Positions 1 through 64,000 of a stretch of DNA of 64,000 nucleotides are shown here, piece by piece. The notes beneath the pieces are model-generated. The model saw only the letters and a program-made list of their open reading frames with translations, had not been told where the DNA came from and ran no database searches. Positions within the stretch are counted from its first letter, which is position 1; each line of letters opens with the position of its first letter. The DNA lies in assembly GCA_001939945.1 (NCBI GenBank), contig MOEB01000003.1, forward strand, positions 124,001 through 188,000, read 5' to 3'. This DNA comes from Aerophototrophica crusticola. Lineage in GTDB: Bacteria; Pseudomonadota; Alphaproteobacteria; Azospirillales; Azospirillaceae. The position numbers and the translations under genes are program-made.

Positions 1-60
1 GGAGGCCTTCGGCACCGGGCGGGGCCGGGGGCGGGGGCTGTCGATGGTCAGGGTGGCCAT
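1..60 (-). CDS. N-terminal fragment of the next gene in the export operon (partial)
   Basis: An ATG at 60-58 opens a frame that stays open to the window edge and reads MATLTIDSPRPRPRPVPKAS. It begins 12 bases after the stop of the adaptor gene at 73-1428 in the same direction, so it is probably the next operon member. Only about 20 residues are visible, which is too few to assign a family. In related giant-adhesin loci this position is often taken by a further HlyD-type or M50 peptidase-type protein, but that is inference from context. There is no clear Shine-Dalgarno sequence. Confidence 0.5.
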   Translation of the reverse strand, partial: MATLTIDSPRPRPRPVPKAS

Positions 61-72
61 GGCGGCGCGCCG

Positions 73-1428
73 TCACAGGCCCAGGCGCAGGCGCAGGGCC
101 GCCAGGGGCCGCCGCATCAAGTACATGAACAGGCTGGTCCGCTCCCCATACAGCTTGGCCGTGCCCTTCAGGCCGATGCGCACCCGCGGGTCGTCGCCCG
201 TGAGCGTGGCGCGCAGGCGATAGGCCATCACGCCTTCCGGCGTCTGGCCGGCGCGATAGCCGGCGCGGACAAGCCGCGCGTCCAGGGGGGAAGCGGGGTC
301 GGTGTTGAGGAACAGGCGCACGTCGGCCCCCGGCGGCAGGGCGATGGCGTCGGAGACGGGCAGGTGGATCTCCAGCTCGGCGTCGCGGGGCTCCGCCAGC
401 ATCAGGATGCGCTCGCCCAGGGCAACGGGCCGGCCCACCCATTCCCCGGCATCGTCGAAGATGGCCACCCCGGCGCGGGGAGCCACCAGGGTGATGCGGC
501 GGAGAAGTTCCTCCACATAGGCCACCTCCGCCGCCTGCTGTTCGCGGCGGCCCTGGAGCACGGCCAGGGCGGCCTTGGCCTTCTCGTCGAACATGGCGGT
601 CTGCTGGGCTTGGCGCAGCTCCGCCTCCGCCACGCCCAGGGACTGGCGGGCCACCTCCAGGCGGGATTCTAGCTCCCGCGGGTCCAGCCGGGCGAGGGGG
701 CGGCCCGCTTCCACGGCCTCGTTGGGCTTCACCAGCATCTCCGCCACCACGCCTTGGACGGGCGCGCGGAGGATGGCGGGGTCGCGGGCCACCAGCTCCG
801 CCGGGGCCAGCACGGACTGGCGGACGGGCAGGGCCAGCAGCAGCAGGGCCGCCACGGCCACCCCCGCCCAGACCTTCCGGCTGCGGGTCAGGGCGATGCC
901 GCGTCTGGGCTTGCCGGCCAGGGCCACCCAGGCGTGGGCGTAGGCGTCGGCCAGGGTGTCGAGGAGCTGCTTCTCCCCGTCATGCCAGGGGTCGTCGCGG
1001 GCCAGCAGCAGCACGGCGGGCACGGACCCGTCGGGGCGGCGCAGGGGCAGCCAGAGGGCTTGGCGCGGCAGGTGTTCCGCCCACATGGCCTGTTCCGCCG
1101 CAGGCAGGTCGGCGGCGGTGAGGACGGCGGTCTTGCGCGATTCCGCCCCCGCCATGCCGTCGCGGAACAGGGTGGTGAGCCAGAGGGTGAAGGGCGCGTC
1201 CCGGTCCGGGGCGGCGAGGCCGGAGACGGCCTGGACGCGGGCGGTGTCGCAGCGCCACAGCACGGCCTGGCGGTAGCCGGCCAGCATGTGGGTGTCGTTC
1301 ACCACCAGGAAGCCCAGCTCCTCCAGCGTCGCGGCGGCGCGGACGCGGCGCTCCAGCTGGACGAGTCCCGCCAGCACGGCAAGCTGCCGGTCGCGCACGT
1401 CCAACTGGGCCTGGGGGGCGGCGCTCAT
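73..1428 (-). CDS. GAF-like domain plus HlyD-type periplasmic adaptor
   Basis: This 451-residue protein is probably the inner-membrane adaptor of an export system for the giant protein encoded upstream. Residues about 25-168 look like a GAF-type domain (ATLEELGFLVVNDT, LWLPLRRPDGS). A single membrane helix follows at about 186-203, then a biotinyl-lipoyl-like half motif (ILRAPVQGVVAEMLVKPNEA), a coiled-coil hairpin at about 250-310 and a beta-barrel tail. The architecture puts the GAF-like domain in the cytoplasm and the adaptor in the periplasm. Its ATG overlaps the stop of the preceding adaptor gene by four bases (ATGA), which suggests translational coupling. Adaptors normally have only a short cytosolic N-terminus, so the sensory-looking domain is unusual. 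The adaptor call is secure; a ligand for the GAF-like domain cannot be read from the sequence. Confidence 0.85.
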   Translation of the reverse strand: MSAAPQAQLDVRDRQLAVLAGLVQLERRVRAAATLEELGFLVVNDTHMLAGYRQAVLWRCDTARVQAVSGLAAPDRDAPFTLWLTTLFRDGMAGAESRKTAVLTAADLPAAEQAMWAEHLPRQALWLPLRRPDGSVPAVLLLARDDPWHDGEKQLLDTLADAYAHAWVALAGKPRRGIALTRSRKVWAGVAVAALLLLALPVRQSVLAPAELVARDPAILRAPVQGVVAEMLVKPNEAVEAGRPLARLDPRELESRLEVARQSLGVAEAELRQAQQTAMFDEKAKAALAVLQGRREQQAAEVAYVEELLRRITLVAPRAGVAIFDDAGEWVGRPVALGERILMLAEPRDAELEIHLPVSDAIALPPGADVRLFLNTDPASPLDARLVRAGYRAGQTPEGVMAYRLRATLTGDDPRVRIGLKGTAKLYGERTSLFMYLMRRPLAALRLRLGL

Positions 1429-2150
1429 GGGGTGGCCCCCGCGGGCGGGGTGAGGCGGGCGGTGCCGCTCATCCCCGGCAGCAGGCCGTCCGCCTTGCCC
1501 TGGATGCGGCCGAAGACCTTCACCGACTGGCTGACCGGGTCCACCCGGCCGGACAGGCGCGCCACCTCCGCCCCGTAATCCTGCCCCGTCTCATCCACCC
1601 GCAAGGAGAAGGGCTGGCCCGGCTTCAGCCAGGCGAGCCAGCGGGACGGTACGATCATCTCCAGCTCGAAGGCGCCGTCGTCATAGATGGCCAGCAGCTC
1701 CTTGCCCTCAGGCACGTACTCATGCGCCTGGGCCTTGCGCTCCGCCACCCGACCGGCGAAGGGCGCGGCGATGGTGCAGCGCTGCACCAGGGTGCGGGCC
1801 ATGGACAGCTCGGCCCGGGCCATGGCCAGCTTGGCGGCGCTGTCGGACAGCTCCAGCCCGCTGACGGCGTTCAGCTTGTCCAGCTTGCCCACCGACTCCA
1901 GCTTCTTGGCGGCGGCTTCCTCCGCCGCCGCGGCGTTGTCCAGCCGGGCACGGTGCATGGCGCAGTCGAAGGCCACCAGCCGGTCGCCCTTCCTGAAGCT
2001 TTCCCCCTCCCGCACCGCCATCTCCACGATCTTGCCCGCCAGCTCGCTGGACAGGACCGTGTGCTGGCGGGGGGTGACCTGCACGCGGATCTCCGGCGCC
2101 TGGGCCAGGGCCGGGAGGGGCAGGAGGAGCAGGGTGAGGAGGAGGCGCAT
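1425..2150 (-). CDS. Periplasmic adaptor, HlyD/RND membrane-fusion family
   Basis: This 241-residue protein starts with a strong signal peptide (MRLLLTLLLLPLPALAQA), which is why the ATG at 2150 is preferred over longer upstream reading. It then has a lipoyl-like beta segment (TVLSSELAGKIVEMAVREG), a coiled coil at about 70-125 rich in Ala, Lys and Glu, the returning lipoyl half (CTIAAPFAGRVAERKAQAHE) and a beta-barrel domain with a VDPVSQSVKVFGRI segment typical of RND-type adaptors. It is a soluble or lipid-free periplasmic adaptor, shorter than most family members. It lies between the TolC-like gene and the GAF-adaptor gene, which it overlaps by four bases. Two adaptors in one operon suggest that they act together in one channel. 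Confidence 0.85.
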   Translation of the reverse strand: MRLLLTLLLLPLPALAQAPEIRVQVTPRQHTVLSSELAGKIVEMAVREGESFRKGDRLVAFDCAMHRARLDNAAAAEEAAAKKLESVGKLDKLNAVSGLELSDSAAKLAMARAELSMARTLVQRCTIAAPFAGRVAERKAQAHEYVPEGKELLAIYDDGAFELEMIVPSRWLAWLKPGQPFSLRVDETGQDYGAEVARLSGRVDPVSQSVKVFGRIQGKADGLLPGMSGTARLTPPAGATP

Positions 2151-2194
2151 GGGGATCAGGGCGTCCAGGCTTCGGTAGGCTGCACGTTGGTTGT

Positions 2195-2285
2195 TTCCCC
2201 AGTGCAGGCGGGGGTCCACGGCTCTTGGCCCACCATCCGCCGGGACCGTGGCAAGAAACTGTGGGCCCCCGCCTTCGCGGGGGAA
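2195..2285. repeat. REP-like inverted repeat between tolC-like and adaptor genes
   Basis: Two 25-base arms (2195-2219 and 2261-2285) are inverted copies of each other with 21 of 25 positions matching, separated by 41 bases. Each arm contains the core CCCCCGCCT or its complement. The forced minus-strand translation gives the phrases SPAKAGAHSF and WTPACTGETT, which are familiar products of dispersed palindromic (REP-type) elements in GC-rich proteobacteria. The element sits inside the operon between 2151 and 2358, so it may attenuate or process the transcript. Confidence 0.65.
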
Positions 2286-2358
2286 GCGGGCAGCCGCGGC
2301 AGCCGAACCCTGCTTGCCACGCCGTCCCTGAACATCCCGTTGCCGCGCCCCTGCGCCA

Positions 2359-3924
2359 TTATTGGGCCGGCTTGGCGGGGCCCAGGTCGGGGACCTCTAC
2401 CCGGCGGGCGGCCAGGTCCTGGGCGGACCGGGCCAGGGCGGCGATGATCTGGGGCAGGTCCTGGCCGGCGAAGTCGGTGGGGGCCAGGTCCAGGCCGGCG
2501 GCCTGGTGCACCGCGCCGAAGGCGGCCTGCAGCTCGGCCCAGCTCCGGTCGCGGGCGCGGGTGGCCAGCACCGCCGCGGCACCGGAACGGATGCGCTCCA
2601 GCGTGGTCTGCGCGTCGTTCTCCGCCGCCTTGGCGGTCTGCTCGTTGATCCGCCGCTCCACCTCCTGCAAGGCCTGGAAGCGCTGGTAGAGGGTGGCGCT
2701 GCGCTCATACCGGCGATAGGCCAGGTGGACCTGGGTCAGCACGGCCATGCGCAGGGCCTGGCGGCGGCCCTCGGCGGCCTGCTCCTTGGCGTCGGCGGTC
2801 TTCAGCGTCTGCGGCAGGGTGGCGAGGCCGACCAGGTTCCAGGAGACCTGGAGCCCGGCATCCGCCCACTCGTTGTTCACCAGGAAGCTGTTGCTGTCCG
2901 CGTTCAGCCCAGCGAACAGGGTGGCGCCGGGCAGCAGGCGTAGCAGGGCCATGCGGGACTCGATGGCCACGTTGCGGGCGACATAGGCCTCCTCCCGCAG
3001 CTCCGGCCGGCGGACCATGGCGACCGCCTCCAGGTCGTCCAGCGGCAGGGCGATCTTCGGCACCTGGGACACGGCCGCGTCCCCGGCGGGCGCGATGGCG
3101 AAGGCGCTGCCCGGCGGAAGGTTCATCAGGCTGGCAAGCTGGGCCCGGGCGATGGCCAGCTCCGCGTCCAACGCCTCCAGTTGCTGCACCACCTCCAACA
3201 GGGACTTCTGGTAGCGCAGGGCGTCCAGCGGGGCCAGCAGGCGCTGCTGTTCCGCCTCCGAGGCCTTGGCCAGGGCGTCGCGTGCCTCCGCCAACACGGC
3301 CTGGACCTGGGGCCGCAGCCGCTCCGCGGTCGCCGCCTCCCACCAGGCGGCGCGCACCTGCTCCAGCAGGTTCAGCACCACGCGGCGGCGCCGCTCCTCC
3401 GCCGCCAGCAGCTTGTTGGCCTGGGCCTTGGCGCCGAAGTAGCTGAGGCCGAAGTCCAGCACGTTCCAGGACAGTTGCAGGTCGGCGTTGCCCAGGTTGC
3501 GGTCCTGGCTGGTGGACGCCTCCAGCGAGACGCGACCGGTGGTGACGCTCTCGCTGACGGAGGCGGAGACGTTGGAGCGGGTGCGCAGGCCCGCCCGGGC
3601 CGCCAGCTTCGGCAGCATGTCCAGGCTGGCCCCGTCCAGCAGGCGGTCCTCCAGCGCCCGCTCCAGCAGGAACTGGCGGTGTTGCAGGTTGTAGGCCACG
3701 GCGCGGGCCATGGCCTCCTCCAGGCTGACCGGGCCGGCCAGGGGCTGCTGCTCCGCGAACATGGCGGCGCGGTCGGCCGCCGCCTGAGTCACCTGCTGCT
3801 CCAGGGTCAGGGGCTCCGGCGTCACGGCGCAGCCGGACAGCAGGAGCGCCAGCAGCGGGGCCGCGGCAAGGGCGGCCGGCCGCCGCGGGTGGGTCGGGGA
3901 AACGCGGTGCGTCAGGGTCATCAT
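2359..3924 (-). CDS. TolC-family outer-membrane efflux lipoprotein
   Basis: This 521-residue protein is the likely outer-membrane channel of the export system. The chosen ATG at 3924 gives a lipoprotein signal peptide ending in LLALLLSGC (lipidated Cys at residue 32), and its first bases overlap the stop codon of the giant gene (ATGA). The body shows the family's two internally similar halves of long helices: AVAYNLQHRQFLLERALED early, QLSWNVLDFGLSYFGAKAQANK, then a second half with LQVSWNLVGLATLPQTLKTADAKE and VHLAYRRYERS. The length fits the family. It is the second gene of the operon, directly after its presumed cargo. Upstream in-frame codons to 4050 lie inside the giant gene and give no signal peptide, so they were not used. 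Confidence 0.9.
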   Translation of the reverse strand: MMTLTHRVSPTHPRRPAALAAAPLLALLLSGCAVTPEPLTLEQQVTQAAADRAAMFAEQQPLAGPVSLEEAMARAVAYNLQHRQFLLERALEDRLLDGASLDMLPKLAARAGLRTRSNVSASVSESVTTGRVSLEASTSQDRNLGNADLQLSWNVLDFGLSYFGAKAQANKLLAAEERRRRVVLNLLEQVRAAWWEAATAERLRPQVQAVLAEARDALAKASEAEQQRLLAPLDALRYQKSLLEVVQQLEALDAELAIARAQLASLMNLPPGSAFAIAPAGDAAVSQVPKIALPLDDLEAVAMVRRPELREEAYVARNVAIESRMALLRLLPGATLFAGLNADSNSFLVNNEWADAGLQVSWNLVGLATLPQTLKTADAKEQAAEGRRQALRMAVLTQVHLAYRRYERSATLYQRFQALQEVERRINEQTAKAAENDAQTTLERIRSGAAAVLATRARDRSWAELQAAFGAVHQAAGLDLAPTDFAGQDLPQIIAALARSAQDLAARRVEVPDLGPAKPAQ

Positions 3925-6900
3925 GCTGCTTTTTGGTCCGGGTCCTGGCTGCCGGGGGTCGCGGGGCCGGCGCTGTCGGTGGGGGGCAGGGGGTCGGGCG
4001 CGCCGAACAGCCCGGCGAGGCTGTCCAGCAGGGCCTGGCCCTCCTGCCACAGGCTGCCGCTGCTGGCGGCGCGGATCAGGCTGGTGACGGGCGGCTTGCC
4101 TGGCATCTCCGCCGGTTGGGCATCCGACGGCTGGGCATCGCGCGGCTCCGCCCCGGCGGGGAGGAAGGCGGCTTCCCGTTGCGGTGGTGCCTCCGTCGGT
4201 GCTTGCTCCGCGTCGGCCCGGCGGTCGGGCGTGGCGGGGCGGTCGGCAGGGGCCTGGACGGGCGTGGGCTTGCGGGTGGTGTCACCCAGCACCAGCGTGA
4301 CCAGCACGTTGGCCTTCTGGGCACCGTCGGAGGTCTGGGCGATGACCTGCACCCGGAAGGTGGTCAGGCCACGCGGTACCTCCCCCACGATCCGGAAGGT
4401 GCCGGTGCGGGGCTCGAAGCTCAGCCAGGCCGGCAGGGGCTGGCCGGACTGGGCCTTGGCGGTGACGACGGCCTTCGGGTCGTTGGACACGAAGGTGCTG
4501 TCGGGCAGGGTGTAGACGTTGATGCCCGTGGCCGGGTCCGGCGCCATGACGCCGCGGCTCGGCACCTCCGCGATGCGGATGTAGAGGGTGGCGCCGCCGT
4601 TGCCGCCGGAACCGCCATTGTCCTCCGCCACCACGGTGATGACACCCTGGATGCCGCGGCCGATGCTGGTGTCGCCCCGGTCCTCCCCCGCCAAGCGGTA
4701 GGTGTTGGCGCCGAAGCCATAGTCCGTGGGGGAGGACAGGCTGGTGCCGCCGCCCACCGACGTGCCGTTGGGCGCGGTGACGGGGGTGTTGAAGATCGCC
4801 GGGAACGGGGTGAAGGCCGGTGCCGGCGCCGGGGCCGTGACCACGGGCACGGGGACCTGGGGCAGGCCGCGGACCGACAGCGGGATGCTGACCTGGGCCG
4901 TCGCCCCGGCATTGTCCGTCGCCACCAGGGTCAGGGTGCGGGAACCGGCGTCCGCGCTGGACAGGGTGCCGCTGATGGTCCTGGTGGCGGGGTCGAAGGC
5001 CAGGCCCGCAGGCAGGTTGGCCAGGGTCAGGCGCAGGCTGTCGCCCGTGTCCACGTCCCGGAACAGGCCGGCGGGCAGGGTCGCGCTGTAGGCGCCGCCC
5101 GCCTGCCCTTCCGGCAGGGTGGCCGTGCCCACGGCCACGGGGGCGTCGTTGACCGAAGCCACCAGCACCTGCCGGGCCACCTGCACCGTGGCGCCGGCGG
5201 CGTCGCGGATGGTGATGCTGGCGCTGACGCCGTCATTGGCGCCGGGGGCGCTGCGGTTCTCCTGCGGTTGGAAGACCAGGGCACACAGGGCCGCCTCCAC
5301 CTGCGCCGGGGTGCCGCGGACGGTGGCGGTGCCGTCCGGGTTGACGGTGAAGCCGGCGGCGACCAGGGACGCTGCCGTGAAGCCGCCGCCGCCCTGGTTG
5401 GACAGGGACACGGTGGCGGTCAGCACCTCCCCCCGGTCCACGTCGGCCACGGCGACGGTGGCGAAGGGGCTGCTGGCCTGCTTGTCCGTCTGGGCCAGGG
5501 CGCCCCGGTCCAGGCTGGCCGTGGGCGTGTCGTTCACGTCGCGGATGGCCAGGGTGAAGCTGCCGCTTGCCGTAGAGCCCGACCCGTCCCGGGCGGTGAC
5601 GCGGACGGACAGGGTGCCGACCTGGTCATTGCCCGGCTTGCCGCTGAAGGTCTGGCTGGCCGGGTCGAAGCCCAACCAGGCCGGCAGCGGGCTGCCGTCC
5701 GCCAGGGTGGCGGTGAAGGACAGGCTGTCGCCCGCATCCACGTCGCCGAAGGTGCCGGCGGGCAGGCGGAAGGTCAGCGGCGCATCCTGGTCCACCGTCT
5801 GGTCGGCGATGCCGCGCAGCAGGGTCGGCGCGTCGTTGGCGCCGGCGATGCTGACGGTCACCGTCTGGGTGGTGCTGGCGCCGAAGCGGTCCGTGACCGT
5901 GTAGGTGAAGCTGTCGCTGCCGCTCTGGCCTGCGGCCAGCCCCTCGAACCGGCCATTGGGATCATAGCTGTAGGACCCGTCGGCGTTCACCGTCAGCCGC
6001 GCGCCGGAGGCGAGGGTGATGGCTTGGCCGACGCTGCTGGTCTGGCCGTTGACGGCGGTCACGGACAGGGCGTCGCCCGCATCCACGTCCCGGTCGTTGG
6101 ACAAGAGGCCGGCGGCAGCGGTGGTGGCAAGGCGGGAGTCCTCCGCCGCCTGGGCGGTGTCGGCGCCGGCGACGGGGCGGTCGTTCTCCCCCAGGATGGT
6201 GATGGTCACCGTCTGGGTGGACAGGGTGCCGGCCGCGTCCCGCACGGCGTAGGTGAAGCTGTCCGTGGCCGACTGGCCCTCCGCCAGGCCGTCGAACCGG
6301 CCGGCGGGGTCGTAGGCGTAGGAACCGTCCGCGTTCACCAGCAGCCGGGCCCCGGAGGGCAGGGTGATGGCCCGTCCCACGTCCGCCGACTGCCCGTTGA
6401 CGGCGGCGACGGACAGGCTCTCGCCCGCGTCGGCGTCGCGGTCGTTGGCCAGCACGCCTTGGGTGGCGGTGAGAGACAGGGTGCCCTTCTCCCGCACCGT
6501 GGCGGCGTCGGGGCTTGGGGCGGGGGCGTCGTTGGCGCCGCGGATGGTGATGATCACCCGGCCGGCGGCTGTGGCCCCGCCGCGGTCGGTGACGGCGTAG
6601 GTGAAGCTGTCGGTGGCGGTCTGGCCTGCCGCCAGCCCGTCGAACCGGCCGTTGGGGTCATAGTTGTAGGACCCGTCGGCGTTCAGGGTCAGCAACGCGC
6701 CGGAGGGCAGGGTGATCGCCTGGCCCACGCTGGCCGCCGCGCCGTTGACCGCGGTGACGCGCAGGCTGTCGCCCGCGTCGGCGTCCGTGTCGTTGGCGAG
6801 GACGCCCAGGGCCGGGACCGCCAGCCGGTCCTTCTCCCCCACCGTCGCCGCGTCGTCCCGGGCCACGGGCGCGTCATTTCGGCCGGCGATGACCAGCCGC

Positions 6901-9900
6901 ATGGTGGCGGTGGAGGTCAGGCCCGCCGCGTCGGCGACCGTGTAGGTGAAGCTGTCCGTCGCGGTCTGCCCGTCAGCCAGCCCGTCGAACCGGCCGTTGG
7001 GGTCGTAGCTGTAGGACCCGTCCGCGTTCACCCGCAGCAGGGCGCCGGAGGGCAGGGTGATGGTCTGGCCAACGCTGGCGGCCAAGCCGTTGATCGCGCT
7101 GACCCGCAGCGTGTCGCCGCTGTCTGCGTCCCGGTCGTTGGCCAGCAGGCCGGACCCGGCAGCGACGGTGATGCCCGCATCCTCCGTCAGCGACCGTGTG
7201 TCGTCGATGCCCACCGGGGCGTCGTTGACGCCCTGGACCAGCAGGGTGACGGTGGCGGTGCTGGTGGCGCCGCTGCCATCCGCCACCGTGTAGGTGAAGC
7301 GGTCGAAGGCGGTCTGCCCGGCGGCCAGGCCGTCGAACCGGCCGCTGGGGTCATAGGACAGGCTGCCGTCCGCGCCCACGGTGATCCGCGCGCCGGACGC
7401 CAGGGTGATAGTGCCGCCGGGGACCAGGACCTGCCCGTCGATGGCGGACAGGCGCAGCGTGTCGCCGCTGTCCAGGTCCGTGTCGTTGGCCAGCAGGGCG
7501 GCGGGGGTGAGGGTCAGGCGGCCGTTGGCGGCGGCATTGGCCGTGTCCGCCTGGGCCACCGGCGCGTCGTTGGCGCCGGTGACGGTCAGGGTCACGGTGG
7601 CGCGGGACGTGGCGCCCTGGCTGTCCGTGACCGTGTAGGTGAAGCTGTCCGTCGCCGTCTGGCCGGCGGCCAGGGCGGCGTAGCGGCCGTTGGGGTCGTA
7701 GCTGTAGGACCCGTCGGCGTTGACCAGCAACCGGGCGCCCGACGCCAGCGTGATGGTCTGGCCGACGAAGGTGGCCTGGCCGTTCACGGCGGTCAGGCGC
7801 AGCGTGTCGCCCGTGTCCGGGTCCGTGTCGTTGGCCAGCAAGCCGCCGGCGGTGGTGACCGTGCGCAGCCCGTTGGCGGCGACGCTGCCGGCGTCGGCCA
7901 CGGCGGTGGGGGCCGTGTTGGCCGGGGTGACCCGCACCGTGGCGGTGGAGGCGGCGCTGTTCAGGCCCGGGATGTCCGGGTCCACCACCACATAGGTGAT
8001 GCGGGCGTCGCTGGCCCCGCCGGGGGCGAAGCGCAGGTCCACCGCCCCGCCGGTGAGGGTGAGGATGGTGCCCGCGCCGCCCAGGGTGATGGCGCTGCCG
8101 TCGGCCCGGGTCAGGCTGCCGCCATCCACCGACAGGATGCGGATGGCGGTGGGCGTGTTGCCGTCGGGGTCGCGCAGGACGACCGGCGCCAGCCGCACGT
8201 TGGCCGCGGTGGGCGTGGTGCCCTGGCGGATGCTGGTGGCGGTGCCCGCGGGGTCGGTCAGGGTGACGTCGCCGCCCGCCTCTGGCGGCTGCCCGGCGGC
8301 GACGGCCAGGGTCAGGGTTCCCGACGTGTCGGGCGTGCGGCTGTCACCGTCGCTGACGGTGACGGACAGGCTGGTGCCGCCGCCGCTGGTGGGGGCGGTG
8401 AATGCCAGGGTGGCCAGGGTGGCGTTCAGGGCGGCCGGGCTGCCCGTCAGGGTGACGGTGCCGTCCGGTGCCGTGGACAGGCCGGCCCCGCCGGTGGCGG
8501 TCAGGGCGATGCTGCCGGCGCCGGGCCGTAGGGTGACGGTCAGGCTGGGGCTGTCGCTGTCGGCGACGGTGATGCCCGGGACCGGCGTGGTCCGGCCGGC
8601 GGGCAGGGTCGGGCTGTCCGGCAACACCAGCACGGGCGCGGAGACGACGGGCACGTTCAGCACCCGGTCCAGGTCGGTGGTGGCCGGGTCGCCGTCGCTG
8701 GCCTGCACCCGGATGGTCACCGGGCGGCCGTCCGTGCCGGTGGTGATGCTGGCACCGTTCAGGGCCGTGTTGATGGCGGTCCAGGCGCCGGTCAGGGTGA
8801 TCCTGCCGTCCGTGCCCACCACCTGGGTGACCCCGGCCAGGGCCGGGATGGACAGGGTGCCGTTGGTCGGCGTCAGGATGACGGTCAGGTTGGGCGTGTC
8901 CACGTCCCGGATGGCCAGCCCCGCCAGCGGCGTGGTGGCGCCGGGCAGGACCGGGGCCAGGGTGGGCAGGGCGGCCAGCGGGCCGGACAGGATGCGCACG
9001 GGGATGGTGGTGTCCCTGTCCGGGGTCAACACGTCGAAGTCCGTGGTCTGGACGCGCAAGCTGCCGGTGGCGAAGGCGCCGTCGCCGGTGAAGGTCAGCG
9101 TCTCCAGCGTCGCGTTCACGTCCGCGGCGTTGCCGGTGACGCGGAAGGCGGTGTCGCTCACCTGCGTGATGGTGGCGCCGCCGATAGCCGTCAGGGCGAT
9201 GGTGCCGTTGGTGGGCGACAGGGTGACCGCCAGGCGCGGGCTGTCCTTGTCATAGGCGACGATGCCGGTCACCGGGCTGGGGTTGCCCGCGGTGACGGAC
9301 ACGTCGGCGGGCAGCGTCGTCTCCGGCGCGTGGATCACGTCGATGACGATGATGTCCCCGTCATCCGCCGTCAGCCCGTCGGCGTCGGCGGAGTCGATGC
9401 GCAGGGTGGCACTGTCCGTGCCGCGGATGGCCGTGAACTCCAGGCTGCCCAGCACGCTATTGACGAAGGCGAGGCTGCCGGTGATGCGGACCGCCCCGTT
9501 GTCCAGGCGGGTGATGGTGGTGTCGCCGAAGCGAGTGACGTCCACCGTGCCGTTGGTGGGGGTCAGGGTGACGGTCAGGGTCGGGCTGTCGATGTCGCGC
9601 ACCGACAGGCCGATGATCTCCGTCGCGTAGCCAGCCACGACGATGGGCCGGATGGGCAGCAGGTTCTCCGGCGCCGTGGCGATGCGGATGTCCAGGGTAC
9701 GATCGGTGTCGGGGGTGGCGGCGTCCCCGTCCCCCGCCTGGATGCGGATGGAACCCGCGCTCTGGCCCGTCTGGCCCACGAAGACCAGGGTGGCGAGGGA
9801 GGCGTTGACCGCGGCCACCGTGCCGGTCAGCCGGGTGGAACCGCCCACGCTCTCGATCATTGCCGGGCCGGTCAGGGTGACGCTGCCGTTGGCCGGCGTC

Positions 9901-12900
9901 AGGGTGACGGTGACCGTGCCGCTGTCCGCGTCCAGCAGGGACAGGCCGGCGATGGGGGCGGCCGTGTTGGCCAGTACCGCCACGCCCGTGGGCAGGACCA
10001 GGGTCGGGTTGACCGGGTCGTTGTCCAGGATCGTGCCCGCCGCTTGGCGGGTCGCCAAGTCGGCACCGCCTGTGGCGCCGGACAGGGTGACGGTGAAGCC
10101 CTCGTCCCCCTCGATGGACAGATCGCCGGAGACGAGGACGGTGATGGTCTTCACCGTCTCCCCCTCCGCGAAGGTGACGGTGCCGCTGGGCAGGGTGCCG
10201 CCGAAGTCGGCCCCGTCCAGCCCGCCGCTGCCGCCCACGGCCCAGTTGACGGAGACGCTGCCCGCCATGCCGCCGGTGCGCTGCACCTGGAAGGTGAAGG
10301 CGGTGGTGCCGCTGTCCCCTTCCGCCTTCACGGCGTCGGTGGCAACCACGGACAGGCGGGTGGGCACCACGATGCCGACGCTGGCCGTGGACACGGCAGT
10401 GGAGAGGGACCCGCCGGTGAAGTTGTTGACGGCCGCGGCGACGCTGCCGCCTGAGGTGCCGGCCTCCAGTGCCCGGGCGGCGTCACCCTGGGCCACGGTT
10501 TGGACGCGGGCGATTTCCGTCAGGCTGGCGGTGGCGTCGGTGCCCGCCGCGGCCACCTGGGCGACCTTGCCGTTGGCGGCGGCGATGACCCGGGCCGCGT
10601 CGGCGGCGACGGCATCCACCCTCGCCATGTCGATCTGTGCCAGGCGGCCCGCCGCGTCGCGCAGGATGGCGGTGACGGTGGCGTCGTTGGCCAGGTCGAT
10701 GGTCCCGTTCGCCGGGAGTGCCGAGATGGCGGCGCCCAGGGCGGTGACGACGGCGCGGCCGGTTTCACCCGCTGCCAGGGTGCCGGTGGCCGCACCCATC
10801 AGCACGGCGGAGCCCTGGACGATCAGGTTGGCGATCTTGGCCGCCTGCTCCTGCGCTTTCACGGCGTTCGCCACGTCCGCGGCCGTGGCGGCGGGGTCGG
10901 TGGCGGCCAGGATGGGGTCGTAGGTCAGCAGGTCCAGCCGGGCGTCCAGCCCCAGGGCGGCCTTCAGCTTCACGGCAGCCGCGTCGAAGGCGGCGTCGGT
11001 GCCGTTCAGGCCGGCGATGCCGGTGACGGTGGTGGTCAGCGGGTTGATCACGGTGGCCCGCGGCGGCGCCTCATACACGCCGTCGAAGGTCACGCCCGTG
11101 GAGATGTCGCGCCCGCCCAGCATGACGTAGGGGCCGTCGCCGCCGGCGATCTCATAGTTGCCGGCCGCGTCGGTGACGGAGCTGGCCTCGCCCGCATCCA
11201 GCACGCCGTTGCGGTTGGCGTCGGCGAAGACGGTGGCGCCGCTGATGTAGCCGTCGATGGACTTGCCGCGGACGAAGTTCACCAGGACCTTGGACAGGTC
11301 CAGCACGGCGCCGCTGCCGGAGCGCAGGGCGAAGCCGGGGACGACGCCGTTGCCGGCCTGGTCGGTGATCTGGCCGGCGGTCGCCACCGTGAACTGGTTG
11401 GCGATGGAGATGCCGTCCCGGTCCACGTCCGTACCCTGGACCACATAACGGAAGGTCAGCCGGTCGCTGCCGTTGCCGGAGACGTATTGGGCCTGCCGCA
11501 CAGTGTCGCCCACGGTGATGGACAGGGTGGGCGCGCCGGTGACCTGCACCGCCTCCGTGAAGCGCAGCGACAACTCCAGCACATCGCCGGGGAAATAGGT
11601 CTTGGCGGCGGGCGGCTCCACCGACACAACCCGCGGCGGGGCGCGGTCGCGGTCGTCGTCCACGATCTTCGCGTCAGCCTGGTCGTTGCTGTAGACCGGC
11701 AGGGGGTCGATGCCCTGGCTGGTCATGCCCACCAGCTTCACGGTGAAGCTCTCATCCGCCTCCACCGTCGCGTCGCCGCGGACGGTGACGATGATCAGGC
11801 GGCTGGCCTCCCCGTCGGCCAGGGTGACGACGCCCGACGGCAGGATGCCATCGGCGAAGTCCATCCGGTCGATGCCGTTGCCTTCCTCGATCAGCCACAG
11901 GATGTTGACCGTGCCCACCGGCTGGCCGGTGCGGGAGACCTGGAAGGTGTAGGTGGTGCCGCTGCCGGCCGCCCCCTCCGCCGCCGCGGTGGTGACGCTG
12001 GTGATGCTGATGCGCTGGGTCGGGACCACGTTGATCTCGACGAAGCGCTCCACGCTGTCGATCCCGTCGGACACGACGTAGCGGAACTGGCCGGCGCTGC
12101 CGGTGAACTTCTTCGTCGGCTCGAACACCAGGCCCGCCAGCTCCTGCGGTGTCAGGCGCATGCCGGTGCTGACGGCGCGGCCGTCCAGGGTGGTGACGGT
12201 GCCGGTGGTTGGCAGGCCGGACACGGTGACGGTCAGGCCCTGGTTGTCCACGTCGCTGGGCACATCGATGGACAGGCCCACGGGGGCCGAATCCTCACCC
12301 ACCCGAAGGGCCTTGTCGGCCTGGGTCAGGGGCGCGTTGTTCTGGCCGCCGATGGTGATCACGACCTCTGCCGTGGAGGTGGCGCCGGCCGCGTCCTTCA
12401 CCGTGTAGGTGAAGCGGTCGGTCTGCGTCTCCCCGGCGTTCAGGGCGCGGAAGGCGTTGTTGGGGTCGTAGCTGTAGGAGCCATCGGCGTTCACCCGCAG
12501 CAGGGCGCCGGAGGCCAGGGTGATGGTCCGACCCACGTCGGCCGCCACGCCGTTGACGGCGGCCACGGCGCGGCTGTCGCCCGCATCCACGTCCACGTCG
12601 TTGGCCAGCAATCCCTGCGCCGCGGACACGACCAGGGCGGTGGTCTCGAAGGTCTGGCCCGCGTCGGCCACGGCCACGGGGGCGTCGTTGGTGTTGAGGA
12701 CGGCCAGGGCCAGCGTGGCGCTTGCCGTGGCGCCGCTGCCGTCGGCGGCGGTGACCCGCACCTGCACGGTGCCCACGTCCCCGTTCGCCGGCGTGCCGGA
12801 GAAGGTGCGCGTGGCGGGGTTGAATGACAGCCAGGCGGGCAGGGGCTGGCCGTTCGCCAGGGTGGCGGACAGCGTCAGCGTGTCGCCCAGGTCCACGTCG

Positions 12901-15900
12901 GCGAACAGGCCGGCGGGCAGGGCGTAGGTGAAGGGCGAGTCTTCCGTCGCGGTCTGGTCGGTGACGCTGCCCGGGCGGGTGGGTGCGTCGTTGGCGGAGG
13001 TGGCGGTCACCGCGCCGGCATTGACCGTGGCGGTTGCCCCCGCGGCGTCGGTGACGGTCAGGGTGAAGCGCGTCGTTTCCCCCTGGCCGACGGGGACGCG
13101 GTTCTCCGTGGGCTGGAAGACCAGTTGGCGGATGGCCGCCTGGGCCGCGGCGGCCGTGCCGGTGAAGCGGTAGGCGCCGTTGCCCTGGACCGTGAAGCCG
13201 GAGGCGGTGAGGGAGGCGGCGGTGAAGCCGCCCCTGGCCGCATCGTCCAGGCTGAGCGTGACGGTCAGCTGCTCCGCCGTCTCGCCGTCGGCGATGGTCA
13301 CCTGGGCGAAGGGGGTGGCGGTCTGCTTGTCGGTGATCGTCAGGGTCTGGTCCGGGGCGCCGAGCCGGGGCAGGGCGTTGGTGGCCAGGGTGCGGTCCGC
13401 CTGCAGCGCCGGGTTGCCGGCGGCGTCGGACAGGGTGGCGCTGGCGGTCAGGCTGGCGCCGTCGGGCAGGGCGCCCACGTCCGTGGTGGGCAGGGTGACG
13501 GACCAGGTGCCGCCCTGGACGACGGCCGTGTAGGTCTTGCCGTTCAGGGACAGGGTGACGATGCGCCCCTCCGCCCCGCTGGCAGTGCCGCCGATCGTCA
13601 GGACCTGGGACTTCTCCGCCGCGTCCAGCCTGTCATCCCCGGCGATGGCGCCGATCGTCAGGGTGGGGGCGGTGAAATCCGTGCTGATCGGACGGGTCGC
13701 CTGCTGTGCGGCGTTGCCGGCGGCATCCGCCACGTCCGCCGTGACGGTCAGGTTCGCGTTGTCCGCCAGGGCGGCCACGTCGGCCTGCGGCACGGTCACC
13801 GTCCAGATGCCGTTGCTGACGGTGCCGGTGTAGGTCTTCCCGTTCAGGCCCACGGTGACGGTGCGGCCGTCGGCGCCCGTGGCGGTGCCCGATATGGCGA
13901 GGGCTGAACCCCGCTCCGCCGCATTCACCACGTCATCCGCGGCGATGGCGGCGATGGTCAGGGCGGGGGCGGAAAGGTCCGTGGTGACGGCGCGGGTGCC
14001 CTGGACCACCGGGTTCCCGGCCGAGTCCGTCGCGTCCGCCGTCACGGTCAGGCTGGCAGCGTCGCCCAGCAATCCCACGTCCGCCTTCGGCACGGTGACG
14101 GTCCAGGTGCCGTTGGCGACGGTGGCGAGGTATGTCCTGCCGTTCAGGCCGATGGTGACCTGCCGGCCGTCCAGGCCCGTGGCGGTGCCGGACAGGGCCA
14201 GGTCCTGGCCCCGCTCCGCCCTGTTGATGACGTCGTCGCCGGCGACCAGGCCGATGGCGACGGAGGCCCCGCCCAAGCTGGTGGTGACGGTGCGCGTGCC
14301 CTGCAGCGCCGGGTTGCCCGCCGCGTCGGACAGGTCCGCGGTGACGGTCAGGCTGGTGCCGCTGGTCAGGTTGGCAAGGTCGCCGGTCGGCACCTGGAGC
14401 GACCAGGCGCCGTTGGTGACGGTGGCCGTGTAGGTGCGGCCGTTGAAGCCGACGGTGACGGTCCGCCCCTCGGCACCCGTGGCCGTGCCGGACAGGGTGA
14501 GCGGCTGGTTCTTCTCGGCGGCGTTGATCACGTCATCGCCGGCGACGGTGCCCACAGCCACGGTGGGGGCGGCGAAGTCCGTGGTGATGCCGCGGATCTG
14601 GTTGGCGGCGTTGCCCGCGGTGTCGGACACGCTGGCCGTGACGGTCAGGCTGGCATTGTCGGCCAGGGCACCCACGTCTGCCTGGGGTACTGTCGCCGAC
14701 CAGATGCCGTTGGTGACCGTGGCGGAGTAGGTCTTGCCGTTCAGGGTGACTGAGACCTGTTGCCCGTCAGCGCCCGTGGCCGTTCCGGTGATGGCCAGTG
14801 GTTGGCCCTTCTCCACCGCGTTGACCACGTCGTCCGTGGCGATGGCGGCGATGGTCAAGGTCGGGGCGGTGAAGTCCGTCGCCACCGGGCGCGTCGCCTC
14901 CGCCCCGTTGCCGGCGGGGGTGGAGACGCGGGCCGTGGCGGTCAGGGTGGTGCCGGTGGACAGGACGGACACGTCACCCTGCGGCACGGTGACCGACCAG
15001 GTGCCGTTGCTGACCGTGCCGGTATAGTCCTTGCCGTTCAGGGTGACGGTCACGGTGCGGCCGTCCACGCCGGCCGCGGTGCCGGAGATGGTGAGGTCGG
15101 TGCCCCTCTCCGTCGCGTTCAGCACGTCATCGCCGGCGATGGTGCCGATGGTGATGGTCGGGTTGGTTACGGCGACGGTGGAGGACAGGTTGAGGGGGGC
15201 CGTGTCCTGGCCCCCGTTACCGGTGCCGCCCGTGTCGCGCAGGCCGGTCAGGGTGACCACCCGGTCACCCGCGGTGACGGACCCCGCCGCCGCCCCGTTG
15301 CGATAGGCGATACTGTCCACCAGCGCCGCCATGGCCGCCGGGGTGATGCCGCCGGCCTTGGACAGGGTGACGGTGGCCGTGCCGTTGTTCAAGGTGACCG
15401 TGGCGGACAGGCCGTTGCCCAGGTCCGCCGGGTTGGTGGTGGCGGTGAGGGCAAGGTCGGTGCCGCTGATGCGCAGCACCTCCGCCGCGCCGTCCCGCAC
15501 CCCGGCGACGGCCAGGACCAGCCGGTCAAGGCCTTGGCCCGCCTCGATCGTGGAAGCTGCGGCGTCCTTGAACAGCAGGATGTCCGTGGCGCGCACGAAG
15601 CCCAGCCCGCGGGCGGTCGCGGCCAGGGTGGGCGCGTCGTTGACCGGGGTGACGGTGAGGGTGACGGTGGAGTCGGAGGTCTTCGCCCCACCCGAGCCGG
15701 TGTTGCCGCCATCGCTCAGCGACACGGACAGGGTCACGTCGGCCGTGCTGTCCCGGGCCGTGGTGAAGGTCAGGTTGCCGCCGGCGATGAAGGCGTTGAT
15801 GTCGGCGAGGCTGCCGCTGAGGGTCAGGGACCCCGTGCCCGTGCCGGTGACCGCAACGGCACCGGTGCCGGTGGCCGACAAGGTGCCGGAGCCCACGCCG

Positions 15901-18900
15901 AAGGTTGCCGTGACGGTGCCGGACGCCGCATCCACGTCCGCGAAGCTGATGCCGGTCAGGGCGGTGGCCGTGTCCTCAACCACCGTGATGCCGGTGGGGA
16001 TGGTGGCCGTGGGCGCGTCGTTGACGGGGGTGACGCTGGTGGACAGGGTCCGTGTCGTCGCCGCGACGGCGGTGGTGCCGCCATTGGTCCGGGTGTCCAG
16101 GGTGGCGGCGGTCGCGCCGCTGCTGAAGTTGCCGGCGTAGCTGTTGTCCAGCGCCCGGACGGTCAGCCCGCCCGGCGTGCCGTTGAAGTTGGCGACCGGG
16201 CTGAAGCGCAGCAGGGTACCGCTGGACAGGGCCAGGGCCGCGCCGTCCGAAACGGTGGCGGGGACGGCATGCCAGGTCGTCCCGCTGTCGGTGGAGTACT
16301 GCCACACGCCCTGGGTGGTGGCGTCCGCGCCGTTGCCGGTGATGGCGAGGCCTGACAGGCTGGAGCCGGAGTCCGGGTCCTGGAGGGTGACGGTGCTGTC
16401 GGACAGGATCTGGCTGATGGTCCGGCCGGGGTTGCTGGCCGGGTCCTCCGCGATGGGCGCCAGGGTCAGGTTCCCCGACAGGCCGCCGGCGTCGTTCACG
16501 GCCACCACCTGGACGGTGGCGGACAGGGTGGGTTGGGTGCTGTCCTGGCCGCCATGGGCGATACCGCCATCGTCCTGCAGCAGGGTCAGGCTGACGGTGC
16601 GGTCCGCCGTGCCGGGGGCTTGGCTGGCATTGCGGTAGGTGATGCCGTTCAGCAGGGTGCGGGCGGCGTCAGCCGTCAGGCTGCCGGTGACGGTCACGGT
16701 CGCCGTGCCGTTGGCCAGGGTCACCGTTGCGGACAGGCCGTTGCCCAGGCTGACCGGATTGGTGGTGGCGGCGAGGCCCAGGTCGGTGCCGTTGATGGAC
16801 AGGACCTCATCCGCGCCGTTGGCCATGTTGCTGACGGTCAGGCGCAGCTCCGCGATGCGGTCGGCGCCCTCAACCGTGGACAGGGCGGTAACGTCGAACA
16901 GGGCGCCGGTGGCGGCGCCGTCCTCCGTATAGATACGGGCGTTGGCCGTGGCGGTCAGGGTCGGCGCGTCGTTGACGGGCGTGATGTTGACCGCGGTGGT
17001 GCCGGACGCGGTGGGGTCCCCGCTGCTGTCGCTGAAGCCCCAGGCCAGGGTGATGCCGGCGGGCGGCGTGTCGGAGCCGTTGCGGTAGGTGACCCGCTGA
17101 AGCACATCGTTGACCAACGCCTGGGTGGGGATGGTCCCGCCGTTGGTGAAGCTGATGGTCAGGGTCCCACCGGTGCCGCCGACGGTGGCGAAGGTCTGGC
17201 CGCCGGCCTTCAGCGAGGTCCCGTCCACGGTGAACAGGGCCCCGGCGGTGTCGAAGCCGAAGCCGTCGTCCGTGTTGGCGCCGCCCTGGCGGGCGATGGT
17301 CAGGCTGGCGCCGGCATAGTTGCCGTTGCCGCCGTTGAGGGCCGCCATCTCCGCGTCGCGGACCGTGACGTTGCCGTCGATGCGCACGGCCGTCTGCTCC
17401 GCCGTGGTGGCGCCACCGTCCAGGCCGGTGAAGGCGGGGGAGCTGTTGCCGGTGGAGACCGTGACGGCGGAGGCGAGGCCCAGCGTCGCCGTGTCCGACC
17501 CGCCGTCGGCCGTGCCGCCCGTGTCGCGCAGGCTGGTGATGGTGACCGTGCGCTGGCCGCCGGTGATGTCACCCAGGGCGGTGCCGGTATGCTTGTAGGA
17601 AAGCCCGTCCACCAGGGCGGCCATGTCGGTGGCGGAGATGCCGCCGGTCTTGGACAGGGTGATGGTGGCGACACCGTTGCCGTCCACGGCGACCGTGACG
17701 GACAGGCCGTTCGTGGCTGTGGTCGCAGTGGTGCCGTGGGTCAGCTGGACCTGCGTCCCGTCGATGGATAGGACCTCCCGCGCCCCGTCCTTCAGGCCGG
17801 AGACGGTGAGGGTCAGCCGGTCCAGGTTCTGGCCGGACTCCACCGTGCCGACGGTGACGGTGCCGAACAGGTCACTGCCGGTGGCGGCACCGCGGACGAA
17901 GCCGGGGTTCGCCGCGGTGGCGGTCACGGTGGGCGCGTCGTTGCTGGCCTGGACGGTGACGGTGACCGTCTCCGCCACCTGCCCGCCATTGTTGTCGGTG
18001 GCGGTGACGGAGATGCTGCGGGCGGTGGTGTCCGGGGTGTCGCTGCTGTTCTGGTAGGCGACGGCGCGCAGGGCGGCCTGGACGTCGGCCGTGGTGGCCG
18101 CGCCCGTGCGGGTGATGGTGAGGGTGGCGCCGTCCTGGCTGACGCCCACCGACAGGCCCGTCGGCAGGACGTGGTTCACCGGGAAGTACAGCCGTTCCCC
18201 CGTGTCGCCCTTGCCGTTGGTCAGGCTGACGACGACCTGGTCCACCGTACCCAGGTCGGACAGGGTGGCGGCGGGGGCGATCTTCACGCCCGCGGCGTCG
18301 TTGGCGCCCTGGTGGGTCGCCTCCGTGAAGGTCACGGCATTGCCCGGGGCGACGGTGCCGTCCAGATCCAGGGCCGGCAGGCGGTTGACGGTGAAGCTCT
18401 GGCCGGTGAAGCGGCCGTCCAGCGTGCCGGTGCCGCCCAGGGGGCGCCCGGCCAGATTGGTGATGCTGTTGTCGTCGGCCAGGTCGAGGCGCAGCGTGCC
18501 CTCACCCGTGCCAGTGGAGACGGTGACCGTCCAGGTGGTGCCCGAACCCGTGACGCCGGTGATGGCGGCGCCGGTCAGGCCGCTGGTCACCAGGGCGAAA
18601 TCGCTGGCGTCCACGCCTGTGACCGCCTGGTCGAAGGTGACGGTGAAGCTGACGCTGGCGGCCGTGGTCGTGGCCGCTGCACCGCCCGCGCGGTCGATGG
18701 CGGTGACGTCGGGCGTGGGCCGCACGTCCCAGGCAAGGGTGCCGGTGCCGGCGGACTCCGCCGCACCGTCGCTGACCCGGTAGGTCAGGCTGGCATAGCC
18801 CGTGCCGTTGGCGTCGTTGGCCGGGCGGAACTTGACTTGGCCGGAGTCGAAGGTGGCCTTGGCGATGGACTGGCCGGCGGTGACCGCCTCACCCGTGTCG

Positions 18901-21900
18901 GCGATGCCATTGTTGTTGGCGTCGATGAACAGGACGCCGGCCGTGGGCACGGTGACGATCCGCACCGCGGCGATGCCCGTGCCCTCCGCGTCGGCATAGG
19001 CGAAGTCGGCGATGGACAGGGTGTCGGCCGTGTCCTCGTCGATGGTGCGTGTCACCGTCGCCGTGGGGATGGTGGGCGCGTCGTTGGCGGCGGTGACGTT
19101 GACGGTCAGGGTCTTGTTGTCCGACAGGCTGCCGTCGGAGACGGTGACTGTGAATTCCTCAGACGCGTTCGTGCCGCGTGCGTCCACCGCCGTCGCGTTG
19201 GCGACGAAGACATACTTGCCGGCATGGGTGCCGCCGCTGGCCAGGTACAGCGTCCCGTAGGTCCCGGCCTTGGACACGTCATAGGTGATGCCACCGAACT
19301 GGGTGGTGCCGCCCGTGGTCCCGCCGGTGATGCCGAAGGTCAGGGTGGGGCTGTCCGGGTCGGTGGCGCTGAGGGTACCCGTGGCGTTGGCGAAGGTATC
19401 GGCCCCGGCCGTGTCGGACAGGGTGATGGCGGCGGGGGCGGCCAGCACGGGCGCGTCGTTGGCGCCGTTGATGGTGATGGCCAGGACGGCGATGTCCGTC
19501 GCCGTGCCGTCGGAGACGGTGTAGTTGAAATTCTCCGTCAGGGTCTGCCCGGCGGCAAGGGCCTGGACCGTGGCGTTGCTGTTGTCCACCACATAGGTGT
19601 AGGTGCCGTCGCTGTTCAGCGTCAGCGTGCCGTAAAGGCCGGTCAGGGCCTGGCCCACCGTGCCGGTTGTGCCAGAGCCTTCCGTGTTGCCGGTGCGGAT
19701 GGCGGTGACCGTCAGGGTCTGGCCGGTGTCGGCATCGGTGTCGTTGGTCAGGACATTGCCGGTGGCATTGTTGCCCGCCGTGGCGTTGGCCGCACCGCCG
19801 GCCTCGGTGGCGCCGCCGGTGTCGTTGACGCCGACCGGGCTGGCATTTGTGGGTTGCGTCGCGCTGGTGACGCTGACGGTCGCCACGGCACCGCTGGCCG
19901 ATGCGTTGCCGTGCACGTCGGTGGCGGCGAAGGTGAAGGTGCGGTTGCCCGTGGTGACGGTGGTGGCATCGTTCCGGTACTGGATGTCCCGGACGATGGC
20001 CTGCGCCTCAGCCGCCGTCAGGGCCTGGAAATTGGCCCGGGTCACGGTGAAGGTTCCGGCGGCATAGGTGACGTTGACCGACACCCCGCCCACGGTGATG
20101 CCGGCCAGGGCGGGCAGGCTGGTGCCGTTGGCGTTCACCGCCGTGCTGCCGAACAGCAGCTTCTCCGACACGCCGTCGGCAAGCCCGGCGACGGTGAGGC
20201 GGAGCTGCGTGATCGCGTCCGACGCCTCCACCACCGTGGCGGCGTTGGCGTTGTCGTCCAGGCTGACCGCTGCGCCGCTGGCGCTGGTGACCGTGCGGTT
20301 CAGGGTGGCGTTGTCGGTGGGCGCCAAGTCGATGACCGGGCCGCTGGTGTCCGTGGCCGGGGTGCTGTTGGCGACCGCGCGGCCGGTGAAGGGCGCGGCG
20401 AAGTTGCCTGCCAGGTCCTGCACCTTGTTGGCGGCGGTGTAGGAAAGGGTGATGGTTTCCGTGCTCATAACCGCACGGTCCAGGGTCAGGGTGACCCTGT
20501 TGGTCACGGTGTTGACGCTGACGCCCGTGATGGAAAGGGCAGCGCCCGTGGTGCCGATGGAATAATCGCCGATGGCCGGGGTGGTCGTGCCCAGCGCCTC
20601 GTCATAGCTCAGCGTCAGGACAGCGCCGTTGACCACCGCGCCGTTGGCGGCGGCCAGGGCCGGGGCGATGTTGTCCAGGGTGAAGGACTGGCTTTCCGCC
20701 GCCGTGGTGATGACCAGGGCGTTGCTGGCGGCGTCGGCGATGCCATGGCTGGTGGCGAGCAGTTCCAGGCTCAGGGTCCCGTTGGCATTCTGGATGCCGG
20801 TCCCGGTGACCGTCACGTCGAAGACGCCAGCTTGGCCCGTCACGGGCGTGGCGGTCAGGGTGACCCCGGACAGGGTGGTGCCCCCCAGCTTCGCCACGAA
20901 GTCCGTGCCCTGGACGGTACTGGTGTTGATCGCCTCACTGAAAGTGACACGGAAGGTCACGCTGTCGGCGTTGGTCAGCGCTGCGGCCCCCGTGGCGCGC
21001 AGGATGCTGACCACGGTGGGGGCGCTGGTGTCGGCGGGCCCGCCGTTGACGGTGAACGCCAACACGTTGGACGCGCCGTTCTGGTTGCCCGCCAGGTCCG
21101 TCGCCCGGCTGGACGGCAGCCAGACCGAGGTGAACCCGGCGGAAGCCGGCGTCAACGTGAAGGTGAAGGTCCGGTTGTCCGATGTGGCGAGGTTGCTGAG
21201 CGTGGCGCCGTTCGACGTGCCGAAGTCGGACAGGGTCAGGGTGCCGGCAGCCAGTGCCTCGTTGAAGGTGACGGTGACCGTCGTGGGGCCGGTGATGGTG
21301 GTCGCGGCGGCGGACAGGGTGGCGGTGGGGCCCGTCTGGTCATGCAGGAAGGTGGCGGTGTCCCGCACAACGTTGCCGCTGTCGTCCACATAGGTGGCGG
21401 TGACGGTGATGACCCCGTCCGCCAGCCGGCGGATGTCCAGCGGGTCGATGGACCAGGCGTTGTTGTTGACCGTCGCGCTGTCCACGATGGTCTGGCTGCC
21501 GTCGGTGACCGTGATGCTCAGCCGCGTGCCGTTGGCCAGCGCCGTGGTCGTGCCGCCGATGGTGACGGCATGGTTCTCGCTGCCGTCGATGATGTTGTTG
21601 GCCCGGACGGTGTCCCCGAAGCTGCGGGTGATCGCCACCTCCGGCGCGGAGGTGTCGATGGTCAGGGGCTGGGAGACGGTGGCCGTGTTGCCCGCCGCGT
21701 CAGTGCCGCTGGCCGTCAGCCCAACGGTGCCGGTCAGGCCGCCGCCGGGGAAGGCGCGGTTGGTGGGCGCAACCGCACCGGTGTCAACGCTCCAGATGCC
21801 GCCTGCCTGTACGGTCAAGGTATAGGTCAGGGCGTCGGACAGGTTGCCGTCGTTGTTCGGGTCGATGGTCAGGGTGATGGCGGAGCCGGCCGGCAGGTCC

Positions 21901-24900
21901 GTGGTGCCGCTGATCACCGGCGTGGTGTCGCGGGTCAGCCGGTTGGCGGTGATGCCGATGGCCGGCGGGGTGATGTCCACCAGCAACGCCTGCGTGGCCG
22001 TGGTGGTGTTGCCCGCGCTGTCCCGCCCGCTGGCGGTGACGCCGACCAGGCCGGACAGGCCCTCCGCCGCCAGGGTCCCCGTGGTGGGCAGGGCGGTGGC
22101 GGTGTCCACGCTCCAGGTGCCGCCATTGGCGACCACGGTGTAGGTGATGCTGTTGGCCGTGGCCGGGTTGTTGTCCGGGTCCAGGGTGATGGTCAGTTGT
22201 GTCCCGTCCGGCAGGTCGGTGGTGCCGGACAGGACGGGCTTGGTGATGTTGGTGATGGTGGGCGAGGTGATGGCGATGGCGGGCGGGGCGGTATCGATGA
22301 CCAGTTCCCCGGTCGTCACGTCCGGGTTCGTGTTGCCGCCGCGGGTGGCGGTGGCGACCACCTCGTAGGTGCCCTGGCCCAGTACGGGGGTCGTCAATGA
22401 CCAAGCGTTGCCGGTGACCACCAGCCCGTTGCCGGTGGTGTAGGTGACGCCGTTGACCTGCACGCTCAGCGCGTCGCCCGTAATGTTGGCCCAGGTGCCG
22501 GTGATGGTGGGGGTGGTGATGCTGCTGACCTGCGAGACGACCGTGGGCTTGTTCAGCGCCGTGGCGGTGGTGCTGTTGCCATAGGCGTTGGTGCCGGTCG
22601 CCGTCACCCGCGCGAAGGGAGAGAAGCCCGTAGTCGGCACGGTGCCGCCGATGGGTGCGGCAGTGGCGGTGTTGACGCTCCAGGTGCCGCCGGACACGGT
22701 GGCGGAATAGGTAACGCTGTTGCTGGTCCCGCTGTCGTTGTCCGGGTCGATGGTGACCAGGATGCTCGCCCCGTTGGGCAGGCTGGTGGTGCCCGTAATG
22801 GTGGGACGGGCGTTGGTGGCCAGCAGGTCCGCGTTGACCGTCACTGTCGGTGCCGCGACGGTGCCCGACGCCGTATCGAAGGTCTGGGTCGCCGTGGCGA
22901 GGGCGTTGCCGCGACCGGTCAGGGTGCCGGTGGCGACGCCAGACGCAACGCTGACCCGGATGTCGCCGGCGCTGTTGGCGGTGGGGGTGACCACCAGCGT
23001 ATAGGTGCTGGCGGACACCTGGGTGAAGGTCCCGGCGGTGCCGTTGGTGACGGAGATGTCCCCGGCGGTGAAGCCGCTGACCCCCTCCGTGAAGGTGAAG
23101 GTGAAGGTCACCGGCCCGTCGGTCACGCCAGTCACGTCGTCGGTGATGGTCAGGCTGGGCGACGGCAGCGATAGTGTGGGCAGCCGGAAGGCCGTCACCT
23201 CGTTGCTGGCGTTGGAGGCACTGGCGAGCACGGTCAGGGTGCCGTTGCGCAGCGACTGCACCTCCGCCAGGGTCAGGGTGCTGCTCCAGGTCCCGTTGGT
23301 GACCGTGATCCCGGTCTTCGTCACCGTCGTGGTGCCGTCGGACACGGTCAGGTCCACCGTGGCCGGGGCGGAAAGGTTGGTGGTGCCGCTGATGGTCAGG
23401 CCGCTGCCAATCTCGCCCTGCGTGGCGGAGATGATGTCGTCACCCGCGATGGTGCTGATGGTGACGCTGCCGCTGGCGCCCTTGTTGCCGTTGTCGATGG
23501 TGACGACCTTGTCCACCGCCGTCACGAAGTTGCCCGCCGTGTCGGTGGGTGAGGGTGTGGCTGTGGCCGGGTTGGTGGCGGAAATCCGCAGCGTGAAGGT
23601 GCCGGTCGAGCCGATGTTGCCCAGGCTGGCGATCGTCCAGGTGCCGTCCGCGGCGACGGTCGTCGTCGCGGTCAGGGCCGCCGTGGCATTGGCGGCCGGG
23701 TTGGTGCCCGCGAAGAACTGGATGGTCAGGCTGGTGCCAATGGGCAGGTCAAGGCTCGACCCCGAGACGGTGCCGTTGTTGCGGGCGATGACCGACGGGC
23801 TGGTGATGAACAGGCGCGGCGGTGCCTTGTCGTGGGTGACTGTGCCGCTCGCGCTGACGGCCGTGTCGCGCAGGGTGGCAGTTACGCTGAGCGTGCCGTT
23901 GTCAAGGCCGGACAGGTTCAGCCCTGTGGCCGACCAGTTCCCGCCGCTGACCTGGGCGGAGGTGGTGATCCGGTTGTTGCTGCCGTCAGTGATGACCAAG
24001 TCCACGAACGTGCCGTTTGCCGCACTGGACTGGCCGCTGATGGTGACGTTGGTGGCTTCCAGCCGGTTCAGGATGCCGTCGCCCGTGATGCGCCGGGCGG
24101 TAGTGTCGCCCGCGCTGATCCCCGTCTCAATGGCCAGGCTGGTCAGGGTGGGAGTGGTCACGGTCAGGGCCTGGAAGGCCGTGCCGATGCCCCCGGCGGT
24201 GCTGGCTGTGGCCAGGATGCCCGTCAGGTTGTAGTAGCCGCCCACCGGCAGCGCGCCAGAGATGCGGCTGCCGGACAGGGTATTCAGGGTCCAGTTGCCG
24301 CTGCCGTCCGTGGTGACGGAATAGGTGACCGCGTCGGACAGCGCGCCGTCGTTGCCGGGGTCCAGCCGCACCGTGATCAGGCCGTTGATGACCGTGGAGG
24401 TGCCGGAGAGGGTGGGCCAGGGATTGCTACCCGTGGCCGTGGCCCCGCCGGTGATGGTGACGGCCGGCCCCTGGGAGATGGTTACCTCCCCCGCGGTGGC
24501 GTCGGTGATGCTGCCGGCACCGCGGGTGACAGTGGCCACAACCTCATGGGTGGCGAAGGACAGGTTGGATGTGGGCACCAGCGACCAGCTGTCGCCCGTG
24601 ACGGTCAGGCCGTTGCCCACGGTGTAGGTGGTACCGCCCACCGTGACGGACAAGGTATCGCCGGCGATGTTGGTCCAGGTGCCGGTGATGGTGGGGCGTG
24701 GGTTCGTGGTGGTCTGGGCGGTCACCGTCGGCCGGTTCAGGCCGGTGGCGGTGCTGCTGTTGCCCGCCGGGTCCGTGGCCGTGGCGGTCACCCGGGCCGT
24801 GCCGGTGAAGCCGCCCGCCGGCACGGTGCCGGAGACGGGGGTAGTGGCAGTGCTGACGCTCCAGGCGCCGGCCGCGCCCACCACGGCCCGATAGACGACG

Positions 24901-27527
24901 TTGTTGGCGGTGTTGGCGTTGTTGTCCGGGTCGATGGTGACCGTGACGGTGGAACCCGCCGGCAGGTCGCTGGTGCCGCTGATGGTCGGCGTGCCAGCGG
25001 TGCTGCTGGAGGTCACGGCCAGGAGCGGCGGGGTCTTGTCATGCAGGACGGTGGCGCTGCCGGTGGTGGAGCCGCCCACGCGGGTGCCTGTCCCGTCGCC
25101 GGTGGTCCACAGCTCCGCCGACACCGTCAAGGTGCCGTCGGCCAGGGCGGAGAGGTTGGCGTTCGCCACCTGCCAGCCCGTGCCGTTGGTCTGGGTATAG
25201 AAGACGATGTCCGGGGTGGTGTTGTCCGTGTCGGACACGGTGACCTTGACCCAGGCCCCGCTGCTCGCCCCCGTGGTGGTGCCGGACAGGGTGACGCTGT
25301 CATCGTCCGTGGCGGACAGGTTGCCGTCGCCGATGCCGCCGCTGACCGTCACCGCCTGCCCGACGGCAACCGGGTTGGCGGCGGACATGACGGGGGTGAA
25401 GGCGCCGAGCTGGGCGAAGGTGAAGTCGCGGTTGTACCCCGCACCGACCCCGCCCAAGTCGCCGTTCAGCGGGCCCGGCTGGGTCTGGGTCATCACCACG
25501 TACTGGACGGGCGTGTCCTTGGTATAGCCGGCTATGCCGGTGGTGCCGCGCGGGCCCACCACGCCGTTGCGGTCCGCCAGGGACGGCTTGGCCAAGACGG
25601 CGGCGATGTCCGCCATGGGGACGCGGAAGCTGACGAAGATGTCTGACTTGCCGTCATTGCCCAGGTCGGCATCCCCGTCCCAATGCGGGTCGGACGTGGC
25701 ACTGACCGGTGTCACCGAATAGTTCGTGGAGGAGAACGGGTAGGTGCCGTTGTTGGCCAGCCAGCCCACGGGAAGCGGCGAGGTGCTGGTGGTGCTGGGG
25801 GAGTTGTTCAGTCCCGTGCCGGGGTCCAGGATGCGGACGGCCTGGGCGTTGTTGCGGCCGTCGATGGACAGGAACAGGTCCACCCGCCCGTCCCGGTTGG
25901 CGTCGATGCCCACCACCGCCACGCCGGTGAAGCTGTTGGGACCGGTGGGGTTGTCGATGCGGACGCGGAAGGACAGGAAGTCGTCGGCCGTGTTGTTGGG
26001 CGTGCCGTTGTCGTCATAGCGGGTGTAGAGCACGGCCCGGGCGGCTTGGTTGGTTCCGGCCACGCTGCCCACCAAGTCGGTGTCGGCGGCATTGGCCTGG
26101 GTATCGTTCACCGGGTCGAACTGCATGACGGGCGTCCAGCCCGACGCGCTGCTGAGGGTGTTGGTCAGCACGCCGGCATAGGCCTCACGGCCCGCTTCCG
26201 TCAGGAATCCCGCGGCGTCGACGTTCCCCGTGCGCTGCTCCAGCACCCAGTCGCCGCCCCTGTCGGGGTTGCCGGTCAGGTCGGTAGAACCGGCGACGTC
26301 GGCACCGGTCAGCTCCGCCAGCCGGCCCAGCAGGGTGACGCCGTCGGCTGCCGCGGCCAGGTCGCAGCCGTAGAACAGGATGTCCCCGTCTTCCGTCAGG
26401 GAGGTGCGCAGGGCCTGGAAACGGGCAGCATGGTCCGACAGGTTGTCCAGGGTCAGCCGGACGCTGCCCAGGTGGATGGCGCCCGCATCGGCGTGGCTGG
26501 CGATGTGGACGGCGCTGATGCCTGTGCGGCCCTGGAGGGCGGCGGCGATCTGGGCGATGCCGTCGCGGCTGGAGTCGATGAGCACGACCTCCATGCCCGG
26601 CCGCACGTTGTCCCGCAGCAGCTGCCAGTTGGCGACGGCGGTGTCGATGAACACGATCTCCGTCCCCGCGGCCGGGCTGGCCATGTCCTGCCGCCAGTCG
26701 GGGAAACCGTCGCCGTCCCGGTCCTCCCCACCCGTCCCGTCCAGCCGGTCGGCCCCGATCTGGTCCTTAGGCCCGATGGCGGAATAGGTCACGGGGATGG
26801 GCGTGCCCTCATCCTCCCCGATGGTTTCGGAGCCGACCTGGTTCTGCTGCAATGCCGGCTGCGGGGCCGGGATCGGCGCCTCGTCATCGTTGCTGACCGA
26901 CAGGGAGCCTTGCTGGTCGGCGGCCAGCGGGGCGGGCGGGGGTGGTTCGGCCCCGTCCGGGGAAAGGGTGAGGGAACCCACCTGGTCCTTGGCGAAGGGG
27001 TCCGTCCCGGTGCCGGGCGCAGGCTCCCCCTCCGGCGTCAGGGCCAGGGACCCGAGCTGGTCCTGGATGAGGGCGCCTTCGGTCACGGGCGGCGGGCTGC
27101 CGTCGGGCGTGACCGCCTCCGACCCCAACTGGTTCGGTGAAAGGGAGGGTGCCGGGGTCGGCACCGGGTCGGCCCCGTCCGGGGTGACGGTAAGGGAGCC
27201 GGGTTGATGGGCCGGGCCCGGGCCGGTGGCGGCCGGCACCGGGGCAGGAGGGGCGCTGCCGTCGATGGTGACCACGTCATGGGCGACGTCAGCCGGGCCG
27301 CCCAGATCGGCGAAGGGGGTTTGGAAGGCATTGTCCTGGGCCAGGGTGTCCTGGGCCGCCTCGGCCGCCGTGGCGACCATGGCGGCGTCGAACATCATGC
27401 GCGGCTCAAGCGCCAGTGCCGTCCGCTTCGACCGACGCGCCTTCTCCTGACCGCCCTTGCCGCCCGCACCCGCCATGACCCAGCCCCCCGCTCGCACAGC
27501 CAGACTCGCCCCGACTGACATAGCCAA
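3921..27527 (-). CDS. Giant DUF4347 repeat protein, putative exported adhesin (about 7,850 aa)
   Basis: This is one uninterrupted frame of 7,868 codons. Residue numbers count from the TTG at 27527; an ATG at 27521 or the ATG at 27476 (behind a G-rich stretch) may be the true start. Order: a basic N-terminus with LEPRMMFDAA at about 41-50; seven proline-rich repeats (107-264) ending in a DRDGDGFPD calcium-loop-like motif; a DUF4347 domain (290-455) with His345 and Cys388; a lectin-like beta domain (460-720); many Ig-like and VCBS-like domains; six near-identical 99-residue Ig-like repeats (4122-4717); Calx-beta (5173-5290); a helical module (5410-5716); a second Calx-beta; five 115-residue repeats (5840-6413); six cadherin-like repeats (6535-7243); He_PIG-like domains; and a Pro/Glu-rich tail. 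There are no RTX nonapeptides and no classical signal peptide. It is probably a secreted or surface adhesin exported by the downstream genes. Confidence 0.93.
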   Translation of the reverse strand: MAMSVGASLAVRAGGWVMAGAGGKGGQEKARRSKRTALALEPRMMFDAAMVATAAEAAQDTLAQDNAFQTPFADLGGPADVAHDVVTIDGSAPPAPVPAATGPGPAHQPGSLTVTPDGADPVPTPAPSLSPNQLGSEAVTPDGSPPPVTEGALIQDQLGSLALTPEGEPAPGTGTDPFAKDQVGSLTLSPDGAEPPPPAPLAADQQGSLSVSNDDEAPIPAPQPALQQNQVGSETIGEDEGTPIPVTYSAIGPKDQIGADRLDGTGGEDRDGDGFPDWRQDMASPAAGTEIVFIDTAVANWQLLRDNVRPGMEVVLIDSSRDGIAQIAAALQGRTGISAVHIASHADAGAIHLGSVRLTLDNLSDHAARFQALRTSLTEDGDILFYGCDLAAAADGVTLLGRLAELTGADVAGSTDLTGNPDRGGDWVLEQRTGNVDAAGFLTEAGREAYAGVLTNTLSSASGWTPVMQFDPVNDTQANAADTDLVGSVAGTNQAARAVLYTRYDDNGTPNNTADDFLSFRVRIDNPTGPNSFTGVAVVGIDANRDGRVDLFLSIDGRNNAQAVRILDPGTGLNNSPSTTSTSPLPVGWLANNGTYPFSSTNYSVTPVSATSDPHWDGDADLGNDGKSDIFVSFRVPMADIAAVLAKPSLADRNGVVGPRGTTGIAGYTKDTPVQYVVMTQTQPGPLNGDLGGVGAGYNRDFTFAQLGAFTPVMSAANPVAVGQAVTVSGGIGDGNLSATDDDSVTLSGTTTGASSGAWVKVTVSDTDNTTPDIVFYTQTNGTGWQVANANLSALADGTLTVSAELWTTGDGTGTRVGGSTTGSATVLHDKTPPLLAVTSSSTAGTPTISGTSDLPAGSTVTVTIDPDNNANTANNVVYRAVVGAAGAWSVSTATTPVSGTVPAGGFTGTARVTATATDPAGNSSTATGLNRPTVTAQTTTNPRPTITGTWTNIAGDTLSVTVGGTTYTVGNGLTVTGDSWSLVPTSNLSFATHEVVATVTRGAGSITDATAGEVTISQGPAVTITGGATATGSNPWPTLSGTSTVINGLITVRLDPGNDGALSDAVTYSVTTDGSGNWTLNTLSGSRISGALPVGGYYNLTGILATASTAGGIGTAFQALTVTTPTLTSLAIETGISAGDTTARRITGDGILNRLEATNVTISGQSSAANGTFVDLVITDGSNNRITTSAQVSGGNWSATGLNLSGLDNGTLSVTATLRDTAVSASGTVTHDKAPPRLFITSPSVIARNNGTVSGSSLDLPIGTSLTIQFFAGTNPAANATAALTATTTVAADGTWTIASLGNIGSTGTFTLRISATNPATATPSPTDTAGNFVTAVDKVVTIDNGNKGASGSVTISTIAGDDIISATQGEIGSGLTISGTTNLSAPATVDLTVSDGTTTVTKTGITVTNGTWSSTLTLAEVQSLRNGTLTVLASASNASNEVTAFRLPTLSLPSPSLTITDDVTGVTDGPVTFTFTFTEGVSGFTAGDISVTNGTAGTFTQVSASTYTLVVTPTANSAGDIRVSVASGVATGTLTGRGNALATATQTFDTASGTVAAPTVTVNADLLATNARPTITGTTSLPNGASILVTIDPDNDSGTSNSVTYSATVSGGTWSVNTATAAPIGGTVPTTGFSPFARVTATGTNAYGNSTTATALNKPTVVSQVSSITTPTITGTWANITGDALSVQVNGVTYTTGNGLVVTGNAWSLTTPVLGQGTYEVVATATRGGNTNPDVTTGELVIDTAPPAIAITSPTITNITKPVLSGTTDLPDGTQLTITLDPDNNPATANSITYTVVANGGTWSVDTATALPTTGTLAAEGLSGLVGVTASGRDSAGNTTTATQALLVDITPPAIGITANRLTRDTTPVISGTTDLPAGSAITLTIDPNNDGNLSDALTYTLTVQAGGIWSVDTGAVAPTNRAFPGGGLTGTVGLTASGTDAAGNTATVSQPLTIDTSAPEVAITRSFGDTVRANNIIDGSENHAVTIGGTTTALANGTRLSITVTDGSQTIVDSATVNNNAWSIDPLDIRRLADGVITVTATYVDDSGNVVRDTATFLHDQTGPTATLSAAATTITGPTTVTVTFNEALAAGTLTLSDFGTSNGATLSNLATSDNRTFTFTLTPASAGFTSVWLPSSRATDLAGNQNGASNVLAFTVNGGPADTSAPTVVSILRATGAAALTNADSVTFRVTFSEAINTSTVQGTDFVAKLGGTTLSGVTLTATPVTGQAGVFDVTVTGTGIQNANGTLSLELLATSHGIADAASNALVITTAAESQSFTLDNIAPALAAANGAVVNGAVLTLSYDEALGTTTPAIGDYSIGTTGAALSITGVSVNTVTNRVTLTLDRAVMSTETITLSYTAANKVQDLAGNFAAPFTGRAVANSTPATDTSGPVIDLAPTDNATLNRTVTSASGAAVSLDDNANAATVVEASDAITQLRLTVAGLADGVSEKLLFGSTAVNANGTSLPALAGITVGGVSVNVTYAAGTFTVTRANFQALTAAEAQAIVRDIQYRNDATTVTTGNRTFTFAATDVHGNASASGAVATVSVTSATQPTNASPVGVNDTGGATEAGGAANATAGNNATGNVLTNDTDADTGQTLTVTAIRTGNTEGSGTTGTVGQALTGLYGTLTLNSDGTYTYVVDNSNATVQALAAGQTLTENFNYTVSDGTATDIAVLAITINGANDAPVLAAPAAITLSDTAGADTFANATGTLSATDPDSPTLTFGITGGTTGGTTQFGGITYDVSKAGTYGTLYLASGGTHAGKYVFVANATAVDARGTNASEEFTVTVSDGSLSDNKTLTVNVTAANDAPTIPTATVTRTIDEDTADTLSIADFAYADAEGTGIAAVRIVTVPTAGVLFIDANNNGIADTGEAVTAGQSIAKATFDSGQVKFRPANDANGTGYASLTYRVSDGAAESAGTGTLAWDVRPTPDVTAIDRAGGAAATTTAASVSFTVTFDQAVTGVDASDFALVTSGLTGAAITGVTGSGTTWTVTVSTGTGEGTLRLDLADDNSITNLAGRPLGGTGTLDGRFTGQSFTVNRLPALDLDGTVAPGNAVTFTEATHQGANDAAGVKIAPAATLSDLGTVDQVVVSLTNGKGDTGERLYFPVNHVLPTGLSVGVSQDGATLTITRTGAATTADVQAALRAVAYQNSSDTPDTTARSISVTATDNNGGQVAETVTVTVQASNDAPTVTATAANPGFVRGAATGSDLFGTVTVGTVESGQNLDRLTLTVSGLKDGAREVLSIDGTQVQLTHGTTATTATNGLSVTVAVDGNGVATITLSKTGGISATDMAALVDGLSYKHTGTALGDITGGQRTVTITSLRDTGGTADGGSDTATLGLASAVTVSTGNSSPAFTGLDGGATTAEQTAVRIDGNVTVRDAEMAALNGGNGNYAGASLTIARQGGANTDDGFGFDTAGALFTVDGTSLKAGGQTFATVGGTGGTLTISFTNGGTIPTQALVNDVLQRVTYRNGSDTPPAGITLAWGFSDSSGDPTASGTTAVNITPVNDAPTLTATANARIYTEDGAATGALFDVTALSTVEGADRIAELRLTVSNMANGADEVLSINGTDLGLAATTNPVSLGNGLSATVTLANGTATVTVTGSLTADAARTLLNGITYRNASQAPGTADRTVSLTLLQDDGGIAHGGQDSTQPTLSATVQVVAVNDAGGLSGNLTLAPIAEDPASNPGRTISQILSDSTVTLQDPDSGSSLSGLAITGNGADATTQGVWQYSTDSGTTWHAVPATVSDGAALALSSGTLLRFSPVANFNGTPGGLTVRALDNSYAGNFSSGATAATLDTRTNGGTTAVAATTRTLSTSVTPVNDAPTATIPTGITVVEDTATALTGISFADVDAASGTVTATFGVGSGTLSATGTGAVAVTGTGTGSLTLSGSLADINAFIAGGNLTFTTARDSTADVTLSVSLSDGGNTGSGGAKTSDSTVTLTVTPVNDAPTLAATARGLGFVRATDILLFKDAAASTIEAGQGLDRLVLAVAGVRDGAAEVLRISGTDLALTATTNPADLGNGLSATVTLNNGTATVTLSKAGGITPAAMAALVDSIAYRNGAAAGSVTAGDRVVTLTGLRDTGGTGNGGQDTAPLNLSSTVAVTNPTITIGTIAGDDVLNATERGTDLTISGTAAGVDGRTVTVTLNGKDYTGTVSNGTWSVTVPQGDVSVLSTGTTLTATARVSTPAGNGAEATRPVATDFTAPTLTIAAIATDDVVNAVEKGQPLAITGTATGADGQQVSVTLNGKTYSATVTNGIWSATVPQADVGALADNASLTVTASVSDTAGNAANQIRGITTDFAAPTVAVGTVAGDDVINAAEKNQPLTLSGTATGAEGRTVTVGFNGRTYTATVTNGAWSLQVPTGDLANLTSGTSLTVTADLSDAAGNPALQGTRTVTTSLGGASVAIGLVAGDDVINRAERGQDLALSGTATGLDGRQVTIGLNGRTYLATVANGTWTVTVPKADVGLLGDAASLTVTADATDSAGNPVVQGTRAVTTDLSAPALTIAAIAADDVVNAAERGSALAISGTATGADGRTVTVGLNGKTYTGTVSNGIWTVTVPQADVAALADNANLTVTADVADAAGNAAQQATRPISTDFTAPTLTIGAIAGDDRLDAAEKSQVLTIGGTASGAEGRIVTLSLNGKTYTAVVQGGTWSVTLPTTDVGALPDGASLTASATLSDAAGNPALQADRTLATNALPRLGAPDQTLTITDKQTATPFAQVTIADGETAEQLTVTLSLDDAARGGFTAASLTASGFTVQGNGAYRFTGTAAAAQAAIRQLVFQPTENRVPVGQGETTRFTLTVTDAAGATATVNAGAVTATSANDAPTRPGSVTDQTATEDSPFTYALPAGLFADVDLGDTLTLSATLANGQPLPAWLSFNPATRTFSGTPANGDVGTVQVRVTAADGSGATASATLALAVLNTNDAPVAVADAGQTFETTALVVSAAQGLLANDVDVDAGDSRAVAAVNGVAADVGRTITLASGALLRVNADGSYSYDPNNAFRALNAGETQTDRFTYTVKDAAGATSTAEVVITIGGQNNAPLTQADKALRVGEDSAPVGLSIDVPSDVDNQGLTVTVSGLPTTGTVTTLDGRAVSTGMRLTPQELAGLVFEPTKKFTGSAGQFRYVVSDGIDSVERFVEINVVPTQRISITSVTTAAAEGAAGSGTTYTFQVSRTGQPVGTVNILWLIEEGNGIDRMDFADGILPSGVVTLADGEASRLIIVTVRGDATVEADESFTVKLVGMTSQGIDPLPVYSNDQADAKIVDDDRDRAPPRVVSVEPPAAKTYFPGDVLELSLRFTEAVQVTGAPTLSITVGDTVRQAQYVSGNGSDRLTFRYVVQGTDVDRDGISIANQFTVATAGQITDQAGNGVVPGFALRSGSGAVLDLSKVLVNFVRGKSIDGYISGATVFADANRNGVLDAGEASSVTDAAGNYEIAGGDGPYVMLGGRDISTGVTFDGVYEAPPRATVINPLTTTVTGIAGLNGTDAAFDAAAVKLKAALGLDARLDLLTYDPILAATDPAATAADVANAVKAQEQAAKIANLIVQGSAVLMGAATGTLAAGETGRAVVTALGAAISALPANGTIDLANDATVTAILRDAAGRLAQIDMARVDAVAADAARVIAAANGKVAQVAAAGTDATASLTEIARVQTVAQGDAARALEAGTSGGSVAAAVNNFTGGSLSTAVSTASVGIVVPTRLSVVATDAVKAEGDSGTTAFTFQVQRTGGMAGSVSVNWAVGGSGGLDGADFGGTLPSGTVTFAEGETVKTITVLVSGDLSIEGDEGFTVTLSGATGGADLATRQAAGTILDNDPVNPTLVLPTGVAVLANTAAPIAGLSLLDADSGTVTVTLTPANGSVTLTGPAMIESVGGSTRLTGTVAAVNASLATLVFVGQTGQSAGSIRIQAGDGDAATPDTDRTLDIRIATAPENLLPIRPIVVAGYATEIIGLSVRDIDSPTLTVTLTPTNGTVDVTRFGDTTITRLDNGAVRITGSLAFVNSVLGSLEFTAIRGTDSATLRIDSADADGLTADDGDIIVIDVIHAPETTLPADVSVTAGNPSPVTGIVAYDKDSPRLAVTLSPTNGTIALTAIGGATITQVSDTAFRVTGNAADVNATLETLTFTGDGAFATGSLRVQTTDFDVLTPDRDTTIPVRILSGPLAALPTLAPVLPGATTPLAGLAIRDVDTPNLTVILTPTNGTLSIPALAGVTQVVGTDGRITLTGAWTAINTALNGASITTGTDGRPVTIRVQASDGDPATTDLDRVLNVPVVSAPVLVLPDSPTLPAGRTTPVPGITVADSDSPSLTVTLRPGAGSIALTATGGAGLSTAPDGTVTLTGSPAALNATLATLAFTAPTSGGGTSLSVTVSDGDSRTPDTSGTLTLAVAAGQPPEAGGDVTLTDPAGTATSIRQGTTPTAANVRLAPVVLRDPDGNTPTAIRILSVDGGSLTRADGSAITLGGAGTILTLTGGAVDLRFAPGGASDARITYVVVDPDIPGLNSAASTATVRVTPANTAPTAVADAGSVAANGLRTVTTAGGLLANDTDPDTGDTLRLTAVNGQATFVGQTITLASGARLLVNADGSYSYDPNGRYAALAAGQTATDSFTYTVTDSQGATSRATVTLTVTGANDAPVAQADTANAAANGRLTLTPAALLANDTDLDSGDTLRLSAIDGQVLVPGGTITLASGARITVGADGSLSYDPSGRFDGLAAGQTAFDRFTYTVADGSGATSTATVTLLVQGVNDAPVGIDDTRSLTEDAGITVAAGSGLLANDRDADSGDTLRVSAINGLAASVGQTITLPSGALLRVNADGSYSYDPNGRFDGLADGQTATDSFTYTVADAAGLTSTATMRLVIAGRNDAPVARDDAATVGEKDRLAVPALGVLANDTDADAGDSLRVTAVNGAAASVGQAITLPSGALLTLNADGSYNYDPNGRFDGLAAGQTATDSFTYAVTDRGGATAAGRVIITIRGANDAPAPSPDAATVREKGTLSLTATQGVLANDRDADAGESLSVAAVNGQSADVGRAITLPSGARLLVNADGSYAYDPAGRFDGLAEGQSATDSFTYAVRDAAGTLSTQTVTITILGENDRPVAGADTAQAAEDSRLATTAAAGLLSNDRDVDAGDALSVTAVNGQTSSVGQAITLASGARLTVNADGSYSYDPNGRFEGLAAGQSGSDSFTYTVTDRFGASTTQTVTVSIAGANDAPTLLRGIADQTVDQDAPLTFRLPAGTFGDVDAGDSLSFTATLADGSPLPAWLGFDPASQTFSGKPGNDQVGTLSVRVTARDGSGSTASGSFTLAIRDVNDTPTASLDRGALAQTDKQASSPFATVAVADVDRGEVLTATVSLSNQGGGGFTAASLVAAGFTVNPDGTATVRGTPAQVEAALCALVFQPQENRSAPGANDGVSASITIRDAAGATVQVARQVLVASVNDAPVAVGTATLPEGQAGGAYSATLPAGLFRDVDTGDSLRLTLANLPAGLAFDPATRTISGTLSSADAGSRTLTLVATDNAGATAQVSIPLSVRGLPQVPVPVVTAPAPAPAFTPFPAIFNTPVTAPNGTSVGGGTSLSSPTDYGFGANTYRLAGEDRGDTSIGRGIQGVITVVAEDNGGSGGNGGATLYIRIAEVPSRGVMAPDPATGINVYTLPDSTFVSNDPKAVVTAKAQSGQPLPAWLSFEPRTGTFRIVGEVPRGLTTFRVQVIAQTSDGAQKANVLVTLVLGDTTRKPTPVQAPADRPATPDRRADAEQAPTEAPPQREAAFLPAGAEPRDAQPSDAQPAEMPGKPPVTSLIRAASSGSLWQEGQALLDSLAGLFGAPDPLPPTDSAGPATPGSQDPDQKAA
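5800..7925 (-). repeat. Six tandem cadherin-like repeats within the giant gene
   Basis: Six consecutive copies of about 350 bases encode the pattern NDAPVA..A, LLANDTDxDxGD, VNG, GQTITLASGA, NADGSYSYDPNGRF, LAxGQTATDSFTYTV. A related single copy occurs near 12,350-12,680. This pattern is typical of bacterial cadherin-like or VCBS adhesin domains, with Asp-rich loops that usually bind calcium. Confidence 0.85.
8290..10010 (-). repeat. Five tandem beta-domain repeats within the giant gene
   Basis: Five consecutive units of about 345 bases share the phrases GLxxxDxDSPxLTVTLTPTNGT, a VTGNAADVNATLETLTFTG-like segment and a DGDxxTPDxDRTL ending. I do not recognise a named family. The regular Asp-rich ends suggest calcium-stabilised stalk domains. 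Confidence 0.75.
13377..15165 (-). repeat. Six tandem Ig-like repeats within the giant gene
   Basis: Six head-to-tail copies of about 297 bases (99 residues) share IxAIAGDDVxNAAExGQxLxISGTATGADGR, VTVxLNGKTYTATVxNGxWSVTVP and ADVAALADxxSLTVTAxVxDAAGN. This matches the BapA-type Ig-like domain of giant adhesins. High similarity between copies suggests recent duplication or gene conversion, and an assembly risk with short reads. Confidence 0.85.
26736..27209 (-). repeat. Seven proline-rich DQxGSLxLxPDG repeats at the N-terminus of the giant protein
   Basis: Seven units of about 22-25 residues begin HQPGSLTVTPDG, NQLGSEAVTPDG, DQLGSLALTPEG, DQVGSLTLSPDG, DQQGSLSVSNDD, NQVGSETIGEDE and DQIGADRLDGTG. 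Each of the first six is followed by a Pro/Ala-rich linker. The last unit runs into a calcium-loop-like DRDGDGFPDWRQD. The repeats lie between the LEPR..FDAA motif and the DUF4347 domain. Confidence 0.8.
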
Positions 27528-27742
27528 TTGGGGATATCCGGCATTTATTTTGAATTAACACGGCGGGGGAGGGCGTTCTATCGGTCGGTGCGCTGCTGTT
27601 AACATACTTATGGATAGGTCTAGGCAGTCATGATGGCATGCGGAGGTAGGCAGACTTCCGGATCCACCCGCATTCCGCGCAATCGGCATTCCTGTAAGTC
27701 GGAGGTCAGGCGACCGACGGGCTTTGGGTCCCGGCTCCCCCA
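27528..27742 (-). promoter_or_regulatory. Promoter/leader region of the giant gene operon
   Basis: This 215-base gap separates the copper-type operon from the giant gene. The 80 bases nearest the giant gene are clearly AT-rich against the surrounding GC-rich DNA (for example TTAATTCAAAATAAATGCC on the minus strand, and TATGTTAAC further up). This suggests a promoter, although no exact -35/-10 pair stands out. I see no open frame or strong hairpin here. Confidence 0.4.
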
Positions 27743-28210
27743 TCAACGGAAGCGGGCCGACCAAGACTCGACGGCTTCCATGCCACGGCCCCGCACCACC
27801 GTGACATCCCCGCCCGGAGCCACCAGCAGGGTCCGGGGCAGCTCCCCCCGCCAGCGGGGGTCCAGCTCGAAGCGCAGCCTCTCGGCGAAGGGGTCGGCGA
27901 AGTGCCAGGACTCCAGCCCGGACAGGCCGGCCCTGGCCAGGGTAGCGGCCATGCGGGGCACATCCTCTTCCCCGTCGGTGCTGATCAGGACGATACGGAG
28001 GTTCGGGTTCTCCCGCGCCAGCCTTGCCCAGTGGGGAAGCTCCACCAGACAGGGCGCGCAGGTCAGGGACCAGAGGTGGGCCACCAGGGGCTTGCCGGCG
28101 TGGGCATCCCGGATGGCCTGCCAGCTTCCCTCCACGAAGGGCTTGGCCCCGCCCGCGAGTGCCGGGACGGCCAGGAGCCAGAGGGACAGGGCGATCAAGG
28201 TGGCCCTCAT
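27743..28210 (-). CDS. TlpA/redoxin-like periplasmic thioredoxin-fold protein
   Basis: This 155-residue protein begins with a signal peptide (MRATLIALSLWLLAVPALA) and has one thioredoxin active-site motif, CAPC, at 51-54 in the sequence LWSLTCAPCLVELPHWARL. It keeps the later core strands (LRIVLISTD, PRTLLVAPGGDV). It should therefore act as a periplasmic thiol oxidoreductase. The position of the cis-proline is not obvious because the loop reads GELPRTLL. It is the last gene of the operon and overlaps the beta-propeller gene by four bases (ATGA). That neighbour has several closely spaced cysteines, and keeping them reduced for metal loading would be a natural job; this is inferred from context. 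Confidence 0.85.
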   Translation of the reverse strand: MRATLIALSLWLLAVPALAGGAKPFVEGSWQAIRDAHAGKPLVAHLWSLTCAPCLVELPHWARLARENPNLRIVLISTDGEEDVPRMAATLARAGLSGLESWHFADPFAERLRFELDPRWRGELPRTLLVAPGGDVTVVRGRGMEAVESWSARFR

Positions 28211-29445
28211 GGGGTGCCCCCTTCCAAGGGTAGCATGCGGTACCCCTCCGCCTTGGTGTGCCAGGAGAGGAGCGCGCCGCCCCTGCCATCGGACAGCAGG
28301 ATGGGATGGTCGGAGGCGTCGGCGGTGCTGGCCAGGGGGCGGGCGGCGGTCCAGGATTTGCCGCCGTCGGCGGACAGCTGGCCCATGACGCGGCTCTGCT
28401 TTCCGTCGAACTCCTTCCAGGCCAGCCAGACCTGGTCGCCCGCCGCCAGGAGTTGGGCGTGGCCGGCCTGCCGGTCGGGGTCGCCCACCGCGACGGGCAC
28501 GGTGAAGGACGCCCCGCCGTCGCCGGAGCGCGCGTAGAACAGACCCTCCCGCGCCGCGCCTTGGGTGAACCAGGCTACATGGATGGTACCGCCGGCTGTG
28601 GCCAGGGTGGGGCCATGGTGGGGGCAGCCGTCGATCTTCCAGTCATCGACCGATACCCGACGCTTGGGCCCGGGCTTGTCGGGGGCGGAGAAGGCCAGCA
28701 GGGCGTGGTCGCGGATACCGCCGTCGAAGATGCTGCGCCAGGTGATGACGGGCTTTCCGGGCGCTGCCCAGGCCAGGGCGACGCGGCAGCATTCGCAGGA
28801 GTTGTCGCCCAGGGTCACGGGCGGCTGGAAGCTGCGGCCGCCGTCCAGGGACCAAGCGGCCTTCAGCGCGGCACCGGCATAGGGTTGGCCCTTCGCCTTG
28901 GCCTCTGCCAGGGGACCCTTGTCGATCCAGGTGGCGAGCAGGCGCCCCTGCCTGTCGCTGGAGAGCACGGGGAAACGCTCGCTGGTGCCGTCCGGGACCA
29001 GGGGGGTGGGTGGCGTGAAGGTCTTGCCGTCGGCGGAATGGCTGACCAGGACCTGGCCGTTGTACCGCTCATCCTTGCGCACGGCCCAGGCGACGGAGAC
29101 GCGGCCCTGGGCGTCCACGGTGATGGCGGGGCGGCCGTCGCCGTTGTCGTCCACCCGGGCGGGCTCCGGCGACAGGGGGATGGGCTCACCCAAGGGACCA
29201 GTGGGCTGGCCGGCGGGGGAGTGGGCAACCCAGACCTTGCCGCCGGCCACCCAGGTCAGCCAGAGGGTCCGGTCAGGGCCCAGGGCCGGGGTCACGGCGG
29301 TGGCGCAGCGCAGGCGGCCGTCCTCCGGCCCGCAGCCCTCCGCCACGCCGGTGGGTTTGGCGCCGCCGCCATGCTGGTGCTGCTGGGCTGCGGCGGGGAG
29401 GGCGAGGGCGGCTGCGAGGAGGGCGAGGGGGAACAGGCGACGCAT
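28207..29445 (-). CDS. BNR/sialidase-fold beta-propeller with conserved Cys/His motifs, putative metal handling
   Basis: This 412-residue secreted protein has a signal peptide (MRRLFPLALLAAALALPAAA) and repeated Asp-box-like phrases (HSADGKTFTPP, SLDGGRSFQPP, SGDGGASFTVP, SADGGKSWTAA), which predict a sialidase-type beta-propeller. It also has QHQHGGG just after the signal peptide, SCECCR near residues 215-220 and DGCPHHGP near 272-279; these are unusual for a glycosidase and look like metal ligands. The ATG at 29445 is preferred because GGAGG precedes it by five bases, and it overlaps the receptor gene's stop (TGATG). The typical sialidase catalytic residues are not evident. With the TonB receptor, DUF2946 and thioredoxin neighbours, a role in copper (or heme) acquisition or delivery is inferred. 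Confidence 0.7.
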   Translation of the reverse strand: MRRLFPLALLAAALALPAAAQQHQHGGGAKPTGVAEGCGPEDGRLRCATAVTPALGPDRTLWLTWVAGGKVWVAHSPAGQPTGPLGEPIPLSPEPARVDDNGDGRPAITVDAQGRVSVAWAVRKDERYNGQVLVSHSADGKTFTPPTPLVPDGTSERFPVLSSDRQGRLLATWIDKGPLAEAKAKGQPYAGAALKAAWSLDGGRSFQPPVTLGDNSCECCRVALAWAAPGKPVITWRSIFDGGIRDHALLAFSAPDKPGPKRRVSVDDWKIDGCPHHGPTLATAGGTIHVAWFTQGAAREGLFYARSGDGGASFTVPVAVGDPDRQAGHAQLLAAGDQVWLAWKEFDGKQSRVMGQLSADGGKSWTAARPLASTADASDHPILLSDGRGGALLSWHTKAEGYRMLPLEGGTP

Positions 29446-31715
29446 CAGAGCCTCCATCCGAGTTCCAGCACGACGGTGCGTTGCGGGTAGGGGTGGAAAA
29501 CCCAGGCCTGGTTGTTGGCCAAATTGTCCACGCCCAGGCTGAGCCGCGCTTGGTCCGTCACGTCCCAGGACAGCTTGGCATCCAGGATCAGGAATTCCGA
29601 GGTGTAGCCGAAGCTGTCGCCGCGCTGCGTGCCCTCCAGGTTGCTGTTGGGGCGGCTGGCGTAGCGCAGGCCGAGGCTGGCCAGCCAGTCCTCGGCAAAG
29701 CGCCAGCGGGCGTTGGCGTTGGCCCGCCAGCGGGGGATGCGGGGGAACTGCACTCCCTCCGCGGCCGGGTTGGGGCGGTTGCGCAGGGTCTCCGCGTCGG
29801 TCCAGGCCAGGTTGGCGTCAAGGTCCAGGCCGGGCAGGATGTCCACCGCCTCCACGATGGCCTCCACGCCCCATTGGCGCACCACGTCGATGTTCTTGAA
29901 GCTGGTGGTGACGGCGCCGAACTGGTTGAAGCCCTGCTGGCTGAAGATGGCATCCTCCGCCCGCTGCCAGAAGACGCTGCCGGTGACGCGGACGTCGCCG
30001 AAGGACCGGCGCAGCAGCAGGTTGGCGTCGCGCGATTCCTCTGGCTTCAGGCCCGGGTCGAAGCTGCCGGGGTCGAGCTGCCCGTCCACCAGCCGGCCCT
30101 GGAACAGCTCCCCCACCGTGGGGAAGCGGGTAGCGGTGGCGAGGCTGAGCTGGGCCTGCCAGCCGTCCGCGATGTCCCACTCAGCACCCAGGGTCGGGCT
30201 GACGGCGGTGTCGCGGCGGGTGGGATAGGTGGCTAGGGAACTGGCGTTGGCCAGCAGCCCGTCTTCCGCCCGCCAGCGGTCCAGCCGCGCGCCGCCGGTC
30301 AGGGTCAGGTGGTCGGACAGGGCGTAGCGGGCATCGACGAAGGCGCCGACCTGGCCGGTGCGGCCAGCGGTGCGGCTGCTGAACACCGGCGCGGCCTTGC
30401 TGCGCCAGGCGGTGGTGTTGAACAGGTCCTGGGACGTCTCGTACCACATGCCGTTGGCGCCCAGGGCCAGGTCCAGGGAGCCGAACTCCCGCTCCGCCAG
30501 CACATCCGCCGCCCACCAGCCCGTGTCGCCCTGGCGGGCCAGGGTGCCGGCGCCGTTGCTGATGCCGGCCTGGTGGTTGGAGGAGGTGCGCGTCTCCAGC
30601 CGGTCCACCCGGAAGCGGGACAGGGCGGCGCGCAGGTCCCAGCCGGCCAGGGGGCCGGACAGCTTCACGCCGGCCAGGATTTCCCGGCGCTCTGACAGGG
30701 ACAGGGTGACTCCGTTGGCGGTCCACAGGGACCCGTCGGGCAGCCGCACCCGGCCCTGGTAGACGGGGGTGCCCGCCGCGTCGCGCAGGTAGCTTTCCGG
30801 CTTGGTCTGGTCGCTGTTCACGGTCCACAGGATGGCCAGCGCATCCGCCTGCCAGCCGTCGCCGAACCGGTAGCCGACGCGGGCGCGGAGCTGGTCCTGC
30901 ACCGTGCTGTCCGGGCTGTCGGCGGCGAAGACGGGGGTCTTGCTGACCAGCTCATTGTCCACGAATCCGCCGGTCACCGGGCTGGCCGGGGCGGGGCCGG
31001 TTGCGCGGGTGAGTTGGCGCCATTGCATGGGCTGCCCCTCATTCTCCAGCCGTCGGGCGGACAGGCGCAGGTTCCAGGGGCCGTCCTGCTGCCGCCAGCC
31101 CAGTCCGGCCTCCGCGCTATAGCCCAGGTAGGTGTCATCGGTGCCGTACTGCTCGTACGGCTGGGCGAAGCCTTGCAAGGTGGCGAAGGCTTCCGTGCCC
31201 ACCGGCTCCCGCGTGGTGATGGAGACGACGCCGCCCATGGAATTGCCCGGGTGGCGGGCGGAATAGGGGCCATAGACGATGTCGAACTGGCGCGCCTCGC
31301 CGGGGCCGACGACGCCCCATTTGGGCGGGAAGCCGAAACTGTTGCCCAGGAAGTTGGACACCAGGAACCCGTCCACCAGCACCAGGGTGCGGGCCGATTG
31401 GGTGCTGTGGGTGCCGCGGAAGCCGGGCACGCCGTTCAGGTCGCCGATGAAGCGCTTCCGCACGAAGAAGTTCGGCGCGTACTTCATCAGGTCCTCGACG
31501 TTCACCGCGTTGACCGCGTCGAACTGCTCCGGACCGAGGGAGACGGACAGGCCGCGCGGCTCCACCGTGATAGGGGCCTGGCGCTGGCCGACCACGATGA
31601 TCTCCTCCATGGGGCGGACGGCAAGCTGCTCCTGCGCCGCGGCGGTCGCGGACAGCAGGGCGAGGGGGGCCGCGAGGCATAGGCCGGCGGCCACCCGGGA
31701 AAGGCGGGAAGGCAA
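29445..31715 (-). CDS. TonB-dependent outer-membrane receptor
   Basis: This 756-residue protein imports a bound substrate across the outer membrane with energy from TonB. It has a signal peptide (MPSRLSRVAAGLCLAAPLALLSATAAA), a short N-terminal segment with MEEIIVVGQR, a plug domain (VNVEDLMKYAPNFFVRKRF, GFRGTH, LVLVDGFLV, VYGPYSARHPGNSMGGVVSI) and a beta-barrel ending in the aromatic-rich VVLELGWRL. The length is normal for the family. The ligand is not encoded in any single motif. The operon with DUF2946, a Cys/His-rich propeller and a thioredoxin-like protein favours copper, which is inference. The gene starts 88 bases after the DUF2946 gene's stop. Confidence 0.92.
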   Translation of the reverse strand: MPSRLSRVAAGLCLAAPLALLSATAAAQEQLAVRPMEEIIVVGQRQAPITVEPRGLSVSLGPEQFDAVNAVNVEDLMKYAPNFFVRKRFIGDLNGVPGFRGTHSTQSARTLVLVDGFLVSNFLGNSFGFPPKWGVVGPGEARQFDIVYGPYSARHPGNSMGGVVSITTREPVGTEAFATLQGFAQPYEQYGTDDTYLGYSAEAGLGWRQQDGPWNLRLSARRLENEGQPMQWRQLTRATGPAPASPVTGGFVDNELVSKTPVFAADSPDSTVQDQLRARVGYRFGDGWQADALAILWTVNSDQTKPESYLRDAAGTPVYQGRVRLPDGSLWTANGVTLSLSERREILAGVKLSGPLAGWDLRAALSRFRVDRLETRTSSNHQAGISNGAGTLARQGDTGWWAADVLAEREFGSLDLALGANGMWYETSQDLFNTTAWRSKAAPVFSSRTAGRTGQVGAFVDARYALSDHLTLTGGARLDRWRAEDGLLANASSLATYPTRRDTAVSPTLGAEWDIADGWQAQLSLATATRFPTVGELFQGRLVDGQLDPGSFDPGLKPEESRDANLLLRRSFGDVRVTGSVFWQRAEDAIFSQQGFNQFGAVTTSFKNIDVVRQWGVEAIVEAVDILPGLDLDANLAWTDAETLRNRPNPAAEGVQFPRIPRWRANANARWRFAEDWLASLGLRYASRPNSNLEGTQRGDSFGYTSEFLILDAKLSWDVTDQARLSLGVDNLANNQAWVFHPYPQRTVVLELGWRL

Positions 31716-31803
31716 GGGGATGCTCCTGATCCGGCCGGGGCCGCCCTGGGCGGGGTCCCGGCACGATGGCTCGTCCCGGTGTTAAGGCCGGGGGCGGTGG
31801 GGA

Positions 31804-32208
31804 TCAGGCGAGGGCGGGCGGGGCGCGGGGGCCGGCAAGGCCCGGCGGTCTTGGGAAGGGCGTGGGCGCGCTGCTGCTGGGCACCCAGCGGGCCAGGGGG
31901 GCCAGGGCCAGCAGCGGCAGCAGGATCGCCGCCAGCAGCGGCAGGGCCAGCGACACCACCGCCGCGAAGACGCAGGGGCTCTCGCTGGCATGGGGGGCCG
32001 GCTGGTCCACCGGGTTCCCGTCCTTGTCCAGCAGGATAGTCTTCTCGAACCCGCCGGAGCAGATGGTGATGGGGTAGGCCCCGTCAGCCAGGGCGCCCAG
32101 GTCCGGCATGAAGCCGGCCGGCACCAGCGCCCGCAGGAACAACGCGCCCAACACCAGCCACGCCGCGAGGCGACGGAGGGAAATAGGCATATGGCGCAGG
32201 CCGTTCAT
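31804..32208 (-). CDS. DUF2946 family membrane protein
   Basis: This 134-residue protein has an N-terminal helix (RRLAAWLVLGALFLRALVPAGFMP), a conserved YPITICSGG segment, a central His-containing part (PAPHASESPCVFA) and a long second hydrophobic stretch (AVVSLALPLLAAILLPLLALA), ending in a Pro-rich tail. This is the DUF2946 pattern: two membrane segments with a Cys in the loop. Genes of this family are often found with copper-linked TonB receptors. Its biochemical function is unknown. I chose the ATG at 32208, which follows AGGA closely; ATGs at 32190 and 32220 are possible. It is the first gene of a four-gene operon. Confidence 0.75.
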   Translation of the reverse strand: MNGLRHMPISLRRLAAWLVLGALFLRALVPAGFMPDLGALADGAYPITICSGGFEKTILLDKDGNPVDQPAPHASESPCVFAAVVSLALPLLAAILLPLLALAPLARWVPSSSAPTPFPRPPGLAGPRAPPALA

Positions 32209-32269
32209 GGTCCTACGCATGCCAGGGGCACGCCGCCCTGTCCAGTGCCGGTTCGCCGCAGTGGGGGGA

Positions 32270-32584
32270 GTGCGGGACGAGGCGGTCGGGCTCCTGGGAG
32301 CGTGGGTGCCAATGAACACGGACGACACGGACACCGCTTCGCGGCCACGGACGACACGGACCGCTGCCTGGCTGTCCGGTTTGTACTGTGAACCGCGGCG
32401 AAGCCGCAGTCGGTCCTGCCTGGGACAGGCTGGCGCAGGGGAAACTTTGGAATCATTGCGGCTTCGCCGCGGGACAGGCAGGTGGTGGCGTTCGTGCCTG
32501 TCCGTGTGCCGCGAAGCGGCGTCCGTGTCGTCCGTGTTCAACGGCACCGAGGCCACCCACAAGACGGACCGCCTCGTCCCGCAC
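32270..32584. repeat. Nested long inverted repeat, non-coding
   Basis: The non-coding interval 32209-32596 is mostly filled by three nested inverted repeat pairs on one centre: outer arms 32270-32287 and 32567-32584 (18 of 18 bases complementary), middle arms 32305-32350 and 32502-32548 (about 43 of 47), and inner arms 32393-32408 and 32458-32473 (16 of 16). A direct repeat of CACGGACGACACGGAC also occurs within and just after the left middle arm. The RNA could fold into one long interrupted hairpin. It may be a miniature mobile element, a dispersed palindrome or a terminator between the cyclase gene and the copper-type operon. No gene fits inside it. Confidence 0.85.
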
Positions 32585-32596
32585 CGACACCCGCCC

Positions 32597-34549
32597 CTAC
32601 TTCTCCTCCATCTTCACCTTGTCCCCCATTTCGCCTTTCCGCAGACGGTCCAGATGCAGGCGGGTGGGGCCGTCGTCGGGGCGGTCGGCGGCCAGGGACT
32701 CGAAGGCGTCAAGGGCGCCCGGGTCCTTGGCTTCCAGCAGGGCGTAGGCGGCCAGGTAGGCCTGGGTGAAGGGGCTGGCGGCGTCCTCCGCCGACAGGGG
32801 CTGGTAGACCGGGATGGGTTCCGTCTTGCCCTTCAGGACGATGCGGCCCACGGGGCGGCGGGGGATGTCGGGGCAGAGGCTGGCGGTGGCGCCGCTCATG
32901 GCGACGCGGGTGCCCAGGTACTTGTTCAGCCCCTCCAGCCGCGCGGCGGTGTTCACGTTGTCGCCCAGGGCCGTGTATTCGAACCGCAGCTCCGCGCCGA
33001 AGTTGCCGACGCTGGCCGGGCCGGAATGCACCCCGATGCGGGTGACGCCGAAGGCGCGGCCGGCGGCCTGTTCCGCCGCCAGGAAGGTTTGGGCGAACTG
33101 GTCCAACTCCAGCGCGCAGGCCGCGGCCCGGGCGGCGTGGTCGGGCTGGTCCTTGGGGGCGTTGAACAGGGCGAAGACGGCGTCGCCGATGAACTTGTCC
33201 ACCGTGCCGCCATGGCGGAACACCACCCGCACCATGCCGTCCAGGTAGCGGTTCATGACGTCGGACAGGCTGGCGGCGTCCATACCCTCCGCGATGGTCG
33301 TGAAGCCGGCCACGTCGGTGAAGATATAGCTTAGCTCCCGCCGCTTGGGGTCGAGCTGCAGCTTGGCCGGGTCGCGCAGGATGTCGTCCAGCAGGGCGGG
33401 GGACAGGTACTTGCTGAAGGCGCCCTGGATGAACTTGCGCTGTTCCCGCTCCTGCCGGCCGCTGTAGAGGTCGGCCATCCAGAGGGCCAGGGACAGGGCG
33501 AGCGACGGGGTGATGACAGGCACCATGACAGCCTGGTACCGGAACAGCAGGAACGCCCCCACCCAGATGCCCAGGATGCCGGCCAGGCCCAGCAGGGTGC
33601 GCAGCCACAGCGCCACCTCCATCCGCCCCAGCAGCAGCCCCACCAGGGCGGCGAGGGTGCAGGCGAGGAGGGAGAGCCACAGCCCCTGGGCCGGCGGGGC
33701 CTTGGCGTCCATCAGTTGGGCCAGCTTGTGGGCATGGACCAACACGCCGGGCATGGTGCTGTCCAGCCCGGTGCGGGCGGCGCGGAAGGGCGTCAGGTGC
33801 CGGTCGGCATCCAGCAGCACCGCCCCCACCAGGACCACCTTGCCCTTGAACCATGCGGGGGGGAGCACGGCGACGGTGTGGGCGGGGAATTGCCGGAAGG
33901 GTGGGGTGGCGCCGTCCTTTGCCCCGCGCCAGGCGATGGGCGTGCCCTCCGGCAGGGCGGCGGGCCGGCCCAGCTTCGTCAGCAGCGCCTCGCTGATCCC
34001 GGGCAGGCGGGTGCCGTCGGCCAGGGCCTTGGCCGTGAAGTATTCCCGCACCACCCCATCATAGGGGTCCTTGCGCAGGTTGGCGGCGGCGCGCAGGCCG
34101 GGGGGCAGGAATTGCTCCAGGAACCCCACCTGGGCGGCCGTCGCCCCCTCCGCCCCGTCGCCATAGCTGACCACGACGGGAATCTTGAGGTCGGCCAGGG
34201 CTTGGCGCAGGGCCTCGTCCTTGGCGGGCTCCGTCGGCGTGTCCAGCAGCACGTCCAGGAAGATGGCCGCCGCCCCCTTCTGCTCCAGCGTGCGCAACAG
34301 GTCGGCCAGGAAGCCGCGGTCGATGGGGCTGCGGTAGGGAAACCGCGCCACCGTCTCCTCCGTCAGGGCGGCGACGACGATGTCCGGGTGCTGCGGCTCC
34401 GGCGGCAGCAGGGTGGCGACGCGGTAGTCGGCCACCCAAGTCTCGAACCCGCCCAGGAACGGCAGCAGTCGCTCCATGGTCAGCGGCAGCAATGCCGCCG
34501 CCAGGGCAAGGGCGGCCATCAGGGCGGCGCGGCGCAGGCGGGGGCTCAA
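32597..34549 (-). CDS. CHASE2-domain class III adenylate cyclase
   Basis: This 650-residue membrane protein makes a cyclic nucleotide from NTP. An N-terminal helix (about 8-27) is followed by a periplasmic CHASE2 sensor (about 30-290; VADYRVATLLPPEPQHPDIVVAALTEE is cut here to its DIVVAALTEE core), three membrane helices (about 295-375) and a cytosolic cyclase domain. The metal-binding aspartates are in FTDVAGFT (about 410) and FIGDAVFALF (about 455). The purine-specifying pair is Lys in DKFIGD and Thr in EYTALGDNVN; Lys/Thr is the signature of class IIIb cyclases, which make cAMP and are often bicarbonate-responsive. It follows the two HD-type genes with only a four-base gap, so cAMP synthesis and breakdown may be co-expressed. 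The signal sensed by CHASE2 is unknown. Confidence 0.92.
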   Translation of the reverse strand: MSPRLRRAALMAALALAAALLPLTMERLLPFLGGFETWVADYRVATLLPPEPQHPDIVVAALTEETVARFPYRSPIDRGFLADLLRTLEQKGAAAIFLDVLLDTPTEPAKDEALRQALADLKIPVVVSYGDGAEGATAAQVGFLEQFLPPGLRAAANLRKDPYDGVVREYFTAKALADGTRLPGISEALLTKLGRPAALPEGTPIAWRGAKDGATPPFRQFPAHTVAVLPPAWFKGKVVLVGAVLLDADRHLTPFRAARTGLDSTMPGVLVHAHKLAQLMDAKAPPAQGLWLSLLACTLAALVGLLLGRMEVALWLRTLLGLAGILGIWVGAFLLFRYQAVMVPVITPSLALSLALWMADLYSGRQEREQRKFIQGAFSKYLSPALLDDILRDPAKLQLDPKRRELSYIFTDVAGFTTIAEGMDAASLSDVMNRYLDGMVRVVFRHGGTVDKFIGDAVFALFNAPKDQPDHAARAAACALELDQFAQTFLAAEQAAGRAFGVTRIGVHSGPASVGNFGAELRFEYTALGDNVNTAARLEGLNKYLGTRVAMSGATASLCPDIPRRPVGRIVLKGKTEPIPVYQPLSAEDAASPFTQAYLAAYALLEAKDPGALDAFESLAADRPDDGPTRLHLDRLRKGEMGDKVKMEEK

Positions 34550-34553
34550 TACC

Positions 34554-35384
34554 TCAGACCCCCGCCATCACATGCTCTTCCCGCAGCAAGTGGGAGCGCA
34601 TGGAGGACAGCCAGAGGCGGCCGGGCGTGGTGTATTCCAGCAGGGCGGCCCCGTCGCGGATGACCGGGGCCAGGGTGTTCCAGAACAGCTCGGTATAGTT
34701 GGCCCGGAACTCCACCACGTCCTTGAAGCCCAGCAGGCCCAGGATGCCCGACTCCTCCATCTCCAGGGTCAGGGGCTTCAGCTTGTGGACGAAGTAGGGG
34801 TCGGCCACGGCGCCGATCAGGTGGGCGGCGCGCAGCAGGCCCGGGTAGCTGTCCGTCTCCGGCAGCCGGTCCAGGGGCGGGGGGAAGCGGGCATAGTCCA
34901 GGTTGGCGGCCAGCATCTCCCCGTCCAGCACGGGGTCGCCGTGGAAGTGGCGGCGGGCGAACAGCATGCCGCGGTCGGCATAGTGGGGCCAGAGATAGGC
35001 GTCGGTGGCTCCCGGCGGCAGGGTGATGCTGGCCCCGTCCGCCACCACGCAGCAGGTGCCGTCATCCTCTGCCAGCAGGCGGCGGTTGAAGCCGACGGAG
35101 AAGAGGCAGAGGGAGGCAAGGAAATGCACCGCCTCGATGGAGCGGACATTGCCGTCCCGCACCACCTTGCCCCGCAGCATGTCCAGCCCGACGCAGACAA
35201 CTTGGACCGTGTGGTCGAGGTTATGGTAGACCGCGTCAGTGAGGGAGCTGAAGGTCAGCCCCACCCGCGCCGCCCGCAGCAGGGCATGGCGCTCCTGCGG
35301 CGGCGCGCCGGGAAACAGGTCCGTGAAGGCGGCACCCAGCCGTTCCAGCAGGGCCTCGGTCACGATGTCGGCCGGTCGGAACAT
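34554..35384 (-). CDS. Degenerate HD-type phosphohydrolase paralogue (metal ligands lost)
   Basis: This 276-residue protein is clearly related to its upstream neighbour: AVYHNLDHTVQVVCVG matches AIYHDLEHSMMVTSVG, DMLRGKVVRDGNVRS matches EIVRGKMLREGNVSP, and both end with a similar LEYTTPGRLWLSSMRSHLLREEH-type region (shared core SHxxxEEH). However, the central HD pair is absent: the segment reads LASLCLFSVGF (about 90-99) where the paralogue has LVALLCHDIGY, and a later conserved AADLIG reads AAHLIG. It is therefore probably a non-catalytic, perhaps regulatory, partner. The ATG at 35384 overlaps the stop of the upstream gene (TGATG); upstream in-frame codons lie within that gene. A cyclase gene follows after four bases. 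Confidence 0.8.
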   Translation of the reverse strand: MFRPADIVTEALLERLGAAFTDLFPGAPPQERHALLRAARVGLTFSSLTDAVYHNLDHTVQVVCVGLDMLRGKVVRDGNVRSIEAVHFLASLCLFSVGFNRRLLAEDDGTCCVVADGASITLPPGATDAYLWPHYADRGMLFARRHFHGDPVLDGEMLAANLDYARFPPPLDRLPETDSYPGLLRAAHLIGAVADPYFVHKLKPLTLEMEESGILGLLGFKDVVEFRANYTELFWNTLAPVIRDGAALLEYTTPGRLWLSSMRSHLLREEHVMAGV

Positions 35385-36229
35385 CAGCAGACCCTCCCCT
35401 GGCCGGCATGTTCCTCCACGAAGACGTGGGACAGCAGGCTGGCCACCCATTTCCGCCCCTCCCGCGTCACCTCGAGGTAGGCGAGGCCAGGCCCGATGTG
35501 GCGGTGCACATGGTTCCAGAAGAAGGACGGGTAGGTGCGGCGCAAGTCGGCGGGAGACTGGTTGCCCAGGCGCTTGTTGGTGCCCGTCTCCTCGAACTCC
35601 TGGAACAGGGCGGGCAGCTTGCGCAGGTAATCCGGGTCGCCCATCTGGCCGATCAGGTCGGCGGCGCAGACCAGCCCCGGCCAGTCGTCCTGGGGCTTGT
35701 CCTCCCGCTCCGGCACGGGGAAGCGGGTGTGCTCGATGCAGCGGCAGACGAAGTTGCTGTCGATGATGGGGTCGTCCCGGAAGCGCCAGCGGACGAACAG
35801 CTTGCCCCGCTCCACATGATAAGGTGTCAGGAAGGCGTCGGTCATGCCGGGCGGGATGTCCACCGTGCTGCCCGACGAGTCGGCCACCGCCCGGTCGCCC
35901 TTGTCGCCGGGGCAGATGCCGCGGATATAGCCGATGTCGTGGCAGAGCAGGGCCACCAGGTAGTTCACCCACTGGCCGGGGCTGACATTGCCTTCGCGCA
36001 GCATCTTGCCGCGCACGATCTCCTGCCCCACGGAGGTGACCATCATGCTGTGCTCCAGGTCATGGTAGATGGCCGTGGAGTTGCTGACGGTCTCCATCGC
36101 CAGCACGGCGGCGACGGACAAGGTGTTCAGGTGGTCCGGGTAGCCGGTGCCGTAGACCCGCTGGAACGTGTCCCGCAGCCGCCCGACGAAGTAGTCGATC
36201 AGGATCTGCCGGGAATCAAACGGGTCCAT
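35384..36229 (-). CDS. HD-domain phosphohydrolase, cyclic-nucleotide phosphodiesterase-like
   Basis: This 281-residue soluble protein has the ordered metal ligands of the HD superfamily: IYHDLEHS (about 54-61), the diagnostic HD pair in LCHDIGYIRG (about 95) and a later Asp in CAADLIGQMGD. The YHDxEH...HDIG spacing resembles class I cyclic-nucleotide phosphodiesterases more than dGTPases or HD-GYP proteins. Being first in a tight three-gene unit with a degenerate copy and an adenylate cyclase, it is likely to hydrolyse cAMP; the substrate is inferred. It has no membrane segment or sensor domain. The start is the ATG at 36229, preceded by a 171-base gap containing a strong terminator for the upstream operon. 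Confidence 0.8.
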   Translation of the reverse strand: MDPFDSRQILIDYFVGRLRDTFQRVYGTGYPDHLNTLSVAAVLAMETVSNSTAIYHDLEHSMMVTSVGQEIVRGKMLREGNVSPGQWVNYLVALLCHDIGYIRGICPGDKGDRAVADSSGSTVDIPPGMTDAFLTPYHVERGKLFVRWRFRDDPIIDSNFVCRCIEHTRFPVPEREDKPQDDWPGLVCAADLIGQMGDPDYLRKLPALFQEFEETGTNKRLGNQSPADLRRTYPSFFWNHVHRHIGPGLAYLEVTREGRKWVASLLSHVFVEEHAGQGRVC

Positions 36230-36360
36230 GGGACAGCCCCCCGCGCCGCCATAGGTGCCCCCGCACCTTTATTGGGTCCGCGGGGGAAAGCGTAAACCGG
36301 CGCCTTCCTGCCGCCAACCGTATGTTTCACCTTCCGGGGTAGGAATGCCCGAAAGGATGA

Positions 36361-36394
36361 GGTGGCGGCGGCCCCGGACCGGGCCGCCGCCACC
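36361..36394 (-). terminator. GC-rich hairpin after the decarboxylase pair
   Basis: A perfect 14-base-pair stem (36361-36374 with 36381-36394) encloses a six-base loop. It lies just after the stop of the second decarboxylase gene on the minus strand and is followed by the weakly T-rich CATCCTTTC, so it is a plausible terminator. The rest of the 171-base gap shows nothing else recognisable. Confidence 0.75.
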
Positions 36395-36400
36395 TTGCCG

Positions 36401-37141
36401 TCAAGCCAGGTAGTCGTGCAGAACCTTGCCGTAGGGCAGGGTCATGTCGGTGACGATGTGCAGGCCCGTGGCGGGCCCCAGCACCGGCAGGTCCGCAAGC
36501 GGGCAGTTCACGGCCGGGATCAGCTCCAGCCGGGCGGCGCCGGTCCAGGCGCCCTTCACGACGATGTCCGCGAACTCCACCGCCACCAGCTGGGCGATGG
36601 CGGGGCTGCCGTCGATGTCGGGGATCAGCTTCAGCGTCACCTGGGTGCGGGCGAGCTGGGCCTTGATTGCCGCCAGGTCGGTGCGGCCATGGTCGTGCTT
36701 GTAGGTCATGGTGCCCGTGGCCACGTGCTGCCCGGCATAGGTGAGGGTGCCGGTCAGGGTGTCCGCGTTGACCTTAAGCGCGGGCTTGCCGAACTTCATC
36801 GGGTAGCCCCACAGCTCACGCCCGCCGGCCAACGGGGGCGTGTTGTCCACGTACATCTGGCTGATGAAGTTGCAGGGCTTGCCGTCGAAGGTGCAGGGGA
36901 TGACCTGCGCCGTGGCGCCATAGGCGCCCATGCCCTGCCCGTCCGGCAGGTCCAGCCACTGGACGGAGACATAGTCCCCCGCCGGCTGCAACGGCTCCGG
37001 AAGGGCCTGGCGGATGGCGGCGGGGTCCGACTTGTAGGTCAGGACCATGTATTCGCGGTCGAAGAACTTGTAGGGCCCGTGCGGAAAAGTCGGGCTCTGC
37101 AAGGGCATGGACGGCAGCTTCAGGACGTCGGCCTTCTTCAT
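36401..37141 (-). CDS. Acetoacetate decarboxylase family protein with altered active-site lysine pair
   Basis: This 246-residue protein matches the acetoacetate decarboxylase fold throughout (SMPLQSPTFPHGPY, FISQMYVDNTPP, GGRELWGYPMKFGKP, GTLTYAGQHVATGTM). In the well-studied Clostridium enzyme, adjacent lysines 115 and 116 in a PKK motif form and activate the Schiff base. Here the motif is PMK, with Met115 in place of the first lysine and Lys116 kept. The neighbour at 37155-37919 keeps PKK. Loss of the Schiff-base lysine would normally abolish decarboxylation, so this copy may use the second lysine, do other chemistry, or be a partner subunit. It starts 13 bases after the paralogue's stop, in the same operon. 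Confidence 0.85.
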   Translation of the reverse strand: MKKADVLKLPSMPLQSPTFPHGPYKFFDREYMVLTYKSDPAAIRQALPEPLQPAGDYVSVQWLDLPDGQGMGAYGATAQVIPCTFDGKPCNFISQMYVDNTPPLAGGRELWGYPMKFGKPALKVNADTLTGTLTYAGQHVATGTMTYKHDHGRTDLAAIKAQLARTQVTLKLIPDIDGSPAIAQLVAVEFADIVVKGAWTGAARLELIPAVNCPLADLPVLGPATGLHIVTDMTLPYGKVLHDYLA

Positions 37142-37154
37142 GGTCTGATACCCC

Positions 37155-37919
37155 TCAGCCTTCCTGGTCCTTGATGTAGTCGAACAGCACCCGGCCGTGG
37201 GGCAGGGTGATGTCGCCGATGAAGTGCTTGCCGCCGACGATGCGCTTGATCGGCAGGTCGCCCACCGGCGCGTTCACGTGCGGGATCAGGTGCAGGCGGG
37301 CGGGCGACAGCCAGCTCCCCTTGATGGTGATCTCGGTCAGGTTATAGGCGACGAGCTGGCAGATCTTCGGCTTGCCGTCCACGTCGGGAATGATCTTCAG
37401 GTTGCACTGGGTCTTGGTCATGCCCTTGGCCATGGCCTCCACCCCGCCGGGCGACTCCTGGTGCTTGTAGGCCATGGTGCCCATGGCGACCAGCTGGCCG
37501 GCATAGTGCAGCGTGCCCGTCAGCGTGTCGGAGGTGACCTCCAGCTTCGGGTGCGCGTACTTCTTGGGGAAGCCCCAGATCTCGCGGCCGGCGCTGATCG
37601 GCGGCTCGTCGTCCAGGTACATCTGGGCGGTGAAGTTGATCGGCTCCCCCTTGAACAGGCAGGGGATGACGACGCCCGATTCGGTGTAGTCGCCGAAGCC
37701 GGAGCTGTCCGGCATCTTGATCCACTCATACAGCACGTGGCCGTCGGGGTTCGGCTCCAGCGGCTCGGGCACGGCCGCGCGCAGCAGGTCGTGGTCCGTC
37801 TCGTAGGTGATGATCATGTATTCCCGGTTCACGAACCGGTAGGGCCCCATGGGGTAGCTGGGGCTGGCCGCCGGCATGGACGGCAGCTTCAGGATCTCGT
37901 CAGGCGTCACGGTCGGCAC
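37155..37919 (-). CDS. adc: Acetoacetate decarboxylase
   Basis: This 254-residue cytosolic enzyme should convert acetoacetate to acetone and CO2. It has the full family pattern: SMPAASPSYPMGPYRFVNRE, FTAQMYLDDEPPISAGREIW, and the catalytic pair Lys119-Lys120 in WGFPKKYAHPK, then GTLHYAGQLVAMGTM. The length is typical. It is first in a two-gene operon with a paralogue whose equivalent motif is PMK. 3-Hydroxybutyrate dehydrogenase, which makes acetoacetate, is encoded nearby on the other strand, supporting a ketone-body or polyhydroxybutyrate role. The family also contains non-decarboxylating members, so acetoacetate as substrate is likely but not proven. Confidence 0.88.
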   Translation of the reverse strand: MPTVTPDEILKLPSMPAASPSYPMGPYRFVNREYMIITYETDHDLLRAAVPEPLEPNPDGHVLYEWIKMPDSSGFGDYTESGVVIPCLFKGEPINFTAQMYLDDEPPISAGREIWGFPKKYAHPKLEVTSDTLTGTLHYAGQLVAMGTMAYKHQESPGGVEAMAKGMTKTQCNLKIIPDVDGKPKICQLVAYNLTEITIKGSWLSPARLHLIPHVNAPVGDLPIKRIVGGKHFIGDITLPHGRVLFDYIKDQEG

Positions 37920-37976
37920 CTCTCGGCAAGGAATGGCATGTCGGGATGGTCGGGCCCGTGCGTCGGGCAGACTTCG

Positions 37977-38009
37977 GCCGCCGGTGCCCGTGACCCCGGG
38001 CGCCGGCGG
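37977..38009 (-). terminator. GC-rich hairpin after the patatin-like gene
   Basis: A 13-base-pair stem with one mismatch (GCCGCCGGTGCCCG at 37977-37990 against CGGGCGCCGGCGG at 37997-38009) sits ten bases beyond the stop of the patatin-like gene on the minus strand. There is no strong U-tract. It probably ends or attenuates the patatin transcript before the decarboxylase operon. Confidence 0.55.
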
Positions 38010-38018
38010 TGGGGCGTC

Positions 38019-39125
38019 CTAGAGGAAGAGGCCCTTGATGTCGGTGGTCGTCTGGACCCCGATGTGGTCGAAATTCTCCTCCAGCCACTGGCTGGCGGTG
38101 GCCCGGCCAACGTCCCGCAGGTCCTGCAGGAAGTCCCAGTCCGGGTTCAGCTTGCTGGCCACGCCCAGGCTCCGCATGTGCTCGTCGTTGCGGATGGAGT
38201 GGATCAGCATCTGGCGGTGCTTCTCATCGTCCAGCTGGCCGTCCTGGATCAGGTGGCTGACGAAGGCGATGGCCCGCATCTCCCGCATCAGGGAGGAGTT
38301 AAAGCTGATCTCGTTGATGCGGTTCATGATGTCCCGCGCCGTGTTCGGGATCTCCTCCCGGTACAGCGGGTTGATGTGGACGATGATGACGTCGCTGGTG
38401 GTCGACCCGTAGATCAGCGGGAAGATGGCGGGGTTGCCCATGTAGCCCCCGTCCCAGTACGCCTCCCCGTCGATCTCCACCGTGTGGAACATGAAGGGCA
38501 GGCAGCCGGACGCCAGCACCGCCTCCACCCGCAGCTCATGGTTCTCGAACATCTTCACCTTGCCGGTGCGGACGTTCGTGGCCGACAGGAAGACCTTGAT
38601 CGGGCAGTCGCGGCGCAGCTTTTCGAAGTCCACGCACTCCAGGAGCACGTCCTTCAGCGGGTTCAGGTTCAGCGGGTTGAACTGCGCCGGGGACATCAGC
38701 CGGGACATGATGTCGAACATCATGAAGGCCGGGGAATAGTCCAGCGAGTGGTTCTTCATCATCTTGTCGAGCCAGCTGGGCTGCAACGGCCCGCGCGACC
38801 CCGCCTCACTGATCTTCTTCCAGAACTTCGCCAGCTCCCGCCTCGCCCCCTCGCGCCCCCCGATGGTTAGGCCGTAAGCCAGAACCGTCGCGTTCATCGC
38901 ACCAGCGGAGGTGGCGCTGACCGCCGAGTAGCCGATCCTCTCATCCTCCAGCAGCCGGTCCAACACCCCCCAGGCGAACGCCCCGTGGGCGCCGCCGCCC
39001 TGGAGCGCCAGGTTGACGGTTTTCACGGCCGGGGCAGGGGCTTGCGCCACACCCGGGACCGGACGGGGTCGGCTGGATTTGGCCGGCTTGGCGGCAGGCG
39101 CCGCCCTCAGCGTGGTGTCAGGCAT
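38019..39125 (-). CDS. Patatin-like phospholipase/hydrolase
   Basis: This 368-residue protein is a serine lipid hydrolase of the patatin family. The oxyanion-hole loop is GGGAHG (43-48), the nucleophile elbow is ATSAG with Ser73 (an Ala variant of GxSxG), and the catalytic Asp is in WDGGYMGNP (about 220), giving the Ser-Asp dyad. The first 35 residues are Ala/Pro/Lys-rich and look like a flexible tail, not a signal peptide, so it is probably cytosolic or peripheral to the membrane. It is divergent from 3-hydroxybutyrate dehydrogenase across a 173-base gap and upstream of the decarboxylases. Patatin-like proteins beside bdhA may act on storage lipids or polyhydroxybutyrate granules; that link is inference. 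Confidence 0.9.
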   Translation of the reverse strand: MPDTTLRAAPAAKPAKSSRPRPVPGVAQAPAPAVKTVNLALQGGGAHGAFAWGVLDRLLEDERIGYSAVSATSAGAMNATVLAYGLTIGGREGARRELAKFWKKISEAGSRGPLQPSWLDKMMKNHSLDYSPAFMMFDIMSRLMSPAQFNPLNLNPLKDVLLECVDFEKLRRDCPIKVFLSATNVRTGKVKMFENHELRVEAVLASGCLPFMFHTVEIDGEAYWDGGYMGNPAIFPLIYGSTTSDVIIVHINPLYREEIPNTARDIMNRINEISFNSSLMREMRAIAFVSHLIQDGQLDDEKHRQMLIHSIRNDEHMRSLGVASKLNPDWDFLQDLRDVGRATASQWLEENFDHIGVQTTTDIKGLFL

Positions 39126-39298
39126 GCCGCAACCCCCCGATCATTTGTAATTAAGTGTGATTAGATTGCCCCTAACGGCTTCCCGACTATAACGCTTTGT
39201 GTATTATGGGGGAAGAGACGTTCGCAGGCAGGGGAAACCTGTCCGTTTGCCTTATAACCAACGGCCGAAAGGCTTGGGATTGCATCGGGGGGTAGGGG
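39126..39298. promoter_or_regulatory. Divergent promoter region, patatin-like gene / bdhA
   Basis: This gap is distinctly AT-rich in its first half (TTTGTAATTAAGTGTGATTAG at 39144-39164 and ACTATAACGCTTTGTGTATTAT around 39186-39207). Promoters for both divergent genes are expected here. TATAAC at about 39188 and TATTAT at 39202 are candidate -10 elements. A weak G-rich ribosome site (GGGGGGTAGGGG) lies just before the bdhA ATG. No inverted operator stands out. Confidence 0.45.
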
Positions 39299-40081
39299 AT
39301 GTTGAAGGGTAAGTCAGCCATCGTGACGGGTTCCACCAGCGGCATCGGGCTGGGCATTGCCCGCAGTCTTGCGGCGAAGGGGGCAAACATCCTGCTGAAC
39401 GGGTTCGGCGACCCGGCGGAGATCGAGAAGATCCGCCAGGCCATCGAATCGGAGTTCGGGGTGAAGGCCGCCTACAACGGTGCCGACATCAGCAAGCCCG
39501 AGCAGATCGAGGCCATGGTCAACCAGTGCGTCGAGACCTTCGGCGCCGTGGACATCCTGGTGAACAACGCCGGCATCCAGCACACCGCCGCGGTGGAGGA
39601 CTTCCCGCAGGCCAAGTGGGACGCCATCCTGGCCATCAACCTTTCCGGCGTCTTCTGGGGCATCCACTATGCACTGCCGCACATGAAGGCCAAGGGCTGG
39701 GGCCGCGTCATCAACATCGCCAGCGTGCACGGCCTGATCGCCAGCAAGCACAAGGCCGCCTACGTGGCCGCCAAGCACGGCGTCGTCGGCTTGTCCAAGG
39801 TGGTGGCCCTGGAGACGGCGGGCACCGGCGTGACCTGCAACACCATCTGCCCGGGCTGGGTGCTGACCCCGCTGGTGCAGAAGCAGATCGACGACATGGC
39901 CGCCCGTGAGGGCATCACCGTGGCGGCGGCGCAGGAGAAGCTGCTGAAGGAGAAGCAGCCCTCGGGCCAGTTCGCCACGCCGGACCAGCTCGGCGAGCTG
40001 GCGGCCTTCCTGGCGAGCGACGCCGCGGCCCAGATGACCGGCGCTGCGCTGCCCATGGATGGCGGCTGGACCTCGCAGTAA
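39299..40081 (+). CDS. bdhA: 3-Hydroxybutyrate dehydrogenase (SDR family)
   Basis: This 260-residue cytosolic enzyme interconverts (R)-3-hydroxybutyrate and acetoacetate with NAD. It has the short-chain dehydrogenase signatures GSTSGIGLG (11-19, cofactor binding), VDILVNNAGIQH, the catalytic Ser in NIASVHG (about 142) and the YVAAK pair Tyr155/Lys159. The sequence after it (GTGVTCNTICPGWVLTPLVQKQI) and the ending TGAALPMDGGWTSQ are characteristic of bacterial BdhA. It probably completes polyhydroxybutyrate breakdown, feeding acetoacetate to CoA transfer or to the nearby acetoacetate decarboxylase. It is transcribed divergently from the patatin-like gene and followed by a strong hairpin. Confidence 0.95.
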   Translation: MLKGKSAIVTGSTSGIGLGIARSLAAKGANILLNGFGDPAEIEKIRQAIESEFGVKAAYNGADISKPEQIEAMVNQCVETFGAVDILVNNAGIQHTAAVEDFPQAKWDAILAINLSGVFWGIHYALPHMKAKGWGRVINIASVHGLIASKHKAAYVAAKHGVVGLSKVVALETAGTGVTCNTICPGWVLTPLVQKQIDDMAAREGITVAAAQEKLLKEKQPSGQFATPDQLGELAAFLASDAAAQMTGAALPMDGGWTSQ

Positions 40082-40095
40082 GTCAGTGAAGGGGG

Positions 40096-40121
40096 CCGGC
40101 CCGGGCAACGACCCGGGCCGG
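40096..40121 (+). terminator. Perfect hairpin after bdhA
   Basis: CCGGCCCGGG at 40096-40105 pairs perfectly with CCCGGGCCGG at 40112-40121 across a six-base loop, 14 bases after the bdhA stop. There is no U-tract, as is common in GC-rich genomes. It separates bdhA from the cytochrome cluster that starts at 40198. Confidence 0.65.
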
Positions 40122-40197
40122 GATGCCCCCGCGGCGATGGGGTGCCGCGGGGATGCAGGGGGTGCCGGCGGGGACCGGCAAGGGCCGGGGGGCTTGG

Positions 40198-41034
40198 ATG
40201 GCCGTACACGAATCATTCCTGGAATACCGGGGCTTCCGGTTCCTGAAGGCGGCGGGCGCGCTCGTCGCCCTCTCCATCCTTTTGTATGTCTTGTACACCC
40301 CCATCGGCCCGCACAACGGCGGGACCTGGCTGGGCTATGGCCTGGGCACCGTCGGGTTGGTGCTGATCGGCTGGCTGACCTACCTCGGCGTCCGCAAGCG
40401 GCAGTACGACCTTGGCCCGGTGAAGCTGAAGGCCTGGGTCTCCGCCCATGTCTACCTTGGTCTTTCCCTCCTGGTGGTGGGGACGCTGCACACCGGGTTC
40501 CAGTTCGGCTGGAACGTGCACACCCTGGCCTATGCCCTGATGGTGGTGGTGATCGCCAGCGGCATCTACGGCGTCTACGCCTATGTCCGCTACCCCACCC
40601 TGATGACCGCGAACCGGGGCGGCCAGACCCTGGACACCATGATGCGCGCCGTGGCGGAGCTGGACCGGCAATGCCGCGACCTGGCCATGGGGCTGGGCGA
40701 CGAGGTGGCGCGGGTGGTTCTGGACAGCCAGCAGAACACGGTGATCGGCGGCAATGCCTGGGCGCTGCTCAGCGGCAAGGTCCGCGGCTGCCCCACGGGC
40801 CGGGCCGTCACCCGGGTGGAGGAACTGGCAAAAGGCACCGCCGACGCCACGGCCGACCGGTTGGCGGCGCTCCTGTCCCTGCTCCGGCGCAAGGCCGGGC
40901 TGCTGCGGCGCATCCGCAAGGACCTGCAGTACCGGGCCCTGATGGAGGTCTGGCTCTTCGTGCACGTGCCCCTGTCCGTCGCCCTGCTGGCGGCGCTGCT
41001 GGTGCACGTCTTCGCCGTGTTCTTCTATTGGTGA
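40198..41034 (+). CDS. Di-heme b-type membrane cytochrome, putative quinol-oxidising subunit
   Basis: This 278-residue protein has about five membrane helices (roughly 15-33, 45-65, 82-100, 107-127 and 256-277) and a cytosolic helical domain between the last two. Two helices each carry a His-x13-His pair: HVYLGLSLLVVGTLH and HVPLSVALLAALLVH. Two His pairs 14 apart in two helices is the classical arrangement for two stacked b hemes crossing the membrane. It is not an obvious member of a named family. It leads a four-gene unit with three multiheme c-type cytochromes, so a role passing electrons between the quinone pool and the periplasm is inferred. The ATG at 40198 is preferred over 40123 because a G-rich site precedes it and the extra N-terminus would lie in the terminator region. 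Confidence 0.75.
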   Translation: MAVHESFLEYRGFRFLKAAGALVALSILLYVLYTPIGPHNGGTWLGYGLGTVGLVLIGWLTYLGVRKRQYDLGPVKLKAWVSAHVYLGLSLLVVGTLHTGFQFGWNVHTLAYALMVVVIASGIYGVYAYVRYPTLMTANRGGQTLDTMMRAVAELDRQCRDLAMGLGDEVARVVLDSQQNTVIGGNAWALLSGKVRGCPTGRAVTRVEELAKGTADATADRLAALLSLLRRKAGLLRRIRKDLQYRALMEVWLFVHVPLSVALLAALLVHVFAVFFYW

Positions 41035-41047
41035 CGGGAGCGGTCCG

Positions 41048-42811
41048 ATGAAGATCCTGGTCCGCTATGTGACCCGCCGCCCCCGCGGCAACACGGTCAA
41101 CCGCGACGAGTTGGTGGAGGCGACGGAGCTGGGCATCGGCCGCGGCGCCGGTAACGCCCTGCACCTGTCCGACATCCGCATCCAGTACAACCACGCCGTC
41201 ATCCACCCCGCCGGCCCCGGCCACGCCACCATCCAGGCCCTGGGCGACGCGGATTTGGCTGTCAACGGCAAGCCCGTGCGCACGGCGGAGGTAAGCCCCG
41301 GCGACGAGATCGACGTGGGTCCGTACCGGCTCCGCCTGCTGGAGCCGGGGGAGGGACACGAGGTCGGCGTCTCCGCCGAGCTTGTGGCGCCCCAGTCCGA
41401 TGACGAGGAACGGGTGCGCGCCTGCGCCCGCACCAGCTTCGCCAGGGAGATGCCGGGCCGCCGCCCCATCGCCTGGGCCCTGGTGTCGGCGGTGCTGGTG
41501 CTGTTCCTGGCCCTGCCGCTGTACAGCTTCCTGGCGGAGCGGCCGACGGTCACGTCCGACGCGGGCCTCGACCCCGCCAGGATGGAGGCGATGCACCAGC
41601 GGATCGCCTTCGACACGGTCTGGACCAGCGGCGCCATCTCCGGCCCGCACCGCTTCACGGCGGAGAACTGCACCGCCTGCCACCAGGACGCCTTCGTCAT
41701 GGTGCGCGACAGCTCCTGCACCGCGTGCCACCAGGACATCGGCCACCACGCCGACCCGGCGGTGGCCGCCCTTGTGGGGGGCCTGGCGGAGACGCGCTGC
41801 GCCACCTGCCACAAGGAGCATGAGGGGCCGCAGGCCGCCGTGCAGGACGACCAGCGCAGCTGCACCACCTGCCACGCCAATTTGAAGGCGGAGCACCCCA
41901 AGACCGGCTTGCAGGACGTCTGGGCCTTCGACCCCGGCAAGCACCCGCAGTTCCGCCCGTCCGTCGTGACCGACGGCGCCACCGGGAAGGTGGAGCGGCT
42001 GGAGGTGGGCGGGCAGGTGCCGCTGGTGGAGAGGTCCAACCTGGTCTTCCCGCACAGCCGCCACCTGAAGGCGGAGGGCATCCGCGGGCCGGACGGCACC
42101 GTGAAGATGCAGTGCAGCGACTGCCACACCCCAAGCGGCGGGCTGTTCCAGCCGGTCAGCATGGAGAAGAACTGCCAGTCCTGCCATGCCATCAAGTTCG
42201 ACCCCGCCAGCCCCGCCCGCACCGTGCCCCACGTGGCGGCGGAGAAGGCGCTGGAGGTGGTGCGCGACCACTTCAACAGCATCGTCCTGTCCGGCAACTA
42301 TGACGACGTCACTGCCCCGGCGGTGGTCCGCCGCCGGCCCGGCACGGAGATGAAGCCGGAGGAGCGGGCCCAGGCCCTGCAATGGGCCGCGGTCAAGACG
42401 GGGGAGGCCATCGACCGGCTGGCCGGCAAGTCCGGCTGCGGCGGCTGCCATGTGGTGACCAAGGCGGGGGAGGGTGCCACGGCGACCCTGGCGGTGGCCA
42501 AGCTGCACGTCACCGACCGCTGGATGCCGAAGGGCATCTTCGACCACCCCAGCCACGACACCATGTCGTGCGACAGCTGCCACGCCGCCAAGACGAGCCA
42601 GGTCGCCACGGACGTGCTGCTGCCGGGGGTGCAGACCTGCACCGCCTGCCACGGCCCGCAGGAGGCGGCGGCCAAGGTGCCCAGCACCTGCGTCACCTGC
42701 CACGTCTTCCACCAGCCCGGCCTGCCGGCCATGCGGCCGGGCCCCGACGGCAAGACGGCCGCCCACCCCGCGCCCGCCCTGGCGCCCACGCCCGCGAGTG
42801 CTTCGCGATGA
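41048..42811 (+). CDS. FHA domain fused to a membrane-anchored decaheme cytochrome c
   Basis: This 587-residue protein starts with an FHA-like phosphopeptide-binding domain (about 20-100: LGIGRGAGNALHLSDIR, then YNHAVIHP, VNGKPV, and PGDEIDVGPYRLRLLE). A single helix at about 140-165 (PIAWALVSAVLVLFLALPLY) places the rest in the periplasm, where ten CXXCH motifs occur between residues 208 and 552: CTACH, CTACH, CATCH, CTTCH, CSDCH, CQSCH, CGGCH, CDSCH, CTACH and CVTCH. Many extra His residues could be distal ligands. The protein would therefore carry ten c hemes outside and a pThr-sensing domain inside, a combination I do not recognise from known systems. The FHA has no canonical Ser/His pair (QYNH in place of SRxH), so phosphobinding needs testing. 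It starts 13 bases after the cytochrome b gene and overlaps the next gene (ATGA). Confidence 0.88.
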   Translation: MKILVRYVTRRPRGNTVNRDELVEATELGIGRGAGNALHLSDIRIQYNHAVIHPAGPGHATIQALGDADLAVNGKPVRTAEVSPGDEIDVGPYRLRLLEPGEGHEVGVSAELVAPQSDDEERVRACARTSFAREMPGRRPIAWALVSAVLVLFLALPLYSFLAERPTVTSDAGLDPARMEAMHQRIAFDTVWTSGAISGPHRFTAENCTACHQDAFVMVRDSSCTACHQDIGHHADPAVAALVGGLAETRCATCHKEHEGPQAAVQDDQRSCTTCHANLKAEHPKTGLQDVWAFDPGKHPQFRPSVVTDGATGKVERLEVGGQVPLVERSNLVFPHSRHLKAEGIRGPDGTVKMQCSDCHTPSGGLFQPVSMEKNCQSCHAIKFDPASPARTVPHVAAEKALEVVRDHFNSIVLSGNYDDVTAPAVVRRRPGTEMKPEERAQALQWAAVKTGEAIDRLAGKSGCGGCHVVTKAGEGATATLAVAKLHVTDRWMPKGIFDHPSHDTMSCDSCHAAKTSQVATDVLLPGVQTCTACHGPQEAAAKVPSTCVTCHVFHQPGLPAMRPGPDGKTAAHPAPALAPTPASASR

Positions 42812-45800
42812 GAACGCGACGGATGACACGCTGGCTGGGCCTGCTGGCCGCGCTGGTCCTCTCCGCCCCCGCGCTTGGCGCTGGCGGGGAGAAGCCGGTG
42901 GAGCGGACCTACGTCACTGCCCCGCCCGCCCCCTACAGCCAGACGCAAGGACAGGCGGACGCCAAGAGCGCCGGCTGCATGACCTGCCACACGGCGGTGG
43001 ACCAGCCCAGCATGCACGACGCCAAGTCGGTGGTGCTGGGCTGCACCGATTGCCATGGCGGTAACGCCAATGTCCGCTGGGGCGGCAAGGGGCACCAGCC
43101 GGGCACGCCGGGCTACAAGGAAGCCATGGAGCAGGCCCACGTCCTGCCCCGCTATCCCGAGTTCTGGGGCCATGCCGGGGCGGCGAACCCGGAGCGCAGC
43201 TATGCCCAGCTGAACAAGGAGGCGCCGGAGTTCATCCGCTTCATGAACCCCAGCGACTACCGCGTGGCGCGCGAGGCCTGCGGCGCCTGCCACCTTCCGG
43301 TGATCCAGGCGGCGGAGCGGTCGCTGATGGCGACGAACGCCATGTTCTGGGGCATCGTCACCTACAACAACGGCATCTTGCCCTACAAGGATTACATCCT
43401 GGGTGAGTCCTACACCCGGGACGGCAAGCCGGCGGTGTTGAAGAGCCCCGTCTTCAAGAAGACCGACCAGACCTATAAGAACCGCATCCTGGATGTCATC
43501 TACCCCATGCCGCGCTGGGAGGTGATCCCGCCCGCCGACATCTTCCGCGTGTTCGAGCGGGGTGGCCGCAACATCAACAGCCTGTTCCCGGAGATCGGCC
43601 TGCCCAACAGCCTGGGCCAGACCCAGCGGCTGGAGGAGCCGGGCCGCCCCGACATCCGGCAGAGCAACCGCGGTCCCGGTACCGGCCTGCGCATCGCCGT
43701 GCCGGCCATCAACCTGCACAAGACCCGCCTGAACGACCCGCTGATGTGGTTCCAAGGCACCAACGACCAGCCGGGCGACTACCGCCAGTCGGGCTGCGCC
43801 GGCTGCCACGTGGTCTATGCCAACGACCGGGACCCGCGCCACTCCAGCATCTATGCCAAGTTCGGGCATGGGGGGCTGAGCCAGCAGGCCGACCCCACCA
43901 TCCCCAAGGACCGGCCCGGCCACCCGCTGAAGCACGCCTTCACCCGGCAGATCCCCACCAGCCAGTGCATGGTCTGCCACATGCACCAGCCGAACCTGTT
44001 CATGAACACGTACCTCGGCTACACCATGTGGGATTATGAGTCGGACGCCCCGGCCATGTGGCCGGAGAAGCAGGCCTACCCGACCGACGCCGAGGTCCGC
44101 GCCATCAACGACCGCAACCCGGAAGGGGCGGCGGTGCGCGGCAAGTGGGGCGACGTGGAGTTCCTGAAGCGGGTCAGCGAGCTGAACCCGACCCTGAAGG
44201 ACACGCAGTTCGCCGACTACCACGGCCATGGCTGGAACTTCCGCGCCATCCACAAGCGGGACCGCAAGGGCAACCTGCTGGACAAGGACGGCAACAAGGT
44301 CGACGCCAACGACCCGGAGAAGTGGAAGAAGGCCGTCCACATGTCGTCCATCCACGTGGACGTGGGCATGCAGTGCGTGGACTGCCATTTCGCCCAGGAC
44401 GGCCATGGCACCGGCATGATCCATGGCGAGGTCAGCTCCGCCATCGAGATCACCTGCAAGGACTGCCATGGCACCAGCCAGGCCTTGCCGACCCTGAAGA
44501 CCAGCGGCCCGGCGGCCCGGCCCGGCGGCTTCGACCTGGCTTCCATCCGCAACGCGGACGGCAAGCGCCGGTTCGAGTGGGTGGGCGACAAGCTGGTCCA
44601 GCGCTCGGCGGTGAAGCCGGGGCTGGAGTGGGAGATGTCCCTGGTGAAGAACACCGTGGACCCCAACAGCCCGCACTACAACGCCAAGGCCGCCCGGGCC
44701 AAGCTGATGTCCAAGGACACGGCCACCCAGGCCTGGGGCCCGGGCGTCGCGCCCCAGGACCTCGCCCACAAGGACGAGGAGATGGCCTGCTTCACCTGCC
44801 ACCTGTCCTGGACGACAAGCTGCGGCGGCTGCCACCTGCCCATCGAGGCCAACTGGAAGACCCCGCTGCACCGGTATGAGGGCGGGGAGACCCGCAACTA
44901 CGCCACCTACAACCCGCAGGTGGCGCGGGAGGACATGTTCCAGCTCGGCAAGCACGGGCCGGACAAGGACGGGCAGGTGGCGCCCTTCGCGTCACGGTCG
45001 GCCCTGGTTCTGTCCTCGACCAACATCAACCGGGAACGCCTCTACATCCAGCAGCCGCCCATCGCGGCCTCCGGCTACTCGTCCCAGGCCTTCGCCCCCC
45101 ACTACCCGCACACGGAGCGGAAGGAGGAGACGAAGACCTGCACGGACTGCCACCTTTCAACCGAAGGCGACAACAACGCCATCATGGCGCAGCTGCTGCT
45201 GCACGGGACCAAGTATGTCGACTTCGTCGGCTTCTTCGCCTGGGTCGGCGCCGATGGCGGCGTGGAGGCGGTGCGCGTGACGGAGTGGGACGAGCCGCAG
45301 GCGGTGGTGGGCAGCTACCTGCACCGCTACGCCTATCCCGACTGGTTCAAGGAACATGTGGACCGCGGCCGGGAGCTGAAGACCGACGGCACGCGGGAGA
45401 TCGACAGCGTCGCCAAGGACGCCGGCCGGGCGAGCTGCATCCAGATGCGCGGGGAGTACCTTTACGTCTCCGAGGGCAAGGGCGGGTTCCAGGTCTATGA
45501 CATCGCCTCCGTCGCCAACAAGGGCGTGTCGGAGAAGATCCTGACGGGGCCGTTCTCCCCCCTCGGCCACGACACCCATGTGCCGACGAAGAACGCCACC
45601 TGCGTGGTGCTGCCCACCACCCAGCCCATCGCCCCCAACCGGAACGAGGGGGAGCTGATGCGGGTGACCAACATGGAACAGCCCATGCACCCCATCTACC
45701 GCCACGCCTACGTGACGGACGCGGAGGAAGGACTGGTCGGGGTGGACATCACCACCCTGACCGACGGCGACCCGCAGAACAACTTCCTGGAACGGGACCT

Positions 45801-46806
45801 GACCTTCAACCCGGGCGGGCTGCTCACCGGAGCGCGCCACCTGGCCATCGCCGGCACCACCTTCTACGTGGTGGCGGACAAGGGGGTGGTGGTGCTGGAC
45901 ATGGACCAGCCCAAGGCGCCCAAGGTGCTGGCCACCATCCCGTTGGACGATGCCCGCGCCGCGGCGGTGCAGTTCCGCTACCTGTTCGTGACCACGTCCG
46001 AAGGGCTGCGGGTCGTTGACGTGACCACCCCGGCCAAGCCGCGGCTGGTCCAGGGGGCGCTGGTGCCGCTGGCGGACGCCCGCAAGCTGCACGTGGCCCG
46101 CACCTACGCCTATGTGGCGGCGGGCAAGGACGGCCTGGCCATCATCGACGTGGAGAAGCCGGAGAAGGCGTTCCTGTACCAGGCCTTCAACGCCGGGGGC
46201 ACCATCAACGACGCCTATGACGTGGTGGTGGCCTCCACCAACGCGTCGCTGTTCGCCTATGTGGCCGACGGGAAGAACGGGCTGAAGGTGTTGCAGCTCA
46301 CCTCCCCCGCCTCCCAGCCGAACTTCTACGGCTTCAGCCCGGAGCCGAAGCCGGAGCTGATCGCCTGGCGGAAGACGGTGCACCCGGCCCTGTCGCTGTC
46401 GCGCGGGCTGGAGCGGGACCGGGCGGTGGACGAGACGGGGCACCAGATCGCCGTGGTCGGCCGCAAGGGCTCCCGCCCCTTCACCCTGGAGGAGCAGAAG
46501 CAGCTCTACCTGGACAAGGCGGGCAAGCCCTGGGCCGTGACCGACAGGGTGGTGAAGGAAAGCTTCAAGCCGGCCGACACGACGCCGAAGCCCGTGCCGG
46601 CCCCGCCGGCGGGCGAGGGTGGGCGGCGCAAGCCGGGCGAGGGTGGGCCGGCAGGCCAGGGCACCGGCCCGGCCCTGCCGCCGAAGGACACGTCGCCAAG
46701 CCCGCCGCCGGAACAGTGGCGCCGCCGGCCGGGGGTGGAAACCTCCGTCCAGGCGGGCGGGGGTGCCGGGGCGGCAAAGGACGGTAGTGTGGGGGCGATG
46801 CGATGA
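42808..46806 (+). CDS. Decaheme cytochrome c with C-terminal LVIVD beta-propeller
   Basis: This 1,332-residue exported protein has a signal peptide (MTRWLGLLAALVLSAPALGAG, inside an extended start at 42808 that overlaps the previous gene as ATGA; the ATG at 42823 is the alternative). Ten CXXCH motifs lie between residues 57 and 782: CMTCH, CTDCH, CGACH, CAGCH, CMVCH, CVDCH, CKDCH, CFTCH, CGGCH and CTDCH. From about 870 to 1180 there are about six LVIVD-type repeats (YVSEGKGGFQVYDIA, GLVGVDITT, KGVVVLDM, EGLRVVDV, DGLAIIDVEKP, NGLKVLQL), which should form a beta-propeller. The last 80 residues are Pro/Gly-rich. Size and export suggest a periplasmic or cell-surface electron carrier, with the propeller for docking. 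No catalytic family is recognised, so it could also be a reductase. Confidence 0.88.
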   Translation: MRTRRMTRWLGLLAALVLSAPALGAGGEKPVERTYVTAPPAPYSQTQGQADAKSAGCMTCHTAVDQPSMHDAKSVVLGCTDCHGGNANVRWGGKGHQPGTPGYKEAMEQAHVLPRYPEFWGHAGAANPERSYAQLNKEAPEFIRFMNPSDYRVAREACGACHLPVIQAAERSLMATNAMFWGIVTYNNGILPYKDYILGESYTRDGKPAVLKSPVFKKTDQTYKNRILDVIYPMPRWEVIPPADIFRVFERGGRNINSLFPEIGLPNSLGQTQRLEEPGRPDIRQSNRGPGTGLRIAVPAINLHKTRLNDPLMWFQGTNDQPGDYRQSGCAGCHVVYANDRDPRHSSIYAKFGHGGLSQQADPTIPKDRPGHPLKHAFTRQIPTSQCMVCHMHQPNLFMNTYLGYTMWDYESDAPAMWPEKQAYPTDAEVRAINDRNPEGAAVRGKWGDVEFLKRVSELNPTLKDTQFADYHGHGWNFRAIHKRDRKGNLLDKDGNKVDANDPEKWKKAVHMSSIHVDVGMQCVDCHFAQDGHGTGMIHGEVSSAIEITCKDCHGTSQALPTLKTSGPAARPGGFDLASIRNADGKRRFEWVGDKLVQRSAVKPGLEWEMSLVKNTVDPNSPHYNAKAARAKLMSKDTATQAWGPGVAPQDLAHKDEEMACFTCHLSWTTSCGGCHLPIEANWKTPLHRYEGGETRNYATYNPQVAREDMFQLGKHGPDKDGQVAPFASRSALVLSSTNINRERLYIQQPPIAASGYSSQAFAPHYPHTERKEETKTCTDCHLSTEGDNNAIMAQLLLHGTKYVDFVGFFAWVGADGGVEAVRVTEWDEPQAVVGSYLHRYAYPDWFKEHVDRGRELKTDGTREIDSVAKDAGRASCIQMRGEYLYVSEGKGGFQVYDIASVANKGVSEKILTGPFSPLGHDTHVPTKNATCVVLPTTQPIAPNRNEGELMRVTNMEQPMHPIYRHAYVTDAEEGLVGVDITTLTDGDPQNNFLERDLTFNPGGLLTGARHLAIAGTTFYVVADKGVVVLDMDQPKAPKVLATIPLDDARAAAVQFRYLFVTTSEGLRVVDVTTPAKPRLVQGALVPLADARKLHVARTYAYVAAGKDGLAIIDVEKPEKAFLYQAFNAGGTINDAYDVVVASTNASLFAYVADGKNGLKVLQLTSPASQPNFYGFSPEPKPELIAWRKTVHPALSLSRGLERDRAVDETGHQIAVVGRKGSRPFTLEEQKQLYLDKAGKPWAVTDRVVKESFKPADTTPKPVPAPPAGEGGRRKPGEGGPAGQGTGPALPPKDTSPSPPPEQWRRRPGVETSVQAGGGAGAAKDGSVGAMR

Positions 46807-48179
46807 GCGTTGTGGGGAAGGGGGAGGCCATGTCTGGCAATCGGCTTGTCGCGCGCGCCGCGGCGTGGGTCCTTGGGGCGTTCGTGGCGCTGGCGGGCGG
46901 GGCTGCCCAGGCCGCCGACGTGGCGCTGCCGCACCAGGCCAAGGACGTGCACCTGGGCGTGGCGAGCTGCGCCGGCAGCACCTGCCACGGCGCGGTGGCG
47001 CCCTGGCGGGACAGCAACGTGCTGCAGAACGAATACACCACCTGGATGGCCAAGGACCCGCACGCCAAGGCGTACAGTGTGCTGCTGAACGACCATTCCA
47101 AGCGCATCGCGAAGAATTTGGGCATCCCCGCGGCGCATGAGGCGAAGGTCTGCCTGGACTGCCACGCCGACAACGTGGCCCCCGCCCAGCGCGGGGCGCA
47201 GTTCCAGCTCTCCGACGGGGTGGGGTGCGAGGCCTGCCACGGCGGGGGCGAGCGCTGGCTGGGCATCCATGTCAGCGGCAAGGCCACCCACGCCCAGAAC
47301 GTGGCCGCCGGCCTGTTCCCGACGGAGGACCCGAAGCACCGGGCCAACCTGTGCCTGGGCTGCCACCTGGGCGACGAGACCCGGGCTATCACCCACAAGA
47401 TCATGGGCGCCGGCCACCCGCGGCTGGCCTTCGAGCTGGACACCTTCACCAGCATCCAGCCGGCCCACTACCGGGTCGACGACGACTATGCCAAGCGCAA
47501 GGCGGTGGCCAACGGGGTGAAGACCTGGGCCATCGGCCAGGCCATCGCCCTGTCCAAGTTCATGGACCTGGTGGCAGACCCGGCCCGCAACCGCGACGGC
47601 ATCATGCCGGAGTTCGTGCTGTATGACTGCCAGTCCTGCCACACGCCCCTGAACAACATGACCTGGCAGGCCCAGGCCACCCAGGGCATCGGGCCGGGGG
47701 TGCCGCGGCTGCACGGGGCCAACGCGGCCATGCTGAAGGTGATCGCCGCCGCTGTGGCGCCCGGCATGCAGGCGGAGCTGGTGGAACGGTCCCGCGCCCT
47801 GCACGCCGCCAGCCAGCGCGACAAGGCGGAGATGGAGCGGGCGGCCAAGGCCCTGAAGCAGACGGCGGACAAGCTGGCCGACAGCTTCGCGGGCCGCGCC
47901 TTCGACGGCAACGACATCCGCGCCCTGATGCAGGCGCTGGTGGCCGCGGGGCTACAGGAGGGCTATGCCGATTATGCCAGCGCGGAGCAGACCACCATGG
48001 CCCTGTCGGCGGTGATCGACGCGCTGAAGGCCACCGGCCAAGTGGACCCGACGCGGCACCGGGGCATGCAGCAGGCACTGGAAGCCTGCTATGCCGCGGT
48101 GAAGCAGGACGCCACCTACACGCCCGCCGCCTTCACCGCCGCCTTGCAGCAGTTCCAGGCGGCCATGCCGGCATTCTGA
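46803..48179 (+). CDS. Cytochrome c554-like multiheme protein
   Basis: This 458-residue protein has a signal peptide (MSGNRLVARAAAWVLGAFVALAGGAAQAAD from the internal ATG at 46830 is cut here to its core AAWVLGAFVALAGG; either ATG is possible). It has four standard heme motifs, CLDCH, CEACH, CLGCH and CQSCH, plus one expanded motif CAGSTCH (CX4CH) at the N-terminus. The pattern ASCAGSTCHGAVAPW followed by NEYTTWMAKDPHAKAY is characteristic of the cytochrome c554-like family. The last 150 residues are helical and Ala-rich without hemes. It overlaps the previous gene by four bases (ATGA) and ends the operon before a strong hairpin. It probably exchanges electrons with the two decaheme proteins. 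Confidence 0.88.
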   Translation: MSVVGKGEAMSGNRLVARAAAWVLGAFVALAGGAAQAADVALPHQAKDVHLGVASCAGSTCHGAVAPWRDSNVLQNEYTTWMAKDPHAKAYSVLLNDHSKRIAKNLGIPAAHEAKVCLDCHADNVAPAQRGAQFQLSDGVGCEACHGGGERWLGIHVSGKATHAQNVAAGLFPTEDPKHRANLCLGCHLGDETRAITHKIMGAGHPRLAFELDTFTSIQPAHYRVDDDYAKRKAVANGVKTWAIGQAIALSKFMDLVADPARNRDGIMPEFVLYDCQSCHTPLNNMTWQAQATQGIGPGVPRLHGANAAMLKVIAAAVAPGMQAELVERSRALHAASQRDKAEMERAAKALKQTADKLADSFAGRAFDGNDIRALMQALVAAGLQEGYADYASAEQTTMALSAVIDALKATGQVDPTRHRGMQQALEACYAAVKQDATYTPAAFTAALQQFQAAMPAF

Positions 48180-48193
48180 GGGGACTCACGTGT

Positions 48194-48225
48194 CGGGTCA
48201 CGCGGCACGCTATCCGCGTGACCCG
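48194..48225 (+). terminator. Hairpin after the multiheme operon
   Basis: CGGGTCACGCGG (48194-48205) pairs perfectly with CCGCGTGACCCG (48214-48225) across an eight-base loop, 14 bases after the last cytochrome stop. There is no U-tract. It marks the end of the four-gene electron-transfer unit. The remaining 98 bases to the next gene show no further structure. Confidence 0.7.
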
Positions 48226-48323
48226 GCATCATCGGGGTCCCAGGCTTAAGGGACTGTCGAGGTCGCCGGGCCAGGCGCGTGCCGTGCCTGGTTTGTCCCA
48301 CGGCACTCCGTAGGATCGGGTTC

Positions 48324-48995
48324 ATGTCATCCCTCCTTGGCGACTGGGTGGGGCCGGTGGCGACGATGGTTTCCGTCGTCTCCTTCCTGCCGCAGCTCGT
48401 GAAGTCGTGGCGCAGCAAGTCCACCCACGACCTGTCCTATGCCACCTGGGTGCTGTTCTGCCTGGGGGAGGGGCTGTGGTTTGTCTATGGGCTGACGGCC
48501 GAGGCGGCCTGGATGTCGGTGGCGACAGGGGTCACGGTGGCCCTGTCCCTCGCCATCATCCTGCTGAAGCACCTGTACGGCGACGACGCCCGCCGCTTCG
48601 TGCCCATCACGCAGGAACTGCGGCAGGTGGTCAGCGACAGCGAAGTGGCGAGCCACCAGATGCTCACGGCGGCGGAGACGATCGAGAGCATCCTGGGCGA
48701 CCTGCGTGGGAGCAGCGACCCGCGGGTGCGGACCAAGGTGGCCGACGCCCTGGCCCACGCGGCCACCACCATCTATGAGGCCTGCAATTTCCAGGACATC
48801 AGCGGCCAGCGCATCGACCGGGTGGTCCGCACCTTCGAGGTGATCGAGGCCCGGAACCCTAGAATACGCGAGATTTGGGAAAAGACCCAGGCGGGCAAGC
48901 CCACTCACCCCGGCCACGACCCCCAGGCCTTCGGGCCCGCCCTGTCCGGTGAACGGCAGGCCGGCCAGGCTGACATCGACAAGCTGTTCGACTGA
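48324..48995 (+). CDS. SemiSWEET (PQ-loop) membrane domain fused to a CheZ-like phosphatase domain
   Basis: Residues 1-87 of this 223-residue protein form a complete SemiSWEET unit: three helices with the PQ motif in VSFLPQLVKSWRSKSTHDLS (PQ at 23-24) and LGEGLWFVYGL. Residues about 95-180 are helical and contain CNFQDISGQRIDRVVRTFEV. This matches the CheZ active-site helix, where Asp143 and Gln147 of the E. coli enzyme occur as QDLTGQ; here they are Asp158 and Gln162. The C-terminus ADIDKLFD resembles the CheY-binding tail of CheZ. The protein is thus predicted to be a membrane-bound response-regulator phosphatase, with the SemiSWEET part as anchor or sensor. No other chemotaxis gene is nearby. 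The ATG at 48324 follows TAGGATCGGG; 48279 would precede the SemiSWEET start without reason. Confidence 0.8.
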   Translation: MSSLLGDWVGPVATMVSVVSFLPQLVKSWRSKSTHDLSYATWVLFCLGEGLWFVYGLTAEAAWMSVATGVTVALSLAIILLKHLYGDDARRFVPITQELRQVVSDSEVASHQMLTAAETIESILGDLRGSSDPRVRTKVADALAHAATTIYEACNFQDISGQRIDRVVRTFEVIEARNPRIREIWEKTQAGKPTHPGHDPQAFGPALSGERQAGQADIDKLFD

Positions 48996-49004
48996 CCCGG
49001 CGCC

Positions 49005-49361
49005 TCAGCAGCGCCAGCTGGTGGAGCCGCCGACGCTGGGGTGAACCCAGGTGGTGCCGGACATCTGGCCGGGCCGCAGCACATACTCCTCACTGACGCC
49101 ATTGTCGTACTGGACGCCGAAGGTGCAGGTGCGGTTGCTCTTGTTCTGCATCCTTATGTAAGCTTGGTTGTTGATGACGCCACCATAGACCCGGTAATAG
49201 CCGAAATTGTCCATGGGGAAGTCATCGACATGCGACGTGTCGTAATACTGGACCCCGTTTACTTCTTCCAGGGCGGCGTTGAAGTTTACCAGGTCTTCCG
49301 TCTCGCAGCCTGTCAGGGCAAGCAGCACACCGACCATGATCAGAACGCGCCCCATGCCCAT
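49005..49361 (-). CDS. Small lipoprotein, unknown function
   Basis: This 118-residue protein has a lipoprotein signal peptide (MGMGRVLIMVGVLLALTGC, lipidated Cys19). The mature part is Asn/Tyr/Gly-rich (NGVQYYDTSHVDDFPMDNFGYYRV, core shown as YYDTSHVDDFPM) with two further cysteines, in NRTCTFGVQYD and at the very end (TSWRC), which could form a disulfide. No family is recognised. The ATG at 49361 follows a run of eight Gs that can serve as ribosome site; upstream codons to 49406 give no better signal. It converges on the SemiSWEET-CheZ gene, with only nine bases between stops. Its lower GC content than the neighbours may reflect transfer or low constraint. Confidence 0.75.
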   Translation of the reverse strand: MGMGRVLIMVGVLLALTGCETEDLVNFNAALEEVNGVQYYDTSHVDDFPMDNFGYYRVYGGVINNQAYIRMQNKSNRTCTFGVQYDNGVSEEYVLRPGQMSGTTWVHPSVGGSTSWRC

Positions 49362-49531
49362 GTCCGCCCCCCCCGAAAGCATTTCCCGATAAAGTATCAG
49401 GTCCATACCCCTTCAGGTCAATGCATACCATGGTCTGGAAAGCAGGTGCTGCCGGGGTGACAGGAGGCGCATGGTTGGCGCGTGTGATGATGGCGTGAAG
49501 CCAACGGCGTGGTCCTGTGGAGATCCTGATC

Positions 49532-49897
49532 ATGCGACCGTTCCTGGCTGGTGTGCTGCTCCTGTCCATTTCCGGCGCGTCTGCCTTGGCGGCGGATGGG
49601 GGCGGCGAGGCTGTCGGTGGGCGGGATGACCCAGCGCGGGCGTCCGGTTGCCCCGTGCGCAGGAAGGTGGAGGCCGGGGCAGCCTTCGGCGGGGGACGGA
49701 CGGCGCGGCACTTGGGGGCGCAACTGGACTATGGCGCCCCGGGTCCCGGCGGGCCGGAGCCCTGCAAGGAGACGGGCCTCGCCTTGTCCTTCTCCCTGTC
49801 CCAGACCCATTTCAGCGGAACCGGCCGCGATAGCCCCGACAGGCCGGTCAACCGCCCTGCCGGACCTCCCGCTCGAGGCGGGCCAGCAGGTCGGTGA
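49532..49897 (+). CDS. Small secreted protein, hypothetical
   Basis: The ATG at 49532 is preceded by GGAG at a suitable distance and opens a 121-residue frame with a good signal peptide (MRPFLAGVLLLSISGASALA). The mature part is Gly/Arg-rich with two Cys (GCPVRRK, EPCKETG) and a beta-like SLSQTHFSGTG. No family is recognised. Its last 50 bases overlap the end of the di-heme cytochrome gene on the other strand. The signal peptide and ribosome site are the only support, so an incorrect 3' end or a decayed gene is possible. Confidence 0.45.
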   Translation: MRPFLAGVLLLSISGASALAADGGGEAVGGRDDPARASGCPVRRKVEAGAAFGGGRTARHLGAQLDYGAPGPGGPEPCKETGLALSFSLSQTHFSGTGRDSPDRPVNRPAGPPARGGPAGR

Positions 49898-50342
49898 AGA
49901 AGCCGATCTCTTCCGCGGTCAGGCGGAGCTTGGCATGCCGGGGCAGGAATTGCGCCAGGGCTTGGCCGGATTTGCGTGCATAGAGGGTGCCGTCCCTGAG
50001 CTCCAGGGACTCCCGTGCCAGGGCGGCGGCGCTCTCATGGCAGCGGCCGCAGCGTTCCTGGAAACGGGGCGGGGTGGAGGCCTGGGCCAGCAGCATGTCG
50101 TGGACGGGCCCCACCAGATCCCGCGGCACATGGTGATTGGCCAGGAAGGCTGCCAAATCGTCCCGGTGATGGCGCCCCAACAGGCGGCCGTCCTCCACGG
50201 TGAGGAAGCGACGCGCGAAGGGGCCGGCATGGCCGTGGCAGTCGGCGCAGGTGCCTTCCCAGAATTGGTGGAGGTCGGTGCCCGCCCCGCCGGGTGCCAG
50301 CAGCATTGGCGCCAGCAAGGCCAAAGCCATGGCGAACCTCAT
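49848..50342 (-). CDS. Small di-heme cytochrome c
   Basis: This 164-residue periplasmic protein has a signal peptide (MRFAMALALLAPMLLAPGGAG) and two c-type heme motifs, CADCH (32-36) and CGRCH (98-102). Its sequence (FWEGTCADCHGHAGPFARRFL, core ADCHGHAGPFARR, and ANHHVPRDLVGPVHDMLL) resembles small di-heme electron carriers with His or Met axial ligands. The ATG at 50342 is chosen because GGGGAGGGG lies just upstream; the GTG at 50345 is the alternative. It stands alone, converging on a small secreted protein gene. It may be a soluble carrier for the multiheme or nitrate systems, but nothing in the sequence fixes its partner. Confidence 0.85.
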   Translation of the reverse strand: MRFAMALALLAPMLLAPGGAGTDLHQFWEGTCADCHGHAGPFARRFLTVEDGRLLGRHHRDDLAAFLANHHVPRDLVGPVHDMLLAQASTPPRFQERCGRCHESAAALARESLELRDGTLYARKSGQALAQFLPRHAKLRLTAEEIGFFTDLLARLEREVRQGG

Positions 50343-50573
50343 CACGGACCCCTCCCCGCGGATACCCGCCCTATGCCTATACCCGCGCCAGCCGGGGTGG
50401 CAATTCCCCTTCCGGGGCGTGGCCGCCCCCTCGATTGACCCATGTCATGGCAGGCACTGGCGACCCGGATCATCCTGCCCATAAGCAGAAGACCGCCCGG
50501 GCCCGGCACAGGATGCCCCGGCCACGCGGCAATGGAGCGGCCGAGGCAGGCCGCCATGACAATGGAGGAACCG

Positions 50574-50942
50574 ATGTTGACGCCCTCCGAAACCCTGCTC
50601 ACGACGTCCGGGATGGGACCCGGCTTCGCCGCGGCAAACATCGCCATGTTCGGCCCCCTGGCCGCCCTTTTCCGGGTCCAGGCGGAGGCCGCGGCGGCCA
50701 TGGGCGCCTGCGCCGTGGACGCCACCGCCGCCCTGCTGGCCGACCTGGAGGAGGCGGGGCATGCCCTCGCCGTGACATGCGCCGCCGACGACCCGGCCGA
50801 GGCCACCGGCATCTGGCAGGAATGGGCTGGCGGGTGCGCCTGCCGGGCCTGCGCGGTCACCACAACCGTCGCGCAGGGCATGGGCCGCATGGCCCTGGCG
50901 GGCGCCGATACGGCGACGGGGCTGTGGAACCTGCCGCATTGA
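50574..50942 (+). CDS. Phasin-like small protein
   Basis: This 122-residue protein has an amphipathic, Ala-rich helical pattern (NIAMFGPLAALFRVQAEAAAAM, core GPLAALFRVQAEAA) that resembles phasins, the coat proteins of polyhydroxybutyrate granules. The likeness is weak and no hallmark motif is present. An unusual CACRAC cluster near residue 92 is not typical of phasins. GGAGGAA lies at the right distance before the ATG at 50574, which decides the start over in-frame codons from 50442. It is followed by a strong hairpin at 50974-51009, so it is probably monocistronic. Confidence 0.5.
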   Translation: MLTPSETLLTTSGMGPGFAAANIAMFGPLAALFRVQAEAAAAMGACAVDATAALLADLEEAGHALAVTCAADDPAEATGIWQEWAGGCACRACAVTTTVAQGMGRMALAGADTATGLWNLPH

Positions 50943-50973
50943 ACGGTGGGGCCCACTGAAGCGAAGACCCATG

Positions 50974-51009
50974 GCGGGAAGCCCGGCAACCGGTCCCGGG
51001 GCTTCCCGC
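50974..51009 (+). terminator. Hairpin after the phasin-like gene
   Basis: GCGGGAAGCCC (50974-50984) pairs perfectly with GGGCTTCCCGC (50999-51009) across a 14-base loop. It begins 32 bases after the stop of the phasin-like gene and 78 bases before the next start. There is no U-tract. Confidence 0.65.
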
Positions 51010-51086
51010 GGGTGGCGGGGGCCGGACCGACGCGCTGTCCCCGGCCGGCTTGGCCGGGCGGCCGTCACGACCTGGGGAGGTCGGCC

Positions 51087-51374
51087 ATGTTGACCCTGAA
51101 GGATTGTGCGGATGTCGTCGGCCTGACGCTGGACGAGGTCGAGGCCGTGGCGAGCCATGACGGGCTGCCGCAGATGCTTGCCGTCGGGCGGGCGGCGGGG
51201 ATGCTGGACCAGGACTGGGGCAATGTCGCCCTGCGCCAGATGATCCGGGACGACGCGGATCGCGCCCACTTGGCCGGGCGGGAGGGGCAGACGGAGGCCT
51301 ACCGGGCGCTGTTGGCCGAGGCCACGGAACGGCACCCGGGCGGCCGGGACCGGCGGCAGGGGCCGCGGGGCTGA
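51087..51374 (+). CDS. Conserved small cytosolic protein, unknown function
   Basis: This 95-residue protein begins MLTLKDCADVVGLTLDEVEAVA and is mostly helical and acidic, with an Arg-rich end. GGGGAGG six bases before the ATG at 51087 fixes the start. The opening resembles a small DNA-binding or helix-turn-helix-like N-terminus seen in hypothetical proteins of alphaproteobacteria, but I cannot assign a family. It is convergent with the Cys-rich small gene, with 30 bases between stops. Confidence 0.6.
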   Translation: MLTLKDCADVVGLTLDEVEAVASHDGLPQMLAVGRAAGMLDQDWGNVALRQMIRDDADRAHLAGREGQTEAYRALLAEATERHPGGRDRRQGPRG

Positions 51375-51404
51375 ACCGCGGCCCGGCCCTTCCTCGTTTC
51401 CCGC

Positions 51405-51650
51405 TCAGCCGCCGCAGCCGCCGCAGCAACCGCCGGGGGGCGGGGGCAGGTCGGCGAAGGCGACCCGGTACAGGCCGCCGGAGGGGAACAGCCCCTTCAG
51501 CCGGTTCAGCAGCCGCTCCAGCGGCACGTGGTCCGGCATGTGCTCGATGGCGCAGATGACGGAGCCGTCGTCCAGCGCGCCGGGGCTGGCACCCGCGTCG
51601 GCGGCGCGGGGCGGGGCGTCCAGGGAGAAATGCACGAGTTCGGTACGCAT
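51405..51650 (-). CDS. Small protein with Cys-rich C-terminus
   Basis: This 81-residue protein begins MRTELVHFSLDAPP and ends in PPPPGGCCGGCGG, a cluster of three cysteines after a proline run, which suggests metal or thiol chemistry at the tail. The middle (AIEHMPDHVPLERLLNRLKGLF) predicts one amphipathic helix. The start at 51650 is preceded by a weak GAGAG. It follows moeA in the same direction after 106 bases; moeA itself carries an unusual CTCCG motif. No family is recognised. Confidence 0.6.
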   Translation of the reverse strand: MRTELVHFSLDAPPRAADAGASPGALDDGSVICAIEHMPDHVPLERLLNRLKGLFPSGGLYRVAFADLPPPPGGCCGGCGG

Positions 51651-51756
51651 CGGGTCTCTCGAGGTCCGGTGACGGGGTTCGTGGCAGGAAGTCTGCACAG
51701 GGTGCGCGCTGTCGTCTTTGCGCGGGCGCAATGACCGGGCCGACGCGCAGGCAGGG

Positions 51757-53043
51757 TCAGGGGGCGTGCAGGGGGATGGCGTCGAACAGGGCGCCGTCCT
51801 CCACCAGGCCGCAGGATGCGGGGACGACCACCAGCGCGTCCGCCGCCGCCAGGGCCGATTGCTGGGCGGAGCTGCCGTGTCCCAGCCGCTGCGCGACGGG
51901 CATACCGTCCGGGCCGGGGCTCAGGCTCACCGACACATACTCCTCCCGCCCCGTGGCGCGGCGGAAGCCACCCTGGAAGCGGACGCGCAGGCGCGGCGGC
52001 GGGACATGGGGCAACCCTGCCAGGGCGCGCAGCAGGGGCATGCCCACCAGGGAAAGGGTGACGAACACGGCGTTGGGGTTGCCGGGCAGGCCCAGGAACA
52101 GAGCCTCCCCGCCCGACGGGCGCGGCAGGTGGCCGACGGCCAGCGGCTTGCCCGGCTTGATCGCCAGGCGCCAATGGTCGATGCGCCCACCCACGGCGTC
52201 CACCGCGCCGCGCACATGGTCCTCATCCCCCACCGACACGCCGCCCGAGGTGACGACCGCGTCGCAGGCGGACGCGGCCCGCAGGGCCTGGGCGACGCTC
52301 CCCGGGTCGTCGGCCACGGTGGGCAGGATGACCACGTCGAAGCCCGCCTCCTCCAGCATCCCGGTGATCAGGGAGCGGTTGGAGTTGTGGATGGCGCCTG
52401 GCCGCAGGGGCTCCCCCGGCTCCACCAGCTCGCTGCCGGTGGACAGCACGGCCACCATGGGCCGCCAGCGCACCAGCAGGCTTGCCCGGCCCAGGCTGGC
52501 GGCACAGGCGACCTGGCGCGGGCCCAACCTCGTGCCCGCGCGCACCGCCACGGTGCCCTCGGGCATGTCGTCGCCGGGCAGACGGATGTTGGCCCCGGCA
52601 GGCGGGACCTTGCGGACATGGACCAGGCCACCGGACTCGCGGCAATCCTCCTGCATCACCACCCGGTCACAGTCGGGGGGCAGGGCGGCGCCGGTGAAGA
52701 TGCGCACGATGCCGGGACCATCCGGCAGGCCCAACCCGCTGTCCCCCGCCGCCACCCGGCCGCGCAGGGGGGCCAGCAGCTCCACCCCGGCCCCCGCCAC
52801 GTCGGTCCCGCGCAGGGCATAGCCGTCCATGGCGGAGCGGCGGAAGTCCGGGATGGGCCGCCGCGCCACCAGGTCCTCCGCCAGGACCCGGCCCCGCGCT
52901 TCCCGCAGGGTGACCCGCTCCACCCCGGCCACCGGGGCGATGCCCGGCAGCAGGCGGGACAGCAGCCCGTCGATGGTGCGCTCATCCGACTTGGGGCCGC
53001 AGCAGGTGCAGGCGTCCCGGGGGGCGGAGTCCAGCGGGGTCAT
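51757..53043 (-). CDS. moeA: Molybdopterin molybdotransferase MoeA
   Basis: This 428-residue cytosolic enzyme inserts molybdate into adenylated molybdopterin, the last common step of molybdenum cofactor synthesis needed by NapA. It shows the MoeA signatures RPIPDFRRSAMDGYAL, IFTGAALPPDCDRVVMQED, VLSTGSELV, TSGGVSVGDEDHV and LGLPGNPNAVFV, plus the C-terminal beta domain. The length is typical. It starts 15 bases after the napC stop, so it appears to be the last gene of the nap transcript. One oddity is an N-terminal extension with ACTCCGPK, three cysteines not found in ordinary MoeA. Confidence 0.95.
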   Translation of the reverse strand: MTPLDSAPRDACTCCGPKSDERTIDGLLSRLLPGIAPVAGVERVTLREARGRVLAEDLVARRPIPDFRRSAMDGYALRGTDVAGAGVELLAPLRGRVAAGDSGLGLPDGPGIVRIFTGAALPPDCDRVVMQEDCRESGGLVHVRKVPPAGANIRLPGDDMPEGTVAVRAGTRLGPRQVACAASLGRASLLVRWRPMVAVLSTGSELVEPGEPLRPGAIHNSNRSLITGMLEEAGFDVVILPTVADDPGSVAQALRAASACDAVVTSGGVSVGDEDHVRGAVDAVGGRIDHWRLAIKPGKPLAVGHLPRPSGGEALFLGLPGNPNAVFVTLSLVGMPLLRALAGLPHVPPPRLRVRFQGGFRRATGREEYVSVSLSPGPDGMPVAQRLGHGSSAQQSALAAADALVVVPASCGLVEDGALFDAIPLHAP

Positions 53044-53058
53044 GGGGTCGTCCCTTCG

Positions 53059-53688
53059 TCAGTGGCCGGCGGCGGCCGTGGCGGGCATGGTCCAGACCGG
53101 CACGCCGGTCATGTCCGGCAGCGTGTGGGCGATGCCCTTGTGGCAGTCGATGCAGGTGGCCTTGTTGGTGAACAGGAACTCCTGGTGGGCGGCGGCCCCG
53201 CGGGCGCCCTGGCGGGTGATGTCCATGGACTCCGCGCTGTGGCAGTTCCGGCACTCCAGCGAGTTGTTGGCCTTCAGCCGGGCCCATTCGTGGCCCGCCA
53301 GCTCCTTCTTCTTGGCGGCGAATTTCTCCGGCGTGTCGATGGTGCCGAAGATCTTGCCCCAGACCTCCTTGGAGGCCTGCATCTTGCGGGCGATCTTGTC
53401 CGTCCAGTTGTGCGGCACGTGGCAGTCCGGGCAGGTGGCCCGCACGCCCGAGCGGTTGCTGTAGTGGATGGTCTGCTTCAGGTCGGCATAGGGGTTGTCG
53501 CGCATCTCATGGCAGCCGATGCAGAAGGCCTCCTTGTTGGTGGCCTCCAGCGCCGTGTTGAAGCCGCCCCAGAAGATGACGCCGGCCACGAAGCCGCCGA
53601 CGGTCAGGAAGCCGAGGCCCAGGTGGACGGCCGGGCGGTTGAAGGCCGCCCAGGCCTGCCTGGCCAGGCAGATCAGTCGGGAGAACAT
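53059..53688 (-). CDS. napC: Tetraheme quinol dehydrogenase NapC
   Basis: This 209-residue NapC/NirT-family protein takes electrons from membrane quinol and passes them to NapB. One N-terminal helix (about 20-42, [18 protein letters not shown]) anchors a periplasmic domain with four heme motifs: CIGCH, CPDCH, CRNCH and CIDCH. The order and spacing match the family. The ATG at 53688 overlaps the napB stop (TGATG), and longer in-frame codons lie within napB. The last 25 residues are Ala-rich and variable. Confidence 0.95.
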
Positions 53689-54251
53689 CACTTGCCCCCC
53701 TTCGCGGCTGGGGGATGGGCGCCGCGGATCACGCTGTCCACGTCCTGGAACAGGTTGGGCACCCGGGGCTGCACGTCCGACTGGGGCACGTGGCATTGCA
53801 GGCAGAAGTACCGCCGGGCGGAGACGGCACCCAGCACCTGGCCGTCACGGTCCTGGAAGTGGGTGACCGAGACCATGGGCGCCTGACTGTCGCCGGTCAT
53901 CTCCCGGCTGTGGCAGGTCAGGCACTTGTTGGCGTTCAGGTCCAGCTGGTAGCCGGCGACCGAATGCGGGATGACCGGCGGCTGCTCCGGGTAGTTGCGC
54001 TGCTTGCGGCGGTCGTCGGTCACGTCCTTCGGGATCGGCGCCGCCTCCTGCACCGTCAGGCCGTCGGCCCCGGTGAAGGCGGGCCGGCCGCTGGCGGCCA
54101 CGTCGCGGGCGGTGCTGGACTGCGGGGCCTGGGCGGTCTGGGCCACGGGCTGCTTGTCGGTGGCCAGCGCCACCTTCGCCAGGGGCACCGCCAACACGGG
54201 CAGGGCGGCGAGGGCGGCCAGGGCCAGGGCGGTGCGGAAGCTCTTGTTCAT
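53688..54251 (-). CDS. napB: Periplasmic nitrate reductase di-heme subunit NapB
   Basis: This 187-residue periplasmic cytochrome delivers electrons from NapC to NapA. It has a signal peptide ([26 protein letters not shown] is given here as core [15 protein letters not shown]), two heme motifs (CLTCH and CLQCH), and family phrases [20 protein letters not shown] (core [10 protein letters not shown]) and [12 protein letters not shown]. The usual NapB His axial ligands are present near VTHFQDRDG. It lies three bases after the napA stop and overlaps napC. Confidence 0.95.
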
Positions 54252-54254
54252 GGG

Positions 54255-56756
54255 TCAGGCCCCCAGCGCCGGCGTGATCCGCACGGCGCACTTCTTGAAG
54301 TCGGTCTGCTTGGAGATCGGGTCCGTGGCGTCCATGGTGACCCGGTTGATCAGCACGTCCGCGTCGAACCAGGGCACGTACACCAGGCCGCGGGGCGGCT
54401 TGTTGCGACCGCGGGTCTCCACCCGCACCCGCACCTCGCCGCGGCGGGAGGCGACCACCACCTCCTGCCCGCGCCGCACGCCCAGCGCCTGGGCGTCGTC
54501 CGGGTGCATGTAGCAGAGCGCCTGGGGCACGGCCCGGTGCAGCTCCGGCACGCGCCGGGTCATGGAACCGCTGTGCCAGTGCTCCAGCACGCGACCGGTG
54601 CTCAGCCAGAACGGGTAGTCCTTGTCCGGGCTCTCCGCCGGCGGCTCATAGGGCAGGGCGAAGATGCGGGCCTTGCCGTCCTTGTGGCCGTAGAAGCGCA
54701 TGCCCTCGCCCGCGGGGACGTAGGGGTCGAGGCCCTCGCGGAACCGCCACTTGGTCTCCTTGCCGCCCACCACGGGCCAGCGCAGGCCGCGCTCCGCATG
54801 GTAGGTCTCGTAAGGCGCCAGGTCGTGGCCGTGGCCGCGGCCGAACTCCGCATATTCCTCGAACAGGCCCTTCTGCAGGTAGAAGCCGAAGGCCTTGGCC
54901 TCCCGGTTCTCATAGGCCGGGTCGCACTCCGTGACGGGGAACTTGTTGACCGTGCCGTTGGCGAACAGCAGGTCGAACATGGTCTTGCCGCGGTACTGGG
55001 GTGCCTTGGCCAGCAACTCCTCCGGCCAGACCTCCTCCATCTTGAAGCGCTTGGAGAACTCCACGAGCTGCCACAGGTCGGACCGCGCCTCGCCGGGGGC
55101 GGGGACCAGCTGGTGCCAGGCCTGGGTGCGGCGCTCCGCGTTGCCGTACACGCCTTCCTTCTCCACCCACATGGCCGCGGGCAGCACCAGGTCGGCCGCC
55201 ATGGTGGTGGCGGTGGGGTAGGCGTCGGAGACGACGATGAAGTTGTCGGGGTTGCGGTAGCCGGGGTAGGTCTCGTTGGCGGTGTTGGGCGCCGCCTGCA
55301 TGTTGTTGTTCACCTGCACCCAGTAGCAGTTCAGCTTGCCGTCCTTCAGCATGCGGTCCTGCAGCACGGCGTGGTAGCCGGGCTTGGCCGGGATTGTGCC
55401 CTCGGGCAGCTTCCAGATGTGCTCCGCGTGGGCGCGGTGCTCCGGGTTGGTCACCACCATGTCGGCGGGCAGGCGGTGGGAGAAGGTGCCCACCTCCCGC
55501 GCCGTGCCGCAGGCGCTGGGCTGGCCGGTGAGGGAGAAGGGGCTGTTGCCGGGCTGGCTGATCTTCCCGGTCAGCAGGTGGATGTTGTACAGCAGGTTGT
55601 TCGCCCAGACCCCGCGGGTGTGCTGGTTGAAGCCCATGGTCCAGAAGGACATGACCTTCACCTTGGGGTCGGCGTACAGCTCTGCCAGGGCCAGCAGCCG
55701 GTTGGCCGGCACGCCGGACATCTGGGACGCCTTCTCCACCGTGTAGGGGGCGACGAAGGCCGCGAACTGGTCGAAGTCGATGGGGTCGGACTCGGTGGCC
55801 TTGGCGGCGTTCTTGGCCGCCTTCTCCAGCGCATGGTCCGGGCGCAGGCCGTAGCCGATGTCGTCCCGGCCCTTGACGAAGACCGTGTGCTTGCCGACGA
55901 ACTCCTTGTTCACGCGGCCGGTCTTGATGATGTGGTTGGCGATGAAGTTCAGGATCGCCAGATCGGTCTGCGGCGTGAACACCATGGGGATGTCCGCCAG
56001 CTCGAACGACCGGTGCTCGAAGGTGGACAGCACCGCCACCTTCACGTCCGGCTTGGACAGGCGGCGGTCGGTGACCCGGGTCCACAGGATCGGGTGCATC
56101 TCCGCCATGTTGCTGCCCCACAGCACGAAGGCGTCGGCCTGCTCGATGTCGTCGTAGCAGCCCATGGGCTCGTCGATGCCGAAGGTGCGCATGAAGCCGG
56201 CCACGGCGGAGGCCATGCAGTGCCGGGCGTTGGGGTCGATGTTGTTGGAGCGGAAGCCGGCCTTCATCAGCTTGGCCGCGGCATAGCCCTCATGGACCGT
56301 CCACTGGCCGGAGCCGAACATGCCGATCCCCTCCGGCCCCTTGGCCTTCAGGGTGGCCTTCCACTTCTCCGCCATGATGTCGAAGGCCTGGTCCCAGGTG
56401 ACGGGCGTGAACTCGCCGTCCTTGGCGTACTTGCCGTCCTTCATGCGCAGCATCGGCGTGGTCAGCCGGTCCTGGCCGTACATGATTTTGGACAGGAAAT
56501 AGCCCTTCACGCAGTTCAGGCCGCGGTTGACCTCCGACTTCTGGTCGCCGTGGGTGGCGACGACCTTGTCGTCCTTCACGCCCACCATGACGCCGCAGCC
56601 CGTGCCGCAGAAGCGGCAGGGGGCCTTGGACCATTTCACGGCGGCGTCGGCGCCGGTGGGCAGGTTGGCCGCACCCGCCTTCAGGGTCACGCCAGCGGCA
56701 GCGGCGGCGGACAGCGCCGCCTGGGCCTTCAGGTAATCGCGTCGGGTGAGGGTCAT
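54255..56756 (-). CDS. napA: Periplasmic nitrate reductase catalytic subunit NapA
   Basis: This 833-residue molybdoenzyme reduces nitrate to nitrite in the periplasm. It has a twin-arginine signal ([11 protein letters not shown]), a [4Fe-4S] motif with Cys47, Cys50, Cys54 and a fourth Cys in LNCVKGYF, and the Cys that ligates molybdenum in [10 protein letters not shown] (about residue 182). Later family phrases include [32 protein letters not shown] (core [12 protein letters not shown]) and [19 protein letters not shown]. Its length is typical. The ATG at 56756 overlaps the napD stop (ATGA). Longer upstream codons would read through napD in another frame and are rejected. Confidence 0.97.
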
Positions 56757-57022
56757 GGCAGGGCTTCCCCAAGGGCCGCGGTGGGCTCGGCGTGGTGGTA
56801 GACAAGAAGGGCGCTGAGCACCCCCGGGATGGCATTGATGGCGTCGAGGGCCTCGACAACGGCGCGGCTCGTGGGCCGCTCGACCAGGACCACCAGGCGC
56901 CCGCCGCCGCCCTCGGTGGCGGCCAGCTCGCAGTCCAGGTCCAGGATCCGGCGGCCGATGGCATCGGCCTCGTCCGCCCGGGCGTGGACGACGATGCTGG
57001 AGATGTGGGTCTCTTCGCTCAT
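56753..57022 (-). CDS. napD: NapA signal-peptide-binding chaperone NapD
   Basis: This 89-residue cytosolic protein binds the twin-arginine signal of NapA and holds back export until the cofactor is inserted. It has the family pattern [37 protein letters not shown] and [13 protein letters not shown]. It overlaps napF upstream and napA downstream by four bases each (ATGA), indicating coupled translation. Confidence 0.93.
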
Positions 57023-57297
57023 GCGCGGGCCCCCTCGGCGGGCAGGGTGATGGCCTGGGCCGGGCAGGCGGGCAGGCAGTCGCCGCAGGCGGTGCAGCGG
57101 TCAGCCAGCACCTCCGCCCGGGCGCGGCCGCGGGGCAGCAGGTGGAAGCGGATGGCGTCCTCCCCACAGGCCTCGCCGCAGGTGCGGCAGTAGGACCCCT
57201 GCTCGGCCAGGCAGGCGGCGGCGATGGCGGCCACCGGCGGGCTTGGCGGGGCAGTGACGGGCCGGGCGAACAGGGCGCGTCGGGACAGGGCGGTCAT
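57019..57297 (-). CDS. napF: Short NapF-type ferredoxin
   Basis: This 92-residue protein probably provides reductant or iron-sulfur maturation for NapA in the cytoplasm. It retains two four-cysteine sets: Cys29/37/40/44 (around [14 protein letters not shown]) and Cys68/71/74/78 ([12 protein letters not shown]). Typical NapF proteins are about 160 residues with three or four clusters, so this is a reduced form lacking the N-terminal part. The start ([12 protein letters not shown]) is like that of full NapF, which suggests an internal loss and not a wrong start. It lies between napE and napD. Confidence 0.85.
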
Positions 57298-57309
57298 GGC
57301 CGTCCCCCC

Positions 57310-57468
57310 TCACATGCCCGGCGGGCCGGTGAAGATCTGGTAGATCCAGATGCTCAAGCCATAGGCCCCCACCACGGCCACCGACAACACCGGGAAAAGC
57401 ACCGCGGTGAGAAAGAAAAACGTCAGGAGTTCCCGACGCTTGCTGGGTGTTTCCTGGGAGGTGGGCAT
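57310..57468 (-). CDS. napE: NapE small membrane protein
   Basis: This 52-residue protein (start MPTSQETPSKRRELLTFFFL) has one hydrophobic helix (LTAVLFPVLSVAVVGAYGL) and ends IYQIFTGPPGM. The KRREL segment before the helix, and IYQ...GPPG after it, match NapE. Its role in nitrate reduction is unknown. It is the first gene of the nap operon, 12 bases before napF, and the FNR-type box at 57536-57549 lies 67 bases before its ATG. It is short, but family match and position make it convincing. Confidence 0.9.
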   Translation of the reverse strand: MPTSQETPSKRRELLTFFFLTAVLFPVLSVAVVGAYGLSIWIYQIFTGPPGM

Positions 57469-57535
57469 GGTGGCGTGCCTTGGTTTCTGGCGAATTGTTG
57501 TGCAGGTGACTTATCCTCGGCGGGAAATTGCGGCC

Positions 57536-57549
57536 TTGATCCGGATCAA
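57536..57549 (-). promoter_or_regulatory. FNR-type operator for the nap operon
   Basis: TTGATCCGGATCAA is a perfect match to the FNR consensus TTGAT-N4-ATCAA and a perfect palindrome. It lies upstream of napE. A candidate -10 on the minus strand, GGATAA (reverse complement of 57511-57516), lies about 20 bases downstream, so the box would be centred near -41 as in class II activated promoters. This predicts oxygen- or NO-dependent nap expression by an FNR or NnrR/Dnr-type regulator. Confidence 0.88.
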
Positions 57550-57781
57550 TTGCCGTTCAGCTTCCGAATGGTTAATTTTTGTTATTCTTATTGTCACAAA
57601 CCTGTGGAGGGCCGAAGCAAGGTCCCGGATTCATTGGGGCTTCCCGTTGAGCCCAGGGTGGCACCTGTCGGCGTCCGGCGGCAGGGGTGTGGGGATGGAA
57701 ATCGCCCCGGTGTTTGTTCTGGCGCAAAGTCGGGCACGGCTTGCCCCCGATTTGGGCACGCCGTGGCGAAACTCCGCTGAC

Positions 57782-57795
57782 TTGATCAGGATCAA
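57782..57795 (+). promoter_or_regulatory. FNR-type operator for the Crp/Fnr-family gene
   Basis: TTGATCAGGATCAA is a perfect FNR-type box upstream of the regulator start at 57864 (centre 75 bases before the start codon). It suggests control of the regulator and of the genes behind it by a Crp/Fnr-family protein, perhaps itself. The rest of the 395-base gap (57469-57863) is moderately AT-rich near 57570-57600 (TTTTTGTTATTCTTATTG), with no gene. Confidence 0.85.
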
Positions 57796-57863
57796 GGGCA
57801 AGGCCGGTTGGGTCTGCGAAAGCTTCGCCGGCGACATGGATAACCAGCAGACAGGAGCGCCCC

Positions 57864-58607
57864 GTGCCCCAGGGTCCCTTCCGGCCCGACCCGTCCGTCC
57901 TGCACGGCATGGCCCTGTTCAACGGGCTGGACGCGGCCGGCTATGCCGATGCCATCGCCCAGGCCCGCACCCGCCGGATCGTCCGGGGGGAGGTGATCTT
58001 CACGCAAGGGGCGCCCTGCGACGCCTGCCACGCCCTGATCGACGGGCGGGTGAAGATCCAGCAGGGCGGGGCAGACGGCGGGCAGGCGGTGCTGCGCTTC
58101 GTGGGCCCGGGGGAGATGTTCGGCACGCTTGCCATGTTCATGGCCGGCGGCTACCCGGCGGACGCGGTGGCCGCCACCGACGGGGTGGAGATCCTGTGGG
58201 ACACGCCCGTCCTGCGCGCCCTGATGCTGCGCCACCCGGTCGTCGCCCTGAACGCGCTGGAGATGCTGGGCGGCCGCTTGCAGGAGATGCAGGTGCGGGT
58301 GCGGGAGCTGTCCACCGCGCGGGTGGAGCGGCGCATCGCCAACACCCTGGTGCGCCTGGCCCGCCAGGCCGGGCGGCGCACGGAGGAGGGGGTGGAGATC
58401 GACTTCCCCATCACCCGGCAGGAGTTGGGGGAGATGACCGGCACCACCCTGCACACGGTCAGCCGGGTGATGAGCGGCTGGGAGGCCCAGGGAATCGTGG
58501 AGGGCGGGCGGCAGCACGTGCTGGTCCGCAAGCCCCACGCCCTGGTGGCCCTGGCGGAGGACCTGCCGCCGCCGAGACCCGCCGCCCCGGCGGCGACCGG
58601 GGGATAA
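57864..58607 (+). CDS. Crp/Fnr-family regulator, NnrR-like
   Basis: This 247-residue protein has an N-terminal cyclic-nucleotide-binding-type barrel (RIVRGEVIFTQGAPC, GEMFGTLAMF), a long dimerisation helix (about 125-155) and a C-terminal winged helix-turn-helix (ITRQELGEMTGTTLHTVSRVM). It lacks the N-terminal cysteine set of true FNR, so it should not carry an oxygen-sensing [4Fe-4S] cluster. The recognition helix LHTVSR keeps the Ser-Arg pair that contacts TTGAT-type half sites, with His where FNR has Glu, as in NnrR-like NO sensors. It starts at a GTG six bases after AGGAG. Its neighbours (nap divergently, DUF1858 and nnrS downstream) support control of nitrate and NO metabolism. Confidence 0.88.
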   Translation: MPQGPFRPDPSVLHGMALFNGLDAAGYADAIAQARTRRIVRGEVIFTQGAPCDACHALIDGRVKIQQGGADGGQAVLRFVGPGEMFGTLAMFMAGGYPADAVAATDGVEILWDTPVLRALMLRHPVVALNALEMLGGRLQEMQVRVRELSTARVERRIANTLVRLARQAGRRTEEGVEIDFPITRQELGEMTGTTLHTVSRVMSGWEAQGIVEGGRQHVLVRKPHALVALAEDLPPPRPAAPAATGG

Positions 58608-58686
58608 CCGCCACGCTCCTTGCGCCCGCGCAACGACGGGACGGGGAGCTGGCGGCAGGATGGGCTTCTTGTGATGGAGGTCCCTC

Positions 58687-58965
58687 ATGCAACCCCGCCC
58701 CGACCCCGGGCTGCCCACCCGTGACAGCCTGGTTTCCGACATCCTGGACGCCCGGCCGGCGCTGGGTGCCGTCTTCCTGGCCCGCGGCATGGCCTGCCCG
58801 GGCTGCGCCATGTCCGGCTTCATGACGGTGGGGGAGGCGGCGGAGTCCTACGGCCTGCCGGCGGGGGAGCTGGTGGACGCGCTGCGTGCCGCGGCGGCGG
58901 GTGACGTGCCCGCGGGGCCGTTCCCGCCCACCCGGCCCCATGCCAGCGCGGAGGTCACGCCATGA
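58687..58965 (+). CDS. DUF1858 redox-disulfide domain protein
   Basis: This 92-residue protein matches the DUF1858 domain, a small helical domain often linked to hybrid-cluster proteins. The core is LVSDILDARPALGAVFLARG followed by the conserved ACPGCAMS, whose CxxC could be a redox disulfide or metal site. GGAGGT five bases upstream supports the ATG at 58687. It overlaps nnrS by four bases (ATGA). Its exact biochemical role is unknown, but it travels with NO and nitrite stress genes. Confidence 0.85.
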   Translation: MQPRPDPGLPTRDSLVSDILDARPALGAVFLARGMACPGCAMSGFMTVGEAAESYGLPAGELVDALRAAAAGDVPAGPFPPTRPHASAEVTP

Positions 58966-60176
58966 GCTTCATCCCTGTGGCCGAGGCCCGGCGCGCCGCC
59001 CCGGCCTACCAAGGACTGGCCCTGTTCGCCTATGGCTTCCGGCCCTTCTTCCTCCTGTGCGGCGTCCAGGCCGTGCTGGCGCTGGCCCTCTGGCTGGCGG
59101 TCCTGGGCGGGGCCTTCGATTATGCCGGGCCCTGGGACGGGGCCCGCTGGCACATGCACGAGATGCTGTTCGGCTTCGCCGGCGCCGCCATCGGCGGCTT
59201 CCTGCTGACCGCCGTGCCGAGCTGGACGGGTGGGCGCGGCTATGCCGGCCGGCCCCTGGTGGGGCTGGTGGGGCTGTGGCTGGCCGGGCGGCTGGCCCTG
59301 AACCCGTGGGCGCCGTTGCCGCCCGTGCCCGCCGCCATCGTCGACGTGGCCTTCTTCCCGGCCCTGGCGCTGACCCTGCTGCCGTCGCTGCTGCGCTCCG
59401 CCAACCGGCGGAACTACCCTTTCCTGGGGCTGCTTGCGCTGCTGGCCGTCGGCAACCTGCTCTGCCACCTGGACGCGGCGGGGTGGGGGACGTGGGACGC
59501 GGGCATCCTGCTGGTGGTGGACACGGTGTTGCTGATGGTCGTCATGGTGGGCGGGCGGATCGTGCCGTCCTTCACCTCCAGCGCCATGAAGCGGGCCGGC
59601 ACGCCGGTGGAGATCACGCCCCGGCCCTGGCTGGAGCGGGCGGCGCTGACCTCGCTGCTGGCCATGCTGGTAACGGACCAGATGGCCCCCGGCGGCATCG
59701 CGCCCGGCGCGGCGGCAGGGATCGCGGCGGCCCTGGCCGCGGCGCGGCTGGCGGGGTGGAAGGGCTGGCGCACCCTGTCCCAGCCCATCCTGGCGGTGCT
59801 GCACCTGGGCTATGCCTGGGTTCCGGTGGGGCTGTCGCTGAAGGCGCTGTGGCTGCTTGGCGGGTTCCATTTCGCCGCCGCCTGGCTGCATGCCGTCACC
59901 CTGGGCGCCTTCGGCACCATGATCCTGGCGGTGATGAGCCGGGCCGCCCTGGGTCACACGGGGCGGGAGGTGGTGGCCGCCCCGGCGACCGAGGCCGCCT
60001 ACCTGCTGCTGGCCGTGGCGGTGCTGGCGCGGGTGGCGGTGCCCGCCCTGCCCAACGGGCTGTACGGGCCGGCGCTGGTGGTGGCCGGGCTGGGCTGGGT
60101 CGGCGCCTTCGCCCTGTTCACCTGGATCTATGCCCCCATCTTGGCCCAGGCGCGGGCCGACGGGCGGCCGGGCTGA
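58962..60176 (+). CDS. nnrS: NnrS family heme-copper membrane protein
   Basis: This 404-residue membrane protein has about twelve hydrophobic segments and the NnrS signatures FAYGFRPFFLLCGVQAVLAL (core FAYGFRPFF), WHMHEMLFGFAGAAIGGFLL, GGRIVPSFTSSAMKR and FHFAAAWLHAVTLGAFGTMI. The His residues in HMHEM and later helices ligate heme and copper in the characterised family member. NnrS proteins protect cells against NO-derived nitrosative stress. Expression with an NnrR-like regulator and a DUF1858 gene fits this. Its start overlaps the DUF1858 stop. Confidence 0.93.
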   Translation: MSFIPVAEARRAAPAYQGLALFAYGFRPFFLLCGVQAVLALALWLAVLGGAFDYAGPWDGARWHMHEMLFGFAGAAIGGFLLTAVPSWTGGRGYAGRPLVGLVGLWLAGRLALNPWAPLPPVPAAIVDVAFFPALALTLLPSLLRSANRRNYPFLGLLALLAVGNLLCHLDAAGWGTWDAGILLVVDTVLLMVVMVGGRIVPSFTSSAMKRAGTPVEITPRPWLERAALTSLLAMLVTDQMAPGGIAPGAAAGIAAALAAARLAGWKGWRTLSQPILAVLHLGYAWVPVGLSLKALWLLGGFHFAAAWLHAVTLGAFGTMILAVMSRAALGHTGREVVAAPATEAAYLLLAVAVLARVAVPALPNGLYGPALVVAGLGWVGAFALFTWIYAPILAQARADGRPG

Positions 60177-60233
60177 TCGCCGGCCGTTGACCGCGGGCCT
60201 GTCCTTTGCCATAGGCCATGGGACCGGCCCCCG

Positions 60234-60255
60234 CGGCGGGGCCGGGCCACCCCAG
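60234..60255 (+). terminator. Short GC hairpin before the Spo0M-like gene
   Basis: CCGGCCCC (60234-60241) pairs with GGGGCCGG (60248-60255) across a six-base loop, 58 bases after the nnrS stop and 17 bases before the next start. It could end the nnrS unit or shape the leader of the next gene. No U-tract follows. Confidence 0.4.
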
Positions 60256-60272
60256 GGAAAGGCACCAGGCCC

Positions 60273-61043
60273 ATGTTCAAGAAGCTGCTCGCCTCCGTCG
60301 GCATCGGCGGCGCCTCCGTCGAGACGGTCCTCGACAACCCGGACGCCATGCTGGGGGAGCCGCTGACCGGCTCCATGCACGTCAAGGGCGGCTCCGTGGA
60401 CCAGGAGATCGCCGAGGTGGCCGTGGAGGTCATGACCCGGGTGCTGGTCGAGACCGACAACACAGAGGTCAAGAAGGACTTCGTCGTCTCCAAGGTCCGG
60501 CTGGCCAACGGCTTCAAGCTGCCCGCCGGCTCGTCCCACACCCTGCCGTTCGAGCTGGACCTGCCCCTGCACACGCCAGTGGCCCTGGGCCGGGAGCACG
60601 CGCCCGCCTGGCTGCGCACCCGGCTGGACATCCCCATGGCGGCGGACGCCACCGACGCCGACGCCCTGGCCATCCGCCCCGCCCCGGTTCAGGTGGACGC
60701 GCTGAACGCCATGATCTCCCTGGGCTTCGGGCTCTACAAGTCGGACGTGGAGCACCGGCCGCGCTGGCATGGCGGCCACGGCTTCGTGCAGGAGTTCGAG
60801 TTCCGGCCGGTCGTCAGCGGCGGGCGCCGGCTGTATGACGAGGTGGAGCTGGTGTTCGAGCCGGCCGGCGACGGCTTCGACCTGCTGCTGCAGTTGGACC
60901 GCTCCTCCCGCAGCCTGTCCGGCTTCCTGGCGGAGGCGACGGGCATGGATGAGAGCTGGCACCGCCTGCACCTGGACGAAGGGCTGCTGGGTCCGGGGGA
61001 GGATGCCATCGCCCGCGCCCTGAAGCAGGTCCTGTTCCGGTGA
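60273..61043 (+). CDS. Spo0M-like (sporulation-control) arrestin-fold protein
   Basis: This 256-residue soluble protein begins MFKKLLASVGIGGASVETVL and continues with GEPLTGSMHVKGGSVDQEI, LPAGSSHTLPFELDLPLHTP and SGGRRLYDEVELVFEP, matching the Spo0M family. The N-terminal half has an arrestin-like beta fold. In Bacillus, Spo0M affects sporulation; homologues in non-sporulating bacteria have no settled function. It overlaps the P1 peptidase gene by four bases (GTGA), so the two are co-translated. Confidence 0.88.
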   Translation: MFKKLLASVGIGGASVETVLDNPDAMLGEPLTGSMHVKGGSVDQEIAEVAVEVMTRVLVETDNTEVKKDFVVSKVRLANGFKLPAGSSHTLPFELDLPLHTPVALGREHAPAWLRTRLDIPMAADATDADALAIRPAPVQVDALNAMISLGFGLYKSDVEHRPRWHGGHGFVQEFEFRPVVSGGRRLYDEVELVFEPAGDGFDLLLQLDRSSRSLSGFLAEATGMDESWHRLHLDEGLLGPGEDAIARALKQVLFR

Positions 61044-62173
61044 CGGCACCGCCGGGCCCGGGGGATGGGGTGGCGGCCGGGCAGGGGGCGCCCTGCCGGG
61101 CACGGGAGCTGGGCCTGTCCATCGGCGTCTTCCCACCCGGACCGCATAACGCCATCACCGACATTGGCGGGGTGATGGTCGGACACCGGACCCTGGTGCG
61201 GGGCGACAGCATCCGCACTGGCGTCACGGCGATACTGCCGCACGGGGGCAACCCCTTCCAGGACCGGGTCCCGGCCGGCCTGGCGGTGGCCAACGGCTTC
61301 GGCAAGATGGCGGGCACAACCCAGTTGGTGGAGTTGGGGGAGCTGGAGACGCCCATCCTGCTGACCAACACCCTGTCCGTAGGCAGGGTGGCGGACGCGC
61401 TGGTGTCCTGGACGCTGGACCTGCCCGGGAACGGCAAGGTCCGGTCGGTGAACCCCGTGGTGGGTGAAACCAATGACGGCGTGCTGAATGACATCCGCGC
61501 CCGCGCCGTGGTGGCGGAGGATGCCTCCGCCGCCCTGTCCGACGCCCGGCCGGGCCCGGTGGGGGAGGGGGCCGTGGGGGCGGGCACCGGCACCCTGGCC
61601 TTTGGCTGGAAGGGCGGGATCGGCACCAGCTCCCGCCTGTTGCCCCCGGCCTTGGGCGGACATGCCGTGGGCGTGCTGGTGCAGACGAACTTCGGCGGCA
61701 GCCTGCGCGTGGCCGGGCACCCGGTGGGAGAGGCGCTGGGGCGGTTCTATTTGAAGGAACATGCCGACCGGGGCGACGCCGACGGGTCGGTCATGATCGT
61801 CATCGCCACCGATGCCCCGCTCAGCGACCGCAACCTGACCCGGCTGGCCCGCCGATCCTTCGCCGGGTTGGCGCGGACGGGGGCGGCCTTCTCCAACGGG
61901 TCCGGGGACTATGCCGTCGCCTTCTCCACCGCCGAGGGGGTGCGGCGCACGCCCGCCCGGCGCAGGGCGGTGTCGGCTGTCGAGGACCTGCCCAACGACC
62001 TGCTGTCGCCCCTGTTCGTGGCGGTCGCCGACGCGACGGAGGAGGCGGTCCTCAATTCCCTGTTCATGGCCACCACCGTGCGCAGCCGGGACCTGGTGAC
62101 CGGAAGCCTAGTGGTGGGGGAGGCCATCGACCTGGACGCCGTGCGCCGAGTGCTGGCGGGCGGCCGGGGTTAG
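61040..62173 (+). CDS. P1-family peptidase, DmpA/aminopeptidase-like
   Basis: This 377-residue protein is an N-terminal-nucleophile hydrolase of the DmpA family. DmpA-type enzymes self-cleave at a Gly-Ser bond before a nucleophile at about residue 250; here Gly249-Ser250 occur in ADGSVMIVIATDAPL. Other family phrases are ITDIGGVMVGHRTL, GVTAILPHGGNPF, NGFGKMAG and NPVVGETNDGVLN. It probably hydrolyses N-terminal D- or L-amino acid amides or esters. It has a GTG start overlapping the Spo0M-like stop. No signal peptide is seen. Its end overlaps the opposing hypothetical gene by four bases. Confidence 0.92.
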   Translation: MTAPPGPGDGVAAGQGAPCRARELGLSIGVFPPGPHNAITDIGGVMVGHRTLVRGDSIRTGVTAILPHGGNPFQDRVPAGLAVANGFGKMAGTTQLVELGELETPILLTNTLSVGRVADALVSWTLDLPGNGKVRSVNPVVGETNDGVLNDIRARAVVAEDASAALSDARPGPVGEGAVGAGTGTLAFGWKGGIGTSSRLLPPALGGHAVGVLVQTNFGGSLRVAGHPVGEALGRFYLKEHADRGDADGSVMIVIATDAPLSDRNLTRLARRSFAGLARTGAAFSNGSGDYAVAFSTAEGVRRTPARRRAVSAVEDLPNDLLSPLFVAVADATEEAVLNSLFMATTVRSRDLVTGSLVVGEAIDLDAVRRVLAGGRG

Positions 62174-62508
62174 CGGCCCTGCGGCGCCCTGCTGCCCCAG
62201 TCCTCATCCGCCAGGTGCTGGGCAAGTTTGCAGCCCAACCGGTCCACAAGCATCCCCGCCCGTTGCAGGTCCAAGCTCGTCTCCGCCGTCACCAGCAGGC
62301 GCACGGCCTTGCGGCAGGCGCGCTCCGTCTCCGGGTCCGGCGGGCGGGGGCGGAGCAGTCCGGCGAGGGCAGGGGGGAGCAGGGGCAGCAGCTCCTCATG
62401 CGAGGGCATGCCGGTCATGGGGCTGCCGGCGACGCCGACACCCAGGACGGCGGCCGCACCCCACTTCAGGAACGCGGACACTTGCCGTCCCGTTGACCGG
62501 CCCGCCAT
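62170..62508 (-). CDS. Hypothetical protein with N-terminal hydrophobic segment
   Basis: This 112-residue protein begins MAGRSTGRQVSAFLKWGAAAVLGVGVAGS, a possible signal or membrane anchor (core AFLKWGAAAVLGVGVAG), followed by a Pro/Leu-rich stretch (ELLPLLPPALAGLL) and a helical C-terminus with two cysteines (RACRKAVRL and LGCKLAQHL). The ATG at 62508 has AAGG six bases upstream and is preferred over 62559. It is tail-to-tail with the P1 peptidase gene. No family is recognised. Confidence 0.5.
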   Translation of the reverse strand: MAGRSTGRQVSAFLKWGAAAVLGVGVAGSPMTGMPSHEELLPLLPPALAGLLRPRPPDPETERACRKAVRLLVTAETSLDLQRAGMLVDRLGCKLAQHLADEDWGSRAPQGR

Positions 62509-62712
62509 GGTCGACCTTGTCGCCCCCAGTTCACACGCCCACTCAGCATCGTCATGCAAAAGCTTGGGCTGATTGGGTTATCGCAGGTCTTCCACAGGCA
62601 TGCAACGGACTCGTTGCGGCTGTGGAAACAAATTCCGGCCCGCCAAGCCGCGAAAAGGACGGGGCTGTTGTTCTGGAAGCGCCGCTGGGGCGTCACGGGA
62701 AGGGAGGATGGC

Positions 62713-63237
62713 ATGGCCGGAGAGCAGCGCCCGGCGCTGGACGAGGAGACCATCGCCTTCGCAGGCCGGGTCTTCCAGATGGCCCGCGCCGGGGATACGG
62801 CGGCCCTGGGCGACCTGCTGGCCCAAGGGATGCCGGCGAACCTGCGCAACGACAAGGGCGACAGCCTGCTGATGCTGGCCAGCTACAACGGCCACGCGGA
62901 GGCCACACGATTGCTGCTGGCCCATGGCGGCGACACGGCCCTTGCCAACGACCGCGGCCAGACGCCCCTGCTGGGCGCCGCGTTCAAGGGCGACCTGGCG
63001 GTGGCCCTGGCCCTGTTGGAGGGCGGGGCCGAGGTGGACGCGGCCGGGCAGGACGGGCGAACGGCGCTCATGCTGGCCGCCATGTTCGACCGGGCGGAAA
63101 TGGTGACGCTGCTGCTCGGGCGGGGGGCTGACAGGCACGCGCGTGACGCGAACGGGGCCACGGCGGAAGAACTCGCCGCCGCCATGGGGGCACAAGCCAC
63201 GCCCGGCCTGCTGCGGGCGGCCTCCCAGAGGGGATGA
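62713..63237 (+). CDS. Ankyrin-repeat protein
   Basis: This 174-residue protein contains about four ankyrin repeats: DTAALGDLLAQGMPANLRND, KGDSLLMLASYNGHAEATRLLLAHG (core LLMLASYNGHAE), RGQTPLLGAAFKGDLAVALALLE and DGRTALMLAAMFDRAEMVTLLLGRG (core GRTALMLAAMFDRAE). These mediate protein-protein binding. AGGGAGG lies just before the ATG at 62713; in-frame codons to 62554 do not add a domain. It has no signal peptide and stands alone, so its partner is unknown. Confidence 0.88.
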   Translation: MAGEQRPALDEETIAFAGRVFQMARAGDTAALGDLLAQGMPANLRNDKGDSLLMLASYNGHAEATRLLLAHGGDTALANDRGQTPLLGAAFKGDLAVALALLEGGAEVDAAGQDGRTALMLAAMFDRAEMVTLLLGRGADRHARDANGATAEELAAAMGAQATPGLLRAASQRG

Positions 63238-63270
63238 CCCGGGTCACGGCGGGTACCGCCACCGCCGGCT

Positions 63271-64000
63271 TCAAGGCGCCGTGGCCGCGTGGGTCAGGCT
63301 GACCGGGCCCAACACGCGGGTGGAGCGCAGCGGGCGACCCCAATGGTCCACTACCGCGCGGTAGGCGGGCTTGCCATAGGCCTTGGTCGCCAGTTCATAG
63401 AGGGACACGTTGTCCGCTGCCGTGAGCGGCGCCTGTTGGCCGTGGGGCCAGGGGGCGGTGCCGGCGGCGAAGGGGGCGTGGCGGTCCAGCGCCGTCTCCA
63501 GCCCGACGCCGTCCGGGGTGCGGTAGCCATGGAGGTCGATGCCCCAGGCCCGGCCCAGCTCCGCCAGTTGCACCAGGGCGTCGAGGGCGAACAGGGAATA
63601 GGATAGGCTGTCCGCCCGGTCCAGTTCCTTCACCATGAAGCCTTCCCGGTCGATCTGGCGGGGGATCAGGTCGCGAACAGCCCGGGCCGTCGCATTGATC
63701 CGGCAGCGGTCGCCGCTCAGGGCGGCCACGGTGCCCAACAGCACCAGGCGCCAATCCTCGAAATTGTTCTCGTGCCGGAAGCCTTCCGCCTCCGCCGCGA
63801 TTGCCTGGAACCAGCGATGGACGGCGGCTTGGCGGTCGGCGGGCCACCCCGGCCAGCCGCGCAGCAGGTCGGCGGCATAGGCCAGGGCGGGCAGGGTGAT
63901 GAACAGCTCGATCCGGCTCTGCAGGTTGCCGAAGCTGGGTTGCATGCCGGTGGCCGGGTCGGTGGTCCACCCCTCGACCACCCGGGCCGCCTGGGCGGCG
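63271..64000 (-). CDS. Alginate-lyase-like polysaccharide lyase, C-terminal part (partial)
   Basis: At least 242 codons are visible; the frame runs open past the window edge with AAQAARVVEGWTTDPATG. The pattern WTTDPATGMQPS, LPALAYAADLLRGW, ENNFEDWRLVLLGTVAAL and LSYSLFALDALVQLAEL is that of the alginate lyase (alpha/alpha-barrel) family, with NNFEDW at the site where related enzymes have their catalytic Asn/His motif. The visible part shows no His at that motif, so activity is uncertain. The N-terminus and any signal peptide lie outside the window. Confidence 0.7.
   Translation of the reverse strand, partial: AAQAARVVEGWTTDPATGMQPSFGNLQSRIELFITLPALAYAADLLRGWPGWPADRQAAVHRWFQAIAAEAEGFRHENNFEDWRLVLLGTVAALSGDRCRINATARAVRDLIPRQIDREGFMVKELDRADSLSYSLFALDALVQLAELGRAWGIDLHGYRTPDGVGLETALDRHAPFAAGTAPWPHGQQAPLTAADNVSLYELATKAYGKPAYRAVVDHWGRPLRSTRVLGPVSLTHAATAP

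Follow-up and report, generated by a model that had tools for sequence, protein, structure and literature searches.

The window, that is, the whole stretch of 64,000 nucleotides that we analysed, contains three genes in a row on the minus strand, read from 36229 to 32597. They encode an intact HD-domain protein, a degenerate paralogue of the latter, and a class III cyclase with a CHASE2 sensor (Table 1). An earlier note on this DNA had described three linked genes of exactly this kind, and the open reading frames are indeed there. The paralogue has a true ATG at 35384, overlapping the stop codon of the intact HD gene; the 472-aa frame open from 35972 is a mere upstream extension of the same 276-aa frame. 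The TTG start of the cyclase lies 4 nt past the stop codon of the paralogue. Both cyclase domains score above the Pfam cut-offs (CHASE2, 109.2 vs. 26.3 bits; Guanylate_cyc, 61.5 vs. 21.9 bits), and putative catalytic residues (FTD, GD, K, N, R) are visible in the translation.

Table 1. Features of the HD pair and the adjacent cyclase in the window.
Feature	Position	Strand	Basis
Intact HD protein, NF045583-like, class I PDE-like predicted fold, 281 aa	35384..36229	-	ORF; NF045583 334 bits, E 4.7e-100; AF2 pLDDT 93
Degenerate HD paralogue, 276 aa	34554..35384	-	ORF; NF045583 181.6 bits; PDE10A Z 14.9; one clade
CHASE2 class III adenylate/guanylate cyclase, 650 aa	32597..34549	-	TTG start, Pfam domains
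CHASE2 sensor domain of the cyclase, residues 24-305	33635..34480	-	PF05226 3.3e-31
Catalytic domain of the cyclase, residues 405-577	32819..33337	-	PF00211 1e-16
TGATG stop/start overlap between the two HD genes	35382..35386	-	sequence
H97-D98 metal-ligand codons, intact HD protein	35936..35941	-	alignment
Phe95-Ser96 codons in place of the HD pair, paralogue	35097..35102	-	alignment

Several other genes of the window deserve mention. Two adjoining acetoacetate decarboxylase paralogues (36401-37141 and 37155-37919, minus strand; 297 and 350 bits) have beside them a patatin-like phospholipase (38019-39125) and a short-chain dehydrogenase (39299-40081). A 7868-aa frame (3921-27527, minus strand), whose first 3176 residues contain DUF4347, Big_12, SWM, cadherin-like and Ig-like domains, probably encodes a giant repeat protein, either secreted or on the cell surface. 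A 587-aa protein (41048-42811, plus strand) combines, unusually, an FHA domain with motifs like those of multihaem cytochromes, and a cytochrome c554/c7-like protein (46803-48179, plus strand) is encoded near it.

Both HD proteins match the NF045583 family (Npun_R2479 family HD domain-containing metalloprotein) over the full length, with 334 and 182 bits, and they are the only NF045583-like members in the genome. These scores are below the curated equivalog cut-off of 400 bits, which is exceeded by a member in just one of the 385 genomes of the class. The intact copy covers positions 1-274 of 275 and has all site residues; the degenerate copy is homologous without these residues. The NF045583 description presents an uncharacterised family and does not mention a conserved dead paralogue, and Npun_R2479 is not named in the open-licence literature that we searched.

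The site residues are numbered below as in the intact protein. The segment LLCHDIGY of the intact protein corresponds to LCLFSVGF in the paralogue, and AADLIGQ to AAHLIGA. The earlier note had seen the loss of the HD pair (LFSVG) and of the later Asp (AAHLIG), and here it was right, but it took the rest of the site to be kept. H138 is gone as well (YHVER has become YYADR), Q195 is replaced, and F236 is changed to Leu. Hence six residues, H97, D98, H138, D191, Q195 and F236, are replaced in the paralogue, and H56 and H60 are retained. On the other hand, H56, H60, H97, D98, H138, D191 and Q195 are invariant in 104 of 104 intact relatives. In the clade of dead copies (11 sequences, about eight of them distinct), H97 is always replaced by Phe, D98 by Ala or Ser, H138 by Ala, Tyr or Phe, D191 by His or Arg, and F236 by Leu; H56 and H60 are kept throughout.

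The relatives were gathered from 82 genomes of the family, 385 genomes of the class and 398 genomes of the phylum, and from a scan of named genomes. The dead copies form one clade (support 100/100) and their tandem partners form another (100/99). Four Niveispirillum genomes contribute to the dead clade, as do four others, of Oceanibacterium and of three further alphaproteobacteria. With one dead clade beside one partner clade, the pair seems to go back to a single old duplication and to have been passed on together. The dead gene always lies directly downstream of the intact one, either overlapping it or separated from it by a few to about 35 nt. The dN/dS ratio of the dead copy in the two closest species is about 0.03 (dN 0.006, dS 0.24), indicating purifying selection. 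The same residues have been lost throughout a clade supported at 100/100 and kept in the intact relatives, which is beyond chance. Judged from the sequences, the second protein is a conserved pseudo-enzyme, as the earlier note had proposed, and not a decaying pseudogene.

Family matches occur in alphaproteobacteria, sulfur-oxidising gammaproteobacteria, deltaproteobacteria and many cyanobacteria. Oscillatoria has a separate degenerate clade of its own, with D98 changed to Asn, H138 to Arg, and D191 to Thr or Ser (motifs CHN, YRADR and A[TS]LIG; L064, 9983-10876, and L069, 2510-3385). D191 is missing from one Thiomargarita copy. Very distant members from other proteobacteria, with scores of 52-71 bits (L206, 7714-8697; L207, 7292-8440), may represent an additional branch. 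The degenerate copies of one more genus, represented by G337, may share the origin of the dead clade of the window or may have arisen separately: support for one side is 92/100, their grouping with their own intact partners is not rejected (p-AU 0.22), and the branches are very long.

The AlphaFold2 model of the intact protein has a mean pLDDT of 93.1 (31 sequences), and that of the dead copy 83.9 (6 sequences), the five models of the latter ranging from 55 to 84. The best 50 VIA-align rows for the intact model are all catalytic domains of class I cyclic-nucleotide phosphodiesterases (PDEs), with Z of 15.9-17.2 over 224-243 residues; for PDE10A, Z is 17.2 over 228 residues at 3.3 A. The dead model also yields class I PDEs, with Z of 13.8-14.9, PDE10A at the upper end. 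The Foldseek E-values by themselves are weak, none being below 0.08, and the probabilities reach 0.99. Since helical proteins can attain Z of 13 by chance, the class I fold call rests on structure and sequence combined. The earlier note had considered the intact protein phosphodiesterase-like, and the predicted model, closest to the class I cyclic-nucleotide PDEs, points the same way.

In the sequence comparison we used PDE4D, PDE5 and PDE10 sequences matched letter for letter to PDB entries. The family profile matches the profile of these three with P of 1.6e-4, exactly across YHx3H and HD. The primary metal ligands H60, H97, D98 and D191, and H56, the general-acid His of YHN, are aligned with their PDE counterparts in 104 of 104 intact members, and H138 is aligned with the second His of the PDE4D ENHH motif. 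The alignment is weaker in the C-terminal part, where ADLIG falls on ADLS, EFEETG on EFFRQG, and Phe236 on the clamp Phe. The purine-binding Gln of the class I PDEs is aligned by MAFFT with Tyr233, in a low-confidence region; this position is Tyr in 102 of 104 intact members. The last His of HDxxH is Tyr101 in the intact protein, and Thr168 is a possible equivalent of the Thr in the ATD motif of PDEs. The metal centre and the general acid of the intact protein appear to be class I like, and its base pocket probably is not.

PF00233, the Pfam family of class I PDEs, is matched weakly in 18 of 31 intact members (at best 1.4e-4); a Pfam search of the intact window protein gives no PF00233 match, and none of the proteins tested reaches the gathering score, the L134 member having 17.0 vs. 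24.8 bits. A PF00233 search of nine genomes had no hits even in the controls, so that nothing about absence follows from it. Since both the Pfam score and the purine Gln fail, we do not file the intact protein as a class I PDE. It looks built to work like one. Designed PPR repeats, retrieved by the whole-profile PDB sequence search, were rejected as chance matches to the 186-230 stretch.

The three genes had been taken by the earlier note for one module. In the genus this does not hold: the cyclase is present in all 11 Niveispirillum genomes and the HD pair in four of them, and they are adjacent in the window strain only; in the other three genomes with the pair, the cyclase is either some 6 kb off or located on a different contig. 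Elsewhere the link reappears. An intact-degenerate-cyclase triple, in the same order and on one strand, is found in three species of an unrelated alphaproteobacterial genus (G337, G831, G832). The cyclase of this genus, in G337 28 nt away on the same strand, is of class III and has no CHASE2 domain. The degenerate copies of this genus have 30.9-41.4 bits to the family, and every site residue is gone in G337; the intact member, as seen in G337, bears a C-terminal GAF domain, a domain also present in many eukaryotic PDEs. Further, a cyclase lies 30 nt upstream of the family gene on the same strand in G263, and 45-61 nt off and convergent in G499 and G680; in Microvirga the distance is 1.5 kb. 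No cyclase lies within 2 kb in 18 of 23 proteobacterial lineages or at any of the cyanobacterial loci examined.

A neighbour scan with the single window cyclase as the query missed the G337 operon, which was detected by a profile of eight cyclases. The cyclase link had been regarded as a coincidence, based on the genus data and the single-cyclase scan, and this was revised after the use of the profile. With the window excluded, three lineages with an abutting cyclase were seen vs. 0.18 expected (0.28 if all loci are counted apart; P 0.0008-0.003), an enrichment that is suggestive only, since the test was devised post hoc, family codes served to delimit the lineages, and the many cyanobacterial loci that lack a cyclase did not enter it. 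The expectation was derived from per-genome cyclase counts, those of two plasmid hosts being assumed. Moreover, cyclase neighbourhood is weak evidence of the substrate, because the PDE SpdA of S. meliloti, whose gene lies next to cyaD1, proved to act on 2',3'-cNMPs (PMC4222275).

The genes next to the pair vary between genomes and include acetoacetate decarboxylases, a REC-HWE kinase, GNAT, a CoA-transferase and DUF815; unrelated genes surround the other pairs. In two Niveispirillum species a receiver-HWE histidine kinase is encoded directly upstream of the pair (L119, 11719-13749; L121, 2019-4019, minus strand). In G445, a calcineurin-like phosphoesterase (PF00149; L123, 7365-8192, plus strand), a possible class III PDE, is convergent with the tandem pair. 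A downstream neighbour recurring at 36 cyanobacterial loci is ABC permease-like by sequence.

From these data we infer the following scheme. The intact gene would encode a metal-dependent hydrolase with the fold and the metal centre of class I cyclic-nucleotide PDEs. The dead twin would be produced together with it via overlapping translation and act as a dedicated pseudo-phosphodiesterase, most likely in a complex with the live protein and regulating it, and possibly holding a ligand in its metal-free pocket. The pair would lower the level of a cyclic nucleotide that class III cyclases produce; in this strain the CHASE2 cyclase is probably one of them. We think it somewhat more likely than not that the live protein hydrolyses a cyclic nucleotide, and give the same chance to the dead protein being its stoichiometric partner or regulator. 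For the complete scheme, in which the CHASE2 cyclase belongs to the circuit of this strain, the chance is slightly less than even. The recurrence of such sets with an adjacent cyclase in unrelated bacteria suggests that the set may tune a cyclic-nucleotide signal.

The most serious competitor, somewhat doubtful in our opinion, is that this is a real enzyme and pseudo-enzyme pair acting on another phosphodiester or nucleotide, like the SidE PDE domains or other HD hydrolases, with the cyclase as a coincidental neighbour. The change of Gln to Tyr in the base pocket fits such a substrate, the SidE/SdeA PDE domains are among the first Foldseek rows, the genes next to the pair differ between genomes, and most family members have no cyclase nearby. 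However, the structural match over the full length is to class I PDEs, neither to SidE nor to dNTPases, abutting cyclases exceed the expectation, and there is a second intact-dead-cyclase operon in an unrelated genus.

The role of the second protein may be read differently, too. It could be a free-standing binding protein, a sensor of a cyclic nucleotide or another ligand, that has simply retained the pocket and is no partner of the first protein. H56, H60, R141, E211, Y233 and W238 are retained together with the fold, and the fixed Phe at 97 and Leu at 236 are what a remodelled pocket might have. We consider this improbable, as the dead gene is always in tandem with the intact one and their frames overlap or nearly do so, which favours a stoichiometric assembly. 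That most metal-site residues are gone would also be expected of a functionless, decaying duplicate, but identical substitutions are shared by one clade across several families and the frames are free of stops; this reading, with hardly any probability left to it, is rejected given the low dN/dS and the clade conservation. The preferred description is an enzyme and pseudo-enzyme pair acting on a cyclic nucleotide, probably as a complex. Its extension to a whole bacterial branch of the class I PDE fold, a two-subunit enzyme whose dedicated dead subunit senses a cyclic nucleotide and gates the live one, joined to class III cyclases on several independent occasions to form an on/off cassette, is less likely than not.

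The scheme offers a testable function for a widespread uncharacterised family, and it places a bacterial family near the fold of the human cAMP- and cGMP-degrading PDEs that are drug targets. The pair is a natural system for studying the control of a live enzyme by its dead twin. Some of the host bacteria have up to 40 class III cyclase matches, and little is known about how such signals are ended.

Among known systems, the class I PDEs (PF00233; PDE4, PDE5, PDE10) are similar to the intact protein in the predicted fold of the whole domain and in YHx3H, HD, the later Asp, the general-acid His, the second His of ExHH and the EFxxxG helix. The differences are the identity of about 12%, the purine Gln apparently substituted by Tyr233, and HDxxH without the last His. 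The PDE domain of SidE/SdeA, whose substrate is ADP-ribosylated ubiquitin, has an HD-type PDE fold and ranks high in the Foldseek list, but a smaller part is covered, with TM to the query of about 0.35. The combination of a fixed dead twin and a recurrent cyclase neighbour appears to be undescribed within the open-licence literature searched. Class I PDEs are described as eukaryotic, and class III as bacterial (PMC8115329). In CAPE of plants a class III cyclase and a class I type PDE are likewise encoded together (PMC8115329), although as a single fused eukaryotic protein with an intact PDE and without a dead twin.

Follow-up and report, generated by a model that had tools for sequence, protein, structure and literature searches.

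Multiheme cytochrome conduits are usually regarded as always-on wires that are fed from quinols. Among FHA domains, those of GarA/OdhI, when unphosphorylated, dock on 2-oxoglutarate dehydrogenase. In FHA domains that bind phosphothreonine, the phosphopeptide is contacted by an Arg, a Ser and an Asn, the Ser belonging to the VSRxH motif (PMC4037201); in the degenerate FHA-type domains of type III secretion basal bodies, by comparison, mutation of the pocket is without effect (PMC3635987). As far as literature searches that paired FHA with multiheme or decaheme cytochromes, and LVIVD with multiheme cytochromes, reach, a fusion of FHA domain and decaheme cytochrome appears in a single place: a row of a Table 1, listed under 'Other' and undiscussed, for a 'Forkhead-associated protein' (cluster 403) that has ten CXXCH motifs and occurs in 27 of 87 Gallionellaceae genomes (PMC10734462). 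The statement of a preliminary description that no such fusion is known thus stands insofar as no description was found, and gives way insofar as this row appears to list one; matched by name and by its ten CXXCH motifs, cluster 403 is very probably the family analysed here.

The protein in question is encoded by Aerophototrophica crusticola (Alphaproteobacteria; Azospirillaceae) within a stretch of 64,000 nucleotides (contig MOEB01000003.1), termed here the window, whose numbering is used throughout. The open reading frame starts with ATG, and it and its parts are as follows:

41048..42811, forward strand: FHA-TM-decaheme cytochrome, 587 aa (open reading frame, Pfam FHA and Cytochrome_C7/c3, 82-row alignment)
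41048..41377, forward strand: FHA domain, cytoplasmic, residues 1-110, Pfam match at 30-91 (Pfam, alignment, AF2, Foldseek)
41459..41536, forward strand: single membrane helix, residues 138-163 (AF2, hydropathy, charge bias)
41669..42712, forward strand: decaheme region, periplasmic, residues 208-555 (alignment)

An FHA pattern in the N-terminal 100 residues, one membrane helix and ten CXXCH motifs in an exported part had been noticed earlier, and each of these is borne out. PF00498 matches residues 30-91 (E 1e-6) with 29.5 bits, above the curated cut-off of 20.7, and several multiheme c families in Pfam match C-terminal of it. An AF2 model of residues 1-170, built on a 41-row alignment of relatives, forms an all-beta sandwich (pLDDT 95-98) followed by the helix at 138-163, which hydropathy places at 144-162. 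In a Foldseek comparison with the PDB the best 50 matches listed are FHA domains or FHA-containing proteins, with GarA/OdhI at the top (E 2e-6); structure prediction, which had been proposed as a check, gave the FHA fold, and the contrary outcome of another fold did not appear. The ten CXXCH motifs span residues 208-552, all of them conserved in the family, and the decaheme region holds in addition most of the ten invariant distal His (given below), of which the first, His201, lies just N-terminal to it. Since the attachment of c-type hemes takes place in the periplasm and there is a single membrane helix, the FHA domain is assigned to the cytoplasm (N-in/C-out). In line with this, 74 of 82 relatives are richer in Lys and Arg on the N-terminal than on the C-terminal side of the helix, and a periplasmic N-terminus, named beforehand as contrary to the FHA reading, was not seen.

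Relatives were collected from GTDB genomes with search patterns that derive from the heme region and not from the FHA domain; this yielded 120 relatives, 80 loci being kept, in addition to which 12 Sphingobium plasmid or chromid records were found. The search of other genomes that had been suggested for the same architecture was successful: the 82 relatives that were aligned, which belong to the Alpha-, Beta- and Gammaproteobacteria, keep FHA domain, membrane helix and ten hemes. Across this alignment the ten CXXCH motifs are essentially invariant, and exactly ten more His (201, 234, 258, 299, 336, 339, 395, 500, 503 and 555) are invariant--the pattern expected of ten bis-His hemes, which is accordingly the heme type predicted for the protein. 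With all ten heme motifs and these additional His invariant in the family, the fusion is more than chance. An artefact of annotation or reading frame was considered and is ruled out by the 82 full-length relatives; the FHA-TM-decaheme fusion is confirmed as a genuine protein architecture. The Sphingobium protein of this family is named 'cytochrome c3 family protein' at NCBI, and viral carriage was looked for and none found. (The titles of the metagenome-assembled genomes, or MAGs, at loci L014, L019, L033, L038 and L060--Asaia, Rhizobium, Marinimicrobia, Klebsiella--look doubtful against their tree positions, these being probably mislabelled bins.)

In the window the gene belongs to a tight run of four, the last three of which are linked by ATGA overlaps; its three companions, and a cyclase gene on the opposite strand, are:

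40198..41034, forward strand: b561-like membrane protein (profile, His pattern, start shared with the family)
42808..46806, forward strand: LVIVD-repeat decaheme cytochrome, exported, ~1332 aa (start overlapping the stop of FHA-decaheme in an ATGA)
46803..48179, forward strand: c554-like tetraheme cytochrome, exported (ATGA overlap with the LVIVD-decaheme gene)
32597..34549, reverse strand: CHASE2 adenylate/guanylate cyclase, a possible cyclic-nucleotide source in loose association

The long reading frame of the b561-like protein starts at 40123; in relatives the start corresponds to position 40198. Its conserved His109/His123 and His281/His295 (numbered from 40123), 14 apart in each pair and on two helices, follow the pattern of diheme b cytochromes and predict a diheme b protein. 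The c554-like protein finds structural matches in cytochrome c554; a search for relatives of the LVIVD-decaheme among solved structures found none.

Over the 82 loci the order of genes is flavoprotein, b561-like, FHA-decaheme, a small gene at some loci, HbpS-like lipoprotein, barrel, LVIVD-decaheme and c554-like. The flavoprotein and the b561-like protein are each found at 75 loci, HbpS at 59, the barrel at 55, the LVIVD-decaheme at 48 and c554 at 39, these counts being bounded by the many loci that end at contig ends. In beta genomes the order is the same or nearly so, with the flavoprotein downstream of c554. The flavoprotein combines a pyridine-nucleotide-disulphide oxidoreductase, two cNMP-binding domains and a ferredoxin domain; in each of the two cNMP cassettes the Glu and the Arg that mark ligand-binding cassettes are retained (FGEMGLISGRRRTA and VGEMAMLKRQPRSA), and sixteen conserved Cys make up four [4Fe-4S] motifs. 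The barrel, labelled as a '612 aa' family of unknown function, is modelled as an 18-strand outer-membrane barrel whose nearest match is AlgE (E 1e-16), and 49 of 50 barrel sequences end in Tyr or Phe; that a cytochrome sits inside a barrel of 18 strands, as modelled, is doubtful. Cytochrome c maturation (ccm) genes flank the cluster in several relatives, and a neighbouring gene labelled 'TPR' is judged, from its sequence, to encode a CcmI-like protein. Two further genes accompany subsets of loci: a small conserved exported gene (~140-200 aa) lies between FHA-decaheme and HbpS-like at L002, at L003 and on contig G000:C40, and a CpdA-like metallophosphoesterase, possibly a cyclic-nucleotide phosphodiesterase, lies directly 3' of FHA-decaheme in sphingomonads and a Caulobacterales MAG (L006, at 13821-14666, L007 and L075-L078).

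In this genome all parts of the cluster are present and are dispersed. The flavoprotein lies on the same contig, ~96 kb off (C212:66165-68552); the barrel gene stands at the end of contig C269 and the HbpS-like gene at the start of contig C40, so that the two were probably adjacent and have been split by the assembly. Of the 82 genomes of this taxonomic family, none but the present one encodes the FHA-decaheme, the barrel or the flavoprotein; such joint gain of separately encoded parts--a phylogenetic profile--is good evidence for one system, whose parts this genome probably acquired horizontally. Elsewhere in the window there are a giant reading frame (3921-27527, reverse strand; 7868 aa) with an adhesin-like start containing LEPRMMFDAA, a small exported protein in which CXXCH occurs twice (49848-50345, reverse strand), and a likely periplasmic nitrate reductase block (53059-60176), within which NapB is confirmed at 53688-54251 and which a Crp/Fnr regulator and an NnrS-like gene adjoin.

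On balance it is probable that the FHA-decaheme protein forms the inner-membrane-anchored periplasmic segment of a multi-protein trans-envelope electron pathway that is putatively under cyclic-nucleotide control and in which the FHA domain serves docking or assembly. The observed domains, fold, heme ligands, linkage and phylogenetic profile underlie this reading; electron flow, its direction, gating and docking are what the domains suggest. A cytosolic flavoprotein would take electrons from NAD(P)H, through FAD, to its four FeS clusters and would hand them on, much as FdnH does to FdnI, to the two b hemes of the b561-like membrane protein. From this diheme-b protein they would reach the FHA-anchored decaheme and, in turn, the LVIVD-decaheme and c554-like cytochromes, which, with the AlgE-like barrel and HbpS-like lipoprotein, could send them on to a partner in the outer envelope or outside the cell. 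Cyclic nucleotide would probably gate the input at the flavoprotein, and cyclase-domain genes near the cluster in five relatives (L045, L047, L052, L074 and L076), like the one in the window, are compatible with such control and not proof of it. A conserved cluster that opens with a flavoprotein with two intact cNMP cassettes and also contains an FHA-anchored decaheme suggests that a signal acts directly on electron export. In its full form this proposal is tentative: a second-messenger-controlled electron valve, in which cAMP or cGMP bound to the tandem flavoprotein cassettes gates export through diheme-b protein and FHA-decaheme to the outer membrane, and which, if real, would bring electron export under direct signal control and constitute a new class of trans-envelope conduit in Proteobacteria.

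The pathway might instead end in the periplasm, the LVIVD-decaheme or the c554-like cytochrome being the catalytic enzyme that reduces a soluble compound and the barrel merely importing the substrate. The LVIVD-decaheme is the larger cytochrome and is strongly conserved, it matches weakly the ExtM protein of a selenite/tellurite operon (E 1.6e-14; 53 bits versus a cut-off of 800), the barrel resembles the substrate porins AlgE and Occ, and NapB is encoded nearby; no known catalytic multiheme reductase family, however, scores above its cut-off, and the LVIVD-decaheme lacks a relative of solved structure, so that this alternative is rather doubtful. It is still less likely that electrons flow inward, being taken up from an extracellular or periplasmic donor (e.g., Fe(II) or a cathode) and delivered to membrane and cytoplasm. 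Carriage of the ten-CXXCH Forkhead-associated protein by 27 genomes of Fe(II)-oxidising Gallionellaceae (PMC10734462) fits such uptake, as does the origin of locus L026 from a MAG named Biocath_Alpha; the input module, however, is a pyridine-nucleotide oxidoreductase with FeS clusters, for which reduction of NAD(P)+ from a high-potential donor would be uphill, and no proton-motive device is evident. Against uptake stand also the carriers Sphingobium, Novosphingobium and Colwellia, which are heterotrophs.

The outward pathway leaves the role of the FHA domain to be considered. Its pocket retains Arg32, His49 and Asn73; the Ser position is occupied by Gln46, followed by Tyr47, so that the Ser whose absence had been noted is indeed missing and the Arg, Ser and Asn contact set of phosphothreonine readers is incomplete. 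Among the 82 relatives, Gly31 is invariant, Arg32 is kept in 80 and the Asn73 position is Asn in 55; Ser or Thr occupies the phosphothreonine-contact position in just 5, and the following residue is Leu in 68 and Lys or Arg in none. The pattern of conservation is such that this altered pocket may still bind something. In this genome the decaheme fusion contains the one FHA domain, and a profile search for PF00069 kinases found none (control genomes were positive). Of 44 genomes with the fusion, 24 match PF00069 and 20 do not; several are MAGs, for which single absences are weak, but taken together the counts speak against a required kinase partner. Phosphothreonine signalling in this genome was considered and is rejected on the lost pocket Ser, the missing PF00069 kinase and the single FHA domain. 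That the FHA domain is a true phosphothreonine reader coupling the cytochrome to Ser/Thr kinase signalling, as first proposed, is very improbable, since a sound FHA fold (AF2, Foldseek), a nearly invariant Gly31-Arg32, a frequent Asn73 and many PF00069 kinases in several carriers, mostly beta and gamma, are set against a pocket Ser and a following basic residue lost family-wide, a genome with neither such a kinase nor a second FHA domain, and 20 carriers without a kinase match.

Most likely the FHA domain is a non-canonical, phosphorylation-independent module for docking or assembly, which on the cytoplasmic face would help to keep the flavoprotein or the b-type subunit in place. The family is present in 29 of 399 genomes of one beta order, and in six small beta genomes (L112-L117) the FHA domain is absent, a short cytoplasmic tail alone preceding the membrane helix; in these the b561-like gene adjoins the decaheme gene and the rest of the cluster is present where the contig allows, L117 being less complete. 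The FHA domain as an invariant part of the family thus holds for the first 82 relatives and fails in this sub-clade. Since its loss in one beta clade left the other members of the cluster in place, the FHA domain is, as judged from these gene sets, accessory to electron transfer; and because one FHA-less genome (G301) retains an intact-looking flavoprotein with both cNMP cassettes, docking on the flavoprotein cannot be obligatory. These natural variants offer a ready comparison for the role of the FHA domain.

More generally, the gene cluster is widespread and apparently uncharacterised, no description of it having been found as far as literature searches reach. Its carriers are ordinary Sphingomonads, Rhodospirillales, Burkholderiales and gamma relatives, beyond the classical metal reducers, and include culturable organisms--Sphingobium herbicidovorans, Novosphingobium, Colwellia and Oceanibacterium hippocampi--in which the pathway is directly testable. 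Multiheme trans-envelope electron transfer is a known kind of process; there is a reasonable chance that this cluster represents a distinct, signal-gated class of it.

Compared with known systems, the FHA domain is nearest, by sequence and by fold among the matches listed, to GarA/OdhI, which likewise dock on a metabolic enzyme (complexes 6i2q and 8p5x); these, however, are soluble and phosphothreonine-switched, have the Ser/Arg pocket, and lack membrane helix and hemes. PrgH, YscD and MxiG share the arrangement of a cytoplasmic FHA-type domain with poorly conserved phosphothreonine-binding residues, a single helix through the membrane and then a periplasmic part (PMC3635987), but their periplasmic part is a ring-building module without hemes, whereas here it is a decaheme. 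Of 42 members of the family, 36 match Yop-YscD_cpl in Pfam; the window protein stays below its cut-off (20.8 versus 33.2 bits) and has no periplasmic ring domains. The quinol dehydrogenases NapC, NrfH and CymA resemble it in bearing periplasmic c-hemes on one N-terminal membrane helix, but have four or five hemes and no FHA domain, as against ten hemes and a separate diheme-b partner here; there is no NapC/NNT match in Pfam, and the NrfH model scores 22 versus 134 bits. With MtrAB/MtoAB and PCC3 conduits the cluster shares decaheme cytochromes, an inner-membrane component and an outer-membrane barrel (encoded with the cytochromes at 55 of 82 loci). It differs from them in its decaheme, which lies far below the cut-off for the DmsE/MtrA type (TIGR03508; 23.4 versus 192.2 bits), in its AlgE-like barrel, which has 18 strands in the model as against 26 for MtrB (not among the 50 matches listed), and in its input, a flavoprotein with cNMP-binding domains. 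Finally, as in FdnH/FdnI or DmsB/DmsC, a four-cluster ferredoxin module adjoins a membrane protein (a diheme b in FdnI); here, in contrast, that module forms one polypeptide with a flavoprotein and two cNMP domains and would feed a periplasmic decaheme.
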